A DNA stretch of 64,000 bases, taken from positions 60,056 to 124,055 of the IMG/VR virus record IMGVR_UViG_3300010885_017276, one strand, 5' to 3'. A program made the translations under genes and the position numbers. This document shows, piece by piece, positions 1-64,000 of the stretch. This stretch comes from a virus. The notes beneath the pieces are model-generated. The model did no database searches. It had not been told where the DNA came from and was given only the letters and a program-made list of their open reading frames with translations. The number at the start of each line of letters is the position of its first letter. The first letter of the stretch is position 1.

Positions 1-1
1 T

Positions 2-172
2 CTAGTAAAAATTGGTATGGAACCGGCCTTTGATATAGATCCGGAAATAAAAGAGAAGACTTTGTGGATGGAAGAGGAAGTTTACGCAAGTGCATTGACA
101 GATTTTTTTCACAAGAAGCCTATCGATTACTCGAAGAAAATGAAAGCATATAACGAAGAAGAATTATTTTAA
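2..172 (+). CDS. nrdB: Ribonucleotide reductase small subunit, C-terminal end (partial)
   Basis: The reading frame is open from the left window edge and stops at TAA 170-172, giving 56 residues of C-terminus. The segment reads as the last helix of a class I NrdB (WMEEEVYASALTDFF) and ends in an acidic, aromatic tail, YNEEELF. In this family the extreme C-terminal peptide docks on the large subunit. It lies one base upstream of nrdA, so the two subunits are co-transcribed. The di-iron and tyrosyl radical residues are outside the window. The call rests on the tail and the nrdA neighbour. Confidence 0.8.
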   Translation, partial: LVKIGMEPAFDIDPEIKEKTLWMEEEVYASALTDFFHKKPIDYSKKMKAYNEEELF

Positions 173-173
173 T

Positions 174-1820
174 ATGAAGAATTATTATTGGTTAAACCAA
201 GACTCAAGAACTTTTTTGAGTAAAGATTATTTATTACCGGGAGTTACCCCCGAAGAAAGAATACGAGAAATCGCAGACACAGCCGAAGAAATCCTAGGCA
301 TTGATGGGTTTGCAAATAAGTTCGAGGACTATATGTCTAGAGGGTTCTATTCATTAGCCACTCCAGTTTGGATGAACTTTGGGTTAGACCGTGGGTTACC
401 TATCTCTTGCTATGGTATTGACATCCAAGATGATACTATGGACATCTTGAGGTCAGCTGCTGAGATCGGGGCTTTGACCAAGATGGGTGGAGGGACTGCA
501 GGATTCTTTGGTAAGCTAAGAGGTAGAGGTGCTAAGATTAAAAATAACGGAGTTTCAAATGGAGCAGTTAGTTTTATGTCTTTGTTCCAATCTACCACAA
601 ACATAATCACACAAGGCCAAGCAAGACGAGGTTACTTTGCTGCTTATCTACCGGTTGACCATCCGGATATCGAGGAGTTCTTACAATGCCGTGAAGAGGG
701 CAACGCAATCCAAGATATTGCTATTGGTGTTTGTATCTCAGATGAGTGGATGGAGGCAGTAGAAGCCGGAGACAGCGATAAAAGAAAGGTATTAGCTAAG
801 ATACACCAAAAGAGAGCAGAGACAGGTTTCCCTTATATCTTCTTTACCGGTAATGTTAACAAAAACAAACCGGAAGTCTATAAGAATAAACACATGGATA
901 TCAATCACTCTCAGATGTGTACTGAAATCTTAGAATACACAGATGACAAAAAGAGTTTTGTTTGTTGTTTGTCCTCTTTGAACTTGTTACATTGGGATGA
1001 GATAAAAGATACAGATGCTATCGAAACTTTGGCTTACTTCTTAGATGCAGTATACTCAGAGTTCATAAAGAAAGCAGACAATGTCCCCTTTATGGAAAAG
1101 GCCGTGCTTTTTGCAAAAGAACACAGAAGTATCGGTATTGGGGTTCTAGGTTGGCATAGCTTCTTACAATCTAAGATGATACCATTTGAGGGGCTAGAGT
1201 CTAAGATGCTGAACGCAGAGATATTTAGAACCATCAACGATAAGAGTTTGATTGCTAGTATGAGGTTGGCTACTATATATGGAGAGCCTAAGATGTTAGA
1301 AGGTTACGGTCAGAGGTTTACCACTAGACTAGCAATTGCCCCTACTACTAGTTCATCATTTATCCTAGGACAAGTTAGTCCAAGTATCGAGCCACTACAT
1401 TCAAACTACTTTATCAAAGATTTAGCTAAAGGTAAGTTTGTTTATATTAACCCTTACTTGAAACAGCTACTAGAAGATAAAGAACAAGACACTCCGGAAG
1501 TATGGAGAAACATTTTGTCTAAGGGAGGTTCAGTACAGCACTTGGATTTCTTGGATGAAAGAGAAAAAGGAGTATTCAAAACCTTTGGTGAGATTAGCCA
1601 ATTAGAAATTGTGCAACAAGCCGCACAAAGACAGAAGTTTATCGACCAAGGTCAATCATTAAACCTGATGATACACCCTGATACCACACTAAAAGATGTC
1701 AATGCTTTATTCTTTGAGGCTTGGAATCTAGGTATTAAGACATTGTATTACCAAAGAAGTGTTAATATGGCTCAACAAGTAAGTCGAGATCTTATGAATT
1801 GTAGCTCATGTGAGGCTTAG
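174..1820 (+). CDS. nrdA: Class I ribonucleoside-diphosphate reductase large subunit, short form
   Basis: This is the catalytic subunit that reduces ribonucleoside diphosphates to deoxy forms for phage DNA synthesis. Visible landmarks are C79 in SCYG (first redox Cys), C249 and E251 in MCTEI (thiyl radical Cys and catalytic Glu), C264/C265 (second redox Cys), the radical-transfer pair Y525-Y526 in LYYQRS, and a C-terminal shuttle pair C543/C546. At 548 aa it is much shorter than the roughly 750-aa cellular enzyme, because it starts close to the catalytic barrel and lacks the N-terminal ATP-cone, so dATP feedback is probably absent. An odd point is that the residue two before the catalytic Cys, normally Asn, is Gln. 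It follows nrdB by one base and ends before a strong terminator. Confidence 0.93.
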   Translation: MKNYYWLNQDSRTFLSKDYLLPGVTPEERIREIADTAEEILGIDGFANKFEDYMSRGFYSLATPVWMNFGLDRGLPISCYGIDIQDDTMDILRSAAEIGALTKMGGGTAGFFGKLRGRGAKIKNNGVSNGAVSFMSLFQSTTNIITQGQARRGYFAAYLPVDHPDIEEFLQCREEGNAIQDIAIGVCISDEWMEAVEAGDSDKRKVLAKIHQKRAETGFPYIFFTGNVNKNKPEVYKNKHMDINHSQMCTEILEYTDDKKSFVCCLSSLNLLHWDEIKDTDAIETLAYFLDAVYSEFIKKADNVPFMEKAVLFAKEHRSIGIGVLGWHSFLQSKMIPFEGLESKMLNAEIFRTINDKSLIASMRLATIYGEPKMLEGYGQRFTTRLAIAPTTSSSFILGQVSPSIEPLHSNYFIKDLAKGKFVYINPYLKQLLEDKEQDTPEVWRNILSKGGSVQHLDFLDEREKGVFKTFGEISQLEIVQQAAQRQKFIDQGQSLNLMIHPDTTLKDVNALFFEAWNLGIKTLYYQRSVNMAQQVSRDLMNCSSCEA

Positions 1821-1843
1821 TTTTATATTTAATTTTTTGTTTG

Positions 1844-1870
1844 AACCCTCTAGAAATAGGGGGTTTTTTT
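1844..1870 (+). terminator. Rho-independent terminator after nrdA
   Basis: An 8-bp stem (arms 1844-1851 and 1858-1865, one G-U pair) with a 6-nt loop runs into a T tract ending at 1870. It closes the nrdBA transcript before the next promoter at 1897. Confidence 0.85.
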
Positions 1871-1896
1871 ATGATAAAAAATATTTAACAAAAAGC

Positions 1897-1927
1897 TTGT
1901 GTATGTTAAAGAATATTTATATCTTTG
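1897..1927 (+). promoter_or_regulatory. Bacteroidota-type promoter for the small-gene block
   Basis: TTGTG at 1897 and TATCTTTG at 1920-1927 are 23 nt apart (first base to first base), matching the -33/-7 layout of the primary sigma factor of Bacteroidota. It lies between a terminator and the gene starting at 1954, leaving a leader of about 20 nt. Confidence 0.8.
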
Positions 1928-1953
1928 CAGAGTAAAATTAAAACATTAGAATT

Positions 1954-2277
1954 ATGCACACAATAACAGTATGCCCAAGATGCGACAAGGACTTTATGTA
2001 TCACCAAACAGATGTGCATTTGCATAGAGCAGTTGCGTGGGATGCAGACACCAATGAGCCGTGTTCCTTTGAAACACTTTGCCAAGATTGTGACCTAGAA
2101 GAAAAGTGGGTCGGCAAAGAAGTTAAAGTCAAGGGGGATGGCTATGATACGCATTTGAATAAGTATAAGCTAGTTGTCACAGACATTGTTAGTGAAGAGT
2201 TCCCTATAACAGTTAAAATTGGGGATACTGATAGCTTTGAATGGTTTAACGAAAACGAATTAATTTTAGTTGAATAG
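1954..2277 (+). CDS. Small zinc-ribbon-like protein
   Basis: A 107-aa soluble protein that I do not recognise as a named family. It has two Cys pairs, CPRC near residue 7 and CQDC near residue 44, spaced as in a four-Cys zinc ribbon, and an acidic C-terminal half rich in beta-type residues. It is the first gene after the promoter at 1897. The start is the ATG 26 nt after the -7 box and has no Shine-Dalgarno, only an A-rich leader, which is usual for Bacteroidota. Two bases separate it from the glucosaminidase gene. The function is unknown; nucleic acid or protein binding through the ribbon is an inference. Confidence 0.75.
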   Translation: MHTITVCPRCDKDFMYHQTDVHLHRAVAWDADTNEPCSFETLCQDCDLEEKWVGKEVKVKGDGYDTHLNKYKLVVTDIVSEEFPITVKIGDTDSFEWFNENELILVE

Positions 2278-2279
2278 AT

Positions 2280-2819
2280 ATGTACAGATTTAATCAAGAG
2301 AGATTAGCCTACGAAAAGGTTAATGTTTGGAAATACATCGGGATGATGGCATTTTCATTAATTATTGTGGTTACACTAAGCTCCTTTGTTTGGAAGGAAA
2401 TTGTAGTGGTTAGAGCTGAGAAAGAGATTGTCCTTAAGACAAACGAAGATTTCTCCAAAGACAAACTTATTGTAGAGATACAGAAGTATTCTTTTAAGTA
2501 CCCCGATATTATTATGGCTCAAGCTATCGTTGAGAGCAGCCATTTTAAATCTCCCGTCTTTGTACAAAACCACAATATGTTTGGTATGAGGCAAGCTATG
2601 ATTAGAATAAGCACAGCACAGGGCTCAAATCTAAATCATGCCTACTATGATAGCTGGAAGGATTGCGTGGCTGACAGAGCTTTATATGAAGCACAGTACC
2701 TATCTAAACTATCAAGAGACCAATACTTTGCTTACTTAGACCAAGTTTACGCTGAAGGCTCAGGATACAGCCAACTATTAAAAAATGTAATTAAAAAGAA
2801 TAACCTATGCCGGATATAA
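2280..2819 (+). CDS. Membrane-anchored glucosaminidase-like peptidoglycan hydrolase
   Basis: Residues 17-38 form a single membrane helix followed by a short linker and, from about residue 60 on, a glucosaminidase (FlgJ/LYZ2 type) fold. The diagnostic stretch is MAQAIVESSHF, with the predicted catalytic Glu at 85, followed by NHNMFGMR near residue 97 and YDSWKDCVADRALY near residue 122. Such enzymes cleave the glycan backbone between N-acetylglucosamine and the next sugar. With 179 aa it is a minimal catalytic domain plus anchor, exported by the uncleaved helix (signal-anchor type). It sits in the early arm with nucleic acid genes, not beside a holin, so it may be the endolysin or may remodel the wall. 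Its 3' end overlaps the next gene by 13 nt. Confidence 0.82.
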   Translation: MYRFNQERLAYEKVNVWKYIGMMAFSLIIVVTLSSFVWKEIVVVRAEKEIVLKTNEDFSKDKLIVEIQKYSFKYPDIIMAQAIVESSHFKSPVFVQNHNMFGMRQAMIRISTAQGSNLNHAYYDSWKDCVADRALYEAQYLSKLSRDQYFAYLDQVYAEGSGYSQLLKNVIKKNNLCRI

Positions 2820-2989
2820 GTATGTGCAGTGGAAGAGGCTGCGAACAAAAAGAAAGGTGTTACAGACACACTGCAAAACCAAATGAGTTTAGGCAGTCTT
2901 ACTTTACTAACCCCCCATTACAAAAAGACACACAAGAGTGTGACTACTTTTGGAACAACGAAGAACAATTAACAAAAAAAGAAGAATAG
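2807..2989 (+). CDS. Small Cys-rich conserved phage protein
   Basis: Sixty residues with the pattern CSGRGCEQKERCYRHTA, then a QSYFTNPP segment and a final CDYFW, so four Cys in a compact protein that could bind one metal ion. I recall the same pattern from other Bacteroidota phages as an uncharacterised family. It overlaps the end of the glucosaminidase gene by 13 nt in another frame, which indicates translational coupling. No catalytic motif is visible and the function is unknown. Confidence 0.75.
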   Translation: MPDISMCSGRGCEQKERCYRHTAKPNEFRQSYFTNPPLQKDTQECDYFWNNEEQLTKKEE

Positions 2990-2991
2990 AA

Positions 2992-3210
2992 ATGATTTAC
3001 TTATTAATTTTTATGCCCTATGTGTTAGGCTGCGTTTTAGCTTACTTAGCAAGTGATTTTGCTAATACTTTTAACTACTCTATCAAGAACATTCCTTGGT
3101 ATATGAGTTCATTGTCTTGGATTTGGCTATTTGTATGTTTGTACCATATCTTGATGCTTAGAAAAGCAGGCTTTAGAGGATACGAAACAACCAAAAAGTT
3201 TGACGAGTAA
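2992..3210 (+). CDS. Small membrane protein, two predicted helices
   Basis: I place the start at the ATG at 2992, three bases after the previous stop, rather than at 2950, because the longer form would overlap the preceding gene and add a charged segment ahead of the hydrophobic one. The 72-aa product begins with a hydrophobic helix (YLLIFMPYVLGCVLAYLA) and has a second around residues 35-53 ending in LYHILML, then a polar tail. The function is unknown. Unlinked early membrane proteins of this size often act on the host envelope, which here is only an inference. Confidence 0.7.
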   Translation: MIYLLIFMPYVLGCVLAYLASDFANTFNYSIKNIPWYMSSLSWIWLFVCLYHILMLRKAGFRGYETTKKFDE

Positions 3211-3216
3211 AGTAAG

Positions 3217-3747
3217 ATGATACAACAAAAAAAGAAGGTTTGTAAAAACTGTCAGACAGAGCAGTTTATTTTTTCTAAGGGCCGATGTAGGCAGTGTACT
3301 ATAATTGAAAATGCAAAGGGTACAATGGCGGTAGTTAGAAAAGCTATAACTAAGCAGACTGACAAAAATAAGCTACACCGCAAATCGCAATCTGCGATAC
3401 GAAACAGCTATTTTGAGTTCCATATAGATCTTTGCAAAGTGTCAGAGGAAAGTGGTGTAAGTATCACAGCCCCAACTAGGGCTAATATTTGCCACTTGTT
3501 TGACAAGTCTAGGCATCCCAGCTTACAGGGATGTCTTGACAACTATGTTTATCTTACCTTAGATGAACATACTAGGTTTGATAAACTTTTGTATGACCAC
3601 GAGTTCAAGAAGTTAGAGGTTGAGTACCCAAACATTTGGCCGGAGGTCGTAAACAGAATGGAGAACCTATTGGAGCTTTGTGAAGAACACACAAAGTTTA
3701 AAATTAAATTTGAAGAATACCTTGCACAATTAAAAAACAAGTTGTAA
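3217..3747 (+). CDS. Zinc-ribbon plus HNH-like protein, NinG-type recombination nuclease candidate
   Basis: The N-terminus carries a four-Cys ribbon, CKNCQTEQ then CRQC, at residues 9-27. After a basic linker a second module has HLFDKSRHP, then a conserved N in DNYVYLTLDEH and FDKLLYDHEF, which resembles the His-Asn-His layout of HNH endonucleases and of lambda NinG. I therefore read it as a DNA-processing nuclease for recombination or packaging intermediates, but the first catalytic His of the motif is not certain. It is 176 aa, close to NinG-like proteins. The last 26 nt of the gene hold the promoter for the next block. Confidence 0.55.
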   Translation: MIQQKKKVCKNCQTEQFIFSKGRCRQCTIIENAKGTMAVVRKAITKQTDKNKLHRKSQSAIRNSYFEFHIDLCKVSEESGVSITAPTRANICHLFDKSRHPSLQGCLDNYVYLTLDEHTRFDKLLYDHEFKKLEVEYPNIWPEVVNRMENLLELCEEHTKFKIKFEEYLAQLKNKL

Positions 3748-3752
3748 CTTTG
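3722..3752 (+). promoter_or_regulatory. Bacteroidota-type promoter inside a gene end
   Basis: TTGCA at 3722 and TAACTTTG at 3745-3752 again have the 23-nt spacing. The -33 box lies within the coding end of the preceding gene. It would start transcripts about 10 nt before the gene at 3769. Confidence 0.72.
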
Positions 3753-3768
3753 CCAAAAATTATAAGAC

Positions 3769-4002
3769 ATGATATGCACACTTAAAAAGTTAGAAGACAG
3801 ATTCGTTGTAGTCTGTGCTAAACAAGGAGAGGACTGTGACTCGGTTATAGTAGAGCAGTTTGAATTACCTGAAGATTATCCTGATACAGATCTAGTAGAA
3901 GGCAAGAAGATAGATTTTGAACCTAACAATCTGTCTTATAGAGTAGTTAACCAACATATTTTACACGTTATTAAAAAATATAATAAAAATGATAAGCTTT
4001 AA
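3769..4002 (+). CDS. Hypothetical acidic protein
   Basis: A 77-aa soluble protein, mostly beta-type at the N-terminus (RFVVVCAKQGEDCDSVIVEQF), with an acidic middle. No known family is apparent. It is the first gene behind the promoter at 3722 and overlaps the following gene by 14 nt. The function is unknown. Confidence 0.65.
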   Translation: MICTLKKLEDRFVVVCAKQGEDCDSVIVEQFELPEDYPDTDLVEGKKIDFEPNNLSYRVVNQHILHVIKKYNKNDKL

Positions 4003-4531
4003 GTATTCCGTATTGTGGAGAAATTGCTCCTTGGTAAAAAGATTTTTTAAGAACTCTTGGAAGTTTAGAAAAGAGCTGTCTAACTTCTATGATTTTAACT
4101 ACGACCTAGGGTTGTTTAGAAAAACCATAGAGTTAAACAGAAACTACATCAGAGACTATGGTATTGAAGTAGACGAAAGCAGACTAAAAAAAGTAGCAAA
4201 GATGGACAGAGCTTTGTATATTCTAGACTATTTTATAAGTGATGACTTTTTAGAATTAGCTGAAAAAGAATTAGATAAAAAGTATATAATTTCTGAATTT
4301 TGGTTTGAGCCTTGTGGTGATGATTCGGGCAGTTCTTATTTAAGAGACAATCTTACAGAAGAAGAGTCAATACAAAACCGAGAAATCCGAGCTAAAGAAT
4401 CTGAGATAAAAGATAAAATGTGGAGAGAGTTATGGAAGATAATTCAAGGGCAAGACTACAAAAAGTTTAAACGAGACAAAGATTTCTATAAGCAGTTCAA
4501 TGGTTCGGGTATATTAACTTGGTGGGATTAG
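3989..4531 (+). CDS. Conserved hypothetical protein of Bacteroidota phages
   Basis: A 180-aa, helix-rich, charged protein. Its features are an aromatic, basic start (WRNCSLVKRFFKNSWKFRK), a middle with RNYIRDYGIEVDE, a TEEE segment with many acidic residues, and an ending of FNGSGILTWWD. I recall this layout, including the WWD end, from many Bacteroidota phage genomes, always without a known function. It overlaps the preceding gene by 14 nt, and the next gene starts two bases after its stop. Confidence 0.75.
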   Translation: MISFKYSVLWRNCSLVKRFFKNSWKFRKELSNFYDFNYDLGLFRKTIELNRNYIRDYGIEVDESRLKKVAKMDRALYILDYFISDDFLELAEKELDKKYIISEFWFEPCGDDSGSSYLRDNLTEEESIQNREIRAKESEIKDKMWRELWKIIQGQDYKKFKRDKDFYKQFNGSGILTWWD

Positions 4532-4533
4532 TT

Positions 4534-4740
4534 ATGTGGCAGGTATATGTTTTAATGGGAATAGTAGTTATATTAGTTGCTTTCCTATGGGTACAAGGTA
4601 TTGATTACGTACACAGAAATCATCCTGACTATAAAGGAGGTAAACAAGATGGCTTTGATTTTGACCACGACTTAAAAGATTGGGATGTAACAATAGGAGA
4701 TGGGTTAGATAAGTTAGAGCAAAAAGAAAAAAAACTATGA
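4534..4740 (+). CDS. Small single-helix membrane protein
   Basis: I start it at the ATG at 4534 (after the TAG at 4529-4531); an upstream ATG at 4519 would overlap the previous gene. The 68-aa product has an N-terminal helix (VYVLMGIVVILVAFLWV) and a polar, acidic tail with YKGGKQDGFDFDHDLKDW, predicted to lie in the cytoplasm. Its stop overlaps the next ATG (4737-4740). The function is unknown. Confidence 0.68.
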   Translation: MWQVYVLMGIVVILVAFLWVQGIDYVHRNHPDYKGGKQDGFDFDHDLKDWDVTIGDGLDKLEQKEKKL

Positions 4741-5006
4741 CACTAAAAGAAAAATTTCACCAATGGTTAAAAACAGATCCATTTGGCAGTAAAGATAGAG
4801 TGACACTTAGAGAAGCACAATGTGAAGTTATAGCAGAAGAATTTGCTATAGAATTTGCAGAGTGGTTAATAGATGGTCATGTTTCTAAATTAACATTAGA
4901 AGAATTTAAAAAGCAAAAAGAAAATAATATGTGTCAATACTGTGGTTTAGAAAATGATAATCACAAACTAAGTTGTCCAGTAATTAAAGTAACAATGATA
5001 ATATGA
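4737..5006 (+). CDS. Hypothetical protein with C-terminal Cys cluster
   Basis: An 89-aa protein with an acidic helical body (residues 20-60) and a C-terminal CQYCG...SCP cluster that could bind zinc. It is coupled by ATGA overlaps both to the gene before (4737-4740) and to the 33-aa gene after (5003-5006). I do not recognise the family. Confidence 0.62.
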   Translation: MTLKEKFHQWLKTDPFGSKDRVTLREAQCEVIAEEFAIEFAEWLIDGHVSKLTLEEFKKQKENNMCQYCGLENDNHKLSCPVIKVTMII

Positions 5007-5104
5007 TATACTTTTTTATAATATTAATGTATGAGTTCATAAGACCAAAACTAATTTGGCTATGGTATTATTTGATTAACTATAACGACAGAAAGAAAAA
5101 ATGA
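5003..5104 (+). CDS. 33-aa membrane micro-protein, copy 1
   Basis: ATG at 5003 to TGA at 5104 encodes 33 residues: a hydrophobic start, an EFIRPK segment, an aromatic stretch LIWLWYYLINYN and a basic end (DRKKK). It is joined by ATGA overlaps to genes on both sides, so its translation is coupled. A protein of identical length and clear similarity is encoded at 9705-9806 (shared RPK, then IWLWYYLINYN at the same positions), which argues strongly that both are real genes. An amphipathic, membrane-bound role is an inference. Confidence 0.75.
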   Translation: MIYFFIILMYEFIRPKLIWLWYYLINYNDRKKK

Positions 5105-5334
5105 AACAAACAGCAGTAGAGTGGTATGAGAAAGAAATTAATTCTTTGATTGAGAAATATGAAGCAAAAGAAATTTCACAAAGAGATTTTATAACAATGA
5201 AACATAATCTTTTTTATGAAGCCAAAGAAATGGAAAAGCAGCAGATTATAGATGCTTATGATGATGGAAACTATGCCTATGGTATGGGTATAAAAGAACC
5301 TGAAGAATACTACAACGAAACATTTAAAGAATGA
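5101..5334 (+). CDS. MKQTAVEW-family small protein, copy 1
   Basis: A 77-aa helical protein that begins MKQTAVEWYEKEI, contains EAKEMEKQQI and ends EEYYNETFKE. The same three landmarks recur in the gene at 5963-6175, so the two are paralogues. I recall this family as common and uncharacterised in Bacteroidota phages. ATGA overlaps couple it to both neighbours. The charged, helical sequence suggests a small protein-binding factor; nothing in it points to an enzyme. Confidence 0.78.
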   Translation: MKQTAVEWYEKEINSLIEKYEAKEISQRDFITMKHNLFYEAKEMEKQQIIDAYDDGNYAYGMGIKEPEEYYNETFKE

Positions 5335-5861
5335 AACAACCGTGTAATGCTCATGCATACGAGCAAGAAAAAAAAGAACAGCAAAAGCAATTTTTAATTG
5401 ATATGATGGAAGAAGCTGAGAAGTTAGGATTGTATGATATCTTCAATGATGAAAAGAGACAAGGTGTAAAAGATTTGATTGATACACATAAACAAAGACT
5501 TGAAAAGTATTCTGAAAGATTTGACAATGATAAATCTGAAATAGGTAACTCAGATACTTGGGGTAAAAGAGCAGTTGAAGAACCTAAACAAACAGATGAA
5601 AATGGTAAACCTATTACCTATTGGGGTGGTTTAGCAGAACCTAAACAAGAAACACTTGAAGAGGCATCTTGGAAGTTTAACCCATTAAAAAAATTAGATG
5701 GAGAATTTTTAAGACACGCATTCAAAGAAGGTGCTAAATGGCAACAAGAAAGAATGTACAGTGATATGCAAGAGTATGCTACATTTTGTATTGAATGTGA
5801 TAGAAAAGAAATGTTTTTAATATTAGCTAAAGATTGGTTTGAAACATTTAAAAACAAATAA
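5331..5861 (+). CDS. Hypothetical charged protein with AFKEGAKWQQERMYS motif
   Basis: A 176-aa protein: a coiled-coil-like N-terminal half rich in Glu, Lys and Gln (about residues 10-70), a linker with TYWGGLAEPKQ, and a C-terminal half with AFKEGAKWQQERMYS. I recall that last motif from several Bacteroidota phage proteins of unknown function, where it sits at the end of different N-terminal parts. It overlaps its upstream neighbour by ATGA and ends in FKNK, the same tail as the next two genes. Confidence 0.7.
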   Translation: MKQPCNAHAYEQEKKEQQKQFLIDMMEEAEKLGLYDIFNDEKRQGVKDLIDTHKQRLEKYSERFDNDKSEIGNSDTWGKRAVEEPKQTDENGKPITYWGGLAEPKQETLEEASWKFNPLKKLDGEFLRHAFKEGAKWQQERMYSDMQEYATFCIECDRKEMFLILAKDWFETFKNK

Positions 5862-5862
5862 G

Positions 5863-5961
5863 ATGATAGAAAAAATTGGGAATGGATTTGTATTAATACT
5901 TATTGGTCTGTTATTGGTTTGGGCAATAATAATGATTTTTGAACAATTTAAAAACAAATAA
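5863..5961 (+). CDS. 32-aa single-helix membrane micro-protein
   Basis: ATG 5863 to TAA 5961 encodes 32 residues: a short polar start, a helix of about 20 hydrophobic residues (FVLILIGLLLVWAIIMIF) and a polar end EQFKNK. One base separates it from the genes on either side. The gene end and the junction with the next ATG match the junctions of neighbouring genes, so it looks like a cassette member. The function is unknown. Confidence 0.6.
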   Translation: MIEKIGNGFVLILIGLLLVWAIIMIFEQFKNK

Positions 5962-5962
5962 G

Positions 5963-6175
5963 ATGAAACAAACAGCAGTAGAATGGTTATTAAAGCAATT
6001 ACAAGAAAGTGGAATACCATTACTTAAAGATGAGCTTGAATTTATTGAACAAGCCAAAGAAATGGAGAAGCAACAGATTGAAGATACTTTTGAAATAGGT
6101 TATGTTAATGGAGCAGACCATAGTTGGTCAAATGATGGAGAAAAATACTACAACGAAACATTTAAAAACAAATAA
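5963..6175 (+). CDS. MKQTAVEW-family small protein, copy 2
   Basis: I start it at the ATG at 5963, because this gives the MKQTAVEW beginning shared with the gene at 5101; an ATG at 5939 would only add part of the previous gene. The 70-aa product shares AKEMEKQQI and YYNETFKNK with its paralogue but differs in between. It is a probable tandem duplicate, now separated by two other genes. No function is known. Confidence 0.78.
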   Translation: MKQTAVEWLLKQLQESGIPLLKDELEFIEQAKEMEKQQIEDTFEIGYVNGADHSWSNDGEKYYNETFKNK

Positions 6176-6179
6176 GATT

Positions 6180-6311
6180 ATGGAAGAATACTTAAACATT
6201 GGCGCAGTAGTACTAATGACACTAGCTGCAGCTTTGGCAATTAGTGCGTTAGCATTAGTATACATAGTAATTAAAGACTATTTAAAAACAAATAGGGTAT
6301 GGAAAAATTAA
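6180..6311 (+). CDS. 43-aa single-helix membrane protein
   Basis: ATG 6180 follows the previous stop by four bases and opens a 43-aa frame with a long Ala/Val/Leu-rich helix (residues 7-33) and a basic end DYLKTNRVWKN. A longer frame from 6102 is rejected because it would overlap the upstream gene. Its end overlaps the next gene by 13 nt. The function is unknown. Confidence 0.62.
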   Translation: MEEYLNIGAVVLMTLAAALAISALALVYIVIKDYLKTNRVWKN

Positions 6312-6523
6312 AAATCACATTTGAGCAATGGGACTACACTTGTGGGGACGGCTGTTGTACAATGTGGGGGACTAAGATGTACCTTAATGGGGAAGAGTTA
6401 GAACATCCCGATTCGGAAATACTGGATAATAGTTATTTAGGAGAGGATACACAAACAGCAGTACATGCTGTGTTAAAAAAATTAGGTTACGAAGTTGAAT
6501 TTGAAAATAAATATGAGATTTAA
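6299..6523 (+). CDS. Conserved small protein with YTCGDGCC motif
   Basis: A 74-aa protein with WDYTCGDGCCTMWGTKMY at residues 11-28, followed by an acidic half ending in KKLGYEVEFENKYEI. I recall the CGDGCC segment with its flanking aromatic residues from Bacteroidota phage genomes as a family without known function. Three Cys in a short stretch could bind a metal. It ends directly before the weak promoter at 6524. Confidence 0.72.
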   Translation: MEKLKITFEQWDYTCGDGCCTMWGTKMYLNGEELEHPDSEILDNSYLGEDTQTAVHAVLKKLGYEVEFENKYEI

Positions 6524-6555
6524 TTAGGTTAATTAAGAATTAATTCGTAAATTTG
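6524..6555 (+). promoter_or_regulatory. Putative promoter with weak -33 box
   Basis: TAAATTTG at 6548-6555 fits the -7 consensus; TTAGG at 6524 is a poor -33 box at 24 nt. The following ATG is at 6560, so transcription would start at or next to the start codon. Confidence 0.5.
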
Positions 6556-6559
6556 CAGC

Positions 6560-6661
6560 ATGAAAAAAAGAATAGCATTTTGGTTAACTGTCGTATGGTA
6601 CATATTAGTATTTATCTTAGAGATAGTAGCCTTAGTTTGGATTATAAATAAATTCTATTGA
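6560..6661 (+). CDS. 33-aa membrane micro-protein, probably leaderless
   Basis: ATG 6560 to TGA 6661 encodes 33 residues: MKKR, then a single helix (FWLTVVWYILVFILEIVALVWII) and NKFY. The positive start and hydrophobic core suggest a helix with its N-terminus in the cytoplasm. It lies four bases behind a -7 box, so its mRNA may have no leader. The next gene starts one base after its stop. It is not similar to the 33-aa genes at 5003 and 9705. Confidence 0.55.
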   Translation: MKKRIAFWLTVVWYILVFILEIVALVWIINKFY

Positions 6662-6662
6662 T

Positions 6663-7250
6663 ATGTATGTAAATTTTGAATTGTTAAAAAGTAGAGGTTA
6701 CTCTCCGGTAGATGTGATATATCTACAACTTATTAATCAGAACAAGTCAGAGAGTCTGGGGGCTACAATTGGTGATGAGATACTACCTGAGATATTAGAG
6801 GAGTATATTGATAAAGAGTTAGTCACCTTTGTAGTCCCCAAAAATAAGTCTGATACGTTGGCTAATAGGGTTAGGCTGTCTTCTAAGGGACTCGATCTTC
6901 TAGAAGAGGTACAAGTACCATCGATAAACGAAGATGACTTGAAGCTTTGTACTTGGTTAGAGGGGGTCTACAAATCAGAAAACAAGGATATAGGAAACCG
7001 TAAAAAAACTCGGATGTACATTGCTTTTTTTAGAGCTAACTCTGGGATAGAACGTAATTGTTTGGCTTTCTTATGTAAAACTTTTATGAATGATGAGAGC
7101 CAATTTGAATGGTCAAAGGTGCTTGAGTATTTATTCTTTAAACCTAGCAGTGTTTACAATGTGAAATTTGATTTAGACCAATCTCAATTATACAAGTACT
7201 ACTTAAAAAGAAAACCTTTTTTTGATAACAAATTTAAAACATTAGAATAA
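6663..7250 (+). CDS. Hypothetical protein upstream of helicase, possible helicase partner
   Basis: A 195-aa soluble protein. Its first half (FELLKSRGYSPVDVIYLQLI, then TLANRVRLSSKGLDLLEEV) looks like a winged-helix DNA-binding module; its second half is helical with ACidic and aromatic residues and ends FFDNKFKTLE. It has no ATPase motif. Its stop codon overlaps the helicase ATG at 7250. Genes in this position in phage genomes often encode replisome organisers or helicase loaders, so I infer a replication role at low confidence. Confidence 0.6.
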   Translation: MYVNFELLKSRGYSPVDVIYLQLINQNKSESLGATIGDEILPEILEEYIDKELVTFVVPKNKSDTLANRVRLSSKGLDLLEEVQVPSINEDDLKLCTWLEGVYKSENKDIGNRKKTRMYIAFFRANSGIERNCLAFLCKTFMNDESQFEWSKVLEYLFFKPSSVYNVKFDLDQSQLYKYYLKRKPFFDNKFKTLE

Positions 7251-8392
7251 TGCAAATACAAAAATTTAGAGACCTGACCGTTGATGCTTTCAAGGAAATC
7301 AAGAAGTATCAGATTGGCCAAAAGGGAATTATAAAAACGGGGTTGCCCTATTTTGACGATGTATTTCCGGTTGTTAATGGCTCTGTAATTGTATTTTCTG
7401 CTGGGTCAGGTATCGGTAAAAGTTATACCTTAGCAAGGATGATTGATAGTATCTTAGACAAAAATGTAAACCCAACTGCTGAAAACTTTGCTGTACTTAA
7501 TATCTCTTTAGAGATGAGAGTCCTAAGTTTAGTACTTCGTGGTATGGCCAAGAACATCAAGTCTAAGACCAAGAAAGAAATCTTATTACAAGAGTTTACA
7601 GAGGAAGAGAAGCTACAAGCTAAGTCTTACTTTGATTCTTTGCAAGATGACCGAGTTAGTATTTCCCAAGTTCCCACTACCCCCAATAAGTTTTTTGAAG
7701 GCTGCAAAGAGTTCTTAGAGCAAAACAGAGACAAGGATTCTGTGATTATAACCGTTGACCACTTAGCTTTGATTTCCGCTGATTCCGGAGAAGCTAGAAA
7801 CGCAATCATAGAGAAGTTCATAGAGAGGGTCAATGACTTAAAGATGGTGTATGAGAATGCTATCTTTATCTTACTGTCACAGACTAACTCAGAGATGATC
7901 AAGAGAGCCAAAGACAAGGACATTATGGCACAACCACAGCCATCAGATTTGTACTATAGTCAGTTTACCTTTCAAGTTGCTGATTTTGTAGCCGTAATGA
8001 CGAACCCCACCAAGTTGGGTATTAAAGAGTACACCAAGGTAGATCCGGAGAGATATCCAAATCTAAAAAAGTTCTTCTTAGAGGAAGATAATAAAGGTAG
8101 AGTTTCATTAGAACCCTTTGGTGTAAATTATGTTCATTTACTGAAGTGTAGAGAAGCCGATGGCTTGTATTTAGATATCTACGCTGAGGAGTTAAACATA
8201 CCTGATGTAGAAAACATAAGAAAAAACAGAAGACAAGATCTAGTTTCTACTAAGGTATCCTATGATATACCGATGTTCGACAAAAAACAAGTTGAAGTTA
8301 TGCCTCCACCGCCATTAGGTAAGTTAGAGGATGCCTTTGACAGCCCTGTTGTAACAAGCGAGCCTTCCTTTGATAGTAATGCTCCATTCTAA
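7250..8392 (+). CDS. Replicative DNA helicase, SF4 (DnaB/RecA-like core)
   Basis: A ring-type helicase that would unwind the fork ahead of the phage polymerase. Walker A is GSGIGKS with K57; the H1a segment is ISLEMR with E88; Walker B is VIITVDHLAL with D170; the H3 sensor is LLSQTN with Q211. The order and spacing fit the DnaB C-terminal domain. At 380 aa it lacks the DnaB N-terminal scaffold and carries no fused primase, unlike T7 gp4, in keeping with a separate primase-like gene at 13459. The C-terminus is a Pro-rich tail (VMPPPPLGKLEDAF). A terminator follows 5 nt after the stop. Confidence 0.9.
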   Translation: MQIQKFRDLTVDAFKEIKKYQIGQKGIIKTGLPYFDDVFPVVNGSVIVFSAGSGIGKSYTLARMIDSILDKNVNPTAENFAVLNISLEMRVLSLVLRGMAKNIKSKTKKEILLQEFTEEEKLQAKSYFDSLQDDRVSISQVPTTPNKFFEGCKEFLEQNRDKDSVIITVDHLALISADSGEARNAIIEKFIERVNDLKMVYENAIFILLSQTNSEMIKRAKDKDIMAQPQPSDLYYSQFTFQVADFVAVMTNPTKLGIKEYTKVDPERYPNLKKFFLEEDNKGRVSLEPFGVNYVHLLKCREADGLYLDIYAEELNIPDVENIRKNRRQDLVSTKVSYDIPMFDKKQVEVMPPPPLGKLEDAFDSPVVTSEPSFDSNAPF

Positions 8393-8396
8393 CCTT

Positions 8397-8425
8397 AACC
8401 CTCCAATAACATGGGGGGTTTTTTT
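8397..8425 (+). terminator. Rho-independent terminator after helicase
   Basis: Arms 8397-8404 and 8413-8420 form an 8-bp GC-rich stem (one G-U) with an 8-nt loop, followed by T residues to 8425. It resembles the nrdA terminator in sequence (AACCCTC...GGGGTT). Confidence 0.87.
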
Positions 8426-8449
8426 ATTTAAAAAAATTTTACTTTTTTC

Positions 8450-8480
8450 TTGCGAGATTCAAAAATGCTCCGTATCTTTG
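8450..8480 (+). promoter_or_regulatory. Bacteroidota-type promoter for the kinase/polymerase block
   Basis: TTGCG at 8450 and TATCTTTG at 8473-8480 are 23 nt apart. It lies directly behind the terminator and opens the operon that runs from 8508 at least through the DNA polymerase gene. Confidence 0.8.
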
Positions 8481-8507
8481 CACAAGAAATCTAAAAACAA
8501 AAATATT

Positions 8508-8687
8508 ATGGAAGAAGAATTAAAAAGTGTATTCCACTACTTCAGAAAAGACTTTAGTGAATTATATCCTCCGGAAGGTGCAGACAAGAATCTGATAAGA
8601 CCTGTAGATGTGTACTCTAAAACAACTGTGGAGTTAAACAAGAGACTGGGTATTCACAAAATTAACAAACAAAACAAAAGAAGATGA
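8508..8687 (+). CDS. Small hypothetical protein
   Basis: I use the ATG at 8508, 27 nt behind the -7 box; the frame is open further upstream to 8370, but that part spans the terminator and promoter and overlaps the helicase gene end. The 59-aa product begins MEEELKSVFHYFRKDF and ends in a basic stretch KINKQNKRR. It overlaps the kinase gene by ATGA. The function is unknown. Confidence 0.7.
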   Translation: MEEELKSVFHYFRKDFSELYPPEGADKNLIRPVDVYSKTTVELNKRLGIHKINKQNKRR

Positions 8688-9337
8688 TTATTTCGTTATT
8701 AGGCAGAATGGGCAGCGGAAAGGACACTGTAGGTAAAATTATACAATACTTATTATGCCACAGCGTAGGCGATGTTACAGCAGTTGAAGCTGTTACAAAT
8801 CCTGAGCATGATTGGTGGTTAGAGGAGCAATCAGAATGGGAAATCAAAAAGTTTGCAGGTAAGTTAAAAACTATAGCTTCCATAATAGCCGGTGTTCCCG
8901 AAGAGCTGTTTGAGCACCAAGAGTTTAAACAAAAACAAATGCCTAAAGATTGGGGAATGACATACAGAGAGTTCCTTCAAAAGCTTGGAACAGAGGCAAT
9001 GCGTAACGGGTTGCATCCAAATGTATGGGTAAATGCTTTGTTTGCTGATTATATTCCCTATTCTGTAAGAGGCAGTAGCTACGAACAAATAGAGACTAAT
9101 TGGATTATCACAGATGTGAGGTTTCCTAATGAGGTAGAAGCTATTATAAATAGAAGGGGGATCACTATTAGAGTAGTTAAACCAGACATGTACTCCTTAC
9201 AATCTATGACCCCAGCTCACGTTAGTGAAACAGCTCTTGATGATATCATGGTACATTATGAAATAGTAAATGATGGAACCATAGAAGATCTTGTGGAGAG
9301 AGTAAAAGAAATATTAACCAAAGAAAAAATAATATAA
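8684..9337 (+). CDS. Deoxynucleoside monophosphate kinase
   Basis: It phosphorylates dNMPs to dNDPs and works with the ribonucleotide reductase to feed DNA synthesis. The P-loop is at residues 7-15 (GRMGSGKDT). The segment TYREFLQKLGTEAMRNGLHP (residues 88-107) and WIITDVRFPNEVEAI are typical of the T4 gp1-like dNMP kinases, where Arg and Asp of DVRF take part in substrate binding. Its 217 aa is within the usual range. It is coupled to its neighbours by overlaps at 8684-8687 and 9337. Confidence 0.85.
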   Translation: MIISLLGRMGSGKDTVGKIIQYLLCHSVGDVTAVEAVTNPEHDWWLEEQSEWEIKKFAGKLKTIASIIAGVPEELFEHQEFKQKQMPKDWGMTYREFLQKLGTEAMRNGLHPNVWVNALFADYIPYSVRGSSYEQIETNWIITDVRFPNEVEAIINRRGITIRVVKPDMYSLQSMTPAHVSETALDDIMVHYEIVNDGTIEDLVERVKEILTKEKII

Positions 9338-9705
9338 TGGAATACCTAAACATTAACGAAGAGTACGAAAGGTGGAAAGAAACTCTACAAGAAAGTAAGT
9401 TTATGTCTGACTTAGGTGAAAGACAACGAGAACGAGATTTTCGTGAGGCATATATGAGAGGCTTTGAGATGGCTACAAAGGCAGCAGATAAAAAGACTAC
9501 CAAAATGTACCTTGATAGTATAGACCAAGACTTAATTCAAGAAATGGTAGCTTATGCTGATAAAAATAAACCGGAAGTAAAAAGGGTAGAGGTAATACAA
9601 CACTCCCCTCCATACAACGGAAGAGCTTATACGAACTATGCCGCCAAAGAGGTGGAAGTTCAGTATCAAGATAGGGGAAGAACACTAAAAGTATTTTGTA
9701 AATGA
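9337..9705 (+). CDS. Hypothetical protein
   Basis: A 122-aa charged protein with a helical N-terminal half (EEYERWKETLQESKF, GERQRERDFREAYMRGFEMA) and a C-terminal half of beta type (RAYTNYAAKEVEVQYQDRG). No family is recognised. It overlaps the kinase stop by one base and the following 33-aa gene by ATGA or a similar overlap at 9703-9707, so it belongs to a tightly coupled operon. Confidence 0.65.
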   Translation: MEYLNINEEYERWKETLQESKFMSDLGERQRERDFREAYMRGFEMATKAADKKTTKMYLDSIDQDLIQEMVAYADKNKPEVKRVEVIQHSPPYNGRAYTNYAAKEVEVQYQDRGRTLKVFCK

Positions 9706-9806
9706 TGAAGTATCTGTTTTTAATCCTGCTATACGAAGTAGCAAGACCTAAGATAATTTGGTTGTGGTATTATTTGATTAATTATAACGAAAGAAGAAAA
9801 AAATGA
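9705..9806 (+). CDS. 33-aa membrane micro-protein, copy 2
   Basis: ATG 9705 to TGA 9806 encodes 33 residues: a hydrophobic start (YLFLILLYEVA), RPK, then IIWLWYYLINYN and a basic end NERRKK. It matches the product of 5003-5104 at most positions without gaps, including the exact length. Both copies overlap the neighbouring genes at each end. The conserved aromatic block next to a basic end suggests an interfacial membrane helix. Confidence 0.75.
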   Translation: MKYLFLILLYEVARPKIIWLWYYLINYNERRKK

Positions 9807-10483
9807 AAATTTGGCACATTAGCGACACGCATACCTACCATGACCTTTTGGTTGTACCCGAAGGAATAGATATGGTAATCCACTCAGGGGATTGTAGTAA
9901 CCCAAGAAACCCTTATAACAATGAACCTGAAGTTTGGAGGTTTTTAGATTGGTACAAAGACCTACCAATAAAGTATAAAATATTTGTAGCCGGTAACCAC
10001 GACTCTAGTGTTGAGAAGGGGTTAGTCACAAAGGATGATTTTAACGAACACGGGATAGTCTATCTAGAAAACGGTTATACTATTATAGAAGACTTAAAGA
10101 TATGGGGAAGCCCTGTTACACCACAGTTTGGTGATTGGTCTTTTATGAAAGCCCGGCATAAGTTAGATGAGCATTGGAAGAACAATATGCCGGATGATGC
10201 AGACATTATAATTGTGCATGGGCCTCCAAAGGGAATCCTAGACTTAAGTTATAATAGAGAAGGCAGATTAGAATTTTGTGGTTGTAAAGCTTTGAGAAAC
10301 CACATCTTAAAAAGAGTTAAACCAAAGCTTTGTCTGTTTGGGCATATCCACAACTATGAGGATATTGTAAATGCCGGCACTGTGAAACTGTCAATTAGTG
10401 ATACTATTTTTAGTAATGGTAGCGTTGTGACAGATAGAGAGTTCGGCAGACTAAGTAGTCAAGGTAACATATTAGAAATATAA
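9803..10483 (+). CDS. Calcineurin-like metallophosphoesterase
   Basis: All motifs of the two-metal phosphoesterase fold are in order: D8-x-H10 (ISDTH), G-D30 (HSGD), G-N65-H66-D67 (AGNHD), H139 (VHG) and G-H181-x-H183 (FGHIH). The 226-aa length fits a stand-alone catalytic domain. Substrates in this family range from nucleotides and cyclic nucleotides to DNA ends and proteins; the sequence does not decide. Its place between nucleotide and polymerase genes fits nucleotide turnover or removal of a signalling nucleotide, which is an inference. The stop overlaps the polymerase start by one base. Confidence 0.85.
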   Translation: MKIWHISDTHTYHDLLVVPEGIDMVIHSGDCSNPRNPYNNEPEVWRFLDWYKDLPIKYKIFVAGNHDSSVEKGLVTKDDFNEHGIVYLENGYTIIEDLKIWGSPVTPQFGDWSFMKARHKLDEHWKNNMPDDADIIIVHGPPKGILDLSYNREGRLEFCGCKALRNHILKRVKPKLCLFGHIHNYEDIVNAGTVKLSISDTIFSNGSVVTDREFGRLSSQGNILEI

Positions 10484-12426
10484 TGAATTTAGACAAGGTA
10501 TTTATAATCGATGCAGAGTCAGACGGACTTGTTCCACAGTCCACCAAGATTTGGTGTATGGGGATTAGTTGGGTGGATGACAAAGGTAAATGGCAAGTAA
10601 AATCCACTACGGACTACGAGAACATGAGAAAGGTTCTTGTTAATCCGGAGAACACATTAGTTTGCCACAACATAGTTAGATTTGATGTACCCTTGTATGA
10701 AAAAATACTAGGTATCAAAGTCAAAGCTAGTGTGGTGGATTCACTCGGCTTGTCTTGGTATCTTTACCCTGAGAGAGGACAGAGAGACCACGGTCTTGCA
10801 GCTTGGGGACAAGAGTTTGGAGTCCCTAAACCTAAGATTGATGATTGGGAGAATCTTAGTGTAGAAGAATATTGCCATCGTGTAGAGGAAGATGTTAAAA
10901 TCAATACTAACCTTTGGATTAAACAATACAACTACCTAAAGAAGATATACCCCGATCCTCAAGACATTGTTAGAATTGTAAAGTATTTGAACTTTAAACT
11001 AACTTGTCTAGGTATACAAGAAGAAGAAAAGATTTTGATTGATGTTGAGCAATGTAAAAAGAACCTAGAGTTTCTACAAGGCATAGAAAGCGAAAAGAAA
11101 GATTTGTTAGAGGCGGCTATGCCAAAGTTGCCAATCAAGAAGTCAGTATCTAAACCCAAGGTCTTGCACAAGAAGGATGGTAGTTTGAGTGTAGCCGGAG
11201 CTAGATGGTTTGAGATTTTAAGAGAGAACAATATACCGGAGGACTTCGAGGGTGAGCTAAATATGATTGCCGGTTATGATGAACCGAATGCAGGAAGCCC
11301 CATACAAGTTAAGGACTGGTTATTAGGACTTGGTTGGAAACCGTTGTTGTTCGAGGATGGTCGTAATGGTAAAGTTCCACAAGTTCGAGACAAAGAAAAG
11401 ATGCTATGTAAAAGTGTCTTAGCTCTCAAGGAAAAAGAGCCGGCTATCGAACACTTAGACGGTCTGTCTGTGGTTACTCACAGGGCTGGTTACCTGAAGG
11501 GGTTTTTGGAAAAGGTAGATGAGAATGGTTATGCTGTTGCTTTTGCCCACGGCTTCACAAAGACATTGCGATTAAAGCATGCTAAACCTTTTGTGAATCT
11601 GCCTAAACCAACTTCCCCCTATGGAGACCTAGTAAGAGGTGTTATGATAGCACCTGAAGGCAGCATATTGATTGGTTCGGATGTTAGCAGTCTTGAGGAC
11701 AAGATGAAACAGATTTCTATTTATCCGTATGACCCTGAGTATGTTAACGATATGAACAGACCCGGATGGGATGCTCACTTGGATATCGGGTTAAAGAGTG
11801 GTATGATTTCTCCTGAGGAGTCTGACTTTTTTAGATGGTACAAAACCAAAGATAAAAAGAAAGAAGACTTGCCTGAGATATTCAAAGTATACTCAGATGA
11901 AGAGTTGTCTGAGCAGTTTGACAAGGTATCTAAGAAACGTGCTATTGCAAAGACAGGTAACTATGCTTTGACCTACGGCTGTGGAGTTCCTAAATTAATG
12001 GAGTCCACATCACTAAAAAAGAAGGATGCTCAGACCTTATACAATGGGTATTGGGATCGTAATTGGGCGGTAAAGAAGTTCTCTGAGGATAGATCTGTTA
12101 AGATGGTAGATGGTAAGGCTTGGATTTGGAATCCTATTACTAATTTTTACTACTTCTTGGCTTCAGAAAAAGACCGCTTTTCTGCTTGTAACCAATCTGC
12201 CGGAGTTCGAGTATTTGATGGGTATGTATACGAGATGATTAGACGGGGTGTTAGACCTATTTTCCAGGCCCATGACGAGGTTTTAATCAGATGTAAGGTC
12301 GAAGACAAAGATAGGGTAATTTCTGCCTTAAAAACCTCTATAGATAACGTAAACCAACAATATAAGTTTCCCGTAGATATCGAGATTGATATACAGACCG
12401 GAATGAATTATTCAGCAGTGCACTAA
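10483..12426 (+). CDS. Family A DNA polymerase with 3'-5' exonuclease, T7-like
   Basis: The replicative polymerase. Exonuclease motifs are D10-x-E12 (IIDAESDG), N63...D68 (HNIVRFD) and D137 (RVEEDV). Polymerase motif A is DVSSLE with D400 and E405, motif B is R486xxxK490xxxY494xxxY498-G, and motif C is H597-D598-E599. Tyr494 takes the position that is Tyr in T7 and Phe in E. coli Pol I, which in those enzymes decides how well dideoxynucleotides are accepted. At 647 aa it lacks a 5'-3' exonuclease. A long insert at about residues 430-480 (FFRWYKTKDKKKED) separates motifs A and B. No thioredoxin-binding loop could be identified by eye. Confidence 0.93.
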   Translation: MNLDKVFIIDAESDGLVPQSTKIWCMGISWVDDKGKWQVKSTTDYENMRKVLVNPENTLVCHNIVRFDVPLYEKILGIKVKASVVDSLGLSWYLYPERGQRDHGLAAWGQEFGVPKPKIDDWENLSVEEYCHRVEEDVKINTNLWIKQYNYLKKIYPDPQDIVRIVKYLNFKLTCLGIQEEEKILIDVEQCKKNLEFLQGIESEKKDLLEAAMPKLPIKKSVSKPKVLHKKDGSLSVAGARWFEILRENNIPEDFEGELNMIAGYDEPNAGSPIQVKDWLLGLGWKPLLFEDGRNGKVPQVRDKEKMLCKSVLALKEKEPAIEHLDGLSVVTHRAGYLKGFLEKVDENGYAVAFAHGFTKTLRLKHAKPFVNLPKPTSPYGDLVRGVMIAPEGSILIGSDVSSLEDKMKQISIYPYDPEYVNDMNRPGWDAHLDIGLKSGMISPEESDFFRWYKTKDKKKEDLPEIFKVYSDEELSEQFDKVSKKRAIAKTGNYALTYGCGVPKLMESTSLKKKDAQTLYNGYWDRNWAVKKFSEDRSVKMVDGKAWIWNPITNFYYFLASEKDRFSACNQSAGVRVFDGYVYEMIRRGVRPIFQAHDEVLIRCKVEDKDRVISALKTSIDNVNQQYKFPVDIEIDIQTGMNYSAVH

Positions 12427-12442
12427 AATTATTGGAAAAAGC

Positions 12443-12473
12443 TTGCAGGATTAAAATATAGTCTGTATCTTTG
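12443..12473 (+). promoter_or_regulatory. Bacteroidota-type promoter
   Basis: TTGCA at 12443 and TATCTTTG at 12466-12473 have the same 23-nt spacing and the same TCTTTGC context as the promoters at 1897 and 8450. It starts the block from 12497 to the primase-like gene. Confidence 0.8.
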
Positions 12474-12496
12474 CTCAGAATTTAAAACTAAATAAT

Positions 12497-12727
12497 ATGA
12501 TAGAATTAGAAATTGAGTATGCCGGTGTACCTATGATAATCACCGGTTATTACACATCAGCTGAAGATGGTGTTATGTACTATTCAGATATGTCAGGTAA
12601 CCCAGGAATGTCGTCACACTTTGATATCGCTAAAGTTTTAGTAGGCGGTATAGATATTTGGGAGCTTTTGTCTAGCCAACAATTAAATAGTCTAACTGAG
12701 ATGTGTGTTGAAAAAGTAGAAGAATAA
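12497..12727 (+). CDS. Hypothetical small protein
   Basis: A 76-aa acidic, beta-rich protein (MIELEIEYAGVPMIITGYY) with a helical C-terminus. It is the first gene behind the promoter at 12443, and its stop overlaps the next ATG by one base. I recognise no family, though small proteins of this kind often sit beside polymerase genes in Bacteroidota phages. Confidence 0.65.
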   Translation: MIELEIEYAGVPMIITGYYTSAEDGVMYYSDMSGNPGMSSHFDIAKVLVGGIDIWELLSSQQLNSLTEMCVEKVEE

Positions 12728-13002
12728 TGACAAAAGAAAAAAAACTAATACTAGATATTTACAGAGCTTTATACAAAGCTAGCACACCAAGTGCGGATTT
12801 TGATGAGCTTATGGAAAATGCTAGTGCCGATGAAAACGGCAGAAAGCTCATACCTTATGATGACTACTACATATCTTTGGATACCTATGATGAGATAATT
12901 TCATCTATGTTGAAAGGCAAAAGATTAACTAAGCTAAAACAGCAGATGATTCGTAATACTATACACCTAGGTTGTAGCCCTAAAACAATTAAAAATTTAT
13001 AA
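12727..13002 (+). CDS. Hypothetical helical protein
   Basis: A 91-aa protein: a basic start, an acidic middle (ADFDELMENASADENGR), and a basic C-terminal helix (KGKRLTKLKQQMIRNTIHLG). It has no recognisable motif. One-base overlap with its upstream neighbour and a 4-nt gap to the next gene place it in the operon. Confidence 0.65.
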   Translation: MTKEKKLILDIYRALYKASTPSADFDELMENASADENGRKLIPYDDYYISLDTYDEIISSMLKGKRLTKLKQQMIRNTIHLGCSPKTIKNL

Positions 13003-13006
13003 AAGC

Positions 13007-13456
13007 ATGGAAAAGTTATATAAAAAGGTTGGCTCTAGATACAAAGAAGTTAGCCAAAAGCTATCACTAAACCAAGAGTTAGTGCTTACAGCGGCATTCA
13101 GATATGCATTAGGAAGGTCAACCTATATCGTAGGTTCAATTTGTGAGGAGCTTGTAAGACTTGAACCAGTATTAGGAGAAGGTCAAAAGGTTAGGATATC
13201 TAGAGAAATACAAGAGTACCAAGATAAACACGGCAAGGCTGGGATGGACATGGACAACGACGAGTGGAACTACGTCAAGTGGCTGTTCGATCCTGAGAAA
13301 AGAGTTATCCTAGAGGCCAACTACTACAATACAGACAATTGGGTAGAGGCGGAAGCCGTCTGTGGAGGAGTAGGAGCAGATGGAAAAGAGGTCTACCTAA
13401 GTTTAAATGATAAAAATGCCACTTACCACACAGTAAGAAACGTAAGAAAAAAATAA
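13007..13456 (+). CDS. Conserved phage protein of unknown function
   Basis: A 149-aa soluble protein. The stretch AFRYALGRSTYIVGSICEEL near residues 30-49, followed later by DNDEWNYVKWLF, resembles a family of phage proteins with the pattern AFRY-LGR-TY and a terminal W residue cluster that I recall without a known function. The last third is Gly-rich and beta-like. It is two bases upstream of the primase-like gene, which suggests a link to replication. Confidence 0.65.
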   Translation: MEKLYKKVGSRYKEVSQKLSLNQELVLTAAFRYALGRSTYIVGSICEELVRLEPVLGEGQKVRISREIQEYQDKHGKAGMDMDNDEWNYVKWLFDPEKRVILEANYYNTDNWVEAEAVCGGVGADGKEVYLSLNDKNATYHTVRNVRKK

Positions 13457-13458
13457 CA

Positions 13459-14355
13459 ATGGAAAACGTATCCTTCTTTTATTATCCCTCGGATGTTAGA
13501 ATACCTAAGCCACTAGGAGAGGTTACATTTAAGCAGTTCTTGAATGCTAACAAGAATCCAAAAAAGGAGATAGCTGGGATATTCAAAAGAATCGAGGAGG
13601 CTACCAAAGCCGGTAATGATGAGTTAAAGACTTATCTAAAATCACATTTGTATTACTTTACACCTTGTGTAAAAACAGACGGTAATGGCCGTTGCTATAC
13701 TAATGTACTTGGGTTTACCGGTTTAGCTGTTCTAGATTTTGATAAGTTGCCCGATGCTCCGGCCTTTAAGCAGTTCTTGTTTGACAACCTTAAGTGTGTC
13801 GTGGCAGCTTACCTGTCCCCCTCAAAAAAAGGATGTAAGTTTATTGTTAGAATACCAAAGTGTCAGACCATAGACCAATTCAAGAGTTACTTCTATGGTA
13901 TTGGTTACTATATGGAGAAGTACGAAGGGTTTGACCCATCTACCCAAAATTGTATCTTGCCTTTGTACTTATCCATTGACCCTGACCTACTATACCGGGA
14001 GGATGCTGAAGTTTGGGATATCAAAGGAGAGAAGCTAGATGAGTTCAAGGACTTTGAGGGCGAAGTCAAAGTATTAGAGAATGTAACAGAAAACGAAAGG
14101 GACAGAGTCTTTAGTATTTTGAATAGGTCTATGGCTAAGATTTTAGATTCTGGACATTACATAGTTAGGTCGACAGCTTTGAGTGCCGGTGGTTATATTG
14201 CTAGTGGTTACATCTCAAAAGAAGAAGCGGAAGACTTGCTGTTTAAGCTGATAGATGATAATGCCTACTTAAAGAAGAACACTAGAGGTTACAAACAAAC
14301 TACTAAAGAAATGATTGCTAGAGGAATGAAGAGCCCTTTGTATTTAAAAGATTAA
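13459..14355 (+). CDS. Primase-like protein, BT4734/VirE N-terminal domain type
   Basis: A 298-aa protein with the pattern of the BT4734/VirE N-terminal family, related to archaeo-eukaryotic primases. The pattern runs YFTPCV near residue 66, GFTGLAVLDFDKL (D93 and D95 as the metal-binding pair), YLSPSKKGCKFIVRIP (residues 119-133) and DPDLLYRED near residue 176. A primase makes the short primers for the polymerase, and no other primase is visible in the window. The usual helicase domain of larger primase-helicases is absent, in keeping with the separate helicase at 7250. The C-terminal third is helical and may bind a partner. Confidence 0.75.
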   Translation: MENVSFFYYPSDVRIPKPLGEVTFKQFLNANKNPKKEIAGIFKRIEEATKAGNDELKTYLKSHLYYFTPCVKTDGNGRCYTNVLGFTGLAVLDFDKLPDAPAFKQFLFDNLKCVVAAYLSPSKKGCKFIVRIPKCQTIDQFKSYFYGIGYYMEKYEGFDPSTQNCILPLYLSIDPDLLYREDAEVWDIKGEKLDEFKDFEGEVKVLENVTENERDRVFSILNRSMAKILDSGHYIVRSTALSAGGYIASGYISKEEAEDLLFKLIDDNAYLKKNTRGYKQTTKEMIARGMKSPLYLKD

Positions 14356-14358
14356 AAT

Positions 14359-14472
14359 ATGACTAAAAAAGACTTTTATCGTAAAGATTATTTAACATTC
14401 AAGAAAAAGTACAAACTTTTAGATAAAAAGTATGTTGTAAAATTTAATCAAGTTGTAGAAGATAAAAAATAA
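14359..14472 (+). CDS. 37-aa lysine-rich micro-protein
   Basis: ATG 14359 follows the primase-like stop by three bases and opens a 37-aa frame ending at TAA 14472. About a third of residues are Lys, with Tyr and Phe between them, so the product is very basic and could bind nucleic acid. The promoter for the next gene overlaps its 3' end. No family is recognised and support is limited to position and spacing. Confidence 0.5.
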   Translation: MTKKDFYRKDYLTFKKKYKLLDKKYVVKFNQVVEDKK

Positions 14473-14483
14473 TTGTAAATTTG
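14453..14483 (+). promoter_or_regulatory. Bacteroidota-type promoter for the Mre11-like gene
   Basis: TTGTA at 14453 and TAAATTTG at 14476-14483 have the 23-nt spacing. The -33 box lies in the end of the 37-aa gene. The leader to the ATG at 14518 is about 30 nt. Confidence 0.75.
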
Positions 14484-14517
14484 TAGGATGTTAAAAAATA
14501 ACCATTAAAAAATAAAT

Positions 14518-15738
14518 ATGGAGTTAGACAAAAGAAGATTACAGGAGCTTTACGATCAAGAACAAAGCAAAACCTTGGCCGCAAAAGCTTACTGTGAGGA
14601 AAACAGAATTGAGTACTCGGAAACATTCCGTAAGAAAGTAAATTCTATGATTGTGAAGGCAGAAAGATCGGGAGATTTTGAAAACGTATCCTATACAGAT
14701 ACCGTACAATACTCTGAAGACATTGCCCCACTTTCAGCATTGAAACCAGACGGTAAAATTATGAGTATCCAAGAGTATTGTGACTTCTACAATATCCCGT
14801 TTGAGCAAGTACGAACATTTAAGTTGGTAACTCATACAGGTAAGGGTGCTTATTATAACATAGCGTCTAATGCTATGGAGGCAGACTCTCTAAAGGGCTT
14901 TCATTCTCAGATTCTACAGGACATCGAAAAGATATCAACTAGACCTGTAACAATCCCTAGACCTGTCTTAAACAAGGATGGACACCTATTGGTTGTAGAC
15001 CCAGCAGATGTACACATAGGTAAGCTAGCAGATAGCTTTGAAACAGGAGAGTCCTATGATAATCAGATAGCTGTAAAACGTGTCAGAGAGGGCGTAGACG
15101 GCATTTTAGAGAAGGCCAAAGGGTTTGATATCAATATGATACTTTTTGTGGCTGGTAACGACATATTGCACGTTGATACACCTAAAAGAACTACCACATC
15201 AGGTACTCCACAAGATACAGATGGAATGTGGTACTCAAACTTTTTGATTGCAAAAGATATCTACATTGAAGTTTTAACTAAACTAATGCAAGTTGCAGAT
15301 GTTCACTTTGTGTTTAACCCAAGTAACCACGATTATACTCACGGTTTCTTTTTGGCAGATGTTATCAAGACTTATTTCAAGGATTGTAAGAACATCACAT
15401 TTGACTGCTCATTGGCCCACAGAAAGTATTTTGTGTACGGAGATAATTTGATCGGTACTACACACGGAGATGGAGCTAAACCACAAGACTTACCATTACT
15501 TATGGCACATGAGAGTCCTGAATGGAGCAACTGTAAACATAAATACATCTACACTCACCATTTACACCATAAAGTAGCAAAGGATTACATGGGAGTTTGT
15601 GTGGAGGCTTTGAGAAGCCCCTCTGGTACAGACTCTTGGCATCATAGAAACGGGTACGAACATGCACCAAAAGCAGTAGAAGGGTTCTTACACCACCCTA
15701 AATTTGGACAAATCTGTAGATTTACCCACATTTTTTAG
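14518..15738 (+). CDS. Metallophosphoesterase, Mre11/SbcD-like nuclease candidate
   Basis: A 406-aa protein with a helical, possibly DNA-binding N-terminal part (residues 1-150, beginning with a helix-turn-helix-like KTLAAKAYCEENRI segment) and a C-terminal two-metal phosphoesterase: DPADVHIG (D161/D164, H166), AGND (N214, D215), NPSNHD (N270, H271, D272), THGDG (H316) and THHLHHK (H347-H351). The layout fits phage DNA repair exonucleases of the SbcD type, acting on DNA ends or recombination intermediates. No SbcC-like ATPase partner is seen. It is the last gene of the early arm. Confidence 0.8.
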   Translation: MELDKRRLQELYDQEQSKTLAAKAYCEENRIEYSETFRKKVNSMIVKAERSGDFENVSYTDTVQYSEDIAPLSALKPDGKIMSIQEYCDFYNIPFEQVRTFKLVTHTGKGAYYNIASNAMEADSLKGFHSQILQDIEKISTRPVTIPRPVLNKDGHLLVVDPADVHIGKLADSFETGESYDNQIAVKRVREGVDGILEKAKGFDINMILFVAGNDILHVDTPKRTTTSGTPQDTDGMWYSNFLIAKDIYIEVLTKLMQVADVHFVFNPSNHDYTHGFFLADVIKTYFKDCKNITFDCSLAHRKYFVYGDNLIGTTHGDGAKPQDLPLLMAHESPEWSNCKHKYIYTHHLHHKVAKDYMGVCVEALRSPSGTDSWHHRNGYEHAPKAVEGFLHHPKFGQICRFTHIF

Positions 15739-15821
15739 CCTTAATATCACACGTAAAGTCCTATCGCCTTTATACAGTTAAGGGTTCCGAGTTATTAGCG
15801 TTAGAGTATAGGTAATTAAGG
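15739..15821. repeat. Inverted repeat pair flanking 69 nt between converging arms
   Basis: CCTTAAT at 15739-15745 is complementary to ATTAAGG at 15815-15821, and the 69 nt between them are not coding. It lies between the TAG stop at 15736-15738 and the bidirectional terminator. It could fold as a stem-loop RNA but does not show tRNA T-arm rules. Its role is unknown. Confidence 0.45.
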
Positions 15822-15828
15822 TCAAAAA

Positions 15829-15867
15829 AAAATCCCCTCTTAGATTAATTTCTTTGAGGGGATTTTT
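15829..15867. terminator. Bidirectional terminator between converging operons
   Basis: Perfectly complementary arms (AAAATCCCCTC ending at 15839, GAGGGGATTTT starting at 15856) enclose a 16-nt loop, with A and T tracts on the outer sides. It therefore stops transcripts from both directions, the plus-strand early arm and the minus-strand virion block. Confidence 0.88.
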
Positions 15868-15875
15868 ATTGCTAT

Positions 15876-18800
15876 CTATTCTTCTGAATTTTCGTCTTCT
15901 TCTAGAGACTCTTTGTTTATAAACATTGCTATTGGAACAAAGCTCTCTGAGTTGTTAAAGTGATTATAGGCATCTCTCTGAGACTTCAGGTTTTTGGCTG
16001 AATACAAGTCAAAGTATGATTTAGCTCCTACCAAGTTTTTAATAAGATACGCTTCCTGATTTGTCAATCCTGAATATCTTCCTCTGTCTACTAGACTTGT
16101 GTCAAATAAATTTTGAACACTGGCCAAATTTTCAATCTTAGATAAACCTACAATAGGCTCTTTACTTGATGAATAAAACTCACCTAATATACCAAACTGA
16201 GAAGATGAAGTTTCGTTAGCAGTTCTCTCAAACATATAAGCTGTTGCTTGTGCTAGCATACTGTCATCATCGTCATCTGCCCACCCTGATATTGATAGAG
16301 TAAGTAGGAATAAGGCTGTCATAAAGGATGACTCGATCAATACCCTTCTTATGTTCTCTCTTTCAGTCTCATCTGCATTTTTATACATATTCTTGAGCTC
16401 TGTCATTGCCCCCATAAAGCTTTTACTTGCAACACCTTTGTTAATAGTATTTGTAAATGTTCTCATCACAGATAAGTAGGAACCCTCTTCAAATTGCCCG
16501 GTTTGCATATTTAGATGCTTTCTCTTGAACCTGTTAGATGTACCAATAGATAACCAAGCTTTGTGGGTCATTGTAAATCCTCCAAGTACGTGTCTTTGAA
16601 GCTGAGTTCTTTCTTCGTTCTTGATCTGACCATCTATTCTCTCGATAAGCTTCTTAACCTTACTTACTACACCAAGCTCCATGTTTCTGAACTCTTTTTG
16701 GAACTCTTCTCCATTGGTCTTACCCATATCTTGGGCTAACTTGTCGTAGTTATAGGTAACGCTATTATCTTTGATATCTAAATAGCTGTAAAGGGTTTTA
16801 TCTTTTAGTTTCTCCCAGTTACTCTTGATGCTATCCATTGTGATATTTGGGTCTGACAGTTTTTGTAACTCCTCGAATTTTTTGAAGTCTACTAACTTAT
16901 CACCAAATACCCTATGGCCGTATAATTGAGAAAGCATAGCTTTAGACAACGGCACAAAGTTAGCTGCGGTGTGTAAGATGTACATGGATTTTGACAATGT
17001 TCTTACACCTTTGTTGTACATAGAGTTTTCAAATCTAGCATTTAGATCAAATGCCCCAAAGTACTCACCCATTACAGATAATTTAGCCTTAGAGTTTATG
17101 TCTAATCCCTCACTAATAGCCGGAGTAGATATCTTTAAGAACTCTCTGTTGGCCATAGCCATAGAACCTTTGTCTACGTACTGACCAATAAGTTTTTCTA
17201 AGAACAGAGTAGTCTCTGCTGTAATCCAAGAGGTAAGTGGTACTACCACGTTAAGAGCCAAAGAGTTATTCTTTACCCAGTTGTGCAACCAGTTTACAAT
17301 CTTAGTAAGGTCTACCTGTCCTAGGAACGGAAGGTTAACCCTCCACTGCTTTAACTCCTTTACTCCAAATAAGTTGTAGTCCATATAAGACTTAAACATC
17401 TTGTAAGTGTTGGTAGCTTCAGCAGCTTTACCATCAGGGTAAACACGGTTCATTACCTTATCATTCAATACAGCAAACTCTGAGAATCTTTCTTTTTTAG
17501 CTCGGTATAACTCTGCTTGTTGTGCAAACAAGGCTGATGTATTAAACAAATCCTCAGAAACGTCTGTACTAGCTTCTAGTTTTTTCAAGAAGTATTTAGG
17601 TATGATTCTAATGTTAGCCTTTTTGATCAAAGACTCACCTTGGAACTCAGCACCAAATGCTTGCTCATCCACTCTAAATCTAGTAGCATCCAACCACATA
17701 TCTTTCAAAGCCCCTTTTTTACCTTGGAGTAATCCTTGGATTTTTTGGAACTTAGTCTTGGATATTTGAGGTGCTAGATACAAGTTTTGTAAACCTAGTT
17801 CTCCATAAGATCGTAAACTTTCTTTTTGGAACTCCATGTACTCAGTGTACAAGTCGAACATCTTTTGGTTTCTGGTAGGTTGTATTTTACCGTCTTTTAA
17901 GATCGGGTTATTATTGCTATCCAATTTTGGCCCAAACATATCCACAAACTTAGGGTTCAAAAACTTAGACAATTTTGGTTGTCTAGACCCACCCTCAAAA
18001 TCTGATTTGTAGTTTTCGTTCTTGAACTTAATTTCCCCCATTTCATAGTAAGAGAAATTATTACTAATTTTTATATCAGCTCTTTCATTAAGTGTAGTAA
18101 CTAAATCTGTTACAGACTGATTTCCTGATTTTAAGCTTTTGTAAAAGTCAGATACTCCTATTGGAGAAAATGCTCTATAATAAGGAGCCAGTTTTGACTC
18201 AGCATACTTAAGTTTCAAACCGTCTATATCAGAAGGTAATATCTGAGATAGTTCATTGATCCCGGATATCTTTTTGATAAGCTCTTTTTGCTTGTCAGAT
18301 ACGTGTCTTCCTGAAGCAAAGTCATCTAATATATCAGAGAAATTTCTAACTTTTTTTCTGTTCTCCGGGGTCATATTTTTATAGTTGAAATCTAACTTTT
18401 CTTCAGTTGTATTTCTTCTATTATCTTGTAATGCCTCGTAGTAAGCTTGGTTAGGGGTTGACTCAGTTGTCGCTTCCTTTTCTTCACCTACCTGTGCAAC
18501 ATCCTTGAACAAAGTGTAGAGTAAATTATAACTTCTATCGATGTCTTCTGACAATCTCAAGATGTGCTCCTTTACCTCTGCAGGTATCTCTGATGCAAGT
18601 GTGTTTGTATAGTTTTTAGAATCCTGGTATCTTTTTAAGATAGCCTTTCTTTCCTCTAACTGTGATTTGTATTTTTCAATTTCATCTATCCAAGTCTGTT
18701 CTGCGTTAGGCCCCTGAGCATACGAATCGATATAGGTCATCATTGTCTCAGATGTGTCAAACCCATTCCAGAACTCAGAAGAAAAACCTAAGCTTGTATT

Positions 18801-21629
18801 AAGTAGGAAAAACTCTACTGCTGCTTCTCTACCCTCTTCCTTTTCGATCCTGTCTAACTCCTCTAAGAATTTAGGTGCAAGTTTCTCAACATCGATCTTA
18901 TCTCCACCAGACAAAGCTGCCTCGGCATTCTTCTTATCGATAAAGGTCTTGTCTATCTTGTTGATTTCAAAGGCTAATGTAGCTTCCTCTCTAGCATCAG
19001 GAGATAACCTAGTATCTAGTTTATAGAACTTACCTGAAGACTCGATAGTTACACCGTCCTCCGGCATACTAACTTCTATGATACCTTTCTTAAGACCCCC
19101 TAATTCATCGTGTAATGATTTAGCAGTTCTTCTTCTAAGGTTAATCCCATCTAGGTTATGCTGATCTTGGTACTTGTATCTAGGTAGACCTTTTTCTGTT
19201 TTTACCCTTGCCATCAATTGACCTAAGTCTGTAGACAAAAGCTTCAAGAAGGTTCTAGTATTTTTACTAATGCCTAGGTCATCATATTCCTTTTCACGGT
19301 TTTCGTAGTATTCGTCTGTAAAGGAACGCTCAATAAAGGTGTTGATTTCTTTTGTAACAGCATTCTTATATTCAAACTCAGCGTCCTTATCTGTGATAGG
19401 TGCTATAGTACCGTCCTCTATTTTCTTAGAGATTTGTTCTATTGACTCTTGGCTTCCAGAGTACTGTTTGTATAGAGTAGCTCTAGTTTTAAGAACTTCC
19501 TTTTCAAACTTTTCCCAATCGTACAAGCTAACCACGTAACCATTTCCTTCAGAAAATTTAGCTAAGTCCTTTTCAAGGAAGCCTAACTCTCTGATTTTTT
19601 GTTGCCATTTTTTTACCCTAGACATGTACTTGTGCTCTGCATCTAAATTCATATCCGAGATAACACTACCCAAAATGTTCAATAATGGATCGTGAGCATG
19701 GGTAATTTGACCAAACCAAGAGTACAACAACTGAGTGTCCTTAGTTGCGTTTTCTATACCTTTGATCAAGTCATCTCTGTATTTATCATCAATACTATGT
19801 CTGACCATCAAACGGTCAACAACTCTGTTTAAGATGTTATTTTCTGTATTAGCTACCTCCCCCTTTACATTTGAGATTTCATCTAGTACATTTTTGATAT
19901 CCTCTTCCAAAGAAGACAATTCCGGATCTTCTCTAACTAATACTTTTAGTCGCTCTAATACAGGAGCAATGTTTTCTTTTAGGTTGTATAATACAATACC
20001 TTCTTCGTTAGACAAGGTCTCGCCTCTTTTTTGAGCATCACGAATAGCACCGGATAAATACACAGCGTATCGTTTGGCTAATTTTATAAGTTCTAGTCCA
20101 GAGCTTTTTGTCAAGGCTTTGTCCAAAGCGTCATTTAACCTCTGTACCTCTGCTGTAGACCCCACACCTGCTCTTATCAAGGTTTTCTCTTGGTCTAGTA
20201 GTACTTGTACCAACAACTTAGCTACAGTGGCCTTAGAGTCCAACATGGAGTTACCACTAGACTGTCCTGTCTGATACATTCTAAACTTTTTAGTTTTAGT
20301 TTGTTCAAGGTTAAGGTATTTGTTTATGTCTTGGCTTAATATTAAGTCTTCAACCTTCAGGGTCAAGTTTTCTAGGTCTCTTTTGTAGTCATCGCTAATG
20401 TTCAAACTATTAAAGAATTTTACAAACATGTCGTATATCCTTTTCAGGATATTGGCTTGTAGTTCTGTTTTACCCTCTGTGCTGAATCTAGTTTTCAAAG
20501 ACTTAGCTAACTCTTTACCAAGTACCTCTCTTCTTACAAGGTTTTCAACTTCTTCAGCTGACATACCGGGGTTCTCCCTTGTGTATATCTCTCTGTAGTG
20601 TTGAGAATGCTCTTGGTAAGCCTCTGTCTTATTTATGTTTCTAAGTAGGTTTTCTATCTCTGCGTTATCCCAAGCTTCCACAATAAAGTGGCAAGTTTCC
20701 TCTGTCAGTAATTCTGGTGCAATAACACCGTCTTTGAATGCTACGACTTGGTTTGCAATATCTGCTAAAGCTTCGGCAGATGGCTCTACACCATTGCGGA
20801 TTTTGTAATTAGCAATGTAGTCTTGTATAGACATTACTTTTACCCCCATACCATTCAATAAATCTAAAAGCTTCAAGCTTAGATCTTTTTCTGATACAGT
20901 CGGTGGTTCTATTTTTGTACCTCCGGGCAAAGCTTCTTTTACTGCGTTGTTGATTGTCATCTGTAACGCAATGTCCTTCCCGAATCTTTTGGTCAATTCC
21001 TCTAAGGTGGAGCTTCTTATTTCTGAGATAGTTACAATTTCGCCATTAACCTCGATGCTGTTTACTGCATCTCTTAGTTCTATTCTGCCATCAGTGTGAA
21101 GGGTTATGTTTTTACTGTTTAGATTAGTTACTGCGGACTCTTTGATAAGTCTTTCATTAACCATCTGTAGTGCAGGGTCATTACCTTCTGCCTTATGGAA
21201 AGTCTTGCCGTCTTCTATTATCTTTTCATCAGACAATATGCCGTCTTTTATAAAGCTGTTGATAAACCCGTTGAAGGTGGACTCGTTAGTATTAGAAGAT
21301 ACAGACATAAAGTTTTGAAAACCCTTTCCTGTTTCTATACCAATTTCTATTAGCCCCCCTGTGGAGTTTGTCAATGCTTCTTTATAAGTCTGGAATACAC
21401 TTCCTGTATCAGATCTAAAGGTCAAGGTTGGCTCCTCTAATTCAGGTTGGGATATTTCTTTTTTTTGCATACTCTGAGAGTATACGTTTTTGAACACCTC
21501 TAGGGCCTCTTCTAAAGAAGATACGTGGGGTAATCTAGCTATTTGCTTAAACAGCCTACTTTCAACTCCTTTTGGAGTAAGAACTGTTTTTATACTACCC
21601 TCTTCGTTAAACTTTATTGTACAAGTCAT
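15876..21629 (-). CDS. Giant virion-type protein with polyvalent-like header, 1917 aa
   Basis: The last gene of the virion block. Its first 50 residues (MTCTIKFNEEGSIKTVLTP, then RLFKQIARLP and SLEEALEVF) match the start of the 2571-aa protein upstream. Around residue 313 lies LTEETCHFIVEA, the position of a zinc peptidase HExxH motif with the first His changed to Glu, so catalysis is doubtful. Large central parts are charged and helical (residues 400-1250). The C-terminal third contains SLNVVVPLTSWITAETTLFLEKLIG and NSKAKLSVMGEYFG, which I recall from internal virion proteins of Bacteroidota phages. A hydrophobic helix at about 1770-1787 ends in WADDDDD. I infer an ejected cargo protein. Own promoter at 21646-21676. 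Confidence 0.75.
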   Translation of the reverse strand: MTCTIKFNEEGSIKTVLTPKGVESRLFKQIARLPHVSSLEEALEVFKNVYSQSMQKKEISQPELEEPTLTFRSDTGSVFQTYKEALTNSTGGLIEIGIETGKGFQNFMSVSSNTNESTFNGFINSFIKDGILSDEKIIEDGKTFHKAEGNDPALQMVNERLIKESAVTNLNSKNITLHTDGRIELRDAVNSIEVNGEIVTISEIRSSTLEELTKRFGKDIALQMTINNAVKEALPGGTKIEPPTVSEKDLSLKLLDLLNGMGVKVMSIQDYIANYKIRNGVEPSAEALADIANQVVAFKDGVIAPELLTEETCHFIVEAWDNAEIENLLRNINKTEAYQEHSQHYREIYTRENPGMSAEEVENLVRREVLGKELAKSLKTRFSTEGKTELQANILKRIYDMFVKFFNSLNISDDYKRDLENLTLKVEDLILSQDINKYLNLEQTKTKKFRMYQTGQSSGNSMLDSKATVAKLLVQVLLDQEKTLIRAGVGSTAEVQRLNDALDKALTKSSGLELIKLAKRYAVYLSGAIRDAQKRGETLSNEEGIVLYNLKENIAPVLERLKVLVREDPELSSLEEDIKNVLDEISNVKGEVANTENNILNRVVDRLMVRHSIDDKYRDDLIKGIENATKDTQLLYSWFGQITHAHDPLLNILGSVISDMNLDAEHKYMSRVKKWQQKIRELGFLEKDLAKFSEGNGYVVSLYDWEKFEKEVLKTRATLYKQYSGSQESIEQISKKIEDGTIAPITDKDAEFEYKNAVTKEINTFIERSFTDEYYENREKEYDDLGISKNTRTFLKLLSTDLGQLMARVKTEKGLPRYKYQDQHNLDGINLRRRTAKSLHDELGGLKKGIIEVSMPEDGVTIESSGKFYKLDTRLSPDAREEATLAFEINKIDKTFIDKKNAEAALSGGDKIDVEKLAPKFLEELDRIEKEEGREAAVEFFLLNTSLGFSSEFWNGFDTSETMMTYIDSYAQGPNAEQTWIDEIEKYKSQLEERKAILKRYQDSKNYTNTLASEIPAEVKEHILRLSEDIDRSYNLLYTLFKDVAQVGEEKEATTESTPNQAYYEALQDNRRNTTEEKLDFNYKNMTPENRKKVRNFSDILDDFASGRHVSDKQKELIKKISGINELSQILPSDIDGLKLKYAESKLAPYYRAFSPIGVSDFYKSLKSGNQSVTDLVTTLNERADIKISNNFSYYEMGEIKFKNENYKSDFEGGSRQPKLSKFLNPKFVDMFGPKLDSNNNPILKDGKIQPTRNQKMFDLYTEYMEFQKESLRSYGELGLQNLYLAPQISKTKFQKIQGLLQGKKGALKDMWLDATRFRVDEQAFGAEFQGESLIKKANIRIIPKYFLKKLEASTDVSEDLFNTSALFAQQAELYRAKKERFSEFAVLNDKVMNRVYPDGKAAEATNTYKMFKSYMDYNLFGVKELKQWRVNLPFLGQVDLTKIVNWLHNWVKNNSLALNVVVPLTSWITAETTLFLEKLIGQYVDKGSMAMANREFLKISTPAISEGLDINSKAKLSVMGEYFGAFDLNARFENSMYNKGVRTLSKSMYILHTAANFVPLSKAMLSQLYGHRVFGDKLVDFKKFEELQKLSDPNITMDSIKSNWEKLKDKTLYSYLDIKDNSVTYNYDKLAQDMGKTNGEEFQKEFRNMELGVVSKVKKLIERIDGQIKNEERTQLQRHVLGGFTMTHKAWLSIGTSNRFKRKHLNMQTGQFEEGSYLSVMRTFTNTINKGVASKSFMGAMTELKNMYKNADETERENIRRVLIESSFMTALFLLTLSISGWADDDDDSMLAQATAYMFERTANETSSSQFGILGEFYSSSKEPIVGLSKIENLASVQNLFDTSLVDRGRYSGLTNQEAYLIKNLVGAKSYFDLYSAKNLKSQRDAYNHFNNSESFVPIAMFINKESLEEDENSEE

Positions 21630-21645
21630 GTTATATTATTTTAGG

Positions 21646-21676
21646 CAAAATTACAATTTTTATTTGAGACTGCAAA
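21646..21676 (-). promoter_or_regulatory. Late-type promoter for the 1917-aa gene
   Basis: On the minus strand TTTG at 21676 and TAATTTTG at 21653-21646, 16 nt before the ATG. The leader is therefore very short. Confidence 0.72.
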
Positions 21677-21686
21677 ATAAATTAAA

Positions 21687-24600
21687 TTATTTACAGTTAA
21701 AATACTCATTATTAATTTGCTCAAGTTCTTTTTTAGTATAGTATTGTTTTGACTCTTTGAATATCTCCGGTGAGTTCTCTAGATGTTGGTATTGAGAGAA
21801 GTCGATGTCCGACAAAGGTTTTTCAATATCTGTCAATTTATAATCTGTGTCTACATCAGGTAACTTGTTATAAAACTTCACATTACCAAATTGGTAAATC
21901 ATCTCGAATACCCCCACAGGAGTTCTCACGAAGGTCTCAGTTTCATTTTTAGTAGCCATCACACCATCCTCTAAGTAAGTGTAATTACCCTTTAGTTTTT
22001 TGACACTTTCAGGATTGTTTACAACATCTTGTCTTTTCTCTTTTTGAGAATCTATGTACTCTCCGGCTTTTTCTTGAGACTCTAGACCTAATTTTAGAGT
22101 TCTTGATAATACATCGTATTGTGCCAATGATTCTTTGAACTCTTCGGGTAAACTCAAGATAGCTTCTGATTTGTTTATCTCGTCATTTGCTATTAACTCT
22201 ATACCTCTTTCAGTAACTGTGAAGTACTTGTTGTTTGTTTCTAGAATCCATTTGTTGAAGTCTTTTATAAAGTCATCTTTCAACATCTCCGGATCCATAG
22301 TCAAATCAGTCAAGCCTTGTGTGCTAACTTTTTTAGTATTAATTACTAAAGGAAAGCCAAAGTACATCTTGTACAACAACATCTTTTCTAGCAATTCTGA
22401 ATCTACTTGAAAATCAGGTATCTCTAGTTTAGAGATAGTCTTTGACACATAGTTTTTCAAGTCTTCCACAGAGGTTATATTTCCTGGCAGTAGGTCAACA
22501 TTTTCCATCATGCTGTCGTACATATCTTCTAAGGATTGCTCTGTAACTATTCTGTAAACACCGTCTTGTTTCTTAACTAGGCTGTGGTCTCTGAATAATT
22601 CATACTCTGTATTTTCTGCATCCAAGAACACATCCGACATGTTGTCTGTTATTATTAACTCCTTTGAAGGCTCAGTTATGTCAAACATTGCATTGTACAT
22701 GTCAGCAAAAGTAGACAAGGTTTGTTCTGAAGGTTCTACTAATACATCCTCCATAGCATTCAAAAAGTCAAGTACATCCTCTCTACTGTGAGTAATAGCT
22801 TTTGTTGCTAAGTCTCTCAGGTCAATGCCGTTTTTAGCAGCATCTTTCTTTATTTTATTCAAGATTTTGCCAATAGCATTTCTGCTCTCTTCCCAAGTCT
22901 CTTTTCTAATAGAGCTGTTAAGGAAATCAATATTTTCAGACATACTTCCATTGTAATCATCTGTGATAGTGTTTGCAATACTACCTATGGTGCTTGGTAA
23001 TTTATCAACAAGTTCCCCGTTTATTACAGTCTTTACTGGGACTGATTTTGTGGTTTTGTTTAAGTCGTCTACCAATGCTTTGAACTCTTTGTCTTGAGCA
23101 TATCTTTCAGCCAATACCCCATCTAAATTAGCAGGGATTTCTTCTGGTGCTACATCTGATACAGCATCTGCTATCTCTCGTTCTATCTCAAAAGGATTAG
23201 AGGATCTTTGTTTACCAAGTGAGGTTAATTCAGAAGACATAGGGATTACAAAAATAGGGTTATACTCTACAGAAAACTCTTCTGTGTTTCTAAGCTTTAA
23301 TAGAGTCTCTCTTATATTTCTTTGAATATCCGGAGAGTTCAATATCATATCTATCTCGTAATCATTATACATCTTACTTCTTTCTAGCTTCATTCTGCTG
23401 AATGTTACAACACCCTTTGTGCTTAAAGCCTTCATCAGACTTGTGTATAGATCCTTTGAATTAGTTAATCCAAACCCTAACATAGCGTTTTGTACATCCA
23501 TTACCTCTTCATTTTCAAGAGCTTCTGTTTTAGCAGAGTTAAACTGTAAAACTGTGCTTGCATCAGGTTCACCGTTTTTATCAAAACCTTTTGGTGAAAC
23601 AGGTCTAGCTTTTCTAATCATTTCAAACCCTGATGTATTTCGGAATCCTAGAGAGTTATAAAAGTCTCCTAGTTTATCTTCGTCTGTAATCCCACCATCT
23701 CTTGAACTTACTGCTAAGTATACATCTTTTCCAATTGAATCTGTATACTTCAAGAAAGCTTCTGCTGCTTTTCTAGCGTTTCCGTTTCCTTTATTATCAG
23801 ACTCTAGTAATTGAAGTTCTATCTGTCCTGTGTCTTCTCCGGTGATAGGGTTTATTCTATCAGCAGCAAACACCCTAGCACCATTCATATCTACGACTGG
23901 TTTTCTAACATTGCTACTACTAGTAGTAGTAGTTTGAACTTTCGGCTCTTCTACTCTATTATCTTCTACTGAGTTAGTTCCGTATTTTTCTTGAACTTCA
24001 GATAAAAGACCTGACCTTTGAGCTGATGTATAGTACCCTTTAACTATATCATTATTACTAGCTGTCACAATGTGGTCTAAAACTGTTATGCTGAACTTTT
24101 CTAATTTTCTAGAGATATCTTTTACCGAAGAAAAATTATCTTGATTACCGTAAAATATAACACTTTTAGCAATTCCAAACTCTCCTATAAAGCTAGTCAA
24201 TTCTTCGTACTCAATACCATCTTGAAAAACGTAGTTTCCAATAATTTTATTATTTTGGTCTAAAATAAGAGCTGCATTTTTAGGCATAGCTGAAAATCTA
24301 AACTGTTGTATGACATTAGCGGAATCTTCAGCTCCAGCCACTTTACCTAGAGGCTCTGATAAAATCTCTTGCTCATTAAGGGTATAAGTAGTTAAGTTTT
24401 CCTTTTTACCTTCTGTTTCAACTCTGGCTACACCTTTTGCTGATGTTAGTCCAAACTCATCTAATATAGTATATTGTTTACTATATGTATCCATTATAAC
24501 ATGCTCCAAAGAAATGTTTAATTCTTTTAGTCCAGAAGCCACTCTTGAAGTAATTTCTGAATCAGCCGCACTTGGGTTTAAGTTACCACTTGGGTGATTA

Positions 24601-27600
24601 TGTACAAGATACACTTTTTTAGATTTGAATTTATTAACCCCCGAAAGAACTAGTCCGGGATCAATAACTGTACCTGTAGATCCCCCAACACTTAAAAATT
24701 GGATATGTGATTTACCTTTAGCATCCGTATGAACTGCAAATGCATGCTCTACAGATTTGTTTTCTAGTAAGCTCATAATCTCAGCTACATCAGCAGCATT
24801 CTTTACTCTAGTTGTACCAGTAAATTGTAAATCTTTGGATTTATTCCAAATACCTTTTACTGAACGAAATACACCGTTGATTTTATCTCCCTCCCATTGT
24901 ATTCCATCTCTTGAGTCGTAATCCACATCTCCAGATTCTGATAGATAGGATACTCCACTTTCGGTTGTTGCTGTTGTTGATCTTCCTTCATATTCTTTTG
25001 CTCTTTTTGGTTTTGATAAAGCAGATTTTTTGTTTTTACTATCTAATAGCATTTTACTATAGATATCTTTTATTCCAGGGTTTAATTCGTTGATGTCTCC
25101 AAAATAAGCTATTGCATCTTTTATAACTTCAAAGAACCAATCTTTTAGTCTTTTGAATATACCGTCAATATCTCCATTTAAGTTGGCACCTTCATATATG
25201 TATCTTTCAGCACCTTTTGCAAAAGCTTCTCTAAATTGTTTTGTGCCTTTTTTATGTCCGCTCCAATCTTCTACAATTTTAACTTCTTGTGTTGTTAATA
25301 CATCTTCATATTTATGTGCTAACTCATGTACAGGAGTTGTTACATCTGCATTATTTTTATCTAATAATATTAATGTAGATTCCTCTGTTCTTACAATAGC
25401 CCCTCTTCTATCTTGTTTGTCTATAGATACATCAAATCTATCGCTAGATACATCAAACCTAGTTGATGAAAGAAGATTTGGTACCTTAACGGCACTATTA
25501 ACAATCCTTAATTTTTTATCTATTTTAGTAGTTGGAGGTAATAGTTCGTTTTCAGGAATCTCAATTGTACAGTTGTCAAATTGTAAATCATACAAAAAAG
25601 TTACATTTTTTCCTATGTTTAATACTCTATTATTTTTATTTATATCAGAGTCTTGTATTACTATATCAGCTTTTATAACGGAGTTATCTGGGATATCTAT
25701 CACTGCAATAGCTCTATCACTAGATATAAATCTAACAATAAAATCTGCATTTTCTGGTATAAAGTCTATATCTGTATTTTCAAAGTTGACAGTTCGGAGA
25801 AAATATGCATCTTTTATTTTTTCCATACCGCCACACTTTTCAAAAGTAGTAGTCGAGCCAAATAATGTACCTCTGCCAAAATTGCTATCTCCAAAATATA
25901 TACTTTGGAAGTCTACAGTATTGTAAAACACAACATTATTCCCAACATTAAATTCCTTTATTTTTTCAAAAATCGCAAAACCTTCTTTATCAGCACCTTC
26001 ACCAGGTAACATACCTATTTTAGCTTCCGATTCTATATCTAATTTAATAAGATTTTCTAAAGCAATCCTATTTATTTTTGCCCCTTTAGATATTCTTAAT
26101 GCAGTATTTGAATTACTCCAGAGTCCCGTACCCTTAAAACTAAGATCATCTATTTGTACATCAGGCTCTATAACAAGTAATCCTCTACCATTATGAGAAC
26201 TAAATTTTTTAAGTTTAGTTCCTTTTTCTATATTAAATTTTCCGTCAAAAGTTATATCATGTAGTATAACTTCTTCTAGACTAGAACTTTTACCTATAGT
26301 AAAATTTTCAATAATGGGAGCATTTGTTAAAATTAATCTTTTAATTTGAGCCCCATTAGTTATATTAAGATCATTTCTTAGATGCACTTGATTAAGAAAT
26401 AATTCTGATATCTTAGCTGTAGACGGGATACTAAAGCTTTTAGGTAACCCATCTAATCCTGGAAAATCAGCTATATTAAGAATTTTAAAATCTACATTAT
26501 CTGGTATAGTAAACCCCTCTTCAAAATCACAAAGGCTTAATTGTATAGTTGAACTATTTTTCATACCATTTGGAATTGCCCCTTTTGGTAAGTTTGACTC
26601 AGAAATTGTGATACCCATCCTAGAATTACTATCATTTGGCAATTGAAAACCCTTGTTGAGATAGCATTTGTTAATATATACTGATTCTAACATATTATTT
26701 TCCAACAAAGTAAAATCTTCAAAAGTGGTGTTAATTGCTGAAAAACCACAACCTGCATATTTAGGTATACTAAAACCTTTTTCTATTTTTGAACCTGCTA
26801 AAAATATCTCCCCTATGCTAGAGGGGATTACAAAATCTTTTGATATTTTAGAATCATCAATTCTTAGCGCACCATCTATTCTAGTACTTTTAGGTATTGT
26901 AGAATCTGTTATTGGGATTGTTGAAATGCTTAACCCTCTTTCAAAATGTAAATTTTCTAAGAATTTAACACCTTTCGCCTTAAAAGATCGATCATATTGG
27001 AAAACATCTTTAAAGACACATCCATTACCAATAACTAGATTTCCAGATATATTAGATCCATCAAGAGAGAAATCTGTTAGTACAGAGTTATCTTCTATAA
27101 TAAGATTCTTAAAATATGAATTTTCAATTTTAATAATCGCCTCACCTAATTTTGGTAATATAAAATCATCCTTGAATACAACATTTTCTAACCCAAAAAA
27201 CCCGTTTACTTTTCCAGAATTTCCAAGTTTTAGTTTTAAATCTTTTGAATTTTTTACTCTAAGTGCCTCAGTTTCATAATTGTCTCCTATTTCAAAAGAG
27301 GCCACATTTTTAATATTAATTGTTTTTTTGGAATAAAAGTTTTTTCCTATTTTTATAGATGACATAAGATTCTTAAATTTATCAGAAGTCTCAAACTCTA
27401 TATCTGTTGCACTTACATTATCACCAATAATAATTTCAGAAGCATTGTATATAGTTATATCACCTGTTACTTTTAAACCATTTGGTAAAGTAACTATATC
27501 TTTTTCATCCGAAGTATAGATAGTAAGATCACCAATTATAAGTTGATTTTCTTGTATGTCAAATCCAGTTATTGTATTTACACTAGTATACTCTCTGTTA

Positions 27601-29402
27601 CTGCTTATTTTGGAGTATATTTTGTATTTTTCGTTTACGTCTGGTAATTTATTTTTATCAAAGTCTGCTCTTAGGTCTCTATACTCTGATTGTTTTGCGG
27701 AATCATAAGTTTCTAATCTTAAACCCATAGTATCAATATAATCTTGTAGATCTTGTTTACTAAAATCTTCATTATTAACTAACTTATGGTATATTCTAGA
27801 TGTCTTTATATTATTCGCATACTTAAGACCGTTTTGTATTTTTGGCAGTTTTTTGTATGCCTCGTCTGCCTGCTCTTTGGATAAAGCCTGTCCTGCATCT
27901 GTGCCTTTTAGTTCGGATATATCGCTACCATCGTATCTAATAGTAATGGTAGGTTCTAATGTTTTGTCTAAGAATAGATAAAAATCTCCTTTTGGTAAAT
28001 AGCTAGAAGCCATACCCCCACCAGTACACCAAGGGTTTGAAGACATAACTTTAGCTACCTTTTTACTAACTAATGTTAAGGCTTTTATATCACCTTCTTC
28101 ACTAGATTTATTGAACTTTACCCAATAGCCATTCTCAGTCTCTTCTTCAATTCTGTCTTTGATTAAATCCCAAGTTTCTTCTCTTGTGATAAAAGCTTTA
28201 TCTGTGTGTTTGTCAATAAGTTTTATTGGATGTGTATCACTTCCGTTTTTTAAGTCCTGGTATACATTTGGCAATACCATAGAAGATAGTTCTTGGTGAT
28301 TACCCACAGTCATTGAATTTCTTTTTGCTTTCTCTCCGGGAATTGTTCTTGTTACATTACCGTTGTCATCTAAAACCTCTATGTCTTTAGCTACGTTACC
28401 CTTCAAGGTAAGAGCAACCATCATATATTTAAACTCTGCTGAATAATCAGAAGATGGTATTATATACTCCAAAGAAGAGACTAAATTAGCTCTTTGTATA
28501 CCCTGTAAGTTTTTTATATTTTCAGATATAGCATAGCTGTTACCATCTATAAGAGCTTGTATGGACTCTTTTTCTGCTTCTGTTACAGCTCTTTTTAAAG
28601 AGGACTGCAAGAAACTAGGAGATAGTTCTTGTATGTAAAAGTCATTTGTGTTTGCAGCTCTATCTTTAATCTCTAGAAGTCTTCTATTAATTTCAGCTGT
28701 TATTTTTTCTTGGTTACCTAAAGAAGATAATTTTGTAGTATAGCCTAAGAATCCAAAAGTTTCTTCTAAGTCTAATAAAGAGGACATGATGTAATTATCT
28801 TTAGCTATACCTAAGTTTTTGATATATTTAGGCTGTACTGTTTGGTAATCTACTGTGGTGCCTTCTTCTGTTACCCCGGAAAAGTCTTTGATTAATTGAT
28901 CAGATAAACCAGATAGTTCTGAAATAGAGTTTGGCACATCTTTCAAGAACTCTTGCACATTGCTTACAGTTCTTATAGCCATACTTCTCTTTAACTGCTC
29001 TACAGTTTTTCCTAGTCTCTTTGCAATATTAGTATAGATTATATTTGCAACTTTTTCTAGTGTATCTGCTTGGTCATCAGAGATTTTCTCTACTTTTTTA
29101 AGTTCGTTAGCTATAGATGTATCCCAGTTACCTTTGTCTTCTAAAACTTCCTCCTGCACAGGAGTTAGTGCAGATGGTTCTACTGAAGATACGATACCTT
29201 GATTAAAAGAGTTTATTTTGTCTTGTGATATAGACTTAAAATCCTCCAGTTCAGTCAAGGCATAAAGATTTAAGGCGGCATTTTTATTACCGCCTGTCAT
29301 CTCTGCTAATGTATCAAATAATTTACTTCTGTTTCCGTCTGGTGTTTGTACAAAGTCAATTTCACCTTTTTCATCTCTGAAAATTCTACAGTTTAATGCC
29401 AT
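21687..29402 (-). CDS. Giant polyvalent protein: beta-solenoid, zincin, RadC/JAB and GNAT domains
   Basis: A 2571-aa protein with several recognisable units. Residues 1-50 form a header shared with the 1917-aa protein. About 637-1307 is a long solenoid of short strands with recurring Ile/Leu and Gly-Asn turns (IIIGDN, LVIGNG, FTIGKS). H1359-E1360-x-x-H1363 (VHELAHKYE) is an intact zincin site. Residues about 1540-1640 form a RadC/JAB metallopeptidase with H1601-x-H1603-P-S-G and D1614, followed by a diverged second RadC-like unit (LDHIVTASNND). About 1830-1940 looks like a GNAT acetyltransferase (GNGNARKAAEAFL, FYNSLGF). The C-terminal 600 residues are helical. This mixture is the hallmark of polyvalent proteins, which phages are thought to deliver with their DNA to act on host targets. 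Targets here are unknown. Confidence 0.8.
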   Translation of the reverse strand: MALNCRIFRDEKGEIDFVQTPDGNRSKLFDTLAEMTGGNKNAALNLYALTELEDFKSISQDKINSFNQGIVSSVEPSALTPVQEEVLEDKGNWDTSIANELKKVEKISDDQADTLEKVANIIYTNIAKRLGKTVEQLKRSMAIRTVSNVQEFLKDVPNSISELSGLSDQLIKDFSGVTEEGTTVDYQTVQPKYIKNLGIAKDNYIMSSLLDLEETFGFLGYTTKLSSLGNQEKITAEINRRLLEIKDRAANTNDFYIQELSPSFLQSSLKRAVTEAEKESIQALIDGNSYAISENIKNLQGIQRANLVSSLEYIIPSSDYSAEFKYMMVALTLKGNVAKDIEVLDDNGNVTRTIPGEKAKRNSMTVGNHQELSSMVLPNVYQDLKNGSDTHPIKLIDKHTDKAFITREETWDLIKDRIEEETENGYWVKFNKSSEEGDIKALTLVSKKVAKVMSSNPWCTGGGMASSYLPKGDFYLFLDKTLEPTITIRYDGSDISELKGTDAGQALSKEQADEAYKKLPKIQNGLKYANNIKTSRIYHKLVNNEDFSKQDLQDYIDTMGLRLETYDSAKQSEYRDLRADFDKNKLPDVNEKYKIYSKISSNREYTSVNTITGFDIQENQLIIGDLTIYTSDEKDIVTLPNGLKVTGDITIYNASEIIIGDNVSATDIEFETSDKFKNLMSSIKIGKNFYSKKTINIKNVASFEIGDNYETEALRVKNSKDLKLKLGNSGKVNGFFGLENVVFKDDFILPKLGEAIIKIENSYFKNLIIEDNSVLTDFSLDGSNISGNLVIGNGCVFKDVFQYDRSFKAKGVKFLENLHFERGLSISTIPITDSTIPKSTRIDGALRIDDSKISKDFVIPSSIGEIFLAGSKIEKGFSIPKYAGCGFSAINTTFEDFTLLENNMLESVYINKCYLNKGFQLPNDSNSRMGITISESNLPKGAIPNGMKNSSTIQLSLCDFEEGFTIPDNVDFKILNIADFPGLDGLPKSFSIPSTAKISELFLNQVHLRNDLNITNGAQIKRLILTNAPIIENFTIGKSSSLEEVILHDITFDGKFNIEKGTKLKKFSSHNGRGLLVIEPDVQIDDLSFKGTGLWSNSNTALRISKGAKINRIALENLIKLDIESEAKIGMLPGEGADKEGFAIFEKIKEFNVGNNVVFYNTVDFQSIYFGDSNFGRGTLFGSTTTFEKCGGMEKIKDAYFLRTVNFENTDIDFIPENADFIVRFISSDRAIAVIDIPDNSVIKADIVIQDSDINKNNRVLNIGKNVTFLYDLQFDNCTIEIPENELLPPTTKIDKKLRIVNSAVKVPNLLSSTRFDVSSDRFDVSIDKQDRRGAIVRTEESTLILLDKNNADVTTPVHELAHKYEDVLTTQEVKIVEDWSGHKKGTKQFREAFAKGAERYIYEGANLNGDIDGIFKRLKDWFFEVIKDAIAYFGDINELNPGIKDIYSKMLLDSKNKKSALSKPKRAKEYEGRSTTATTESGVSYLSESGDVDYDSRDGIQWEGDKINGVFRSVKGIWNKSKDLQFTGTTRVKNAADVAEIMSLLENKSVEHAFAVHTDAKGKSHIQFLSVGGSTGTVIDPGLVLSGVNKFKSKKVYLVHNHPSGNLNPSAADSEITSRVASGLKELNISLEHVIMDTYSKQYTILDEFGLTSAKGVARVETEGKKENLTTYTLNEQEILSEPLGKVAGAEDSANVIQQFRFSAMPKNAALILDQNNKIIGNYVFQDGIEYEELTSFIGEFGIAKSVIFYGNQDNFSSVKDISRKLEKFSITVLDHIVTASNNDIVKGYYTSAQRSGLLSEVQEKYGTNSVEDNRVEEPKVQTTTTSSSNVRKPVVDMNGARVFAADRINPITGEDTGQIELQLLESDNKGNGNARKAAEAFLKYTDSIGKDVYLAVSSRDGGITDEDKLGDFYNSLGFRNTSGFEMIRKARPVSPKGFDKNGEPDASTVLQFNSAKTEALENEEVMDVQNAMLGFGLTNSKDLYTSLMKALSTKGVVTFSRMKLERSKMYNDYEIDMILNSPDIQRNIRETLLKLRNTEEFSVEYNPIFVIPMSSELTSLGKQRSSNPFEIEREIADAVSDVAPEEIPANLDGVLAERYAQDKEFKALVDDLNKTTKSVPVKTVINGELVDKLPSTIGSIANTITDDYNGSMSENIDFLNSSIRKETWEESRNAIGKILNKIKKDAAKNGIDLRDLATKAITHSREDVLDFLNAMEDVLVEPSEQTLSTFADMYNAMFDITEPSKELIITDNMSDVFLDAENTEYELFRDHSLVKKQDGVYRIVTEQSLEDMYDSMMENVDLLPGNITSVEDLKNYVSKTISKLEIPDFQVDSELLEKMLLYKMYFGFPLVINTKKVSTQGLTDLTMDPEMLKDDFIKDFNKWILETNNKYFTVTERGIELIANDEINKSEAILSLPEEFKESLAQYDVLSRTLKLGLESQEKAGEYIDSQKEKRQDVVNNPESVKKLKGNYTYLEDGVMATKNETETFVRTPVGVFEMIYQFGNVKFYNKLPDVDTDYKLTDIEKPLSDIDFSQYQHLENSPEIFKESKQYYTKKELEQINNEYFNCK
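25480..27500 (-). repeat. Beta-solenoid repeat region within the 2571-aa gene
   Basis: About 670 residues made of imperfect units of roughly 20-25 residues with alternating hydrophobic strands and Gly/Asn/Asp turns. There is no fixed consensus, but phrases such as IGDN, IGNG, IGKS, IGKN and STIP/SIP recur at turn positions. The DNA is visibly richer in A and T than both flanks, and long spurious frames are open on the other strand, at 25153-25926 and 26668-27279. Confidence 0.65.
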
Positions 29403-29422
29403 TATTATGTTTTATTTTTATG

Positions 29423-29454
29423 CAAAATTACGAAATTACTTTTATATATCCAAA
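29423..29454 (-). promoter_or_regulatory. Late-type promoter for the 2571-aa gene
   Basis: Minus strand TTTG at 29454 (TTG at 29453) and TAATTTTG at 29430-29423, 23 nt from TTG, with 20 nt to the ATG. A 7-bp inverted repeat, TTGTTAA/TTAACAA (29456-29462 and 29475-29481), lies just upstream and overlaps the stop of the preceding gene. Confidence 0.75.
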
Positions 29455-29474
29455 TTTGTTAACTTTTTTATTCA

Positions 29475-32400
29475 TTAACAATCCTCTAGATCATCTATAA
29501 TAGTTTCAACTTTAGCTCTGTATTCTGGACTTACTTTTACTAACTCTCTTAGCAAGGCTACAACCTTTGGATGATCCAAGAAGTCGTACTCTTTTGCTGT
29601 CAAAGTATTATTTATAAACTTATCTAGTATCTCCGAAGCTTTTTCATCTGTAAAGTTTATTCTCCAGTCTTTTACTGAACTAGTAAGTCCGTTTGGGCTC
29701 AAATCAATAATAGGTTTAGGTGAAGACAAAGGATTGTCTGTCATGTCTACAGCTATAGAAGCATCGTTTACTAGGTCCTCTGCTGAATAGGCTTGACTCA
29801 TCCATTCCTTTACATCTGCTGTTTGTTCTACCTTATTTAGGTCAGCTATAGCTTGTTGTAAGTTTCTAGTTATGTTTCCTTCTTGGTCAAACAGTGTTTG
29901 ATTCTCCATATCTAAGAAATGTAAATCATACTTTGTTGTAGAAAGTCCGTTGTCAACTAGCATTTGGTTTAGCTCTAAAGACAAGGATGCTAAGTTTTTA
30001 CCATCTCCTTTTTGGAACTCATCAACCATACTATTCAAGAACGCATCTCCTATGTTATTATTTGTCTTTTTAAGATTCAAGGGGAAAGCAAACAAATACT
30101 GTCCTTGTCTCATTACAACTACAGGAGTTCCGTTCTTATTCAAGAATTTACTAACGTAGTCCTTTCTAACTTTTGTAGTCTTACCGTCCTTAAGCACAAG
30201 CTTTCCGTTTTGTATGTAACCATAGGTTACTACTTTTTTAGGCTCTATCTCAAAGTATTTTATTTTACCATCTTCATACACAAAGTTTGGTGTTCCTAGA
30301 AGTAGGTGTTTAACTTTTGTTTGTATCGGTAACTCTAAATTAGTACCACTTACAGCTACCCCTCCTTCAAGAGCCAATTTTACTGCGTTTAATGCAGCCA
30401 GTCTAACTCTCAAAAATCCAGGACTGTCTGAAATGTCATAGTTAGCCTTCAGATCGCTTAATTTATTTCCTCGGTAGTCTGTGGCATTTATCTTGATATT
30501 GTCCATTAGATCTTTACCTAGCTCTTCCTCAGTCTTTGCATTAGGTACACCGTCTTCAATATCTTGTAATCCTTGTTGGTAACCTTCGATTAATATCTGG
30601 TTGTACTCATTCTCAAGGTCTACTGAAAATAACACAGGTTCTCCCGGTAGCATTTCGTATAGTTGGCTTGGTGTATAGGTATTAGAGTCCTTGAAGTCTG
30701 TACTAAGATTCTTGTTAGTTTTTAGATCATACACAACCCCATATCCGCCATTGTTATATAGCTTTATGTTGTTGGTCTGTAGACTAGCTTGGTTAAATAT
30801 GTTTTGGTATTCTGCCTTACTTTTGAAAAGTAGTCTACCACCTTTGTCTATTCTAATTACTGCTGAACTACCATCTTCTAATACCACTGTGAACTTAGCA
30901 CCAACCTTGGCAAGAGTCTCTAGGTCTGTCAAAGACAAGTTATCCTTAGAGCTTTTTACAATCTCCTTGTTGCCTTTGGTTTCTACTTGTTCGTATCTTA
31001 TAGTATCTAAGGCTAGTCTTTTTAATAACCCGGCCAAAGTCAAGTGTGATACAGAGGTTCCATTTTTGGTTTGAGATACAAACACATTTTCGTAAGTCTG
31101 AAGAATCTCTCCATTTCTTATAGGTTCCCCTTCATCTGTTATTGAAGGATTTGGGTCTACCGCTGTTTGTAGTTCTACGTCTGTAAGTTCAACATCTGGT
31201 ATTACTGGAACGGTCTGTGACCTTGCAATATCTTGCATTATCATTTCTGCTATGGATACTCCATCCTTACTTCCGTAAGCTTCTAGTAATCTCCAATTTG
31301 CAAATTTCTCGTTAAGTTCTTGCAGTCTTAATACCTCTTCTTTTGACAAAGATACCAAGTTTTTTCCTAACTGTGGTAAGGTACTATTTCCATAAGGACT
31401 CTTAAATGAGATAGTTTTGTTGTTTATTTTTGGATCATTTATAGCTCTCTCGGCCAAAGCTTGAAACTCTAACATCTCAGCTTCAGACGGCATTTTAGGA
31501 GTGGTTTCTGTACCGTAGTACTCCATTAAATAGGGGCTATTCTTGATAAGGTTGGCAATAAAATCTTTTATAGAAGTTTTTACCTCTGCTACATTAGTAG
31601 ACTCTAGTTGATATCTTTTATTAATCTCATCTATCTTAGCTTGCTTTTCCTTTTCTAGCTTTTCTATTTCTTTTGCATTGCCTTCTGCTTCACTTTGTGC
31701 ATTAGTAGCAGCAGTTGCTGCAGCCGCATTAGCTTGTTTTAAGCTATCTAATAAAGGAGTGATTAATTTATCATACCTGTCATATATTTCATTATACTGG
31801 TCTAGGACAGCAGTAGTCATCATGGTCTTATCTACCTTACCATTAATAACTTTATAGTCTTCTATATTAGGTATTTTAGAAAGCATTTCGTTTTGCTCCT
31901 GCTCTCTTAAATCTGCTATTTGCTGTTGTATATTTTGAGGAGTGGCTGCTATATTAGACAATTCGCTACTTAATAAAGCTAAGGTACTATTAACGTGATC
32001 ATAGAACTCATTGGAGTCAGTATTTTTACCAGCCGGTTTTGTAGGTAAGTTCATAGTATCGTTAAAAGCTTCTAAATCTGCTTTACCATCACTTAAAAAT
32101 CCTATTCCGTCCTTTAATCTACCGTTACCGTTATTCTCTCTGCTTTCAATAGTCCCTATTCCCTCATTAAGTATCTTAGAAAGCTTCTCAAATAATTGGA
32201 ATCCGTAACTATTATTTATTTGTTCTTCTGAACCTTTGTTTATCCACCCTTTCTCTACTCCAATCCCAAATACTGCATACCAATTGCCGGCTTTTACATT
32301 TTTCTTACCTGCTTGTCCAGTACTGATATAAAAAGGTATGTTGTATTTACCTATTTTCATCATTACCATTACTCTATCAGAGTAATCGACTACGTTGTAT

Positions 32401-35400
32401 TCTTGACCATTAATATTAATTGGAGATAGTAAATTATTACTTCTTAACCAATCTAGTTTTTCATTTAGGGTAGTTAGTTTATTTAACTCTGCTACTATAG
32501 TGGCTACTGGTGTAGATACCAAACTAATATTAGACTCTGATTGTTGAACAGGAGCTTGTTGTTTTTTTAACTCTGCTATCTTGTCATCGTACTCTTGTGT
32601 TACTTTGGCAATAGCTTCGTCTCTCTTGGCTTGTTTTTCTTCTCTTGTGGGTTTTTTAATAGAGTCCCCGACTTGTGCTGTTTCGGTTTCCTCTTCGTCT
32701 TGCCCGGCCTTTTCTATTACTTCTTTTACAGGTTCAGCAGTTTCTATCTTATTGATAAACTCCTCTACCCCTCTCTCTTGCATACTATCTAGCACACCTT
32801 GTAAAAACTCAGCTGTCATCAAGTTAGGTGACTTGTCTGAGTATATTTCTGAGATGATGTTTCTCTTGCCTCTTAACCCAAGTTTTGGATCAGATAGTTG
32901 TCTAGCTAAATCAGCATATCTTTTGAATGCATAGATAGACTTACCATACTCGCTTACTAACTTTTGTAGTTTTAGTGCTTGTTGTGGGTCTATCTTTTTA
33001 TGCTCTTGAATTAACTCCTTTATTCTTTGTATGTTGTTCTCTCTGTTTTGTAGGGTAGTAGATGTTATTATTAACTCGTCTACATCTTTACCGAAAGGGT
33101 TTGTTAGATTAGCTGTTTTTATCAACAGTCTGTACTCAGTGGTTAGTTGCTCTTTTTCAGTTTCTAACTGAGCCATTCTAGTTCTAACACCATCAATCTT
33201 GTTTAGTGCATTTCTTCTACTTTCAGGGTCAGAAATAGTACTAATAGTATTTTCTAACTGCTTGTACTCTTGCTCTAAGCTAACTCTTTCTTTTTCAAGT
33301 TTTACAATTTGCTTTTCTGTATTCTTAGCTTTAGTTTGAGTTTCTTTACCGGCTTTTAACAAGGTATCCTCAATAGATAAAGCTGTTGAGATTTCTTCTC
33401 CCAAAGTTTTACCAACTTCATTTTTTATAGATGTCAGCAAGTCTTGAGAGAACCCATGAACTTTTTCTCCAAGAGTCAATTCGTAAGCAACAGCATCCTT
33501 AATGGCTGACATACTTACTTTGTCAAGTTTTGCTTTTTCTTCTTTTGTTAGATTGTCATTCAAGTAGTACTCAGCAAACTCTCTATTTTTGGTGTAAGTT
33601 TTTGTAGTATCCTTGTACTCATCAATCATCTTTTGCTTCAAATCTTCAGCACCTTGTTCATCTACTTTGTACTCTTTCATTATAGACTCATTGTCTATAT
33701 TCTTGATAGCTGCCTCTGTTTGTTTTACAGTTTCATCTGTGTACTCTAAGTTATGTGCATGTGAAATTTGAGCTATTATCGAAGATTGTCTTGATAACTC
33801 TCCCCCGGTAACATCTCCTGTTTTTCTTGCGTTATCTATTCCCTCTCCGGCTGCTTGTGATCTACCTGCGTATGCAATAGTCTGAGCCATTTTGTTTGGG
33901 GAGTAGTTGCTATCGTAGAAAGCCTCTAAATTTTTTACTTTTTGCTCTTCTTGAACAAACTCGCCTCTAAGGCTTTTATTTTTATAGGCACTAATACCTG
34001 TACCAGTCAATAGACCGATAAGCATACCAATACCTACCTCTTTCATTCCTTCTTTTGTGCCATAGGTATCCGACAAACCTTGTGTAAAGGCATCACCTAT
34101 TTGCATTGTATTGTGTAAGTACTTGGGGTCGTATGTAGATTTGATCCAGTTTTTAGCTGTATTTTGACCAACAGACTGCATACCCTCTTCCCATAGACCT
34201 TCTATTAAGGCACTCTCTCCAAGGTTCCAGCCGTATTGAGCTGCTTTTTGGAATTTAGTAGCTGTTTTGGCTACTATTTTGCCTTCAACACTCTCTAGAC
34301 CAATCCCAAATATTTTAGAATTTGCCCATTTTGAAGAGGCCGAAAGTGGACTACTCATATCAAATATTCTACCGATAGTCATCAAGTTAGATGAACCAAC
34401 AATAGCCATATTGTAACCGTACAAAGCATTAGCTGAATTTGTCAAGTCTTTGTCAAACTCATCTAACTCTTTTTGTGTGGGTTTTCTGTTATTCTTAGAT
34501 TCAAAATCCTCTAAGAAATTATCTTTGCTTTCTCGTATATAAGTACGAGCCTCCATACCAGATTCAAATCCTGCTGAAGTGTATGTAAATCTTGCTACGT
34601 TGGCTAGTTTTCCTGCTTTACCAAATGCCGTTGCCATACCTACAGGTAGTTTGGCATTTGCATAGGTTTGTAATATTGGTTTAGAAGCTATACTTCTAGC
34701 CTCTGCCATAGCTGTCATCTTACTAAGACCTCTTTCTAATCTAGACCCCGATGCGGCAAATCTTTCAAGTTTAGCACCTAATCTAGCTGCACTAGTAGCC
34801 ACTGCTGCTCCTCCTGTTGCATAGTCCCAGATAACTTCAGAGCCAATGGCAGAAACTGTAAATGCCGCACCACCTAGTACGTCCTTAGCCCAAAAATTAG
34901 CTGTACCCATAGACTCAAAAAAGCCCATGTCCTTTTCCTCTTTGGTATAATAGTTAGGCAGCTTGTAATCCATTTTCTCATTAAGGTCATCAATATAGTT
35001 ATTGAACTGGTTATCGTAAGTGGCTCTAAAGCTTCCTTGTTTTACCCCCTCATAGATACCATTTACTGTGCCAACCGTGCCTCCAATTATACCTGTACCA
35101 ACCTGCCCTGCAAATTTAGTTAAACCATTTATCCACTTATCTGCTGTACTTTGTGTTTGGCCTGCGTACTCTGCATTATCTACACCTACCTTATAATCAT
35201 CATATTTTTTTATAACAGAGCCATCACGCATGGTTGCATAAGCATCCTGTACGTTGTAGTTTTTTTCATAAAAAGATAATTTTTCAGGTCCTCCTATCTC
35301 AGTGCCAAAAGCCAAACCATTATCCGGGTTAAAATCTTCCGGTTGGTCTGGCAATTTTTGTCTTTTTGGATCTGTGTAACTACTTCTTATATCCCCAATA

Positions 35401-35480
35401 ATACTCTCTAGTCCTGTAGCTGGAGCAGCAGAAAATCCTTGTGCTTCAACTCTTCCTAATTCTTTGTAGTAATCTTCCAT
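29475..35480 (-). CDS. Giant hydrophobic-patch virion protein (cargo type), 2001 aa
   Basis: Its first 500 residues carry several Gly/Ala-rich hydrophobic stretches: GTGIIGGTVGTVNGIYEG near 130, LGGAAFTVSAIGSEVIW near 200-216 and GIGMLIGLLTGTG near 490. Such stretches are typical of internal virion proteins that enter or cross the host membrane at ejection. Coiled coils follow at about 710-785 (KQIVKLEKERVSLEQEYKQ) and near 1275. The second half is a mix of helical and beta parts without a motif I can name. I recall the GTANFWAKD segment near residue 192 from other Bacteroidota phage giant proteins. It is two bases downstream of the 950-aa gene and shares its promoter at 38357. No RNA polymerase motif was seen. 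Confidence 0.72.
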   Translation of the reverse strand: MEDYYKELGRVEAQGFSAAPATGLESIIGDIRSSYTDPKRQKLPDQPEDFNPDNGLAFGTEIGGPEKLSFYEKNYNVQDAYATMRDGSVIKKYDDYKVGVDNAEYAGQTQSTADKWINGLTKFAGQVGTGIIGGTVGTVNGIYEGVKQGSFRATYDNQFNNYIDDLNEKMDYKLPNYYTKEEKDMGFFESMGTANFWAKDVLGGAAFTVSAIGSEVIWDYATGGAAVATSAARLGAKLERFAASGSRLERGLSKMTAMAEARSIASKPILQTYANAKLPVGMATAFGKAGKLANVARFTYTSAGFESGMEARTYIRESKDNFLEDFESKNNRKPTQKELDEFDKDLTNSANALYGYNMAIVGSSNLMTIGRIFDMSSPLSASSKWANSKIFGIGLESVEGKIVAKTATKFQKAAQYGWNLGESALIEGLWEEGMQSVGQNTAKNWIKSTYDPKYLHNTMQIGDAFTQGLSDTYGTKEGMKEVGIGMLIGLLTGTGISAYKNKSLRGEFVQEEQKVKNLEAFYDSNYSPNKMAQTIAYAGRSQAAGEGIDNARKTGDVTGGELSRQSSIIAQISHAHNLEYTDETVKQTEAAIKNIDNESIMKEYKVDEQGAEDLKQKMIDEYKDTTKTYTKNREFAEYYLNDNLTKEEKAKLDKVSMSAIKDAVAYELTLGEKVHGFSQDLLTSIKNEVGKTLGEEISTALSIEDTLLKAGKETQTKAKNTEKQIVKLEKERVSLEQEYKQLENTISTISDPESRRNALNKIDGVRTRMAQLETEKEQLTTEYRLLIKTANLTNPFGKDVDELIITSTTLQNRENNIQRIKELIQEHKKIDPQQALKLQKLVSEYGKSIYAFKRYADLARQLSDPKLGLRGKRNIISEIYSDKSPNLMTAEFLQGVLDSMQERGVEEFINKIETAEPVKEVIEKAGQDEEETETAQVGDSIKKPTREEKQAKRDEAIAKVTQEYDDKIAELKKQQAPVQQSESNISLVSTPVATIVAELNKLTTLNEKLDWLRSNNLLSPININGQEYNVVDYSDRVMVMMKIGKYNIPFYISTGQAGKKNVKAGNWYAVFGIGVEKGWINKGSEEQINNSYGFQLFEKLSKILNEGIGTIESRENNGNGRLKDGIGFLSDGKADLEAFNDTMNLPTKPAGKNTDSNEFYDHVNSTLALLSSELSNIAATPQNIQQQIADLREQEQNEMLSKIPNIEDYKVINGKVDKTMMTTAVLDQYNEIYDRYDKLITPLLDSLKQANAAAATAATNAQSEAEGNAKEIEKLEKEKQAKIDEINKRYQLESTNVAEVKTSIKDFIANLIKNSPYLMEYYGTETTPKMPSEAEMLEFQALAERAINDPKINNKTISFKSPYGNSTLPQLGKNLVSLSKEEVLRLQELNEKFANWRLLEAYGSKDGVSIAEMIMQDIARSQTVPVIPDVELTDVELQTAVDPNPSITDEGEPIRNGEILQTYENVFVSQTKNGTSVSHLTLAGLLKRLALDTIRYEQVETKGNKEIVKSSKDNLSLTDLETLAKVGAKFTVVLEDGSSAVIRIDKGGRLLFKSKAEYQNIFNQASLQTNNIKLYNNGGYGVVYDLKTNKNLSTDFKDSNTYTPSQLYEMLPGEPVLFSVDLENEYNQILIEGYQQGLQDIEDGVPNAKTEEELGKDLMDNIKINATDYRGNKLSDLKANYDISDSPGFLRVRLAALNAVKLALEGGVAVSGTNLELPIQTKVKHLLLGTPNFVYEDGKIKYFEIEPKKVVTYGYIQNGKLVLKDGKTTKVRKDYVSKFLNKNGTPVVVMRQGQYLFAFPLNLKKTNNNIGDAFLNSMVDEFQKGDGKNLASLSLELNQMLVDNGLSTTKYDLHFLDMENQTLFDQEGNITRNLQQAIADLNKVEQTADVKEWMSQAYSAEDLVNDASIAVDMTDNPLSSPKPIIDLSPNGLTSSVKDWRINFTDEKASEILDKFINNTLTAKEYDFLDHPKVVALLRELVKVSPEYRAKVETIIDDLEDC

Positions 35481-35482
35481 TC

Positions 35483-38335
35483 TTATTTGAATATGGTTTC
35501 TGCTTCGTCTGGGTTCTTCATTATATATTTTAATATTGCATCGAGTATTAAAACTTGAGGGTAATTTTTAGTTAAGTTCAAGATGTCATCATTTAGTATA
35601 GGGCTAACATCAGAAAACTTACCTTGCAATATTAATTTGTTTGTGTTTTTATTTTTGATCAATTCCCCCCAACTACCGTCCATTGGTTTTACTGTTAGGT
35701 CAAAATTGTCTAGTTCAGTATCTATATTATTTACAACTTTTTGTATTTGATCTGGTGTTAGTATGCCATTAAGTCTGTTTTCAAACAAGCTTTTTGTTCT
35801 AGCTTTTGTTAGGTAGTATGCTGGTGAAGCTGCCATACTGCTAGTTATAGATCTATCTATAGTTAACATATTAGCATCTGCTTTACTTAACAAGTACTCA
35901 TTTGAAGAATCTACAAAACTTGGTTGTACATAAGGTTTGATCTGCATTTTTGTAGCTACTCTAGCGTTTACTCCTTCGTTTCCTTGAGTTACGTCTATGT
36001 TTCTAGCTATTCTTTCATATCCTGCATCTCCCTTTTCAAATGTAACTGAAGCTGCACCTTTTCTGACTTCTTCTCCTTTTACTGTTCGGACCCCTTGTCC
36101 TTGTACGACAGTGATATTGCCATCTACATCTACCGAAGCGGTAAATGGTGCACCTTTTGGGTCAAATTCCGGGCCGCCATCTTTTTGGCTTATTAAGTTA
36201 GCAATAGCTGTTTTTTCTGCTTCGGATGTTATATTAAAATTCTTTGTGGTGGTAAAATAAGCACCGCCTCCATTTTCATTTTTACCTATTAGAACTTGCC
36301 CAGCTGCCTCCTTGGCTTTTGTGCCATAAAATTTATCACCCCAATCTATGAAACCTCCTTCAAAAACTCCTGCACTAGTATCTCTAACTTTATCCATAAG
36401 AGTTGCAAACTGTTTAAGTTTTCCAACATCCCCTTTTATATTCTTCTTCAAGTTATTCCATCCGCCATTTGCATTAACAAATTTGGCCATTTCACCACCT
36501 AAAGCTTTTAATTCTTTGATGTGTATATCGTTATTTTCTACACCTGCTTCAAGCGCACCTACAATACCTCCGATAATCGCTCCTCCTGTAGCTGTAAATG
36601 GTGAAAGGGGTGCTCCTAATCCTGTAGCTATTGTTGCTGCTCCTGCTATAGTTGCTCCTTGTGCTCCTCTGATTGCAGCTTGTTTAAGTATGTTCATAGG
36701 ATTACTAAATTGACCATAGCTAGCGTCTGCAAAACCTCCGCCATCTTTTATGTGGTCATAGCCCATCTTGAAGTCTGCTATGTACTTGTCAGCGTCTTTA
36801 TCAAACTCGTCTATGTAACCTTTTTTATCGGCTTCTAACAAGTCATTCATCAAACTCATACGTTTTGCGTCTGCTTTAGTTACTACTTTGGCCTCATTTC
36901 CATATACAATATTCATCTTAGAAGCATTAAAGGCTTCTACGACAGCTGTTGCACTTGAATATTGCTTGGCTATGTTTTCTTTACCTTTTATAGCTCTAAC
37001 TCTTCCATTTACAAACTCGTAGCCCTTTTTAGCTAGTAGGGCATTGAACTCATCTTTTTGATGTTTCTCAGTAAAGTCCCCATTATACGCAGTTGATACT
37101 GCATTCATAATTTTATTATATTCTGTATTGTGGTCTTTGTGTACCGCATCTACTAAAGCTGGTGCTTCAGGAAGCTGTGTTCTATCCTTAGAGATTTCTA
37201 CGTATCCAGCTGCATTTCCAACTGCAGGGTTACCATTTGCATCTAATCCTAATTTTGCATTAGATTCTGCTTGTTTTCTTATCTCTTCTTGCTGTTTTAG
37301 TTCTAGCTCTTTTTGTGCAAAGTAGTAATCATCCTTTTTATACTCCTCGCTTACTCTACCACTAGCAATACTAGCAATGCTGTGTTGGTATCCTAATTTC
37401 TCTAAGTAGTATCCTAATTGTTCTGGGTTATCTACATCTATATTTTTAAAGTTGTCTTCAGATTCTACTCTTTCTTTTTTGATATAGTCTAAGCCTCTTT
37501 TAGCATCTTCAATTTCTTTTTTGCTTTTAAGGGTGTTATTTATTACTGCTTCATATTCTTTTATACCTGCATCGTAAGTGTCTAATTTAGATTTTTTCAA
37601 GGTTTCAAAGTTAGATTTGGCTTCCCCCATATTATCCTTAACTCTAGCCCAACCATCTATCTTGATTTGATTAAGTACGTCTGAAGACAAGAGTTGAGGC
37701 ATGTATTGGTATATCTCTTGGGATGTAAGACCATTTAAAGTAGTTTTTCTTACTTGTCCCTCTCCATTAGGTATCTCTATTACTTGGTCCCCCTTCAAAT
37801 CTTTTATTTTTTTGAGTTCATCAAGTACTTTATTTTTGTCTACAAAGGGGCTATATGATAGATTACCTAAGTCATCTGATTCTCCTGATGCATACTCTTG
37901 TAGGCCTGCTTTGTAAACCGCGTACGCATGATTAGCCTCATTGTAACCACCATCCTTTTTACCTTTTAGGTCGGCTAGTTGCTGGTTAAATGAATTTATT
38001 CTTTGGGAGTTACTTACTTGTTTCTTTACGTTATCATCTACTGCTGAAGAGATATAACTAGATAGTTGTCTAGCAACTGTGTTATCTGTTAAATCTAACT
38101 TTGCACTAGCATCTACGTTAGTCAACAGCTTTTGTAATCTGTCACCTAAATACTGTTTATCCTTATCTCTATACAAAGGTATTGCAGACACTTTACCAAT
38201 AAGGTCTTCAACTTTAGCTAAGTTTATATCAAACTTCTGTTGCATAGCATGCTGGATTGCTCCGGTATACTGTGCAACATCTGTTGTTTGTAGTGTGTCG
38301 CTATAATTTAATGGTTGCGAATATGCTGATGCCAT
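35483..38335 (-). CDS. Virion protein with Gly/Ala-rich hydrophobic segment (cargo type), 950 aa
   Basis: A 950-aa protein that is mostly helical and charged, with one strong Gly/Ala-rich hydrophobic stretch at about residues 550-597 (TIAGAATIATGLGAP, then GGAIIGGIVGALEAG) that could insert into a membrane. The N-terminus (MASAYSQPLNYSDTLQTTD, then AMQQKFDINLAKVEDLIGKV) resembles a conserved start that I recall from internal proteins of crAss-like and related phages. It is the first gene after the promoter at 38357 and is followed after two bases by the 2001-aa gene, so the two products are probably made and packaged together. Confidence 0.7.
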   Translation of the reverse strand: MASAYSQPLNYSDTLQTTDVAQYTGAIQHAMQQKFDINLAKVEDLIGKVSAIPLYRDKDKQYLGDRLQKLLTNVDASAKLDLTDNTVARQLSSYISSAVDDNVKKQVSNSQRINSFNQQLADLKGKKDGGYNEANHAYAVYKAGLQEYASGESDDLGNLSYSPFVDKNKVLDELKKIKDLKGDQVIEIPNGEGQVRKTTLNGLTSQEIYQYMPQLLSSDVLNQIKIDGWARVKDNMGEAKSNFETLKKSKLDTYDAGIKEYEAVINNTLKSKKEIEDAKRGLDYIKKERVESEDNFKNIDVDNPEQLGYYLEKLGYQHSIASIASGRVSEEYKKDDYYFAQKELELKQQEEIRKQAESNAKLGLDANGNPAVGNAAGYVEISKDRTQLPEAPALVDAVHKDHNTEYNKIMNAVSTAYNGDFTEKHQKDEFNALLAKKGYEFVNGRVRAIKGKENIAKQYSSATAVVEAFNASKMNIVYGNEAKVVTKADAKRMSLMNDLLEADKKGYIDEFDKDADKYIADFKMGYDHIKDGGGFADASYGQFSNPMNILKQAAIRGAQGATIAGAATIATGLGAPLSPFTATGGAIIGGIVGALEAGVENNDIHIKELKALGGEMAKFVNANGGWNNLKKNIKGDVGKLKQFATLMDKVRDTSAGVFEGGFIDWGDKFYGTKAKEAAGQVLIGKNENGGGAYFTTTKNFNITSEAEKTAIANLISQKDGGPEFDPKGAPFTASVDVDGNITVVQGQGVRTVKGEEVRKGAASVTFEKGDAGYERIARNIDVTQGNEGVNARVATKMQIKPYVQPSFVDSSNEYLLSKADANMLTIDRSITSSMAASPAYYLTKARTKSLFENRLNGILTPDQIQKVVNNIDTELDNFDLTVKPMDGSWGELIKNKNTNKLILQGKFSDVSPILNDDILNLTKNYPQVLILDAILKYIMKNPDEAETIFK

Positions 38336-38356
38336 ATCTTATGTGTGAATTTATTG

Positions 38357-38388
38357 CAAAAGTACAACTTTTATTTGTATCCTACAAA
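38357..38388 (-). promoter_or_regulatory. Late-type promoter for the 950/2001-aa pair
   Basis: Minus strand TTTG at 38388 (TTG 38387) and TACTTTTG at 38364-38357, spacing 23 nt, with about 20 nt to the ATG at 38335. Confidence 0.75.
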
Positions 38389-38397
38389 TTAATTAAA

Positions 38398-40335
38398 TTA
38401 TTTCTTTTTAAATCTGCCTCCAAATTTAATTGCTGGATTTTTTGCTTTTGCCTTAGATTTTTTAGTAGTATCAGGTTCGTACTGGCTTTGAACATATCTT
38501 GTATTATCTTGTCCTGAAAGTATACTAGGATCATACTCAGTTGCATACCCATTTCCAGTAAATTGTACATTTGGATTATATGCGTTTTGAGCATTCATCA
38601 TATTTACATATTTCCAATTGTTTGTTTGATCTCTAAATCGTTGATTTATCATATTTTGATAATCATTCTCCCAATTACCTAATCCTGTAAGAGTTCTCTG
38701 TTCGTAACTTAATGCGTTTTGGCCTCTATACAAATCTTGAGTGTCTGCAGCTTTTGTATTATATATATCTGCTGCATTTTGTGCTTGTGCATTATATCTG
38801 TTAGTATCTGAGATTTGCTTGTTTGTTCCAGTTATCTGATTTGCAATCAAACCTATACTAGATGCGGCTTTTTGTTCTGGTGACAATCCACTAAAGTCTA
38901 CAGCTTGTACAGCTCTATCTATCTCTGATATACCCTGTGTTGCAGAAATTTTAGCAGGATCTATTTGTCCTATTTTAGTATCTATTTTTGTAGATGGGTG
39001 CCATTGAGGCATGCTTATAGGTCTTATTGGTACACCTAAAACTCCCATAACTTTCTGCGTTTTACCTGCTGTAAAAGGTGCTACGTCCGCTGCTGCTTCT
39101 TCTTCTTCCGGTGTTGCCGCTGGCTCCTCTTGCTGTTTAACAGCTGTCATAGCTTGTAGTACTGCATCGTGGAATGGTCCTGGTTCAGAGTCTGTAGCAA
39201 GCTTTTTAATTTCATTATATCTAGCTTCTCCTGTTAATCCCTTCAGCTGCTCTTGAATATTTGGAGCAAACTTACCTTTATTTTCAGTTAACCACTGGTC
39301 TATCTTTTTAACTCTTTCTTGGTCTTTCCAAGTAGCATCTACTAATGGTAACCATGCTCTTTTATAATTAGTGCCTTGCCATATAGGATTCTTATTTATC
39401 TCTACAGGGGTGTAAGGTAAGGTTTTGACTGTTCTAGGATTATTAGTAAAGTCAGTTCTGTTTGTTGAGTTTAAAATTATATCTTTATTTGCATCCCATA
39501 GTTGGCTATAGTCCATTCCTAATGGAGATGAGCTCAAAGGGTTTCCAAATCTATCCACTGTATCTTTAGCGTCTACTACTCCATCCATATTCATATCTCC
39601 TCTGAGATATGTGCCTGCGGCTTGATACATTGGTAAACCAGCTAACTCAGCAGCTCTTTGTGGAGATATGCCATGTTTAGCCGCTAAAGAGCCTATGTAG
39701 CCACCGTTTGCTTTTTCATACTCTTCTCCCTCTTCTTGCTTTTTAGACATCTCTTGAATTTGAAAAACTACATTAAATAGTTGTTCTCTTTCTTTTTCAA
39801 TCGGTTTCTTTTTTTCAGCTAGCTCGTACAACTTCTTGTTTATGAAGTCAAGATTCAAGTTAGATGTATTTTTGTCTTTTACATCTTCTTTTTGCTTTTT
39901 CATAATCTCCATAAACTCTTCTAACTTATCGTTAATTTCGTCTAGGCCTGATTTTTTGTTGTATTTGTCTATAACTGTTGCGTAGGTATCATTTGGTCTT
40001 ACTGGAAGCCCAATGATCTTTTCCATTCTTTTGGCGGCATCTGCTCCAACTTTTAAGTGGTCACTAATTATCTTAGTCCCCTCCTCTAGCTTAACTGGCA
40101 TACCTCCCTTTTCGTGAGTTTTACCTTCTGCTTTTCTTACACCTCTAGAATCAAATATGTATTCCCCACCCTCAATTTCAGCATTAGGTTCTACTTCAGA
40201 CTCCTCTTCGTTTAAGGGGAATTGGTATTCCCCGGTCAACTCTTTGAACATTTGGTCTTTAGTACCACCGTCTTTGAAAAATAGGTTTTCAAATATTTTT
40301 TTTGGTATAGATATCTTATTTGTACTGGATGTCAT
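38398..40335 (-). CDS. Gly-Gly-tagged virion protein with EF-hand/dockerin-like loop, 645 aa
   Basis: A 645-aa protein. Residues about 48-90 (EIEGGEYIFDSRG, KTHEKGGMPVKLEEGTKII) match a motif I recall from virion proteins of many Bacteroidota phages. Residues 100-210 form a coiled coil. NGGYIGSLAAKHGISPQRA near residue 215 is followed by PMYQAAGTYLRGD, and D247 to D258 forms a perfect 12-residue calcium loop (DMNMDGVVDAKD), as in dockerin and EF-hand proteins. The second half has a low-complexity run in Asn and Gln (residues 540-620) and a basic end KFGGRFKKK. The start overlaps the upstream gene by 20 nt. It is probably a structural or ejected component. Confidence 0.7.
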   Translation of the reverse strand: MTSSTNKISIPKKIFENLFFKDGGTKDQMFKELTGEYQFPLNEEESEVEPNAEIEGGEYIFDSRGVRKAEGKTHEKGGMPVKLEEGTKIISDHLKVGADAAKRMEKIIGLPVRPNDTYATVIDKYNKKSGLDEINDKLEEFMEIMKKQKEDVKDKNTSNLNLDFINKKLYELAEKKKPIEKEREQLFNVVFQIQEMSKKQEEGEEYEKANGGYIGSLAAKHGISPQRAAELAGLPMYQAAGTYLRGDMNMDGVVDAKDTVDRFGNPLSSSPLGMDYSQLWDANKDIILNSTNRTDFTNNPRTVKTLPYTPVEINKNPIWQGTNYKRAWLPLVDATWKDQERVKKIDQWLTENKGKFAPNIQEQLKGLTGEARYNEIKKLATDSEPGPFHDAVLQAMTAVKQQEEPAATPEEEEAAADVAPFTAGKTQKVMGVLGVPIRPISMPQWHPSTKIDTKIGQIDPAKISATQGISEIDRAVQAVDFSGLSPEQKAASSIGLIANQITGTNKQISDTNRYNAQAQNAADIYNTKAADTQDLYRGQNALSYEQRTLTGLGNWENDYQNMINQRFRDQTNNWKYVNMMNAQNAYNPNVQFTGNGYATEYDPSILSGQDNTRYVQSQYEPDTTKKSKAKAKNPAIKFGGRFKKK

Positions 40336-42946
40336 AACTATCTGTTTTAGGATTGTATGTGTAGCTTTTTATTGTTTTACCCCTCAACATATTTAAGTAC
40401 TTGCCCCCCATTTTCATGGTCTGTTGTTGCATCTCTTGTTCTTGTTGAGGTGGGGCTTGTTGAGCTCCTTGAGATTGTTGCATTTGCTGCATAACCATTT
40501 GGATCATTTGAGAAGCCTCTTGTTCAGGAACTCCCATTTGTATAAGCTGTTGTAGTATCTCTTCTGGGTTAGCCCCTTGTTGTAAAGCTTCGGCTATTTG
40601 AGCTACAACTTGTCCCATTTGATTCCCTTGGTCTTGAGGTTGTTGAGCAGGCATTTCTTGTCCTCCCTCTTGGTAGTATCCCCCATATCCTAATTGTGGA
40701 GTTGCTTGTTGACCACCTTGAGCTTGTTGCATTGCAGCTTGAATTATTTGAACAGCTTGCTCTTGTGGTATACCGGCTTGAACTAACTGTTGCAAAACTT
40801 CTTGAGGTGATGCACCTTGTTGTAACATTGAAGCCACTTGAGCCATTATTTGTTGCATTTGGTCTCCACCACCTTGTTGTGGCATTCCTTGTTCTGGCAT
40901 ACCCTCTTGCGGAGCTTCCATTTCAGGTTGCATACCTCCTTCTTGGTAGTATCCAGATAATTGACGATATTGGTTTAAATTTTTATATTCATTTTCTCTT
41001 TCATTATACATATTATTGTATGAATTGCTAAGATCGTTTTCATAGTTTGCTAATTGCATATTAGTTCTATTCTCATAATTAGCAGCATCACTATCTTCTA
41101 CACCATTTACTCCCCCACCTTGATACGCTTGTCTAAACATAGGAGTCTGTTTTCCAGGATTAAAATCCATAGGACTACTTGTTATTAACAAATTTGGGTT
41201 TGGAGGTGTGTTTGGCACTCTCATTCTATTTGATTTAACATAGTCTTGGTAAGCCTTGTCGCTTGTAAGCATGAATCTACCCGGAGCTACTTTCTTTTTA
41301 GGTGCCATGACTACGACCTCTTTTAGTTGGCCGCCATAATATGTTCTATTATCTTCCATTTGTTTTTTAACGGGTGCTTGTACCTTTTTAACAGGTCCTA
41401 ATTTTTCACCTTTTAAAAGTTTATCAGCTAATGCCATATTAGCTTTTGCAGAACCATCTGTAAAGCCTTCTTTTTTAGCTGCACTCCAAGGTTTGCCTGT
41501 AACTTCTTGCCAAATTTGCCAAACTTCTTTTGGCTTTTGTTGAGCAGGTTGTGGTGTTTGCTGTGGTAACTGTGGTGCACTCGTTGTTGTAGGGATACCA
41601 AAACCATTCATTGTAGGTTCTGGTTGTGGGTAGATTGCAGGTTGTGGTACAAATCTTTGTTGTACTTCTTGTCTTTGTCTTACTTGATTTGGGTATTTGT
41701 TTACTAGGTCAGATTCCTCTTCTCCGTATAAATCCCCTTCTTGATACATTGGGTAGGATTTTCCCCCAAACTTGTAATAGCCTCCTTTTCTCATTTCTTC
41801 TTGTTGTTGTTGTGTTTCGTATTGTGGTAAATCTAGTTCTGGCATTTGGTATGATTGTGCTAGCATAGCGATTCTTTGCTTCATTGGCAAATCATCCATG
41901 TCATCCATATCTTCCATTTCTGTGTCATCTTCTATCTCTCCCCCTTCTTCTGCATATTGTGGTCTTCCGGCCATGTAGTCTCTTTGATTCTCATACATTG
42001 ATCTGGTTAAGCTTGCATTTCTTTTACCTGCCCCCATACCACTCAAGAAAGATTTAGTTCCTTGTAGTAGAGCGTTAGCTCCGAATAATGCAGCTTCCCC
42101 CGTTCTTCCTTGCCCTGCTGCTAATCCTGCACCAGTCAAGCTTTCACCTATACCATATCCTTCGTAAGGATTAGCAAATTGATATGATTTTTTACCACTT
42201 TCAAAGTCTTCTCTTGCATCTCTTTCATTCTGCTGGTTTTCTTGTTCTTGCCCTTTTTTAACATCTTCAACAACACTAGGCCCAGGGTTTTGGGAAAGTT
42301 GCTGTGCTGGTGTGCCATAAGTTAGGCCTGTAGGTTTATTTTTAATGTCAAGTGGTTCAACTTTTGGATTACCTAAATTACCAGTTGGTGACCAATTTGC
42401 AGGTAAATTCTGCGAAGCTTGATTTATGCTATATTGTGAATTACTCGTAATACTTGACGGTAAAGCTCCAATAGCTGTTTGTCCAAACGGGTTAGGTCCC
42501 AAATCTGGCATAGATGGATCTTTAAATCCACCCATATCTGCAGGGCCATTTTGAAACATAGGTAATTGTCTACCACCAAGCTCGTGCTTTTGCTCATACA
42601 TAGAGTAGGCAATTGCAATAGCTTGCTTTTGAGGACGGCCTTCTCTTATTAACTGTCCAATTTTATTACTTATCCAATCTTGTTTCCCACCTTTTTTAAA
42701 CATACGAGTTTCTGCTACATACGAAGCCCCACCAAATTTGTAATCTTGGCCCGGTTGCATAATAGTAGTGCCACCTATAGGATTCCCGTTTTGATCCAAT
42801 GGTGTCCCATACAATGGATAAGGAGTGTTTCTCATAGTTATATCCTCACTAGGTATATAGTTAATGAAGTTTTTTTCTGTATCATACCCCGGTGTAAACC
42901 CTGTTTTGTTTATGAGGCTAGATTTTCTTTTGGATTTTCTTTTCAT
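40316..42946 (-). CDS. Gly-Gly-tagged, Gln-rich virion protein, 876 aa
   Basis: I start it at the ATG at 42946 (MKRKSKRKSSLINKTG). The frame is open to 43027, but that extension overlaps the divergent gene at 42998 and its promoter, and the basic MKRKSKRK start is what I recall in related proteins. KKGGKQDWISNKIGQLIREG near residue 85, followed by QKQAIAIAYSMYEQ, also recurs in such phages. At least ten aromatic-x-x-Gly-Gly or similar tags are spread over the protein (YKFGG, FKKGG, MRKGG, YQGGG, YQEGG twice, MKMGG). Near the end, two 44-aa Gln-rich helical repeats alternate with YYQEGG. The function is probably structural; there is no enzymatic motif. Confidence 0.7.
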   Translation of the reverse strand: MKRKSKRKSSLINKTGFTPGYDTEKNFINYIPSEDITMRNTPYPLYGTPLDQNGNPIGGTTIMQPGQDYKFGGASYVAETRMFKKGGKQDWISNKIGQLIREGRPQKQAIAIAYSMYEQKHELGGRQLPMFQNGPADMGGFKDPSMPDLGPNPFGQTAIGALPSSITSNSQYSINQASQNLPANWSPTGNLGNPKVEPLDIKNKPTGLTYGTPAQQLSQNPGPSVVEDVKKGQEQENQQNERDAREDFESGKKSYQFANPYEGYGIGESLTGAGLAAGQGRTGEAALFGANALLQGTKSFLSGMGAGKRNASLTRSMYENQRDYMAGRPQYAEEGGEIEDDTEMEDMDDMDDLPMKQRIAMLAQSYQMPELDLPQYETQQQQEEMRKGGYYKFGGKSYPMYQEGDLYGEEESDLVNKYPNQVRQRQEVQQRFVPQPAIYPQPEPTMNGFGIPTTTSAPQLPQQTPQPAQQKPKEVWQIWQEVTGKPWSAAKKEGFTDGSAKANMALADKLLKGEKLGPVKKVQAPVKKQMEDNRTYYGGQLKEVVVMAPKKKVAPGRFMLTSDKAYQDYVKSNRMRVPNTPPNPNLLITSSPMDFNPGKQTPMFRQAYQGGGVNGVEDSDAANYENRTNMQLANYENDLSNSYNNMYNERENEYKNLNQYRQLSGYYQEGGMQPEMEAPQEGMPEQGMPQQGGGDQMQQIMAQVASMLQQGASPQEVLQQLVQAGIPQEQAVQIIQAAMQQAQGGQQATPQLGYGGYYQEGGQEMPAQQPQDQGNQMGQVVAQIAEALQQGANPEEILQQLIQMGVPEQEASQMIQMVMQQMQQSQGAQQAPPQQEQEMQQQTMKMGGKYLNMLRGKTIKSYTYNPKTDSYDIQYK
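40474..40860 (-). repeat. Tandem duplicated Gln-rich helical domain
   Basis: Two units of about 47 codons, 40720-40860 and 40474-40620. Both read as QQGA(S/N)P(Q/E)E(V/I)LQQL followed by a G(I/V)P-EQ turn and a second helix of Gln, Ile and Met. The phrase YYQEGG precedes each unit. The pattern is a small helix-turn-helix-turn pair, duplicated within the same gene. Confidence 0.8.
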
Positions 42947-42953
42947 TTTTATT

Positions 42954-42982
42954 TTGTATTTATAATATTCTTTGTATCTTTG
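42954..42982 (+). promoter_or_regulatory. Early-type promoter for the nested plus-strand gene
   Basis: TTTG ending at 42956 (TTG at 42954) and TATCTTTG at 42975-42982; spacing 21 nt. The -7 box is identical to the early-arm promoters, not to the TAATTTTG form of most minus-strand ones. The ATG at 42998 follows after 15 nt. Confidence 0.72.
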
Positions 42983-42997
42983 TAAAAAATTTAAACT

Positions 42998-43498
42998 ATG
43001 GAAAATATTAATTATTGGGTTGAACACTCAAATCTTTTTTTTCATCAGATCTTTATGATTGTGATGGGTGCTCTTTATGCTATGTCTTTTGTTTTAGGTG
43101 TGTCTTATAAAGCAGTTAATATATATTGCTACTTTGTTTTTTACCCTGCTTCATTCTCTATGTTTTTGAAAAGTAAGGTTAAATACCTAATTCTGTCTTC
43201 TACTTTACTGTTCTTTTTTATTCCGGGGTTTGAATCACTATCCTCTAAATTTTTTGATGATTGTGTTATATTTTTAAACCACTCTGCTAAAGTTACACAT
43301 TCAAATTACATTAACATGTCTGTTTATCTTTGTGTTGTTTTACCCCTGCTTTTATATGTGCCATTTTTGTTATGGAGGTTTGGTAAAAAAATGTTCTTAA
43401 AAATTTTAATAACTTTTACATTAATTTGTTTTTGCTATTTACTATTTATTTATCCATTTTTTAAGCCTCTACTTGTAACGCTGCTTGATTTGCTCTAG
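42998..43498 (+). CDS. Polytopic membrane protein nested against the virion block
   Basis: A 166-aa protein with four to five predicted helices: FFHQIFMIVMGALYAMSFVLG, an aromatic stretch with YCYFVFYPASF, YLILSSTLLFFFIPGF, SVYLCVVLPLLLYVPFLLW, and FLKILITFTLICFCYLLFIY. It is the only plus-strand gene between 15876 and 63810 and has its own promoter. Its 3' end overlaps the convergent 2181-aa gene by 30 nt (43469-43498). The place between lysis-type and tail genes would fit a holin, but four or more helices and an early-type promoter fit a superinfection or envelope function equally well. No family is recognised. Confidence 0.7.
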   Translation: MENINYWVEHSNLFFHQIFMIVMGALYAMSFVLGVSYKAVNIYCYFVFYPASFSMFLKSKVKYLILSSTLLFFFIPGFESLSSKFFDDCVIFLNHSAKVTHSNYINMSVYLCVVLPLLLYVPFLLWRFGKKMFLKILITFTLICFCYLLFIYPFFKPLLVTLLDLL

Positions 43499-46400
43499 TA
43501 TTTTTGCATACTCTTTTTGCATATCTGGTGATTCTGCGATCTGTCTAGTTAGCTTCTCTAAAGATTTATCATCTGTAGGGACTACATCAGAAGCTCCAGA
43601 ATCATCAGCTTTGTATTTTAAATTAGCCATTTGTTTTATAAGACCTGGTGTTAACGGTATTCTATCGTATATTTCAATTGGTGAACCAAAGGCAGATTCA
43701 GCAACTGCTAAATCATCTTTCCCTTTTAAATCCCAATTATCATAAAAACTTAGATACGGATTACCCTTTTTGTCAAAGTCTATTCCAAATGTAGCATTCC
43801 ACATTACATTTTTAGGATCTCTAAACCCTGCTTTATTTATTTTTTCACCGCCTTTTTTTCCACTTGTTTTATCTTTTGCAATAGTTTCTGGAGTTATCTC
43901 CCCGTTAGCCAATCGTTTAAATAAGTTTGTGTGTGTAGCAGCTATTTTTATATAATCTGCAACATCTTCTGGATTCTTAAATGTAACATTGGTGTCTGAG
44001 TTATTACCTGCTTTAAATGATGATGCTGTAAAAGTATCATATTTTTGAGGTAATCCAGAGTACATTCTGTAGATGTCTTCTCTCCTATTACCTTTAACTC
44101 CAGGAAGTCTTTTTACTTGTTTGTTTTTACTTTTTTCAGAAGCTAACCTATCAAAAAATGTAAATTGGGTTTTCCCCTCTTCATCTACAGTCGTGTCTGG
44201 TGCGTATCCTTGTGGATTAGTTGAGTTTACTATTCTATCTTTAAGCTGTAATGGTAATACTTTATTCCATTCACCTTTATTTTGTGTTATTTGTAAGAAG
44301 CTGATATTCTTTTCTTTTCTAATATCAGATAAAGATTTATTATCTAATAGGTATTTGTATGACCCCTCTGTCTCATTGCTTGGTCCTACAGTATCTAATT
44401 TTGGATTGTACTGTAAGTTATAAGGTAAATATTCGGAAGCAGTCCCCTTTGCTGAGTTAATAAGTTGTTGCTGTTTATCATCAAGGTATTCAGTGGTTCT
44501 TGTTAAAAAGCCTTTTTGTTCAGGTTTACGTAGTCTAGCAATTCTTTCCTCTTGCTCTAATGATAAGTTGCTTTTTGGTGAACTCCCCGTTATTTCAAAC
44601 TCCTCTAGGGCTTTCTTTGTCATTTTACCGAACTTGCCGTCTATCCCGTCTTTATTTTTACCATAGTCCCCTAAATCATATCCTAAATCATATAATTTTT
44701 TTTGTAAAGTCATTACTTCACTCATTTTAACAGCTTTATGTATGTCTGGGTCTATCTCTTTTAACTCTTTCATTTTTTGGTTGACTTGAGAGTTAATACT
44801 AGCCATAGTCTTTTTATCTCTAAGTTGCTTTTCTATCTTTGGCTCAAATTTTGAAATTGCATCTCTTACTACTACATACTCTTCTTTTTTCTCTTTGTAT
44901 GGAACCTTTATTATCTTTTCTTCAGAAGATGGTGTAACTTTATCTTGTATAAATGTAGGTATAGTACTTTTTTCTACTAGCCTGTCATTTGCTTCGTCTT
45001 TAAGTTTTAGCTGCATGCTTGAAATATTATCTCTTGTAACTATGTTATTACGTAAAGAGATAGGATTTCCTATACTAGTTACTACTCCAGCAGGTGTTAG
45101 TACTGTTTTCTTTTTACCTACTACGTTAACTTGATCTAGCTCCCCACCAAACCAAGTTTCTCTATCAGCATTTTCTGATATATCCCCTGATTGTAAGTTT
45201 CCACTTTTGTATAAGTCTGCATACTCTTGAGAATCAGTTCTTACCTTTCTCATAGTTCCGTCTGCATCTTGTAGGGTAACTATTTTTACTGGGTTTGCTT
45301 CTTTAGCCCCCCCTTCTTGATACATAGGTAATCCATAAGAACCTCCATTTGACATGTGTGTAAGCATGTCTATTAGTTCATTATTAGAGTATATCCTTTT
45401 TAGTTCGGAAAGAGGTATTTGTTCATTTTGTGTAAGGTAACCTCCGTTTTCGTATTTGGCTTTTATTTTTCTTTCTTGCTCCAACATTTGTTTAGTTGGC
45501 TTTTTGCCAGAGCCTTTATTAGCTCTAATGTTGTCCCACAATCCACGTCTAGAATATGAACCATCAGCACGTTTAATTAGCTCACCGCCATTTTTAAATT
45601 TTCTATTTACATCTTTTAAATATATCCTATCATATATTTCAAAAGGTTTTGTTAGACCTAGTGCTTCTCCTGGATTCATACCTGATCCAGTGCCTTGATC
45701 AAATTTATCATAGTATGAAATATATTCTCCTTTTTCATCTTCTCCTTTTCCTAATATATATCTACCTATTGCATTTGAATGGTGTTCTGATCCTTGCTTA
45801 ATAGTTTTATGTGCGTCTTTTCCTGCACTACTATATCCATTAACTTGCCAACTATCATTCCCTAGTTTACTTTCCCCTTTATCTAATTTTCCAGAAAGCA
45901 CTCTTTCATAATTATCTAAAACTTCATTTACAAATTCTCGATCATGATTTAAAGATATATATTTTGCATTTTTATCTTTAGATGTTGATGGTTTATTTTG
46001 ACTTTCGACTAATACACCATGTTCTAATGGCTGTCCTCCATAGTATCTATACAGATCTCCTAATGGTCCATACTGTTCATATCTATTATACCCCGGTTGA
46101 TTACCTGATGCAAAACTTGTTAGCCCAGGTATATTGCTTAAAATGCCCGGATCAAAATCTTCCCTAGTAGTTATAGGGTTTTGTTTACCACCTTTTTGGT
46201 AGTATCCCCCCATTTCTTTTTTAGTGAACTTTGGGTTATTTGGATTAAATGGTTTATAGTCATTAGTATTATGGATACGTCCATACCATGTACTACTATA
46301 ATTAGGATGAGGCCCTTGTGTTTTTAGATCCCAAGTTGAACCTTTTGGTGCAGTATTTTGATAGTACCAATCCCTTCCTCTATTCATCAAAATTCTTCTT

Positions 46401-49400
46401 TGATTTTCTGGGAGCTTTCCTATTGTATTATTGTATTCTTGATCAAATGAATATGGTGCGTTTTTTCTACCCCCCCAAGTACCATCCTTATCTAATTTAG
46501 ATGGATCATACTGTTTATAGTATTCTTGTAATGCAAACGCCCTAGGGTCTTTTGTTATCTTATTATTATCTTTATCCCAGCCAGCATTGAAAACAAAGTC
46601 CATTGCTTCGCCTATCTCCATTGCACTTGCTTTAGGCATTATTTTTTGTACCTGTGGATATATGCTATTCATTAATACCTTTCTGTATACAGGGTCGCTA
46701 TAATCAGGATTGCCATTAGTGCCGTCTAAAGGTGCACCACCTGGACCACCTCTTAACTGTTCGTATTCTAATATTTTATCAGCTTGATGTGCAACGCTGT
46801 CTCTTTTTGTGGTGTAAGTACTCGGTTTATTATTGTAAACAATCGGTGCTGTAAAAGGTTTTTTTGATTCCGCTGAAAACCCTGCATTTTGGTATTCGGG
46901 TAAATCTACTTCACCACCTTCTGCCCAAGTACCAAATCTTTTATGCCAGTATAGTGGGCTAAAGGGATCATTAGCTTTAGCTGAATCTCTACCTCCCATT
47001 CTATCCCAGAATCTTTCTTTTCTGTCTTTTGAACCGTGTTGAGAAAAGTCTTTCATACCATCATATCCTCCATGGACTATCTTGTATTGGTCTCCTTTTC
47101 TAGCAAGTACCATCCATTTTTTACCTGGTCGTGTTGATTGCTTTTTTGCTCCAACTTTAGTAAACCCTGCATTTTTGTATCTGTCTGGTATTCCCCCCTC
47201 TTTGTATTGTGGGGTAATTGTTACATTGTCTCTTAGTGTGTTTACCCTTTCGATTGCTTTAGGGTTTGTAGAATTACCATACTTATTTTGCCAATATGCA
47301 TTTTGTGCATCTGCTTGTTGCATTGCTCTTAACGCTGTTTGTTCATCAGCATTTTGTAGATTATTAGCATAATATGGTTGAGATCCATCCATTCTCATAC
47401 CTGAATAATTTACATTATATGAATTAGGACTTACTGCTTCAGGTCTTATAGTTGATATTGGGGTTTCTATGTTTAAATTTACTAGACCTTGAGGTTTTAG
47501 ATTGGTTTGTATTGATTGTAATTTAGGTCTTTGAACTATTACTTGTCGTTCTGGTTTTTTCCAAACAGGAAATTGATTACCATTATTTTCTCCTACAATA
47601 CTAAGTGCAGCATAAGGTAAAACTTTAGATGTTTTAACATTTTCATTAACTGCATCAAATCCAGCTTGTAATGGTTTCCAATACTCATCACGAGTACCAT
47701 CTGGGTTTACAGCTTTTTTAAAATACTCAAGATTTTTATAATTATTTTTATTATATAATTTCTTCTTCTCTTTTTCTGTATATGTATTATCTAGAAATTC
47801 TTTACTAACTTCTACATCATAACTATCTAAATTTTTTTTTCCCACTGTGGTTTTTTTCAATAAATCGAAAGCTTTTCTTCCTCTTTTATATGAAGACAAA
47901 CTATCCTGATAAGCTACATATCCAGGATCTTTTTCTGATTCTACATATACTATACCTGCTTTTTGGTATTGATTAAGTGCTCCCCCTTCTTTGTATTCTT
48001 GGAGTCCTTGGTATGTATTAGTCATAGGAGCTACTTGCTTGTAGTTCCTTGCAAAGTAATCTGCTTCTTCTGGAGAACTAAATACTATATCCTCCGAAGA
48101 TGCTCCGGGGTTTTCAAAGTATTGTAGTTGTTCTTCCCCTGTGTCTTGTAATAAAGGTCTAGCATAGTTACCCGTAGAAGACATATAATGTGTCCCCATT
48201 CCTTCAGGTGTCATACCTGTTTTAGGCATAGCTTGTGACATTCTTACAACAGATGGGTTTTGGAAAGCGTTGCCCATACCTATCTTAGATTTCATCATAC
48301 CGGTCATGGCTGTGTTATAATCATCGTAGGTTTCTTCCATCATTCCGGGCTCTCTTTCTCTTACGGTTTCATTAAACCACTCTCCCCCGTCTTGGTATAT
48401 TGCCTTAGAATAATCCTTTAGATTATACTTTTTATTTATGTAGTTCATCAATACAGGATCTGATCTTAATACCTTGTAATCTTCCATTACCATTCTTTGG
48501 TAATTTGGATCGTTTGGGTTATAGTTTTTTAATCCTTTTTCTTTTATAAAATCAACAGCCATATCAAATGAATCTGCCCCCTTTATATTTTTTGTATCTT
48601 TTAGTTTATTGTCGTATTGCTCTAACAGTCTTGGGTGTTCCGCCAAGTGTTTTTTCATTGCGGCTTCGTCCTTTATACTAAAATACCAGCCTTGATTATT
48701 TGAAAAAGATTTTACCCCCGGTACATCTTTGTCTGCTAGGAATTTTAGTGGGCTTTCTGGTCTGTAGTCTTCGCTTGTATTCCATGCGGAAGCCATTGCT
48801 TTCTTGCTAGTCTCTACAAACTTACCTACTTGTTTACCCTCTCTAGAGGAATAACCTTTTCCAAATACAGACTCTCTACCTATTATTGCTAATAGTTCAA
48901 ATGGATCTATATTCTTTTCTTTAGCAGTCTTGAAAGCTTCATCTACTATATTAGGGTTTATACTTGCGTTTCTGTATCTACCTTTAGTTAGTAATAATCT
49001 TTGTGAATTATTTTTTATGTAGTCGTTTTGGTTAAGAGTGTCTGACTTCTTTTTATTAATATAGTCATACTTTTTCTCCATGCTGGCAAAATCAGTAGGC
49101 TTTGTATCTAGAATTTTTTTATTCTTTGCTATCTTTTCCTCTTCATCATCTTCCCCCGTAAAAAACTCTGTAACAGTTGATATCACAGGATCTACATAAG
49201 TATTCCAGAATCCACCCCCAGTTTGATACTCTGGCATTTGTGGTGCTTGGTATTGGGGTAGTTCTATCTGTGGCATGCTGTATACTGAATTGTCTACAGG
49301 TGCTTGTTGTTGTGGTGCTTGTTCTTGTTGCTGTGCTTCTTGGTATTGGCTGTTTAGCTCATCTAAGAAGTTCTTTTCGTTTTCTTTTTGTGCTAGTTCG

Positions 49401-50014
49401 TTTTTTGCTTGTACAGCTTCTGCATCATCCGGTGATTCTGTGTCTTCTGATGAACTACGTGTGTTCATAAAAGCATCAAACTCGGCTCTTTGTTGAGGGC
49501 TTAATGCATCGTAGTTTTGTGTTAGATAAGATATATCTAAGGTAGGTGCTTGTTCTGATATGTAGTCTACATTTTCATAAGGCGTACCTGATAAAATGGA
49601 ATTAGCAACTCCTACCCTTTGTCCAACTGATTGTTTTTTAGCCCACTCTGCTGGTTTTTCGTAGTGATTCATAAAAGCTATAGCAGCCTCTTGTGGATTT
49701 TTAGCACTATTTAACCCCTGCATAGCCTTAGCATATGCCGGACTATTAAGTTCTTCTACTACGTAATCTAATTGAGTTGTAAGGTTATCGTACCTTTCCC
49801 CTCTTTTTTTAGCAAAGTCTAATAGTCCTTGCTTTCTTTCACTGTGCCATTGGGCTATTCCGATAGATCCCATATTATCAGCCTTACCCACTACTGTGGT
49901 ATCAAAATTTGATTCAGCTTGTAAGTTCCCCACTATACCTGCAGCTTGCACAGGAGTTAATCCTCTACTAATTAAGTGGTTATAAGCAAATCTACTTTTA
50001 TCGTTTATTGGCAT
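43469..50014 (-). CDS. Giant tail-associated peptidoglycan-degrading protein, multi-module, 2181 aa
   Basis: Residues 5-140 form a phage tail lysozyme (AAGIVGNLQAESNFD with E34, then GSIGIAQWHSERKQGLLDFA). A second lysozyme/transglycosylase-like unit lies at about 355-500 (PFELLAIIGRESVFGKGY). Near 968-1010 is WMVLARKGDQYKIVHGGY followed by KERFWDRMGG, a small domain I have met in other phages without a known role. About 1070-1260 resembles another lysozyme (EIGEAMDFVFNAGWD). Residues 1765-1808 form a peptidoglycan-binding domain (LQKKLYDLGYDLGDYG, IDGKFGKMTKKAL). Two related domains ending in EIYDRI lie at about 1320-1470 and near the C-terminus. About nine Gly-Gly tags sit between modules. 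It is likely to open the cell wall at infection. Confidence 0.8.
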   Translation of the reverse strand: MPINDKSRFAYNHLISRGLTPVQAAGIVGNLQAESNFDTTVVGKADNMGSIGIAQWHSERKQGLLDFAKKRGERYDNLTTQLDYVVEELNSPAYAKAMQGLNSAKNPQEAAIAFMNHYEKPAEWAKKQSVGQRVGVANSILSGTPYENVDYISEQAPTLDISYLTQNYDALSPQQRAEFDAFMNTRSSSEDTESPDDAEAVQAKNELAQKENEKNFLDELNSQYQEAQQQEQAPQQQAPVDNSVYSMPQIELPQYQAPQMPEYQTGGGFWNTYVDPVISTVTEFFTGEDDEEEKIAKNKKILDTKPTDFASMEKKYDYINKKKSDTLNQNDYIKNNSQRLLLTKGRYRNASINPNIVDEAFKTAKEKNIDPFELLAIIGRESVFGKGYSSREGKQVGKFVETSKKAMASAWNTSEDYRPESPLKFLADKDVPGVKSFSNNQGWYFSIKDEAAMKKHLAEHPRLLEQYDNKLKDTKNIKGADSFDMAVDFIKEKGLKNYNPNDPNYQRMVMEDYKVLRSDPVLMNYINKKYNLKDYSKAIYQDGGEWFNETVREREPGMMEETYDDYNTAMTGMMKSKIGMGNAFQNPSVVRMSQAMPKTGMTPEGMGTHYMSSTGNYARPLLQDTGEEQLQYFENPGASSEDIVFSSPEEADYFARNYKQVAPMTNTYQGLQEYKEGGALNQYQKAGIVYVESEKDPGYVAYQDSLSSYKRGRKAFDLLKKTTVGKKNLDSYDVEVSKEFLDNTYTEKEKKKLYNKNNYKNLEYFKKAVNPDGTRDEYWKPLQAGFDAVNENVKTSKVLPYAALSIVGENNGNQFPVWKKPERQVIVQRPKLQSIQTNLKPQGLVNLNIETPISTIRPEAVSPNSYNVNYSGMRMDGSQPYYANNLQNADEQTALRAMQQADAQNAYWQNKYGNSTNPKAIERVNTLRDNVTITPQYKEGGIPDRYKNAGFTKVGAKKQSTRPGKKWMVLARKGDQYKIVHGGYDGMKDFSQHGSKDRKERFWDRMGGRDSAKANDPFSPLYWHKRFGTWAEGGEVDLPEYQNAGFSAESKKPFTAPIVYNNKPSTYTTKRDSVAHQADKILEYEQLRGGPGGAPLDGTNGNPDYSDPVYRKVLMNSIYPQVQKIMPKASAMEIGEAMDFVFNAGWDKDNNKITKDPRAFALQEYYKQYDPSKLDKDGTWGGRKNAPYSFDQEYNNTIGKLPENQRRILMNRGRDWYYQNTAPKGSTWDLKTQGPHPNYSSTWYGRIHNTNDYKPFNPNNPKFTKKEMGGYYQKGGKQNPITTREDFDPGILSNIPGLTSFASGNQPGYNRYEQYGPLGDLYRYYGGQPLEHGVLVESQNKPSTSKDKNAKYISLNHDREFVNEVLDNYERVLSGKLDKGESKLGNDSWQVNGYSSAGKDAHKTIKQGSEHHSNAIGRYILGKGEDEKGEYISYYDKFDQGTGSGMNPGEALGLTKPFEIYDRIYLKDVNRKFKNGGELIKRADGSYSRRGLWDNIRANKGSGKKPTKQMLEQERKIKAKYENGGYLTQNEQIPLSELKRIYSNNELIDMLTHMSNGGSYGLPMYQEGGAKEANPVKIVTLQDADGTMRKVRTDSQEYADLYKSGNLQSGDISENADRETWFGGELDQVNVVGKKKTVLTPAGVVTSIGNPISLRNNIVTRDNISSMQLKLKDEANDRLVEKSTIPTFIQDKVTPSSEEKIIKVPYKEKKEEYVVVRDAISKFEPKIEKQLRDKKTMASINSQVNQKMKELKEIDPDIHKAVKMSEVMTLQKKLYDLGYDLGDYGKNKDGIDGKFGKMTKKALEEFEITGSSPKSNLSLEQEERIARLRKPEQKGFLTRTTEYLDDKQQQLINSAKGTASEYLPYNLQYNPKLDTVGPSNETEGSYKYLLDNKSLSDIRKEKNISFLQITQNKGEWNKVLPLQLKDRIVNSTNPQGYAPDTTVDEEGKTQFTFFDRLASEKSKNKQVKRLPGVKGNRREDIYRMYSGLPQKYDTFTASSFKAGNNSDTNVTFKNPEDVADYIKIAATHTNLFKRLANGEITPETIAKDKTSGKKGGEKINKAGFRDPKNVMWNATFGIDFDKKGNPYLSFYDNWDLKGKDDLAVAESAFGSPIEIYDRIPLTPGLIKQMANLKYKADDSGASDVVPTDDKSLEKLTRQIAESPDMQKEYAKILEQIKQRYK

Positions 50015-50025
50015 TTTATAGTTAT

Positions 50026-50057
50026 AAAAAAGTTAAGCCCCTAGTTGTATTAAGGGG
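50026..50057 (-). terminator. Terminator directly behind the -7 box
   Basis: On the minus strand CCCCT (50057-50053) pairs with AGGGG (50042-50038), loop 10 nt, followed by CTTAAC and six T residues (50031-50026). It starts one base behind the promoter -7 box and would stop transcripts coming from the 353-aa gene. Confidence 0.65.
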
Positions 50058-50088
50058 CAAAATTAAGAAAATAAATTCAAATTACAAA
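50058..50088 (-). promoter_or_regulatory. Late-type promoter for the 2181-aa gene
   Basis: Minus strand TTTG at 50088 and TAATTTTG at 50065-50058. The start site should fall near 50052, inside the first arm of the terminator hairpin. Confidence 0.72.
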
Positions 50089-50093
50089 ATTAG

Positions 50094-51155
50094 TTAAATT
50101 TTTGATTGGCTAGTTGTAAACTTGAATACCAAACTATATCTACTGTCTTTATCGTAGGTAAGTCTATTTAAAAACCAATTACCTGTAAGTCTTTCTAACA
50201 ATGGTCTGCCCTTAAAGCTTACTATGCTAGGATTAGTAAATATCTCTATTTGATTGTCATCTCTTAGTATAAATGGTATATTACTAACATTGTTTTTTAC
50301 TCTATTATAGAAGTAATTGTAGCTCCATTCAAAACTATCAGAATTTGTAATCATAATATCCTGAGTGTTATTAGCATTAGTCTTAGGGTATTTGTTAGAG
50401 TTTGTTATTCTGTTTGCCTCTGGTATAAGATTTAAATACCCCGATGTTCCAATATTATTGTAGATTATAGACTTATTAAAGGTTATAGCGATATCTGAAG
50501 CATAATCGTAGTCGTTGTGGTATCTTCTAGTCTCTGTCCACAAATGTACGTTATTTAGAGTCTTAGTCAAGAACTCATCTTTAATACCATACTCTAAAGT
50601 AAACGGATATTTTTGTCCGTAGAATACTTGGTAAGATTTATTTGTAAGTAAGTGTGACCAAAGCCCTGTTCCAAAATCTGCTGGAGGTGTTGGACTAGCA
50701 CAATCTAATTGCCCCTTAATTTCTGCATTTGTGTATACTAAACTTCCTGTTAACATACATGGTAAAGTAGCTGTAGCTCCTCCAGTAATTGTTCCAGAAA
50801 TAGGTGTGTTATCTCCATCACAAGCTGTACCTGACCAATTTGTTGTGCCTGAAGTATTAGTCAAATAATAAGTTGTGCAATACAATGTAGCAGGTATATA
50901 GCAGCTATTTACTCCTGTTTGGAAATAGCTGTTGTGACTTATATAAAAGTTTGGTTTAAAGCTGTAGAAACTTAACCAAGATCCTAGTATTGGAGAATAA
51001 GCTGCTGTCCAAGATACGTCCTTGAAATAATCTGTATCTTCTAAACAAACTGGTATTATGTTATCATAGGTTGGAGCCACGCTGTCTGGTGTTTGACAGT
51101 AGGGTATTCCATCTATTAATACTAGTGTTTCTCCGGTGTTACAAGTACATGGCAT
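50094..51155 (-). CDS. Putative tail protein, 353 aa
   Basis: Starts MPCTCNTGETLVLIDGIPYC, a Cys-Cys pattern similar in style to one in the 2704-aa protein ([14 protein letters not shown]). The middle has DVSWTAAYSPILGSWLSFYSF, then PNFYISHNSYFQTG, which I recall from structural proteins of Bacteroidota phages. The rest is rich in beta-type residues, Tyr, Asn and Thr, as in tail spikes and fibres. It lies 22 nt downstream of the 2704-aa gene and shares its transcript; a promoter and terminator follow it. I infer a tail tip or fibre component, with no named family. Confidence 0.65.
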   Translation of the reverse strand: MPCTCNTGETLVLIDGIPYCQTPDSVAPTYDNIIPVCLEDTDYFKDVSWTAAYSPILGSWLSFYSFKPNFYISHNSYFQTGVNSCYIPATLYCTTYYLTNTSGTTNWSGTACDGDNTPISGTITGGATATLPCMLTGSLVYTNAEIKGQLDCASPTPPADFGTGLWSHLLTNKSYQVFYGQKYPFTLEYGIKDEFLTKTLNNVHLWTETRRYHNDYDYASDIAITFNKSIIYNNIGTSGYLNLIPEANRITNSNKYPKTNANNTQDIMITNSDSFEWSYNYFYNRVKNNVSNIPFILRDDNQIEIFTNPSIVSFKGRPLLERLTGNWFLNRLTYDKDSRYSLVFKFTTSQSKI

Positions 51156-51177
51156 ATTTTATAATTTTTTATTGTTA

Positions 51178-54100
51178 TTAGACTCCAATTCCATCTACTA
51201 TATTCCAGGAATATGTCCCAACAAGTATTGCTCTACCAGCAGCTCCTGGGATTGTGTCATAATTAATATTGCTAAAATCTATATTTATAGGAGTTTGAAC
51301 TGATGGTAATGAACTCCAACCATCGTAGATTGCGGCAAGATTTGCTGATGAGAAGTTTGTATTACTTTTACCCCACATAAATCCTTCAGATGCAGCTGGG
51401 TTATCAAATAATGTGACAGATGAAATATTCCAACTTCCTATATTTTGGTCAAATGCGTATGCACTATTAAACATAGCTGCCATATTGGTTACATTGCCTA
51501 CATCCCAATTACCGATTGGTTGATTAAATAAAACTGCACCAGCGAACATAAGGTTCATAGTTATAACTGAAGAGGTATCCCAATTACCAATTGGTTGGTT
51601 AAATGAACCTGCACTTAAAAATACAGAAGTCATATTTTCAACTGAAGTTGTGACCCAATTATTAATATCAGGGCTTCCTCCATTATTAAATGCTGGATTA
51701 TTTCTAAACATGCCTTGAATAGTTTTAACATTAGACGTATTCCAACTTCCTATATTTTGGTTAAAGACCACTGTTGGTCCACCACCACCTCTATCAAACA
51801 TACCAGATAAATCTTCAGCATTAGAAATATCCCAAGTTCCAATTGGTTGATTAAATGCAGAAGCCTCTGAAAACATAGCGTTCATAGTTATAACTGAAGA
51901 GGTATCCCAATTTGTAATATTTTGATTGAACATAAGAGCTAATCGGAACATAGTACTCATATCCGTAACATTACCTAATGTTGAAGTATTTCCAACTGTA
52001 GTTCTTTCCCAGTTAGCCAGAGGTTGATTAAACACCAAACATCTATAAAACATCCCAGACATATTTGTAACAGTGCTAACTTTCCAAGCTGCCAAGTTTT
52101 GATTAAATACAAGACAGTTTGCAAACATTGCTGAAGTCGTAATAGCTGAAGACATATCCCAATTATTTAACCCAAATCCTACTGCTCCTACTGGCATACC
52201 ATTGTTAAACTTATCACAACCATTAAACATGTTTAAAAAGACTTTACAATTTGAAACATCCCAATTAGATACTGCACTATTAAAATTAGAGCAATTATTA
52301 AACATTCTATTAAAACCTGCTGTGACAGGAGAGGGGTCAACATAAACTTGTGAAACATCCCAAGAATTTAAGTTATTGATAGTTGTAATAGATGAACATC
52401 CAGTAAACATGTAATCAAATCTCTGATTTGTATAGGCTAAAGGTGTATCTACGACAGTTGATAATGTAAGATTAGTACATCCCCAGAAAGCCCCTTCAAT
52501 TTTAGATTTCCAAGGACCCCATCTTAAAATACTTCTAATTTTTGATATAGATACAGCATTAGGGTTAGCCATAAAGCTGGGGTTATAATTATAAAATGCC
52601 CATCCTTCAAGCCTTCCGTAGACTCTAACCTCGTGGTCTCCAATATTTGGATATGTATGAGTTATATTTGCAAGTTGATTATTTGAAGTTATAGTTGGAT
52701 CAACTTGATAATCCCAGTGGATAGTTCCAGAGTATGTACCACCTACATTTAAGTATGGTAGTGTTATACTTTCATTTGGTGTAGTTGTTCTGAAAACTGC
52801 TATAAATGGTATAAGGCTTACTTCATCACTAGCTACATTGTCTACTCCACTTATATCTGGATTACTTGATGTTACACTAGCTATGTTTAAGAAATCTCCT
52901 GTTGCATTCATAGTTACAGTGAGTGTAAGTGTTGCACTAGCTTGTGGTGCTAGAGTACCTATTGTCCAAGTTGGAGCAACCCATGTACCTGTTGAAGGTG
53001 TGGCACTTACAAGAGTATAACCTGAAGGTAGTTCATCGTTTACTACTACATCATTAGCTTGGAAACCACCAACTAAAGGTTCATTATTTGTAACTGTTAC
53101 TGTAAATACTACAGTACCTCCTACAAATTGTTCAAAGACATTAGCTGTTTTAGTTATTGTTAGGTTGTCAAAACAGTCTGCTGGTCTTTGTATAACACCC
53201 TCACATAGTTCTGTCAAAGGATTATAAGAATAACCATCTGGACAGCTTGGGTCATTTTCACATAGACTCACATTGTAGAAGTATCCTTGGCCTTCTATAA
53301 ACTCTATACAGTCCTTTACAGGGACGTAGTCTTTTTTGGTAATGAATACCCTTCTATGTCTACTGTCCCATCCCATTGATATACCTACTCCATTGTAAGG
53401 ATTATCTATGTCTGCATTTTTTATAGTGCGGAGAATTTTAAATGGTAGATGCTCTTTGAACCAGTTTCTCATTCCACTTGGTTTATCTCCTGCAACAGAA
53501 GATATTTCTGTCATACCTTCTCCTCCAGATGGAACTTGGATTACTTGTCCTCTTTTTGCATCTACATAGAAATGTCCGTATTCATTAGATGAATAAGCAA
53601 AATTTTGAGTGCCTCCAAATCCTAGTTTAGTGTTATGGAAAGATGTGCTTCGTCTTTGGAAGAAAGAATTTCCGCCTAAGAACTTAGCTGTAACTTGTCC
53701 ACCGTCATCTACTTTGCTGTCTACTTTATTATATAGTACAGATGTATTTTCAAATCTAACTAATATAGCTTGGCTTTCTGCATCTACTATATCTTTTAGT
53801 TTACCGTAGTTAGACGGAAAATCAAAGCTGTCTAATGGTCTGTATATTAACCAAGGATCATATAATGAATTTTCTGAACTATCCGGCAAACTGGCAATAA
53901 TACCATTTGGCATATCTTGTATACAGTCGTAGAAAGATTTGTTGTAATCATTTGCTAGAGTTCTACTTCTTATTAAAGAGCCTCCAACAGAATATGAGCT
54001 GTTGTATTTGAATACGTTTCTGTCTCGAATTGATACTGTCTCTTCTTGAGTCCATTCTCCTAAATCTCCTACCAATGGGTAGAAACTATCTTTTGGATCT

Positions 54101-57100
54101 CTACCTGCGTATCTGTAGTTTGTGTTTATTCTTGTCTCTGTCAAGAAGCTAGGTACTCCGTAGTAGTACAGATAGAATTTGCTAGGCGGTTCATAGTAGT
54201 TACCTCCATGGGTTGTGCCTCCGTCAAATGCTAAACCGTAGTCAATATCTGGAAATAAAACACTTCCAGAAGCAAAGTTAGGATTTATCTCATAACTTAC
54301 ATAGAACTTAGGGTTTCTACCTATATTGCTATAAAAGTAGTAGTTATAAGGCATCAAGTCTGCCTGTTTCATAGCCGTAACTAAGAACATTGGCATCTTT
54401 CTCTTTAGTGTATGTCTTGATATAAATGTATCTCCTCCAAATATAGATAAGCAACTTTGTAGAGGATTTAATAAATCTCCTACATGAGATGTGGTTTTCC
54501 ACTTAATAGAATTAAGCGTACCATATTGTGAAGGCAGGTAATTTTTGATAGCTACATACGGAGAAGCGATGTTTTTTAATACTTCAGAACTTCTTCCTGA
54601 TTGATCTCCAACTCCTGCAAGTGTCGCCCAAGTTAAGCTGCTGTCTCCACTAGATTGGTCGTAGTTTCTGTATGTAGGTGGGTAAGACATGATATGACTG
54701 CCAAATGATAAAAATACTGACTCTTCTCTATCTAGATTATTTACAGTTATTTTTTCTGCTGTAACCTGATTTGTAAGTATGTATCTTCCATCTTTTAGGT
54801 ACTTAATTATATTAGTCCCTCTAAGAAGATTACCTTCCGTTTGGGAAGCTTCTAGGTAGTTGTAATTACCTTCACTAAAGTAGTAATAAGCAAAGTTGTG
54901 AGCAGCTCCTAAATCTCTGAATATTTTTAACCACTCATATCTTTTTTGACCGTATCTAAATACTATTCCTTCTATTGTCATAAGTGTTCCGACAAGTACA
55001 GTTGCTGCTATAGATGTTGCGGAACCTGTAAAGTTTTGGTCAACCCCCCATGTCCATCCTCCCCAGTATCCTGTGCGGAAGTTTTTACTACTTTCTATTA
55101 ATAGTTCAGATGTTTTTAGTACTACTTCTAATGCCACTTCTAATGCTGCAAGAGTTCCGGCTAAGTCTTTAGCTTTTGCAGATAAAATAGTCCATTTTGG
55201 ATGTCCTTTTACTTCATCAAAGTGTCCTCTTGACATACCAAAAACATATCCTTGTACAGACATTTCTGAAGGTAACGTAGGTCTTTCGTAATCTGTCTCC
55301 GGAGAATGGAAAGTGTAGTTTCTATTTGTTTGGCCCCACACTACACCAAGTGCATCTGTTGATGTATCCGAATCTAAGTTTAAGCCATCTTCTGCATAGG
55401 TATTGTAAGGGTAATTTGAGTAGTGTATAGTTTTACTTTTTTCTGTATACTTTCTCATATCATACAATAACCCGGAGGCCACTATACTTCTATTTAGTTC
55501 TATATCACCTCGGAATATTTCGTACTTAGTTATTTTGTTTCTGTCTTCTTTTGTTATAAGACCATTTGATACAGCTATGTCTAAGAATGAGTTTATAACT
55601 GTCTCATCTATAGTTACACCTAATGGAAATACAGTACTTTCTCCAAATGGGGATATTTGAGTATCCGTCATAAATGGAGCTACTTTGTTATCTGGGAATC
55701 TAAAGTGTCGTATATTTCTACAAGTAAAATCTACTACTTTTTTTGAAACTGCCCCAAAAGATTCAGTTTTAAATTTGTAGTACCCGTCAAGTTCTCCATC
55801 AGTAAATGCGTCTTCAAATTTTGATTGTATTGATAATGGTATTTGAGAAGAGGCTATATTTAGAGTGGAAGAATTAAATAACTCATCGTTGTCTGCGTAT
55901 GTTTGCTCACTTTCCCAAAATGCAAAGTCCCCTCTTTTAAATGGTATTGCCTTACAGGCTTGAACTATAGGTTGTTGAAATGTACACTCTGCTGTATATA
56001 TAAACTTCTTAGCAAGAACAATGCTATCCCAAGTAATATCTATTCTTGAATATTGTATATCTCTTTTAGTTATTGTATAACAACCCTTTGTTGGTTTTAC
56101 TATAAACCTATTTTCAAAAGCTATGTTATAATAAGTGGTAGAAGGGCCCATAACTGGAGCCTCAATATAATTTTTATCTGAGTTAGTATCTATAAGATCT
56201 GACTCTATAAGGGTATCTATTACTACATAGTACTTTTTAGAAAAAGAGTTTGCAATATATGTAGGAGATGGTGAAGGTAGTATTGTTACTGTCGAACAAC
56301 TTACATTTGTAGGGTCTGATAAAGTTACATTTAAGTCGTAGTTATAAACCCCTGGAGAAATCTCCACTCTCTCCATTAATATCATTATTCCATTATCTAC
56401 ATTATTTACGATAAATGATAAGTAGGGTGTTGAGTCAGAGCAACTTTTAAATAAGGATACTCGGTAATTGTTATTTGGATTAACGACAGCAGTATCATTT
56501 GTTATTAAAGATTCTAATTTTTGTTTACTTAGGTCTACTATCCATTTTTTTCTATCTTCTACTTCTCCTTTGAACCATAGAGCATTCTTATGCATATACT
56601 TAGTATATCCAGATGCAGACAAGGACATTGTAAATCCTGAGCCTACACCAGGAACCGCTTTTTCTATATACGCTACTGAAGATGCATTATTTGTTATAGT
56701 TATGGTTGCTCCAGATCTAGTTACATTACAACCTATGTTAGCTGCTTCTATCGCAGCTTCATGTAATGTCATAAAGTTTATTGCGGTCTGGGTATAGGAT
56801 GTAGCATAAGTGGCAGTATAAAATGCTCCATCTATGTATATATCAAGTGTATCACCTGCTGTAGGTGCAGTAGCTAAATCCTTATTTACGAAAGTAAATG
56901 ACTGTGTATAATTTGCTGTTGATCCTGTAGTATAAGCTAAATTTGATTTTGAAGTATCTATAACTTCTGTTAAATCATCGCTTATTTTATAGTTGTTAAA
57001 ATAGCCTTGAGCATTATTTGTGGTTGTATCATTTTTAAGAATTATATCTAATGCATCAATACAATTTTCATTTGCAAAACTTGAATTTCTTACTAATACT

Positions 57101-59292
57101 TTTATTGGGTCATCTGTTCCAAATGTGCTTGGTGCGCCAGTTCCAGTATCAAATTGTGAGTAATCGTAACCTAGTGGATTAGTGATGTCATACTCAGCTT
57201 CTGTTACTGCAACAGTACCTGATCCTGTTACAATAGTATTATGCATCAAGCAATTAGTAACTGCTGGCATATTAGAATATTGAGTAGGAAATACTTTTTC
57301 TACATAGTTTTCCACTAATCCATTAACATTGTCTACTACTATCTCTTCTACTGGATCTCCTAATACTACACAGTCCATTCCTGAAAATGGGTCTGAATCA
57401 CAAATTACTCCAGAATATAAATCTGGGTCTAAGTAATCACACAAGCTTTCGTATGGCCCTACAGGGTCATCTGCTGGATCTGGTATAGATGATGTAGGAA
57501 ATGAATCTAAAAATACGCAATCGGGTGCGTATAGTGCAAGGTACTCTTCAAAGCTAGTATACTCAGCATCGTCTGTTTCTACTACCAATATACCTGCTGG
57601 TACTGTAGCTATATCTTCTGCTGTACAAGTTTTAGTAATTACATCTGTTACATCTACGTAATCAATTTCTTGTGTAGCTGGGCATAGTGCTTCTTCATCT
57701 TCTTTTCCAGTGTTGTAGTACTGCCATCTGTATAACCTGTTTGTTGTATTACAGTCTAGTAAGTTTTCTAGTATAGAGTTTACGTCTGCTTCTGTAGGCC
57801 CTTCAATAGCTACCGGAGTTGGTCCAGTTGTATCTACTAATTCCTCCATGTCATAAGGATCTCCAAAAGGTACATCATCAAAATTTGTAGGCATTCTTGC
57901 TATAAGTGGAAATATCGAAGTTTCGTATCCCCCATCTAGTAAAAATCGAATACCAAATGGTACTACCTCATCTCGGTTATACCCTAGGTACTTAGAAGAT
58001 AATGCACCGTCTTCGTATAAGTTTTCAGGTGCTATGTGTGTTTGCCATTGTAGGAATTGACCCATAAGGTTTACCACTGGCTGTAAATTGATTTCTTTCT
58101 TCTTTGTTATTCCATATTGAAACAGTATACTATTGGAAGCTCTGAGTCCCTCTGCTTGTTCAACATGTATTTTATCTATAAGTAATGCATCTATGGAAGT
58201 AGTGACCTTATCTTGCTCTGTTCCATATATTACTGTGTTGTCATTTATTGTGTGCACTCCTTCTATAAAATATCTAACAGCACCTTCTATGTCAGCTGTC
58301 TGAATTACTGCAACTTTATAGTGTGAGTATTTTTTATCTAGGCCGCTAACTTCTAGCTTAATAGATAAGTTAGTTCTATTAGCTAAGTCCGGTTGTGTTA
58401 ATACTCGATTGTTTTTATCGAATATAGATACAGGATTTGTAATAGAATAATAAGGTGATATCTCATTACCCATTGGATCACAATAAGCCAATAAGAATTG
58501 GTATACTCCCATTTTTAGTCTACCACCAAGCTGTATTGATACAGGTTCTATCTGTGGTATATTAAAAAGCTTGAATATTCTAAGCTCGTCAAAGTCCATA
58601 CAATCAGGTGTCTGTAAGTCTACATCACAAGGTACGTTTTGTACAAAGTATCCTTCTAGATCAGTCAAATTAATATGTCTAGGTGGATTGTAATTATCCG
58701 AAAAATAAAGCATTTTACCGCACTTTTCGTTTTTGATAACTATGTTTTTTATAGGGTAGTTTATGTTAAAATTAAATCCTAGTTTGTTTTCTGCATACTC
58801 TGGATCTAATCCTTTATCATAACAAGTATATGAGCCTGTAGTTTTATCTAGGTATAATGCTGAAGTGTCTGATATTAATGTTGTGTAAGTCTGTAATGGA
58901 GTCTGTATTTGATTTTCTAATGGCTCTGATAGTTTTAATATAGTATCACAATCAGTACAGTTTACCAAAGTATCAGGTAGATCATTTGTGTCTTGATTGT
59001 TTTCTATAACGCCAAATTCTCCTACCCCAGTTGTTGTATTAACTAGGAAGAAGTAAGTTGAGTTTGTGTTTATATCATTTTCAAAACCTAATACTCGGAA
59101 CCCATCTTTAAAGTTAGATGCCAAGATATTTGATTTTTCGTTTGTTAAATTTAAACTATTACCGGACTCGTTTTCGGTATTTGCATTAAGAGCATGTGTG
59201 TATTGTGTCTCCTTTAATTGAGATGGATGACTGTCTTTGTCCATCCCCATTTTAACAAATCCTTGATCGGTTTTTATATCCTGTTGTGCCAT
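51178..59292 (-). CDS. Tail stabilisation-like protein fused to DUF11, PKD and BspA-like repeats, 2704 aa
   Basis: The start ([18 protein letters not shown], then [14 protein letters not shown] and [20 protein letters not shown]) matches my memory of the crAss-like phage tail stabilisation family (compared with P22 gp10). Residues up to about 2030 are one long beta-rich structural protein. About 2040-2145 is a DUF11 domain ([32 protein letters not shown]). About 2160-2235 is PKD-like ([27 protein letters not shown]). About 2260-2640 holds some 15 BspA-type DUF285 repeats. Its C-terminal half looks like an adhesin for receptor binding. It follows the tubular-like gene by 12 nt. A fusion of tail core and adhesin in one chain is unusual. 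The annotation is best for the N-terminal and repeat parts. Confidence 0.78.
51400..52500 (-). repeat. BspA-like (DUF285) repeats at the end of the 2704-aa gene
   Basis: Roughly fifteen units of 24-28 residues with the theme [20 protein letters not shown], the pattern of BspA-type leucine-rich repeats (DUF285). The DNA repeats are imperfect, with recurring CCAATTACCAATTGGTTG-like segments at 51521, 51583 and related positions. Confidence 0.85.
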
Positions 59293-59304
59293 TATAAGTT
59301 TTTA

Positions 59305-60171
59305 TTATAAGTTTGGAAACATTCGTTCAAATCTGTTGGTCTCGTGAATGATCTTCCTTTTAATATTATTGCTCCAGTTTCTGCCTAAAGATTCAAATTT
59401 TACTTGCGTCATTGCAAGCCCAAAGTATTCTCTTTCTTGTTGTTTGATGTACTGTAGTTTATTAACCAAGTTTACATCATCATCATTTACCCAAAGGTTC
59501 TCTAAGATTTTTCTCTTGACATAATACATCAAGTACTCTTGTAATTGTGTAAAGTCCGGGATATAGATATCTCCACTGTCATCTGTAGGTAATGCATTAT
59601 ACTGCATATAGATAGAGCCCTCTTTGAAATTAGCTTGTATCTTGTTACCAAGTATATTGATTTCGTATGGAGAAGAGGCTGTGAGTTGCTTTTGTAAGTT
59701 TTGACAACCTTGACTACAGTATTCTTTTTTAATACCTTTTGTTAGTCTTAGTAATACCGGATTTTTATATCGGATATTAATGGTTGTATCTGTGTTGTAG
59801 TATACTTTTTCTAGTATCTCTTTGTAGTCTGTTTGTTTATGAGAGTTAGACAAGTTGTCCCAAACATAAGTGTTTTCTATTCTTTGTGTCCAGTATTGAG
59901 AGTCTTGTACATTAGCTTTAGTACCAGCTTCAAACTCATGGCTATCTGCTGTACATTTTACTGCAAACTTCAAACTCCAAAAGTCTTCCGGTAGTTCTGC
60001 TTCTCCGTTTGTAACTTCCACTACTTTTTCTGCAAGCACTGTTATGTTTGATCCAAATCTTTTTAGCTCTGTTTTTATCCAAAGGTTCAAAGACCTGTAA
60101 TCAATTAGTCCACTTTCTTCGTACTGTCTAAAATCTGATAAGATCTCAGCAATCATTTGCTTTCTAGTCAT
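59305..60171 (-). CDS. Tail tubular-like (connector) protein
   Basis: A 288-aa protein starting MTRKQMIAEILSDFRQYEESG, with LPEDFWSLKFAVKC near residue 58 and PTDDSGDIYIPDFTQLQEYL near residue 195. The N-terminal pattern and its place directly before the stabilisation gene fit the tail tubular protein of crAss-like phages (compared with P22 gp4). It would join the portal to the tail. The C-terminus is helical and basic. The name rests on gene order and on remembered similarity. Confidence 0.65.
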   Translation of the reverse strand: MTRKQMIAEILSDFRQYEESGLIDYRSLNLWIKTELKRFGSNITVLAEKVVEVTNGEAELPEDFWSLKFAVKCTADSHEFEAGTKANVQDSQYWTQRIENTYVWDNLSNSHKQTDYKEILEKVYYNTDTTINIRYKNPVLLRLTKGIKKEYCSQGCQNLQKQLTASSPYEINILGNKIQANFKEGSIYMQYNALPTDDSGDIYIPDFTQLQEYLMYYVKRKILENLWVNDDDVNLVNKLQYIKQQEREYFGLAMTQVKFESLGRNWSNNIKRKIIHETNRFERMFPNL

Positions 60172-60176
60172 GTCTT

Positions 60177-60716
60177 TTATATATTATTTCCTGCTTTTTT
60201 TAATCTGTGAAAAAACAAGGAAGCATTAAAGCTATATTTTTTTCCTGATTTCAGACTCTTAGATAAAGCTTTTTTTACGCTTGTACAAAAACTATAATCT
60301 AAAACCCAAGGCTTCAGTATATTAGTTTTATCTATCGGGACGTAAGCTAAGTTATATATCTTATTATCAGTCTTTGGGTTCAACAGTATTGAACCGTCTG
60401 CTTTATTGTGTGAGGGCCTATTTGACATCTCTTGTATTATTCCAAAGTATCCTAGTCCTTCTAAGAATAGTCCTCCTCTTGCCTCTATTAGTTTTTCAGC
60501 GGCTATTTTATAGAACATTGAAATTAACTTGCCGTGTTCTACGTAGTTTGCTACATCCTTTCTATTTGCTAATTTAGAGTTGTTGTTATAGTATTGGTAG
60601 GCTTTGTGATTGATTATAGAAAAACTGTTTTCTAATACTCCTACCGAATGTGCTCTACCTCTAATTCTAAAATGATAAGCAAATGCTGCTTTTGAAAATG
60701 GTTTTTTTGGTGTCAA
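60177..60716 (-). CDS. HU/IHF-like protein in the tail block
   Basis: A 179-aa protein. The middle has EKLIEARGGLFLEGLGYFGIIQ (about residues 73-94), which follows the HU/IHF pattern of a helix, then Gly, a beta strand and G-x-G-x-F. The C-terminus is basic (SLKSGKKYSF). HU/IHF-like genes next to the tubular protein gene are a trait of crAss-like phages, where their role is unclear: DNA packing, or a structural protein with a borrowed fold. The DNA-binding arm loop typical of true HU is not obvious here. It lies between its neighbours with gaps of 2 and 5 nt. Confidence 0.6.
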   Translation of the reverse strand: MTPKKPFSKAAFAYHFRIRGRAHSVGVLENSFSIINHKAYQYYNNNSKLANRKDVANYVEHGKLISMFYKIAAEKLIEARGGLFLEGLGYFGIIQEMSNRPSHNKADGSILLNPKTDNKIYNLAYVPIDKTNILKPWVLDYSFCTSVKKALSKSLKSGKKYSFNASLFFHRLKKAGNNI

Positions 60717-60718
60717 AT

Positions 60719-60928
60719 CTAAATGGTGCTAATTTCCTCTGGTTCTGGTAATGAGGGGCCTGTTGAGGGTTCCTGATATTCTGTACCTAATATAGCTAGG
60801 CGGTCTTTTAATTCATCTAGCGTATTAAAATATTCTAGGAAAGGTTGTCCAGTCTCTATTACTTGTCCTTCTAATAGTTCTCCATAATGGAAAACATCTA
60901 TCTCGTTATGTGCTAAAAAATATGTCAT
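60719..60928 (-). CDS. Small protein next to the adhesin gene
   Basis: A 69-aa acidic protein (MTYFLAHNEIDVFHYGELLE, TGQPFLEYFNTLDELKDRLA), ending in a Pro/Glu-rich tail. I recall similar small proteins, containing HYG and TGQP, beside tail fibre genes of several phages, without a known function. Its ATG overlaps the stop of the 531-aa gene by one base (TAATG), so the two are coupled. It may be an assembly helper or a short structural piece. Confidence 0.62.
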   Translation of the reverse strand: MTYFLAHNEIDVFHYGELLEGQVIETGQPFLEYFNTLDELKDRLAILGTEYQEPSTGPSLPEPEEISTI

Positions 60929-62523
60929 TATACTAATCCTCCGTCAATTATAGTCCAGTTATTTGGAGCTGAAGTTAATACTAATTTTGCAGCGTTGGAT
61001 GCTGATGTACGCTTAATTGTATTGAAATTAATTGCTTTATTGGCTAAAACTGGTCTTGATGCCCAACCTATTAATAAAGCATCATAGTTTGCGCTTGAAT
61101 AGTCATTAAATGTTTTACCAGCCATGAAACCAAAGTCATCTATAAAAGTAGTAACTAAATTAACTTTCCAATCACTTATGCTTTGGTTAAACGCAGTCGT
61201 ATTTGTAAATACATCCCCCATATTGGTAACTTTGACAGTATTCCATAAGTTTAATGGTTGATTAAATGATGTTTGAGCAGTAAACATGCTAACTATACTG
61301 GTAACATTAGATACATTCCATAAGTTTAATGGTTGATTAAATGTTCCTGCAAGTTTTAGTGGGTTTGATACTAAATAAGAATAAAACATATAATCCATTC
61401 TTGTTACTAATGCAGTATTCCAAATTCCAATTGGCTGATTAAATAATGGTTGCCCAGTAAACATTTGTAACATTGTTGTTACTTTAGCAGTATTCCAATT
61501 CTTAATAGAGTCACTACCTCCATTGTTAAATTCACCATCAACATTTGTATTTGTGCAATTAAATAAATACGACATATTAGTTACATTAGCAGTATTCCAC
61601 GCACCTATATTCTGGTTAAACTTTATTTGATTACTAAATACTTGTTGCATATTGGTAACTAAACCAGTATTCCAACCACCTATTGATGAAGTTCCTGCAT
61701 TATTAAAAACACCACTTCTTGTTAAACTACATGATAATAGGCCATTCATGGCAGTTACTTTACTTACATCCCATAATCCAATTTCTTGGTTAAACTTAGT
61801 TTGATTTTGGAAAGTTGTAGTTAATAATGTGTTATTTGAAGTATTCCAATTTTTAATTGTGTCTGAACCTCCATTATTAAAACAACCGCTAATTGATGCA
61901 CTAGGAACAGTAACATTAAACATACTACTCATATTAGTAACATTGGACATATTCCATGCTCCAATGTTATCGTCAAAATTATATGCATTTTGAAAAGCAG
62001 AAATAGTATTTACTATATTAGTTGTATTCCATTCGTTTATTCTTCCAACTTTTGTTAATCTATTGCAGGAATTAAACATATTTGCAAATGTTGTAGTTCC
62101 AGTTAAATCCAAAACATCCTCAACTTGTTGTAATTCTAAATTTAGACAACCATAAAAATATGCAGAGCCATTTCCAAGTCTAAAAGCATTTCCCCACTTT
62201 TCAACAGATAGTATTTTTAGTTTATCTCCTGCAAGATTAAACTGCCACCCATAACAAGTACCTGTAATTTTAATCTGGTAGGTTCCTGCTACAGAATAGG
62301 TGTGTGTTGTTTGTGCTTGGTTCCAAATAGTAATTGTATCTGATGTACCATCTCCCCAACTAACCACAAAATTGTATGTACCTGTTGAAACCAAAGGTAA
62401 TTTCACTTGTGTAGCTGTGGAACTTCCAGTACCAATATTAGAAGTGTTCCATGTTGAAACAAACTGATTTGCCCCAAATGGATTGACTACATTGTTTTGA
62501 CCTATACTGGCTAATGTAAGCAT
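60928..62523 (-). CDS. PKD plus BspA-like repeat surface protein, 531 aa
   Basis: Residues about 20-110 form a PKD-like beta-sandwich (FVSTWNTSN, then FVVSWGDGTSD and THTYSVAGTYQIKITG), followed by BspA-type DUF285 repeats from about residue 120 to 490 with FNNGGSDSIKNWNT and FNQPLNLWN themes. There is no signal peptide, so it is a virion part and not a secreted protein. The same two domain types end the 2704-aa protein, with the same order. It would bind a host-surface or mucus ligand as an adhesin. It lies 2 nt downstream of the 202-aa gene. Confidence 0.82.
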   Translation of the reverse strand: MLTLASIGQNNVVNPFGANQFVSTWNTSNIGTGSSTATQVKLPLVSTGTYNFVVSWGDGTSDTITIWNQAQTTHTYSVAGTYQIKITGTCYGWQFNLAGDKLKILSVEKWGNAFRLGNGSAYFYGCLNLELQQVEDVLDLTGTTTFANMFNSCNRLTKVGRINEWNTTNIVNTISAFQNAYNFDDNIGAWNMSNVTNMSSMFNVTVPSASISGCFNNGGSDTIKNWNTSNNTLLTTTFQNQTKFNQEIGLWDVSKVTAMNGLLSCSLTRSGVFNNAGTSSIGGWNTGLVTNMQQVFSNQIKFNQNIGAWNTANVTNMSYLFNCTNTNVDGEFNNGGSDSIKNWNTAKVTTMLQMFTGQPLFNQPIGIWNTALVTRMDYMFYSYLVSNPLKLAGTFNQPLNLWNVSNVTSIVSMFTAQTSFNQPLNLWNTVKVTNMGDVFTNTTAFNQSISDWKVNLVTTFIDDFGFMAGKTFNDYSSANYDALLIGWASRPVLANKAINFNTIKRTSASNAAKLVLTSAPNNWTIIDGGLV

Positions 62524-62524
62524 A

Positions 62525-63133
62525 TTATGCGTATACTAAGTTTACTACTACATCTCCTGCAACTACTACCCCAGTGTCATTGTCTGCACTACCTGATGTG
62601 ATTGCTAAAGAGATTCCGTTTGAAAAGGCAATTCCTACTGATACTGGTATTACTACACCGGCTGCTTGTACGTTAGCAGGTACTGGTATTGTCATAACTG
62701 GTACGTCAGTTCCTACTGTAGGAGTTGTTGCTTTATCGTAAAGTTTCAGATATCGTACTGTTGATGTAAATCCTATTGCTATGATTGTATATAAGTTTCC
62801 AGCAGAAGCTTTCACTACAGCTGCGTTTGTTGAGGCTGTTGCTATTCTTTTGAATGTTTTTCCCCCGGTAGCTCCGTCTGAAGCTAGGCTAGAAGACATG
62901 AATGTCTCTAAGGAAGCAAGAGTGAAGCTTGCTAATGCAGAGTCTACTAGTGCGTCTACTGAGTACTTCCAAGTTTTTTCTGAATTGTTCTTGTCCCAAG
63001 TTAATACTAATACTGTATTATTATCTTCAAAAGAATAATAAGTATCTTTCAATAGAAGTCTAGTTACAGTGCCTGTATTTAGATCTGTTATGAATAAAAA
63101 GTTGCCTTTCTTTTCTAATTTAATTTTTTTCAT
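62525..63133 (-). CDS. Virion decoration or fibre-like protein, 202 aa
   Basis: The N-terminal half is a beta-type region starting MKKIKLEKKGNFLFITDLN. The C-terminal half reads VRYLKLYDKATTPTVGTDVP, PVSVGIAFSNGISLAITSGS, and DTGVVVAGDVVVNLVYA. I recall this last pattern as a common end module of phage surface proteins (head decoration or fibres) of beta-sandwich type. It is placed between the conserved 222-aa protein and the adhesin. The name is a reading of fold and context. Confidence 0.6.
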   Translation of the reverse strand: MKKIKLEKKGNFLFITDLNTGTVTRLLLKDTYYSFEDNNTVLVLTWDKNNSEKTWKYSVDALVDSALASFTLASLETFMSSSLASDGATGGKTFKRIATASTNAAVVKASAGNLYTIIAIGFTSTVRYLKLYDKATTPTVGTDVPVMTIPVPANVQAAGVVIPVSVGIAFSNGISLAITSGSADNDTGVVVAGDVVVNLVYA

Positions 63134-63141
63134 TTTTTATA

Positions 63142-63810
63142 TTATTTTTCGTTACTGTTTGTATTTGGATTCTCGTCTATAGGTAATTGCTTTTTCATAG
63201 ATACTTCTTTTATTGTTTCCCCGATTACAACTTCTTCTAGTTTATCCGGCACAATAAATTCGTAATCCCAAAGACTTTGACATGTATTATCACTACAAGA
63301 TGAAGCCTCAGATGAACATTCGGTATCTGTTGTTATCAAATATAGATTAACTACTTCTATCTCGGTATCTAATAAGTATAAATATCCGTCCTTTATGTAA
63401 TAGTTAATATAATCTGATGATTCTATCCTTGCTTGATCTCTTCTGTATTGTGATGGAGTTGTAGTTTTAAATTCTTTTTCTCCGTCAACTGTTGTAACTT
63501 CTTTTAAAGTGCTTCCGTATCTACTGTAGATAAGTTTTGGAAGTTTGTTTTTTGATTTCATTATAGACTTACATCTTCTAAATTCTATAATATCACATTT
63601 TGTAACGTCTATGCTATGAAGTTCAAAACAGTCTATTGTTTTATATAGGTTGTCCTCTCGGTACAAGCTTCTATCATTTAACTTTTGAGATATATAGAAT
63701 ATTGCTTTTTGTCTGCCCACATGAAGAATATATCGCTTTGGGATACGGTCATCCTTACTGATTGAGTTCAGTCCATTGGCCACTCTCGATACAAATTCAG
63801 CGTTAGTCAT
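63142..63810 (-). CDS. Conserved structural protein of the crAss-like tail/neck block, 222 aa
   Basis: Starts MTNAEFVSRVANGLNSISKDDRIPKRYILHVGRQKAIFYISQKL, a pattern I recall from a conserved protein in crAss-like phages located near the capsid and tail tubular genes; probably a neck or ring component. The middle contains CDIIEFRRCKSIMKSKNKLP, and the region near residue 170 has a Cys cluster (TECSSEASSCSDNTCQSLW) that is unusual for a cytoplasmic structural protein. It is the first gene of this block, 20 nt behind its promoter. Confidence 0.6.
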   Translation of the reverse strand: MTNAEFVSRVANGLNSISKDDRIPKRYILHVGRQKAIFYISQKLNDRSLYREDNLYKTIDCFELHSIDVTKCDIIEFRRCKSIMKSKNKLPKLIYSRYGSTLKEVTTVDGEKEFKTTTPSQYRRDQARIESSDYINYYIKDGYLYLLDTEIEVVNLYLITTDTECSSEASSCSDNTCQSLWDYEFIVPDKLEEVVIGETIKEVSMKKQLPIDENPNTNSNEK

Positions 63811-63829
63811 ATTCTTATTTTTTAAGTTG

Positions 63830-63860
63830 CAAATTTATGAATTTTTTTAATGGTTTCCAA
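63830..63860 (-). promoter_or_regulatory. Promoter for the tail block
   Basis: Minus strand TTG at 63860 (TTTG from 63861) and TAAATTTG at 63837-63830; spacing 23 nt. It lies between the terminator at 63881 and the ATG at 63810. Confidence 0.78.
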
Positions 63861-63880
63861 ATTAGTTAAAAATTTTAAAT

Positions 63881-63911
63881 AAAAAAAGAAGAGGAGCCGA
63901 AGCCCCTCCTC
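63881..63911 (-). terminator. Strong terminator with TTCG tetraloop
   Basis: On the minus strand, a 10-bp stem (63911-63902 with 63897-63888, two G-U pairs) is capped by TTCG and followed by seven T residues (63887-63881). It would end the transcript of the upstream head genes outside the window. Confidence 0.88.
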
Positions 63912-63920
63912 ACCCAACAG

Positions 63921-63945
63921 AAAAAGAGGAAAACCAAAAACCTCT
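63921..63945 (-). terminator. Second, weaker terminator hairpin
   Basis: Minus strand AGAGG (63945-63941) pairs with CCTCT (63929-63925), loop 11 nt, then four to five T residues. It lies 10 nt upstream of the stronger one, giving a tandem. Confidence 0.55.
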
Positions 63946-63957
63946 AATCTTTATATT

Positions 63958-64000
63958 TTAACATTCAGTAGGCGTTATAGCTAGACTTATATAAGGAGAT
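63958..64000 (-). other. 3' end of an upstream minus-strand gene, frame undecided
   Basis: Two frames enter from the right edge: one ends at TGA 63967-63965 (last residues SSYNAY), the other at TAA 63960-63958 (last residues AITPTEC). A gene must end here because terminators follow at once. With so few bases the product cannot be named; by gene order it could be the capsid block. Confidence 0.45.

Follow-up and report, generated by a model that had tools for sequence, protein, structure and literature searches.

A 2571-residue protein of a crAss-like phage that probably combines a conserved virion cargo backbone with a polyvalent payload

The stretch of viral DNA analysed here (the window, 64,000 nucleotides) is the terminal part of a 124,055-base virus record and contains a 2571-aa open reading frame (21687..29402, minus strand) that runs without interruption, with a GC content by codon position of 0.42/0.33/0.23. 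The question raised by this locus is what kind of protein joins a long beta-solenoid to several enzyme-like domains in a single chain, and how it would be used. The initial annotation had read it as a polyvalent mixture of beta-solenoid, zincin, RadC-type JAB and GNAT domains, of the sort injected to counter host defence; it did not contain four further parts, namely an N-terminal tag, a WCT domain, a second JAB domain and a C-terminal module. This one polypeptide of a mobile element combines several different domains of effector or enzyme type with homology to a virion slot, so that the mixture itself stands, while injection and an anti-defence action are what we infer from it. From the sequence comparisons below, the gene product is probably a cargo protein in the virion of an epsilon-like crAss-like phage; its conserved ends would serve as a backbone and its middle would hold a polyvalent payload.

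Genomic context and conserved ends of the protein

The gene lies between an upstream gp39-like gene (29475..35480, minus strand, 2001 aa) and a downstream gp36-like gene (15876..21629, minus strand, 1917 aa), in synteny with Cellulophaga phage phi17:2, whose order gp41-gp40-gp39-gp38-gp36 corresponds to the window genes at 38398, 35483, 29475, 21687 and 15876. Yutin et al (2021, PMC7886860) count phage phi17:2 among the epsilon-group crAss-like phages, and csAssE-Sib, an epsilon phage (PMC11054128), carries the same gene families as the window. On the basis of these homologous and syntenic structural and cargo genes, the window phage resembles the epsilon-group crAss-like phages. The downstream gp36-like protein also displays, at residues 310-319, an EETxHFxVEA-type motif that is invariant in three phages and looks like a zincin helix minus its first His. 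A DxDGD-type expression, the only RNA polymerase motif tried, is absent from the five giant window proteins tested.

The gene for the 2571-aa protein takes the slot that gp38 has in phi17:2; gp38 is annotated as 'virion structural protein', a label that goes back to similarity to phi4:1 gp37 and was inherited from Cellulophaga phage records. A C-terminal module common to the virion slot proteins (residues 1934-2571, including Cys2570; 21687..23603, minus strand) matches phi17:2 gp38 (517 aa, E=4e-25), the slot protein of contig L005 (771 aa, E=4.9e-33) and a csAssE-Sib protein (752 aa, E=1.6e-9), and a further member of about 745 aa is found in the human gut contig MT839099. Homology to these proteins of 517-771 aa marks the window protein as a member of the slot family enlarged by ~1,900 residues. 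The payload was observed in one of five slot proteins, the others being 517-771 aa long, and the slot gene is absent from contig L004 between its 2010-aa and 1838-aa genes. Phi17:2 gp38 and phi4:1 gp37 (517 aa) are thus like the window protein in their slot, their C-terminal module and a Cys near both ends, but they have no payload (517 versus 2571 aa), and the tag of phi17:2 gp38 is not recognised by the model described below. Scans of viral contigs returned no relative of the whole protein or of its N-terminal part.

At the other end, the first 55 residues form an N-terminal tag (29238..29402, minus strand, including Cys5) with similarity to the beginning of the following gene and to the N-termini of slot and gp36-like proteins in other genomes. 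An HMM of the tag built without the window protein recovers it from among 1001 sequences with E=2.4e-9, the best shuffle reaching 0.45, and one built without any slot gene still does so with E=5.6e-8. The window genome has exactly two carriers, this gene and the next; among the five records searched, contig L005 and csAssE-Sib likewise have two each, and phi17:2 and contig L004 one each, the single carrier in phi17:2 meaning that its gp38 goes unrecognised. Tag-like sequence is also present in cr52_1, cr56_1 and cr115_1 (core Crassvirales), where in the two Suoliviridae, cr56_1 and cr115_1, it stands near the start of the gene that follows the giant 'nuclear pore complex protein-like' gene. 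Note that the gp36-like protein of csAssE-Sib (L003:30223-36625) is annotated as two overlapping ORFs of 281 and 1885 aa; since the tag sits in the 281-aa ORF, a frameshift or a sequencing error has probably broken this gene in two.

Both tag-bearing genes of the window are preceded by the sequence TAATTTTGC (29422..29430, with a second copy at 21645-21653, minus strand). It occurs five times in the window versus 1.4 expected, a number reached in none of 100 shuffles, and it resembles the Bacteroidota -7 promoter element (TAnnTTTG).

Domains of the payload

The zincin, JAB pair and GNAT modules of the middle part recur in giant phage proteins. The zincin metallopeptidase (residues 1326-1462; 25017..25427, minus strand) has about 80 relatives on viral contigs, nearly all in giant ORFs of about 1000-3500 aa, and its HELAH motif is located at residues 1359-1363, beginning with H1359, as first annotated. 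The HExxH motif is accompanied by a glutamate on the following helix, for which E1392 and E1399 are both candidates. Across 82 aligned segments, H1359, E1360, H1363, E1392 and E1399 are conserved at 99-100%, a figure that is partly circular, as the scan patterns held parts of the catalytic motifs; either of two patterns sufficed to fetch a locus, and both motifs are nonetheless kept throughout. The segment has no significant match among PDB sequences and appears to be a zincin of the type typical for giant phage polyvalent proteins, in which such peptidases have been proposed to process the chain (Iyer et al, 2017, PMC5512222).

Downstream of the zincin, the HNHPSG motif (residues 1601-1606) and D1614 of the initial annotation belong to a RadC-type JAB domain, JAB1 (residues 1532-1644; 24471..24809, minus strand). 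The Pfam RadC-like JAB model, the sole Pfam model above its cut-off in the protein, matches it with E=1.4e-18 (67.4 bits versus a cut-off of 22.1), and the RadC homologue PDB 2qlc with E=1e-10. The full JAMM set is present (E1552, H1601, H1603, S1611 and D1614). The NCBIfam RadC models miss their cut-offs (55.9 versus 180 bits and 37.2 versus 133.85 bits), so that JAB1 is a RadC-type domain and not a RadC protein. It is followed by a degenerate second domain, JAB2 (residues 1687-1794; 24021..24344, minus strand), which aligns to a JAB profile with a probability of 97.9% and E=5.7e-13 (hhalign). In JAB2 the sequence FYGNQDN replaces HNHPSG, and the metal-binding HxHPxG is lost in all six aligned sequences. 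Active and dead JAB partners are known from MPN+/MPN- pairs, which the presence of a putatively active JAB1 and a dead JAB2 in one chain recalls. The JAB1-JAB2 unit is shared with four giant phage proteins of 2109-3095 aa: residues 1472-1824 match L104, L105 and L106 at 46-48% identity, and L103 matches a longer stretch, residues 1339-1812, at 40%. BLAST of the whole window protein matches these four in the JAB and zincin regions only, and a gp36-like gene was not seen on their contigs, unlike in the window.

The GNAT-like domain (residues 1830-1940; 23583..23915, minus strand) follows JAB2. The FYNSLGF sequence that had suggested it is found at residues 1914-1920, in agreement with an FYxxxGF motif, together with KGNGNA, a pyrophosphate-binding loop of the xxGxGxA type; a consistent profile family supports this part of the proposal, whereas no Pfam GNAT model matches the protein at E<=1. 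Weak similarity (E about 0.05) links the segment to gp210 of phage Lu11 and to the N4-like virion RNA polymerase of Piffle, another phage, and a profile built from these two recovers further relatives, several of them beside a zincin. The Piffle protein is, like the window protein, a giant virion protein with a related GNAT-like segment, but it is an RNA polymerase, and the JAB profile finds no JAB in it. GNAT adjoins zincin in four loci (L058, L076, L078 and L095), and zincin and JAB occur together in two (L084 and L103); among the ORF sets fetched by these modules, which do not amount to a census, all three are combined in the window protein only.

Ahead of these enzyme-like modules lies a domain that we call WCT (residues 286-583; 27654..28547, minus strand) after its residues W458, C459 and T460, which are followed by G472, D473, F474 and Y475. 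Scanning genome contigs for WCT[AG]..GDFY returned at least 71 ORFs (loci L183-L262); among the matches listed, those outside the window protein come from bacterial genomes only, mostly from Patescibacteria and Bacillota. An HMM of the bacterial relatives matches residues 418-583 with E=1.3e-14 among 2001 sequences, no shuffle being reported, and, when the upstream part is included, residues 286-553 with E=6e-17. In the bacterial proteins scanned, the domain corresponds to neither a Pfam nor a PHROGs family. In a Foldseek search with the structural model (pLDDT 77), GNAT-fold acetyltransferases rank first, with a best E of 0.11 and no significant match.

The beta-solenoid (residues about 610-1315; 25458..27575, minus strand) is indeed present over ~700 residues, with a hydrophobic periodicity at lags of 11, 22, 33 and 44, i.e. 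a period of ~22. Modelled by AlphaFold from its sequence alone, the solenoid forms an all-beta chain, with fair to good quality over residues about 610-1130 and poor quality beyond. Searching this model against PDB with Foldseek returns a mixture of LRR and right-handed beta-helix proteins, tail spikes included, at a non-significant best E of 0.035; one viral match reaches E=2.7e-4 but, with a TM of 0.19, is not interpretable. Tblastn of the N-terminal part and the solenoid against phages and plasmids gave no match, and the earlier remark that a solenoid is unusual among polyvalent proteins holds as far as these searches extend.

Repeats of 21 residues are present in 14 of the 71 bacterial WCT proteins listed and are placed after the WCT domain in the sequences inspected. 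The period of ~22 in the window fits these repeats, but an HMM of the bacterial repeats does not match the window solenoid, so that they do not prove its kinship; the bacterial proteins, moreover, are not phage cargo. Since a WCT domain combined with solenoid repeats is already a bacterial architecture, the WCT-solenoid unit looks like an imported module. Solenoid and zincin have a low GC3 of 0.14-0.16, compared with 0.34 for the C-terminal module and 0.23-0.37 for the giant genes next to this one, a pattern that a recent acquisition might show.

Terminal cysteines of the cargo-type proteins

The three adjacent cargo-type genes display a common distribution of cysteines. Among the epsilon-like phages sampled, the gp39-like proteins (1701-2208 aa) have one Cys each, which is the last residue in five out of five, including that of the window. 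All five slot proteins carry a Cys at residue 4 or 5 plus one within the last two residues, and each of the three complete epsilon-like gp36-like proteins has Cys as its third residue (Cys3 in the window) and a C-terminal end free of Cys. With the slot gene missing from contig L004, the C-terminal Cys of one protein there directly faces the N-terminal Cys of the next. Phage phi4:1 (L007) repeats the pattern and is very close to phi17:2; the homologues are overall few and not independent. Nine other structural proteins of the window have a terminal Cys at neither end. Four large structural proteins (35483-50014, minus strand; 950, 645, 903 and 2181 aa) contain no cysteine at all.

Outside the epsilon-like phages, the Suoliviridae cr56_1 and cr115_1 have a Cys near both abutting ends at the junction, their giant proteins ending in NNCKGK and EECK and the following proteins beginning with MAKGIC and MQC. 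The annotated CDS of cr56_1 gp38 (L310) contains in-frame TAG-type stops under table 11, as expected in crAss-like phages with a reassigned stop codon.

A tentative reading of this pattern, which we consider possible though doubtful, is that crassvirus cargo proteins would be joined end to end through their terminal cysteines into a covalent train that is ejected in order; if so, the payload of the window would be an insert in its middle car. The available text of PMC10172136 describes disulfides in the crassvirus virion tail and reports no linkage between cargo proteins, and a literature search returned none either. The terminal cysteines could also be left over from a polyprotein that was cleaved, or act as a packaging signal.

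Proposed mode of action and alternatives

In crassviruses, cargo proteins are kept in capsid and tail and then ejected (PMC10172136), and slot homology to virion proteins suggests that the window protein is probably delivered into the host with the DNA. The N-terminal tag and the C-terminal module would be the conserved backbone, whose role is probably in packaging and ejection, and the middle payload would enter the host ahead of or together with the DNA. After ejection, the zincin would most likely cut the chain and release its parts, the substrate processed by the JAB1-JAB2 pair could be a nucleic acid, a nucleotide or a protein, the GNAT-like domain may acylate a target, and the WCT-solenoid unit could act as a recognition arm, possibly with a catalytic domain of its own. 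Phage polyvalent proteins (Iyer et al, 2017, PMC5512222) likewise have many effector domains per chain, a zincin hub and RadC and GNAT members; the window protein differs from them in being carried on a crAss-like virion slot protein, in its WCT-solenoid unit and in its tandem of active and dead JAB domains.

The JAB domain had been proposed as a possible isopeptidase that would undo ubiquitin-like conjugation by an antiphage system; in this reading, the GNAT would modify host proteins and the solenoid would recognise the target. The complete JAMM residues of JAB1 and a solenoid of protein-binding type in the same chain would suit such a deconjugase; however, Iyer et al (2017, PMC5512222) argue that RadC JABs are devoid of the groove for the ubiquitin tail and that nucleic acids or nucleotides are what they process. 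The RadC type of JAB1 leaves the ubiquitin-type reading unsupported, this analysis found no isopeptidase evidence, and we regard an anti-defence deconjugase as unlikely. Slot proteins of 517-771 aa show that the backbone works without a payload, and these, with the lost metal site of JAB2, would also be compatible with inserted domains that are mere passengers of a purely structural or ejection component. This is quite unlikely in view of the catalytic residues, all kept in zincin and JAB1, and of the recurrence of the modules across many unrelated giant phage proteins.

Tail spikes appear among the non-significant fold matches, along with other right-handed beta-helix proteins, and could point to a surface adhesin or depolymerase with its solenoid on the outside of the virion, where it would bind polysaccharide of the host in the manner of tail spikes; yet the gene sits among giant cargo-type genes and shares its tag with the next one, and the payload enzymes are of intracellular type, which makes this role improbable. 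A misassembly that fused a cargo gene to an unrelated polyvalent gene would be conceivable for a possibly incomplete virus-record contig, in which GC3 is 0.14-0.26 across the payload versus 0.34 in the C-terminal module, but the single open frame of 2571 codons has tag and module at its opposite ends and both neighbours are syntenic, so that an artefact is very improbable indeed.

A virion cargo protein with an inserted polyvalent payload would illustrate a possible route by which a crAss-like phage makes an effector carrier out of a conserved slot protein of its virion. The same slot with and without payload offers a comparative handle for separating backbone from cargo, and two modules are worth naming, the WCT domain, outside Pfam and PHROGs, and the tandem of active and dead JAB domains. 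If the cysteine linkage is real, it would also bear directly on how a crassvirus arranges its very large proteins and threads them out of the capsid.
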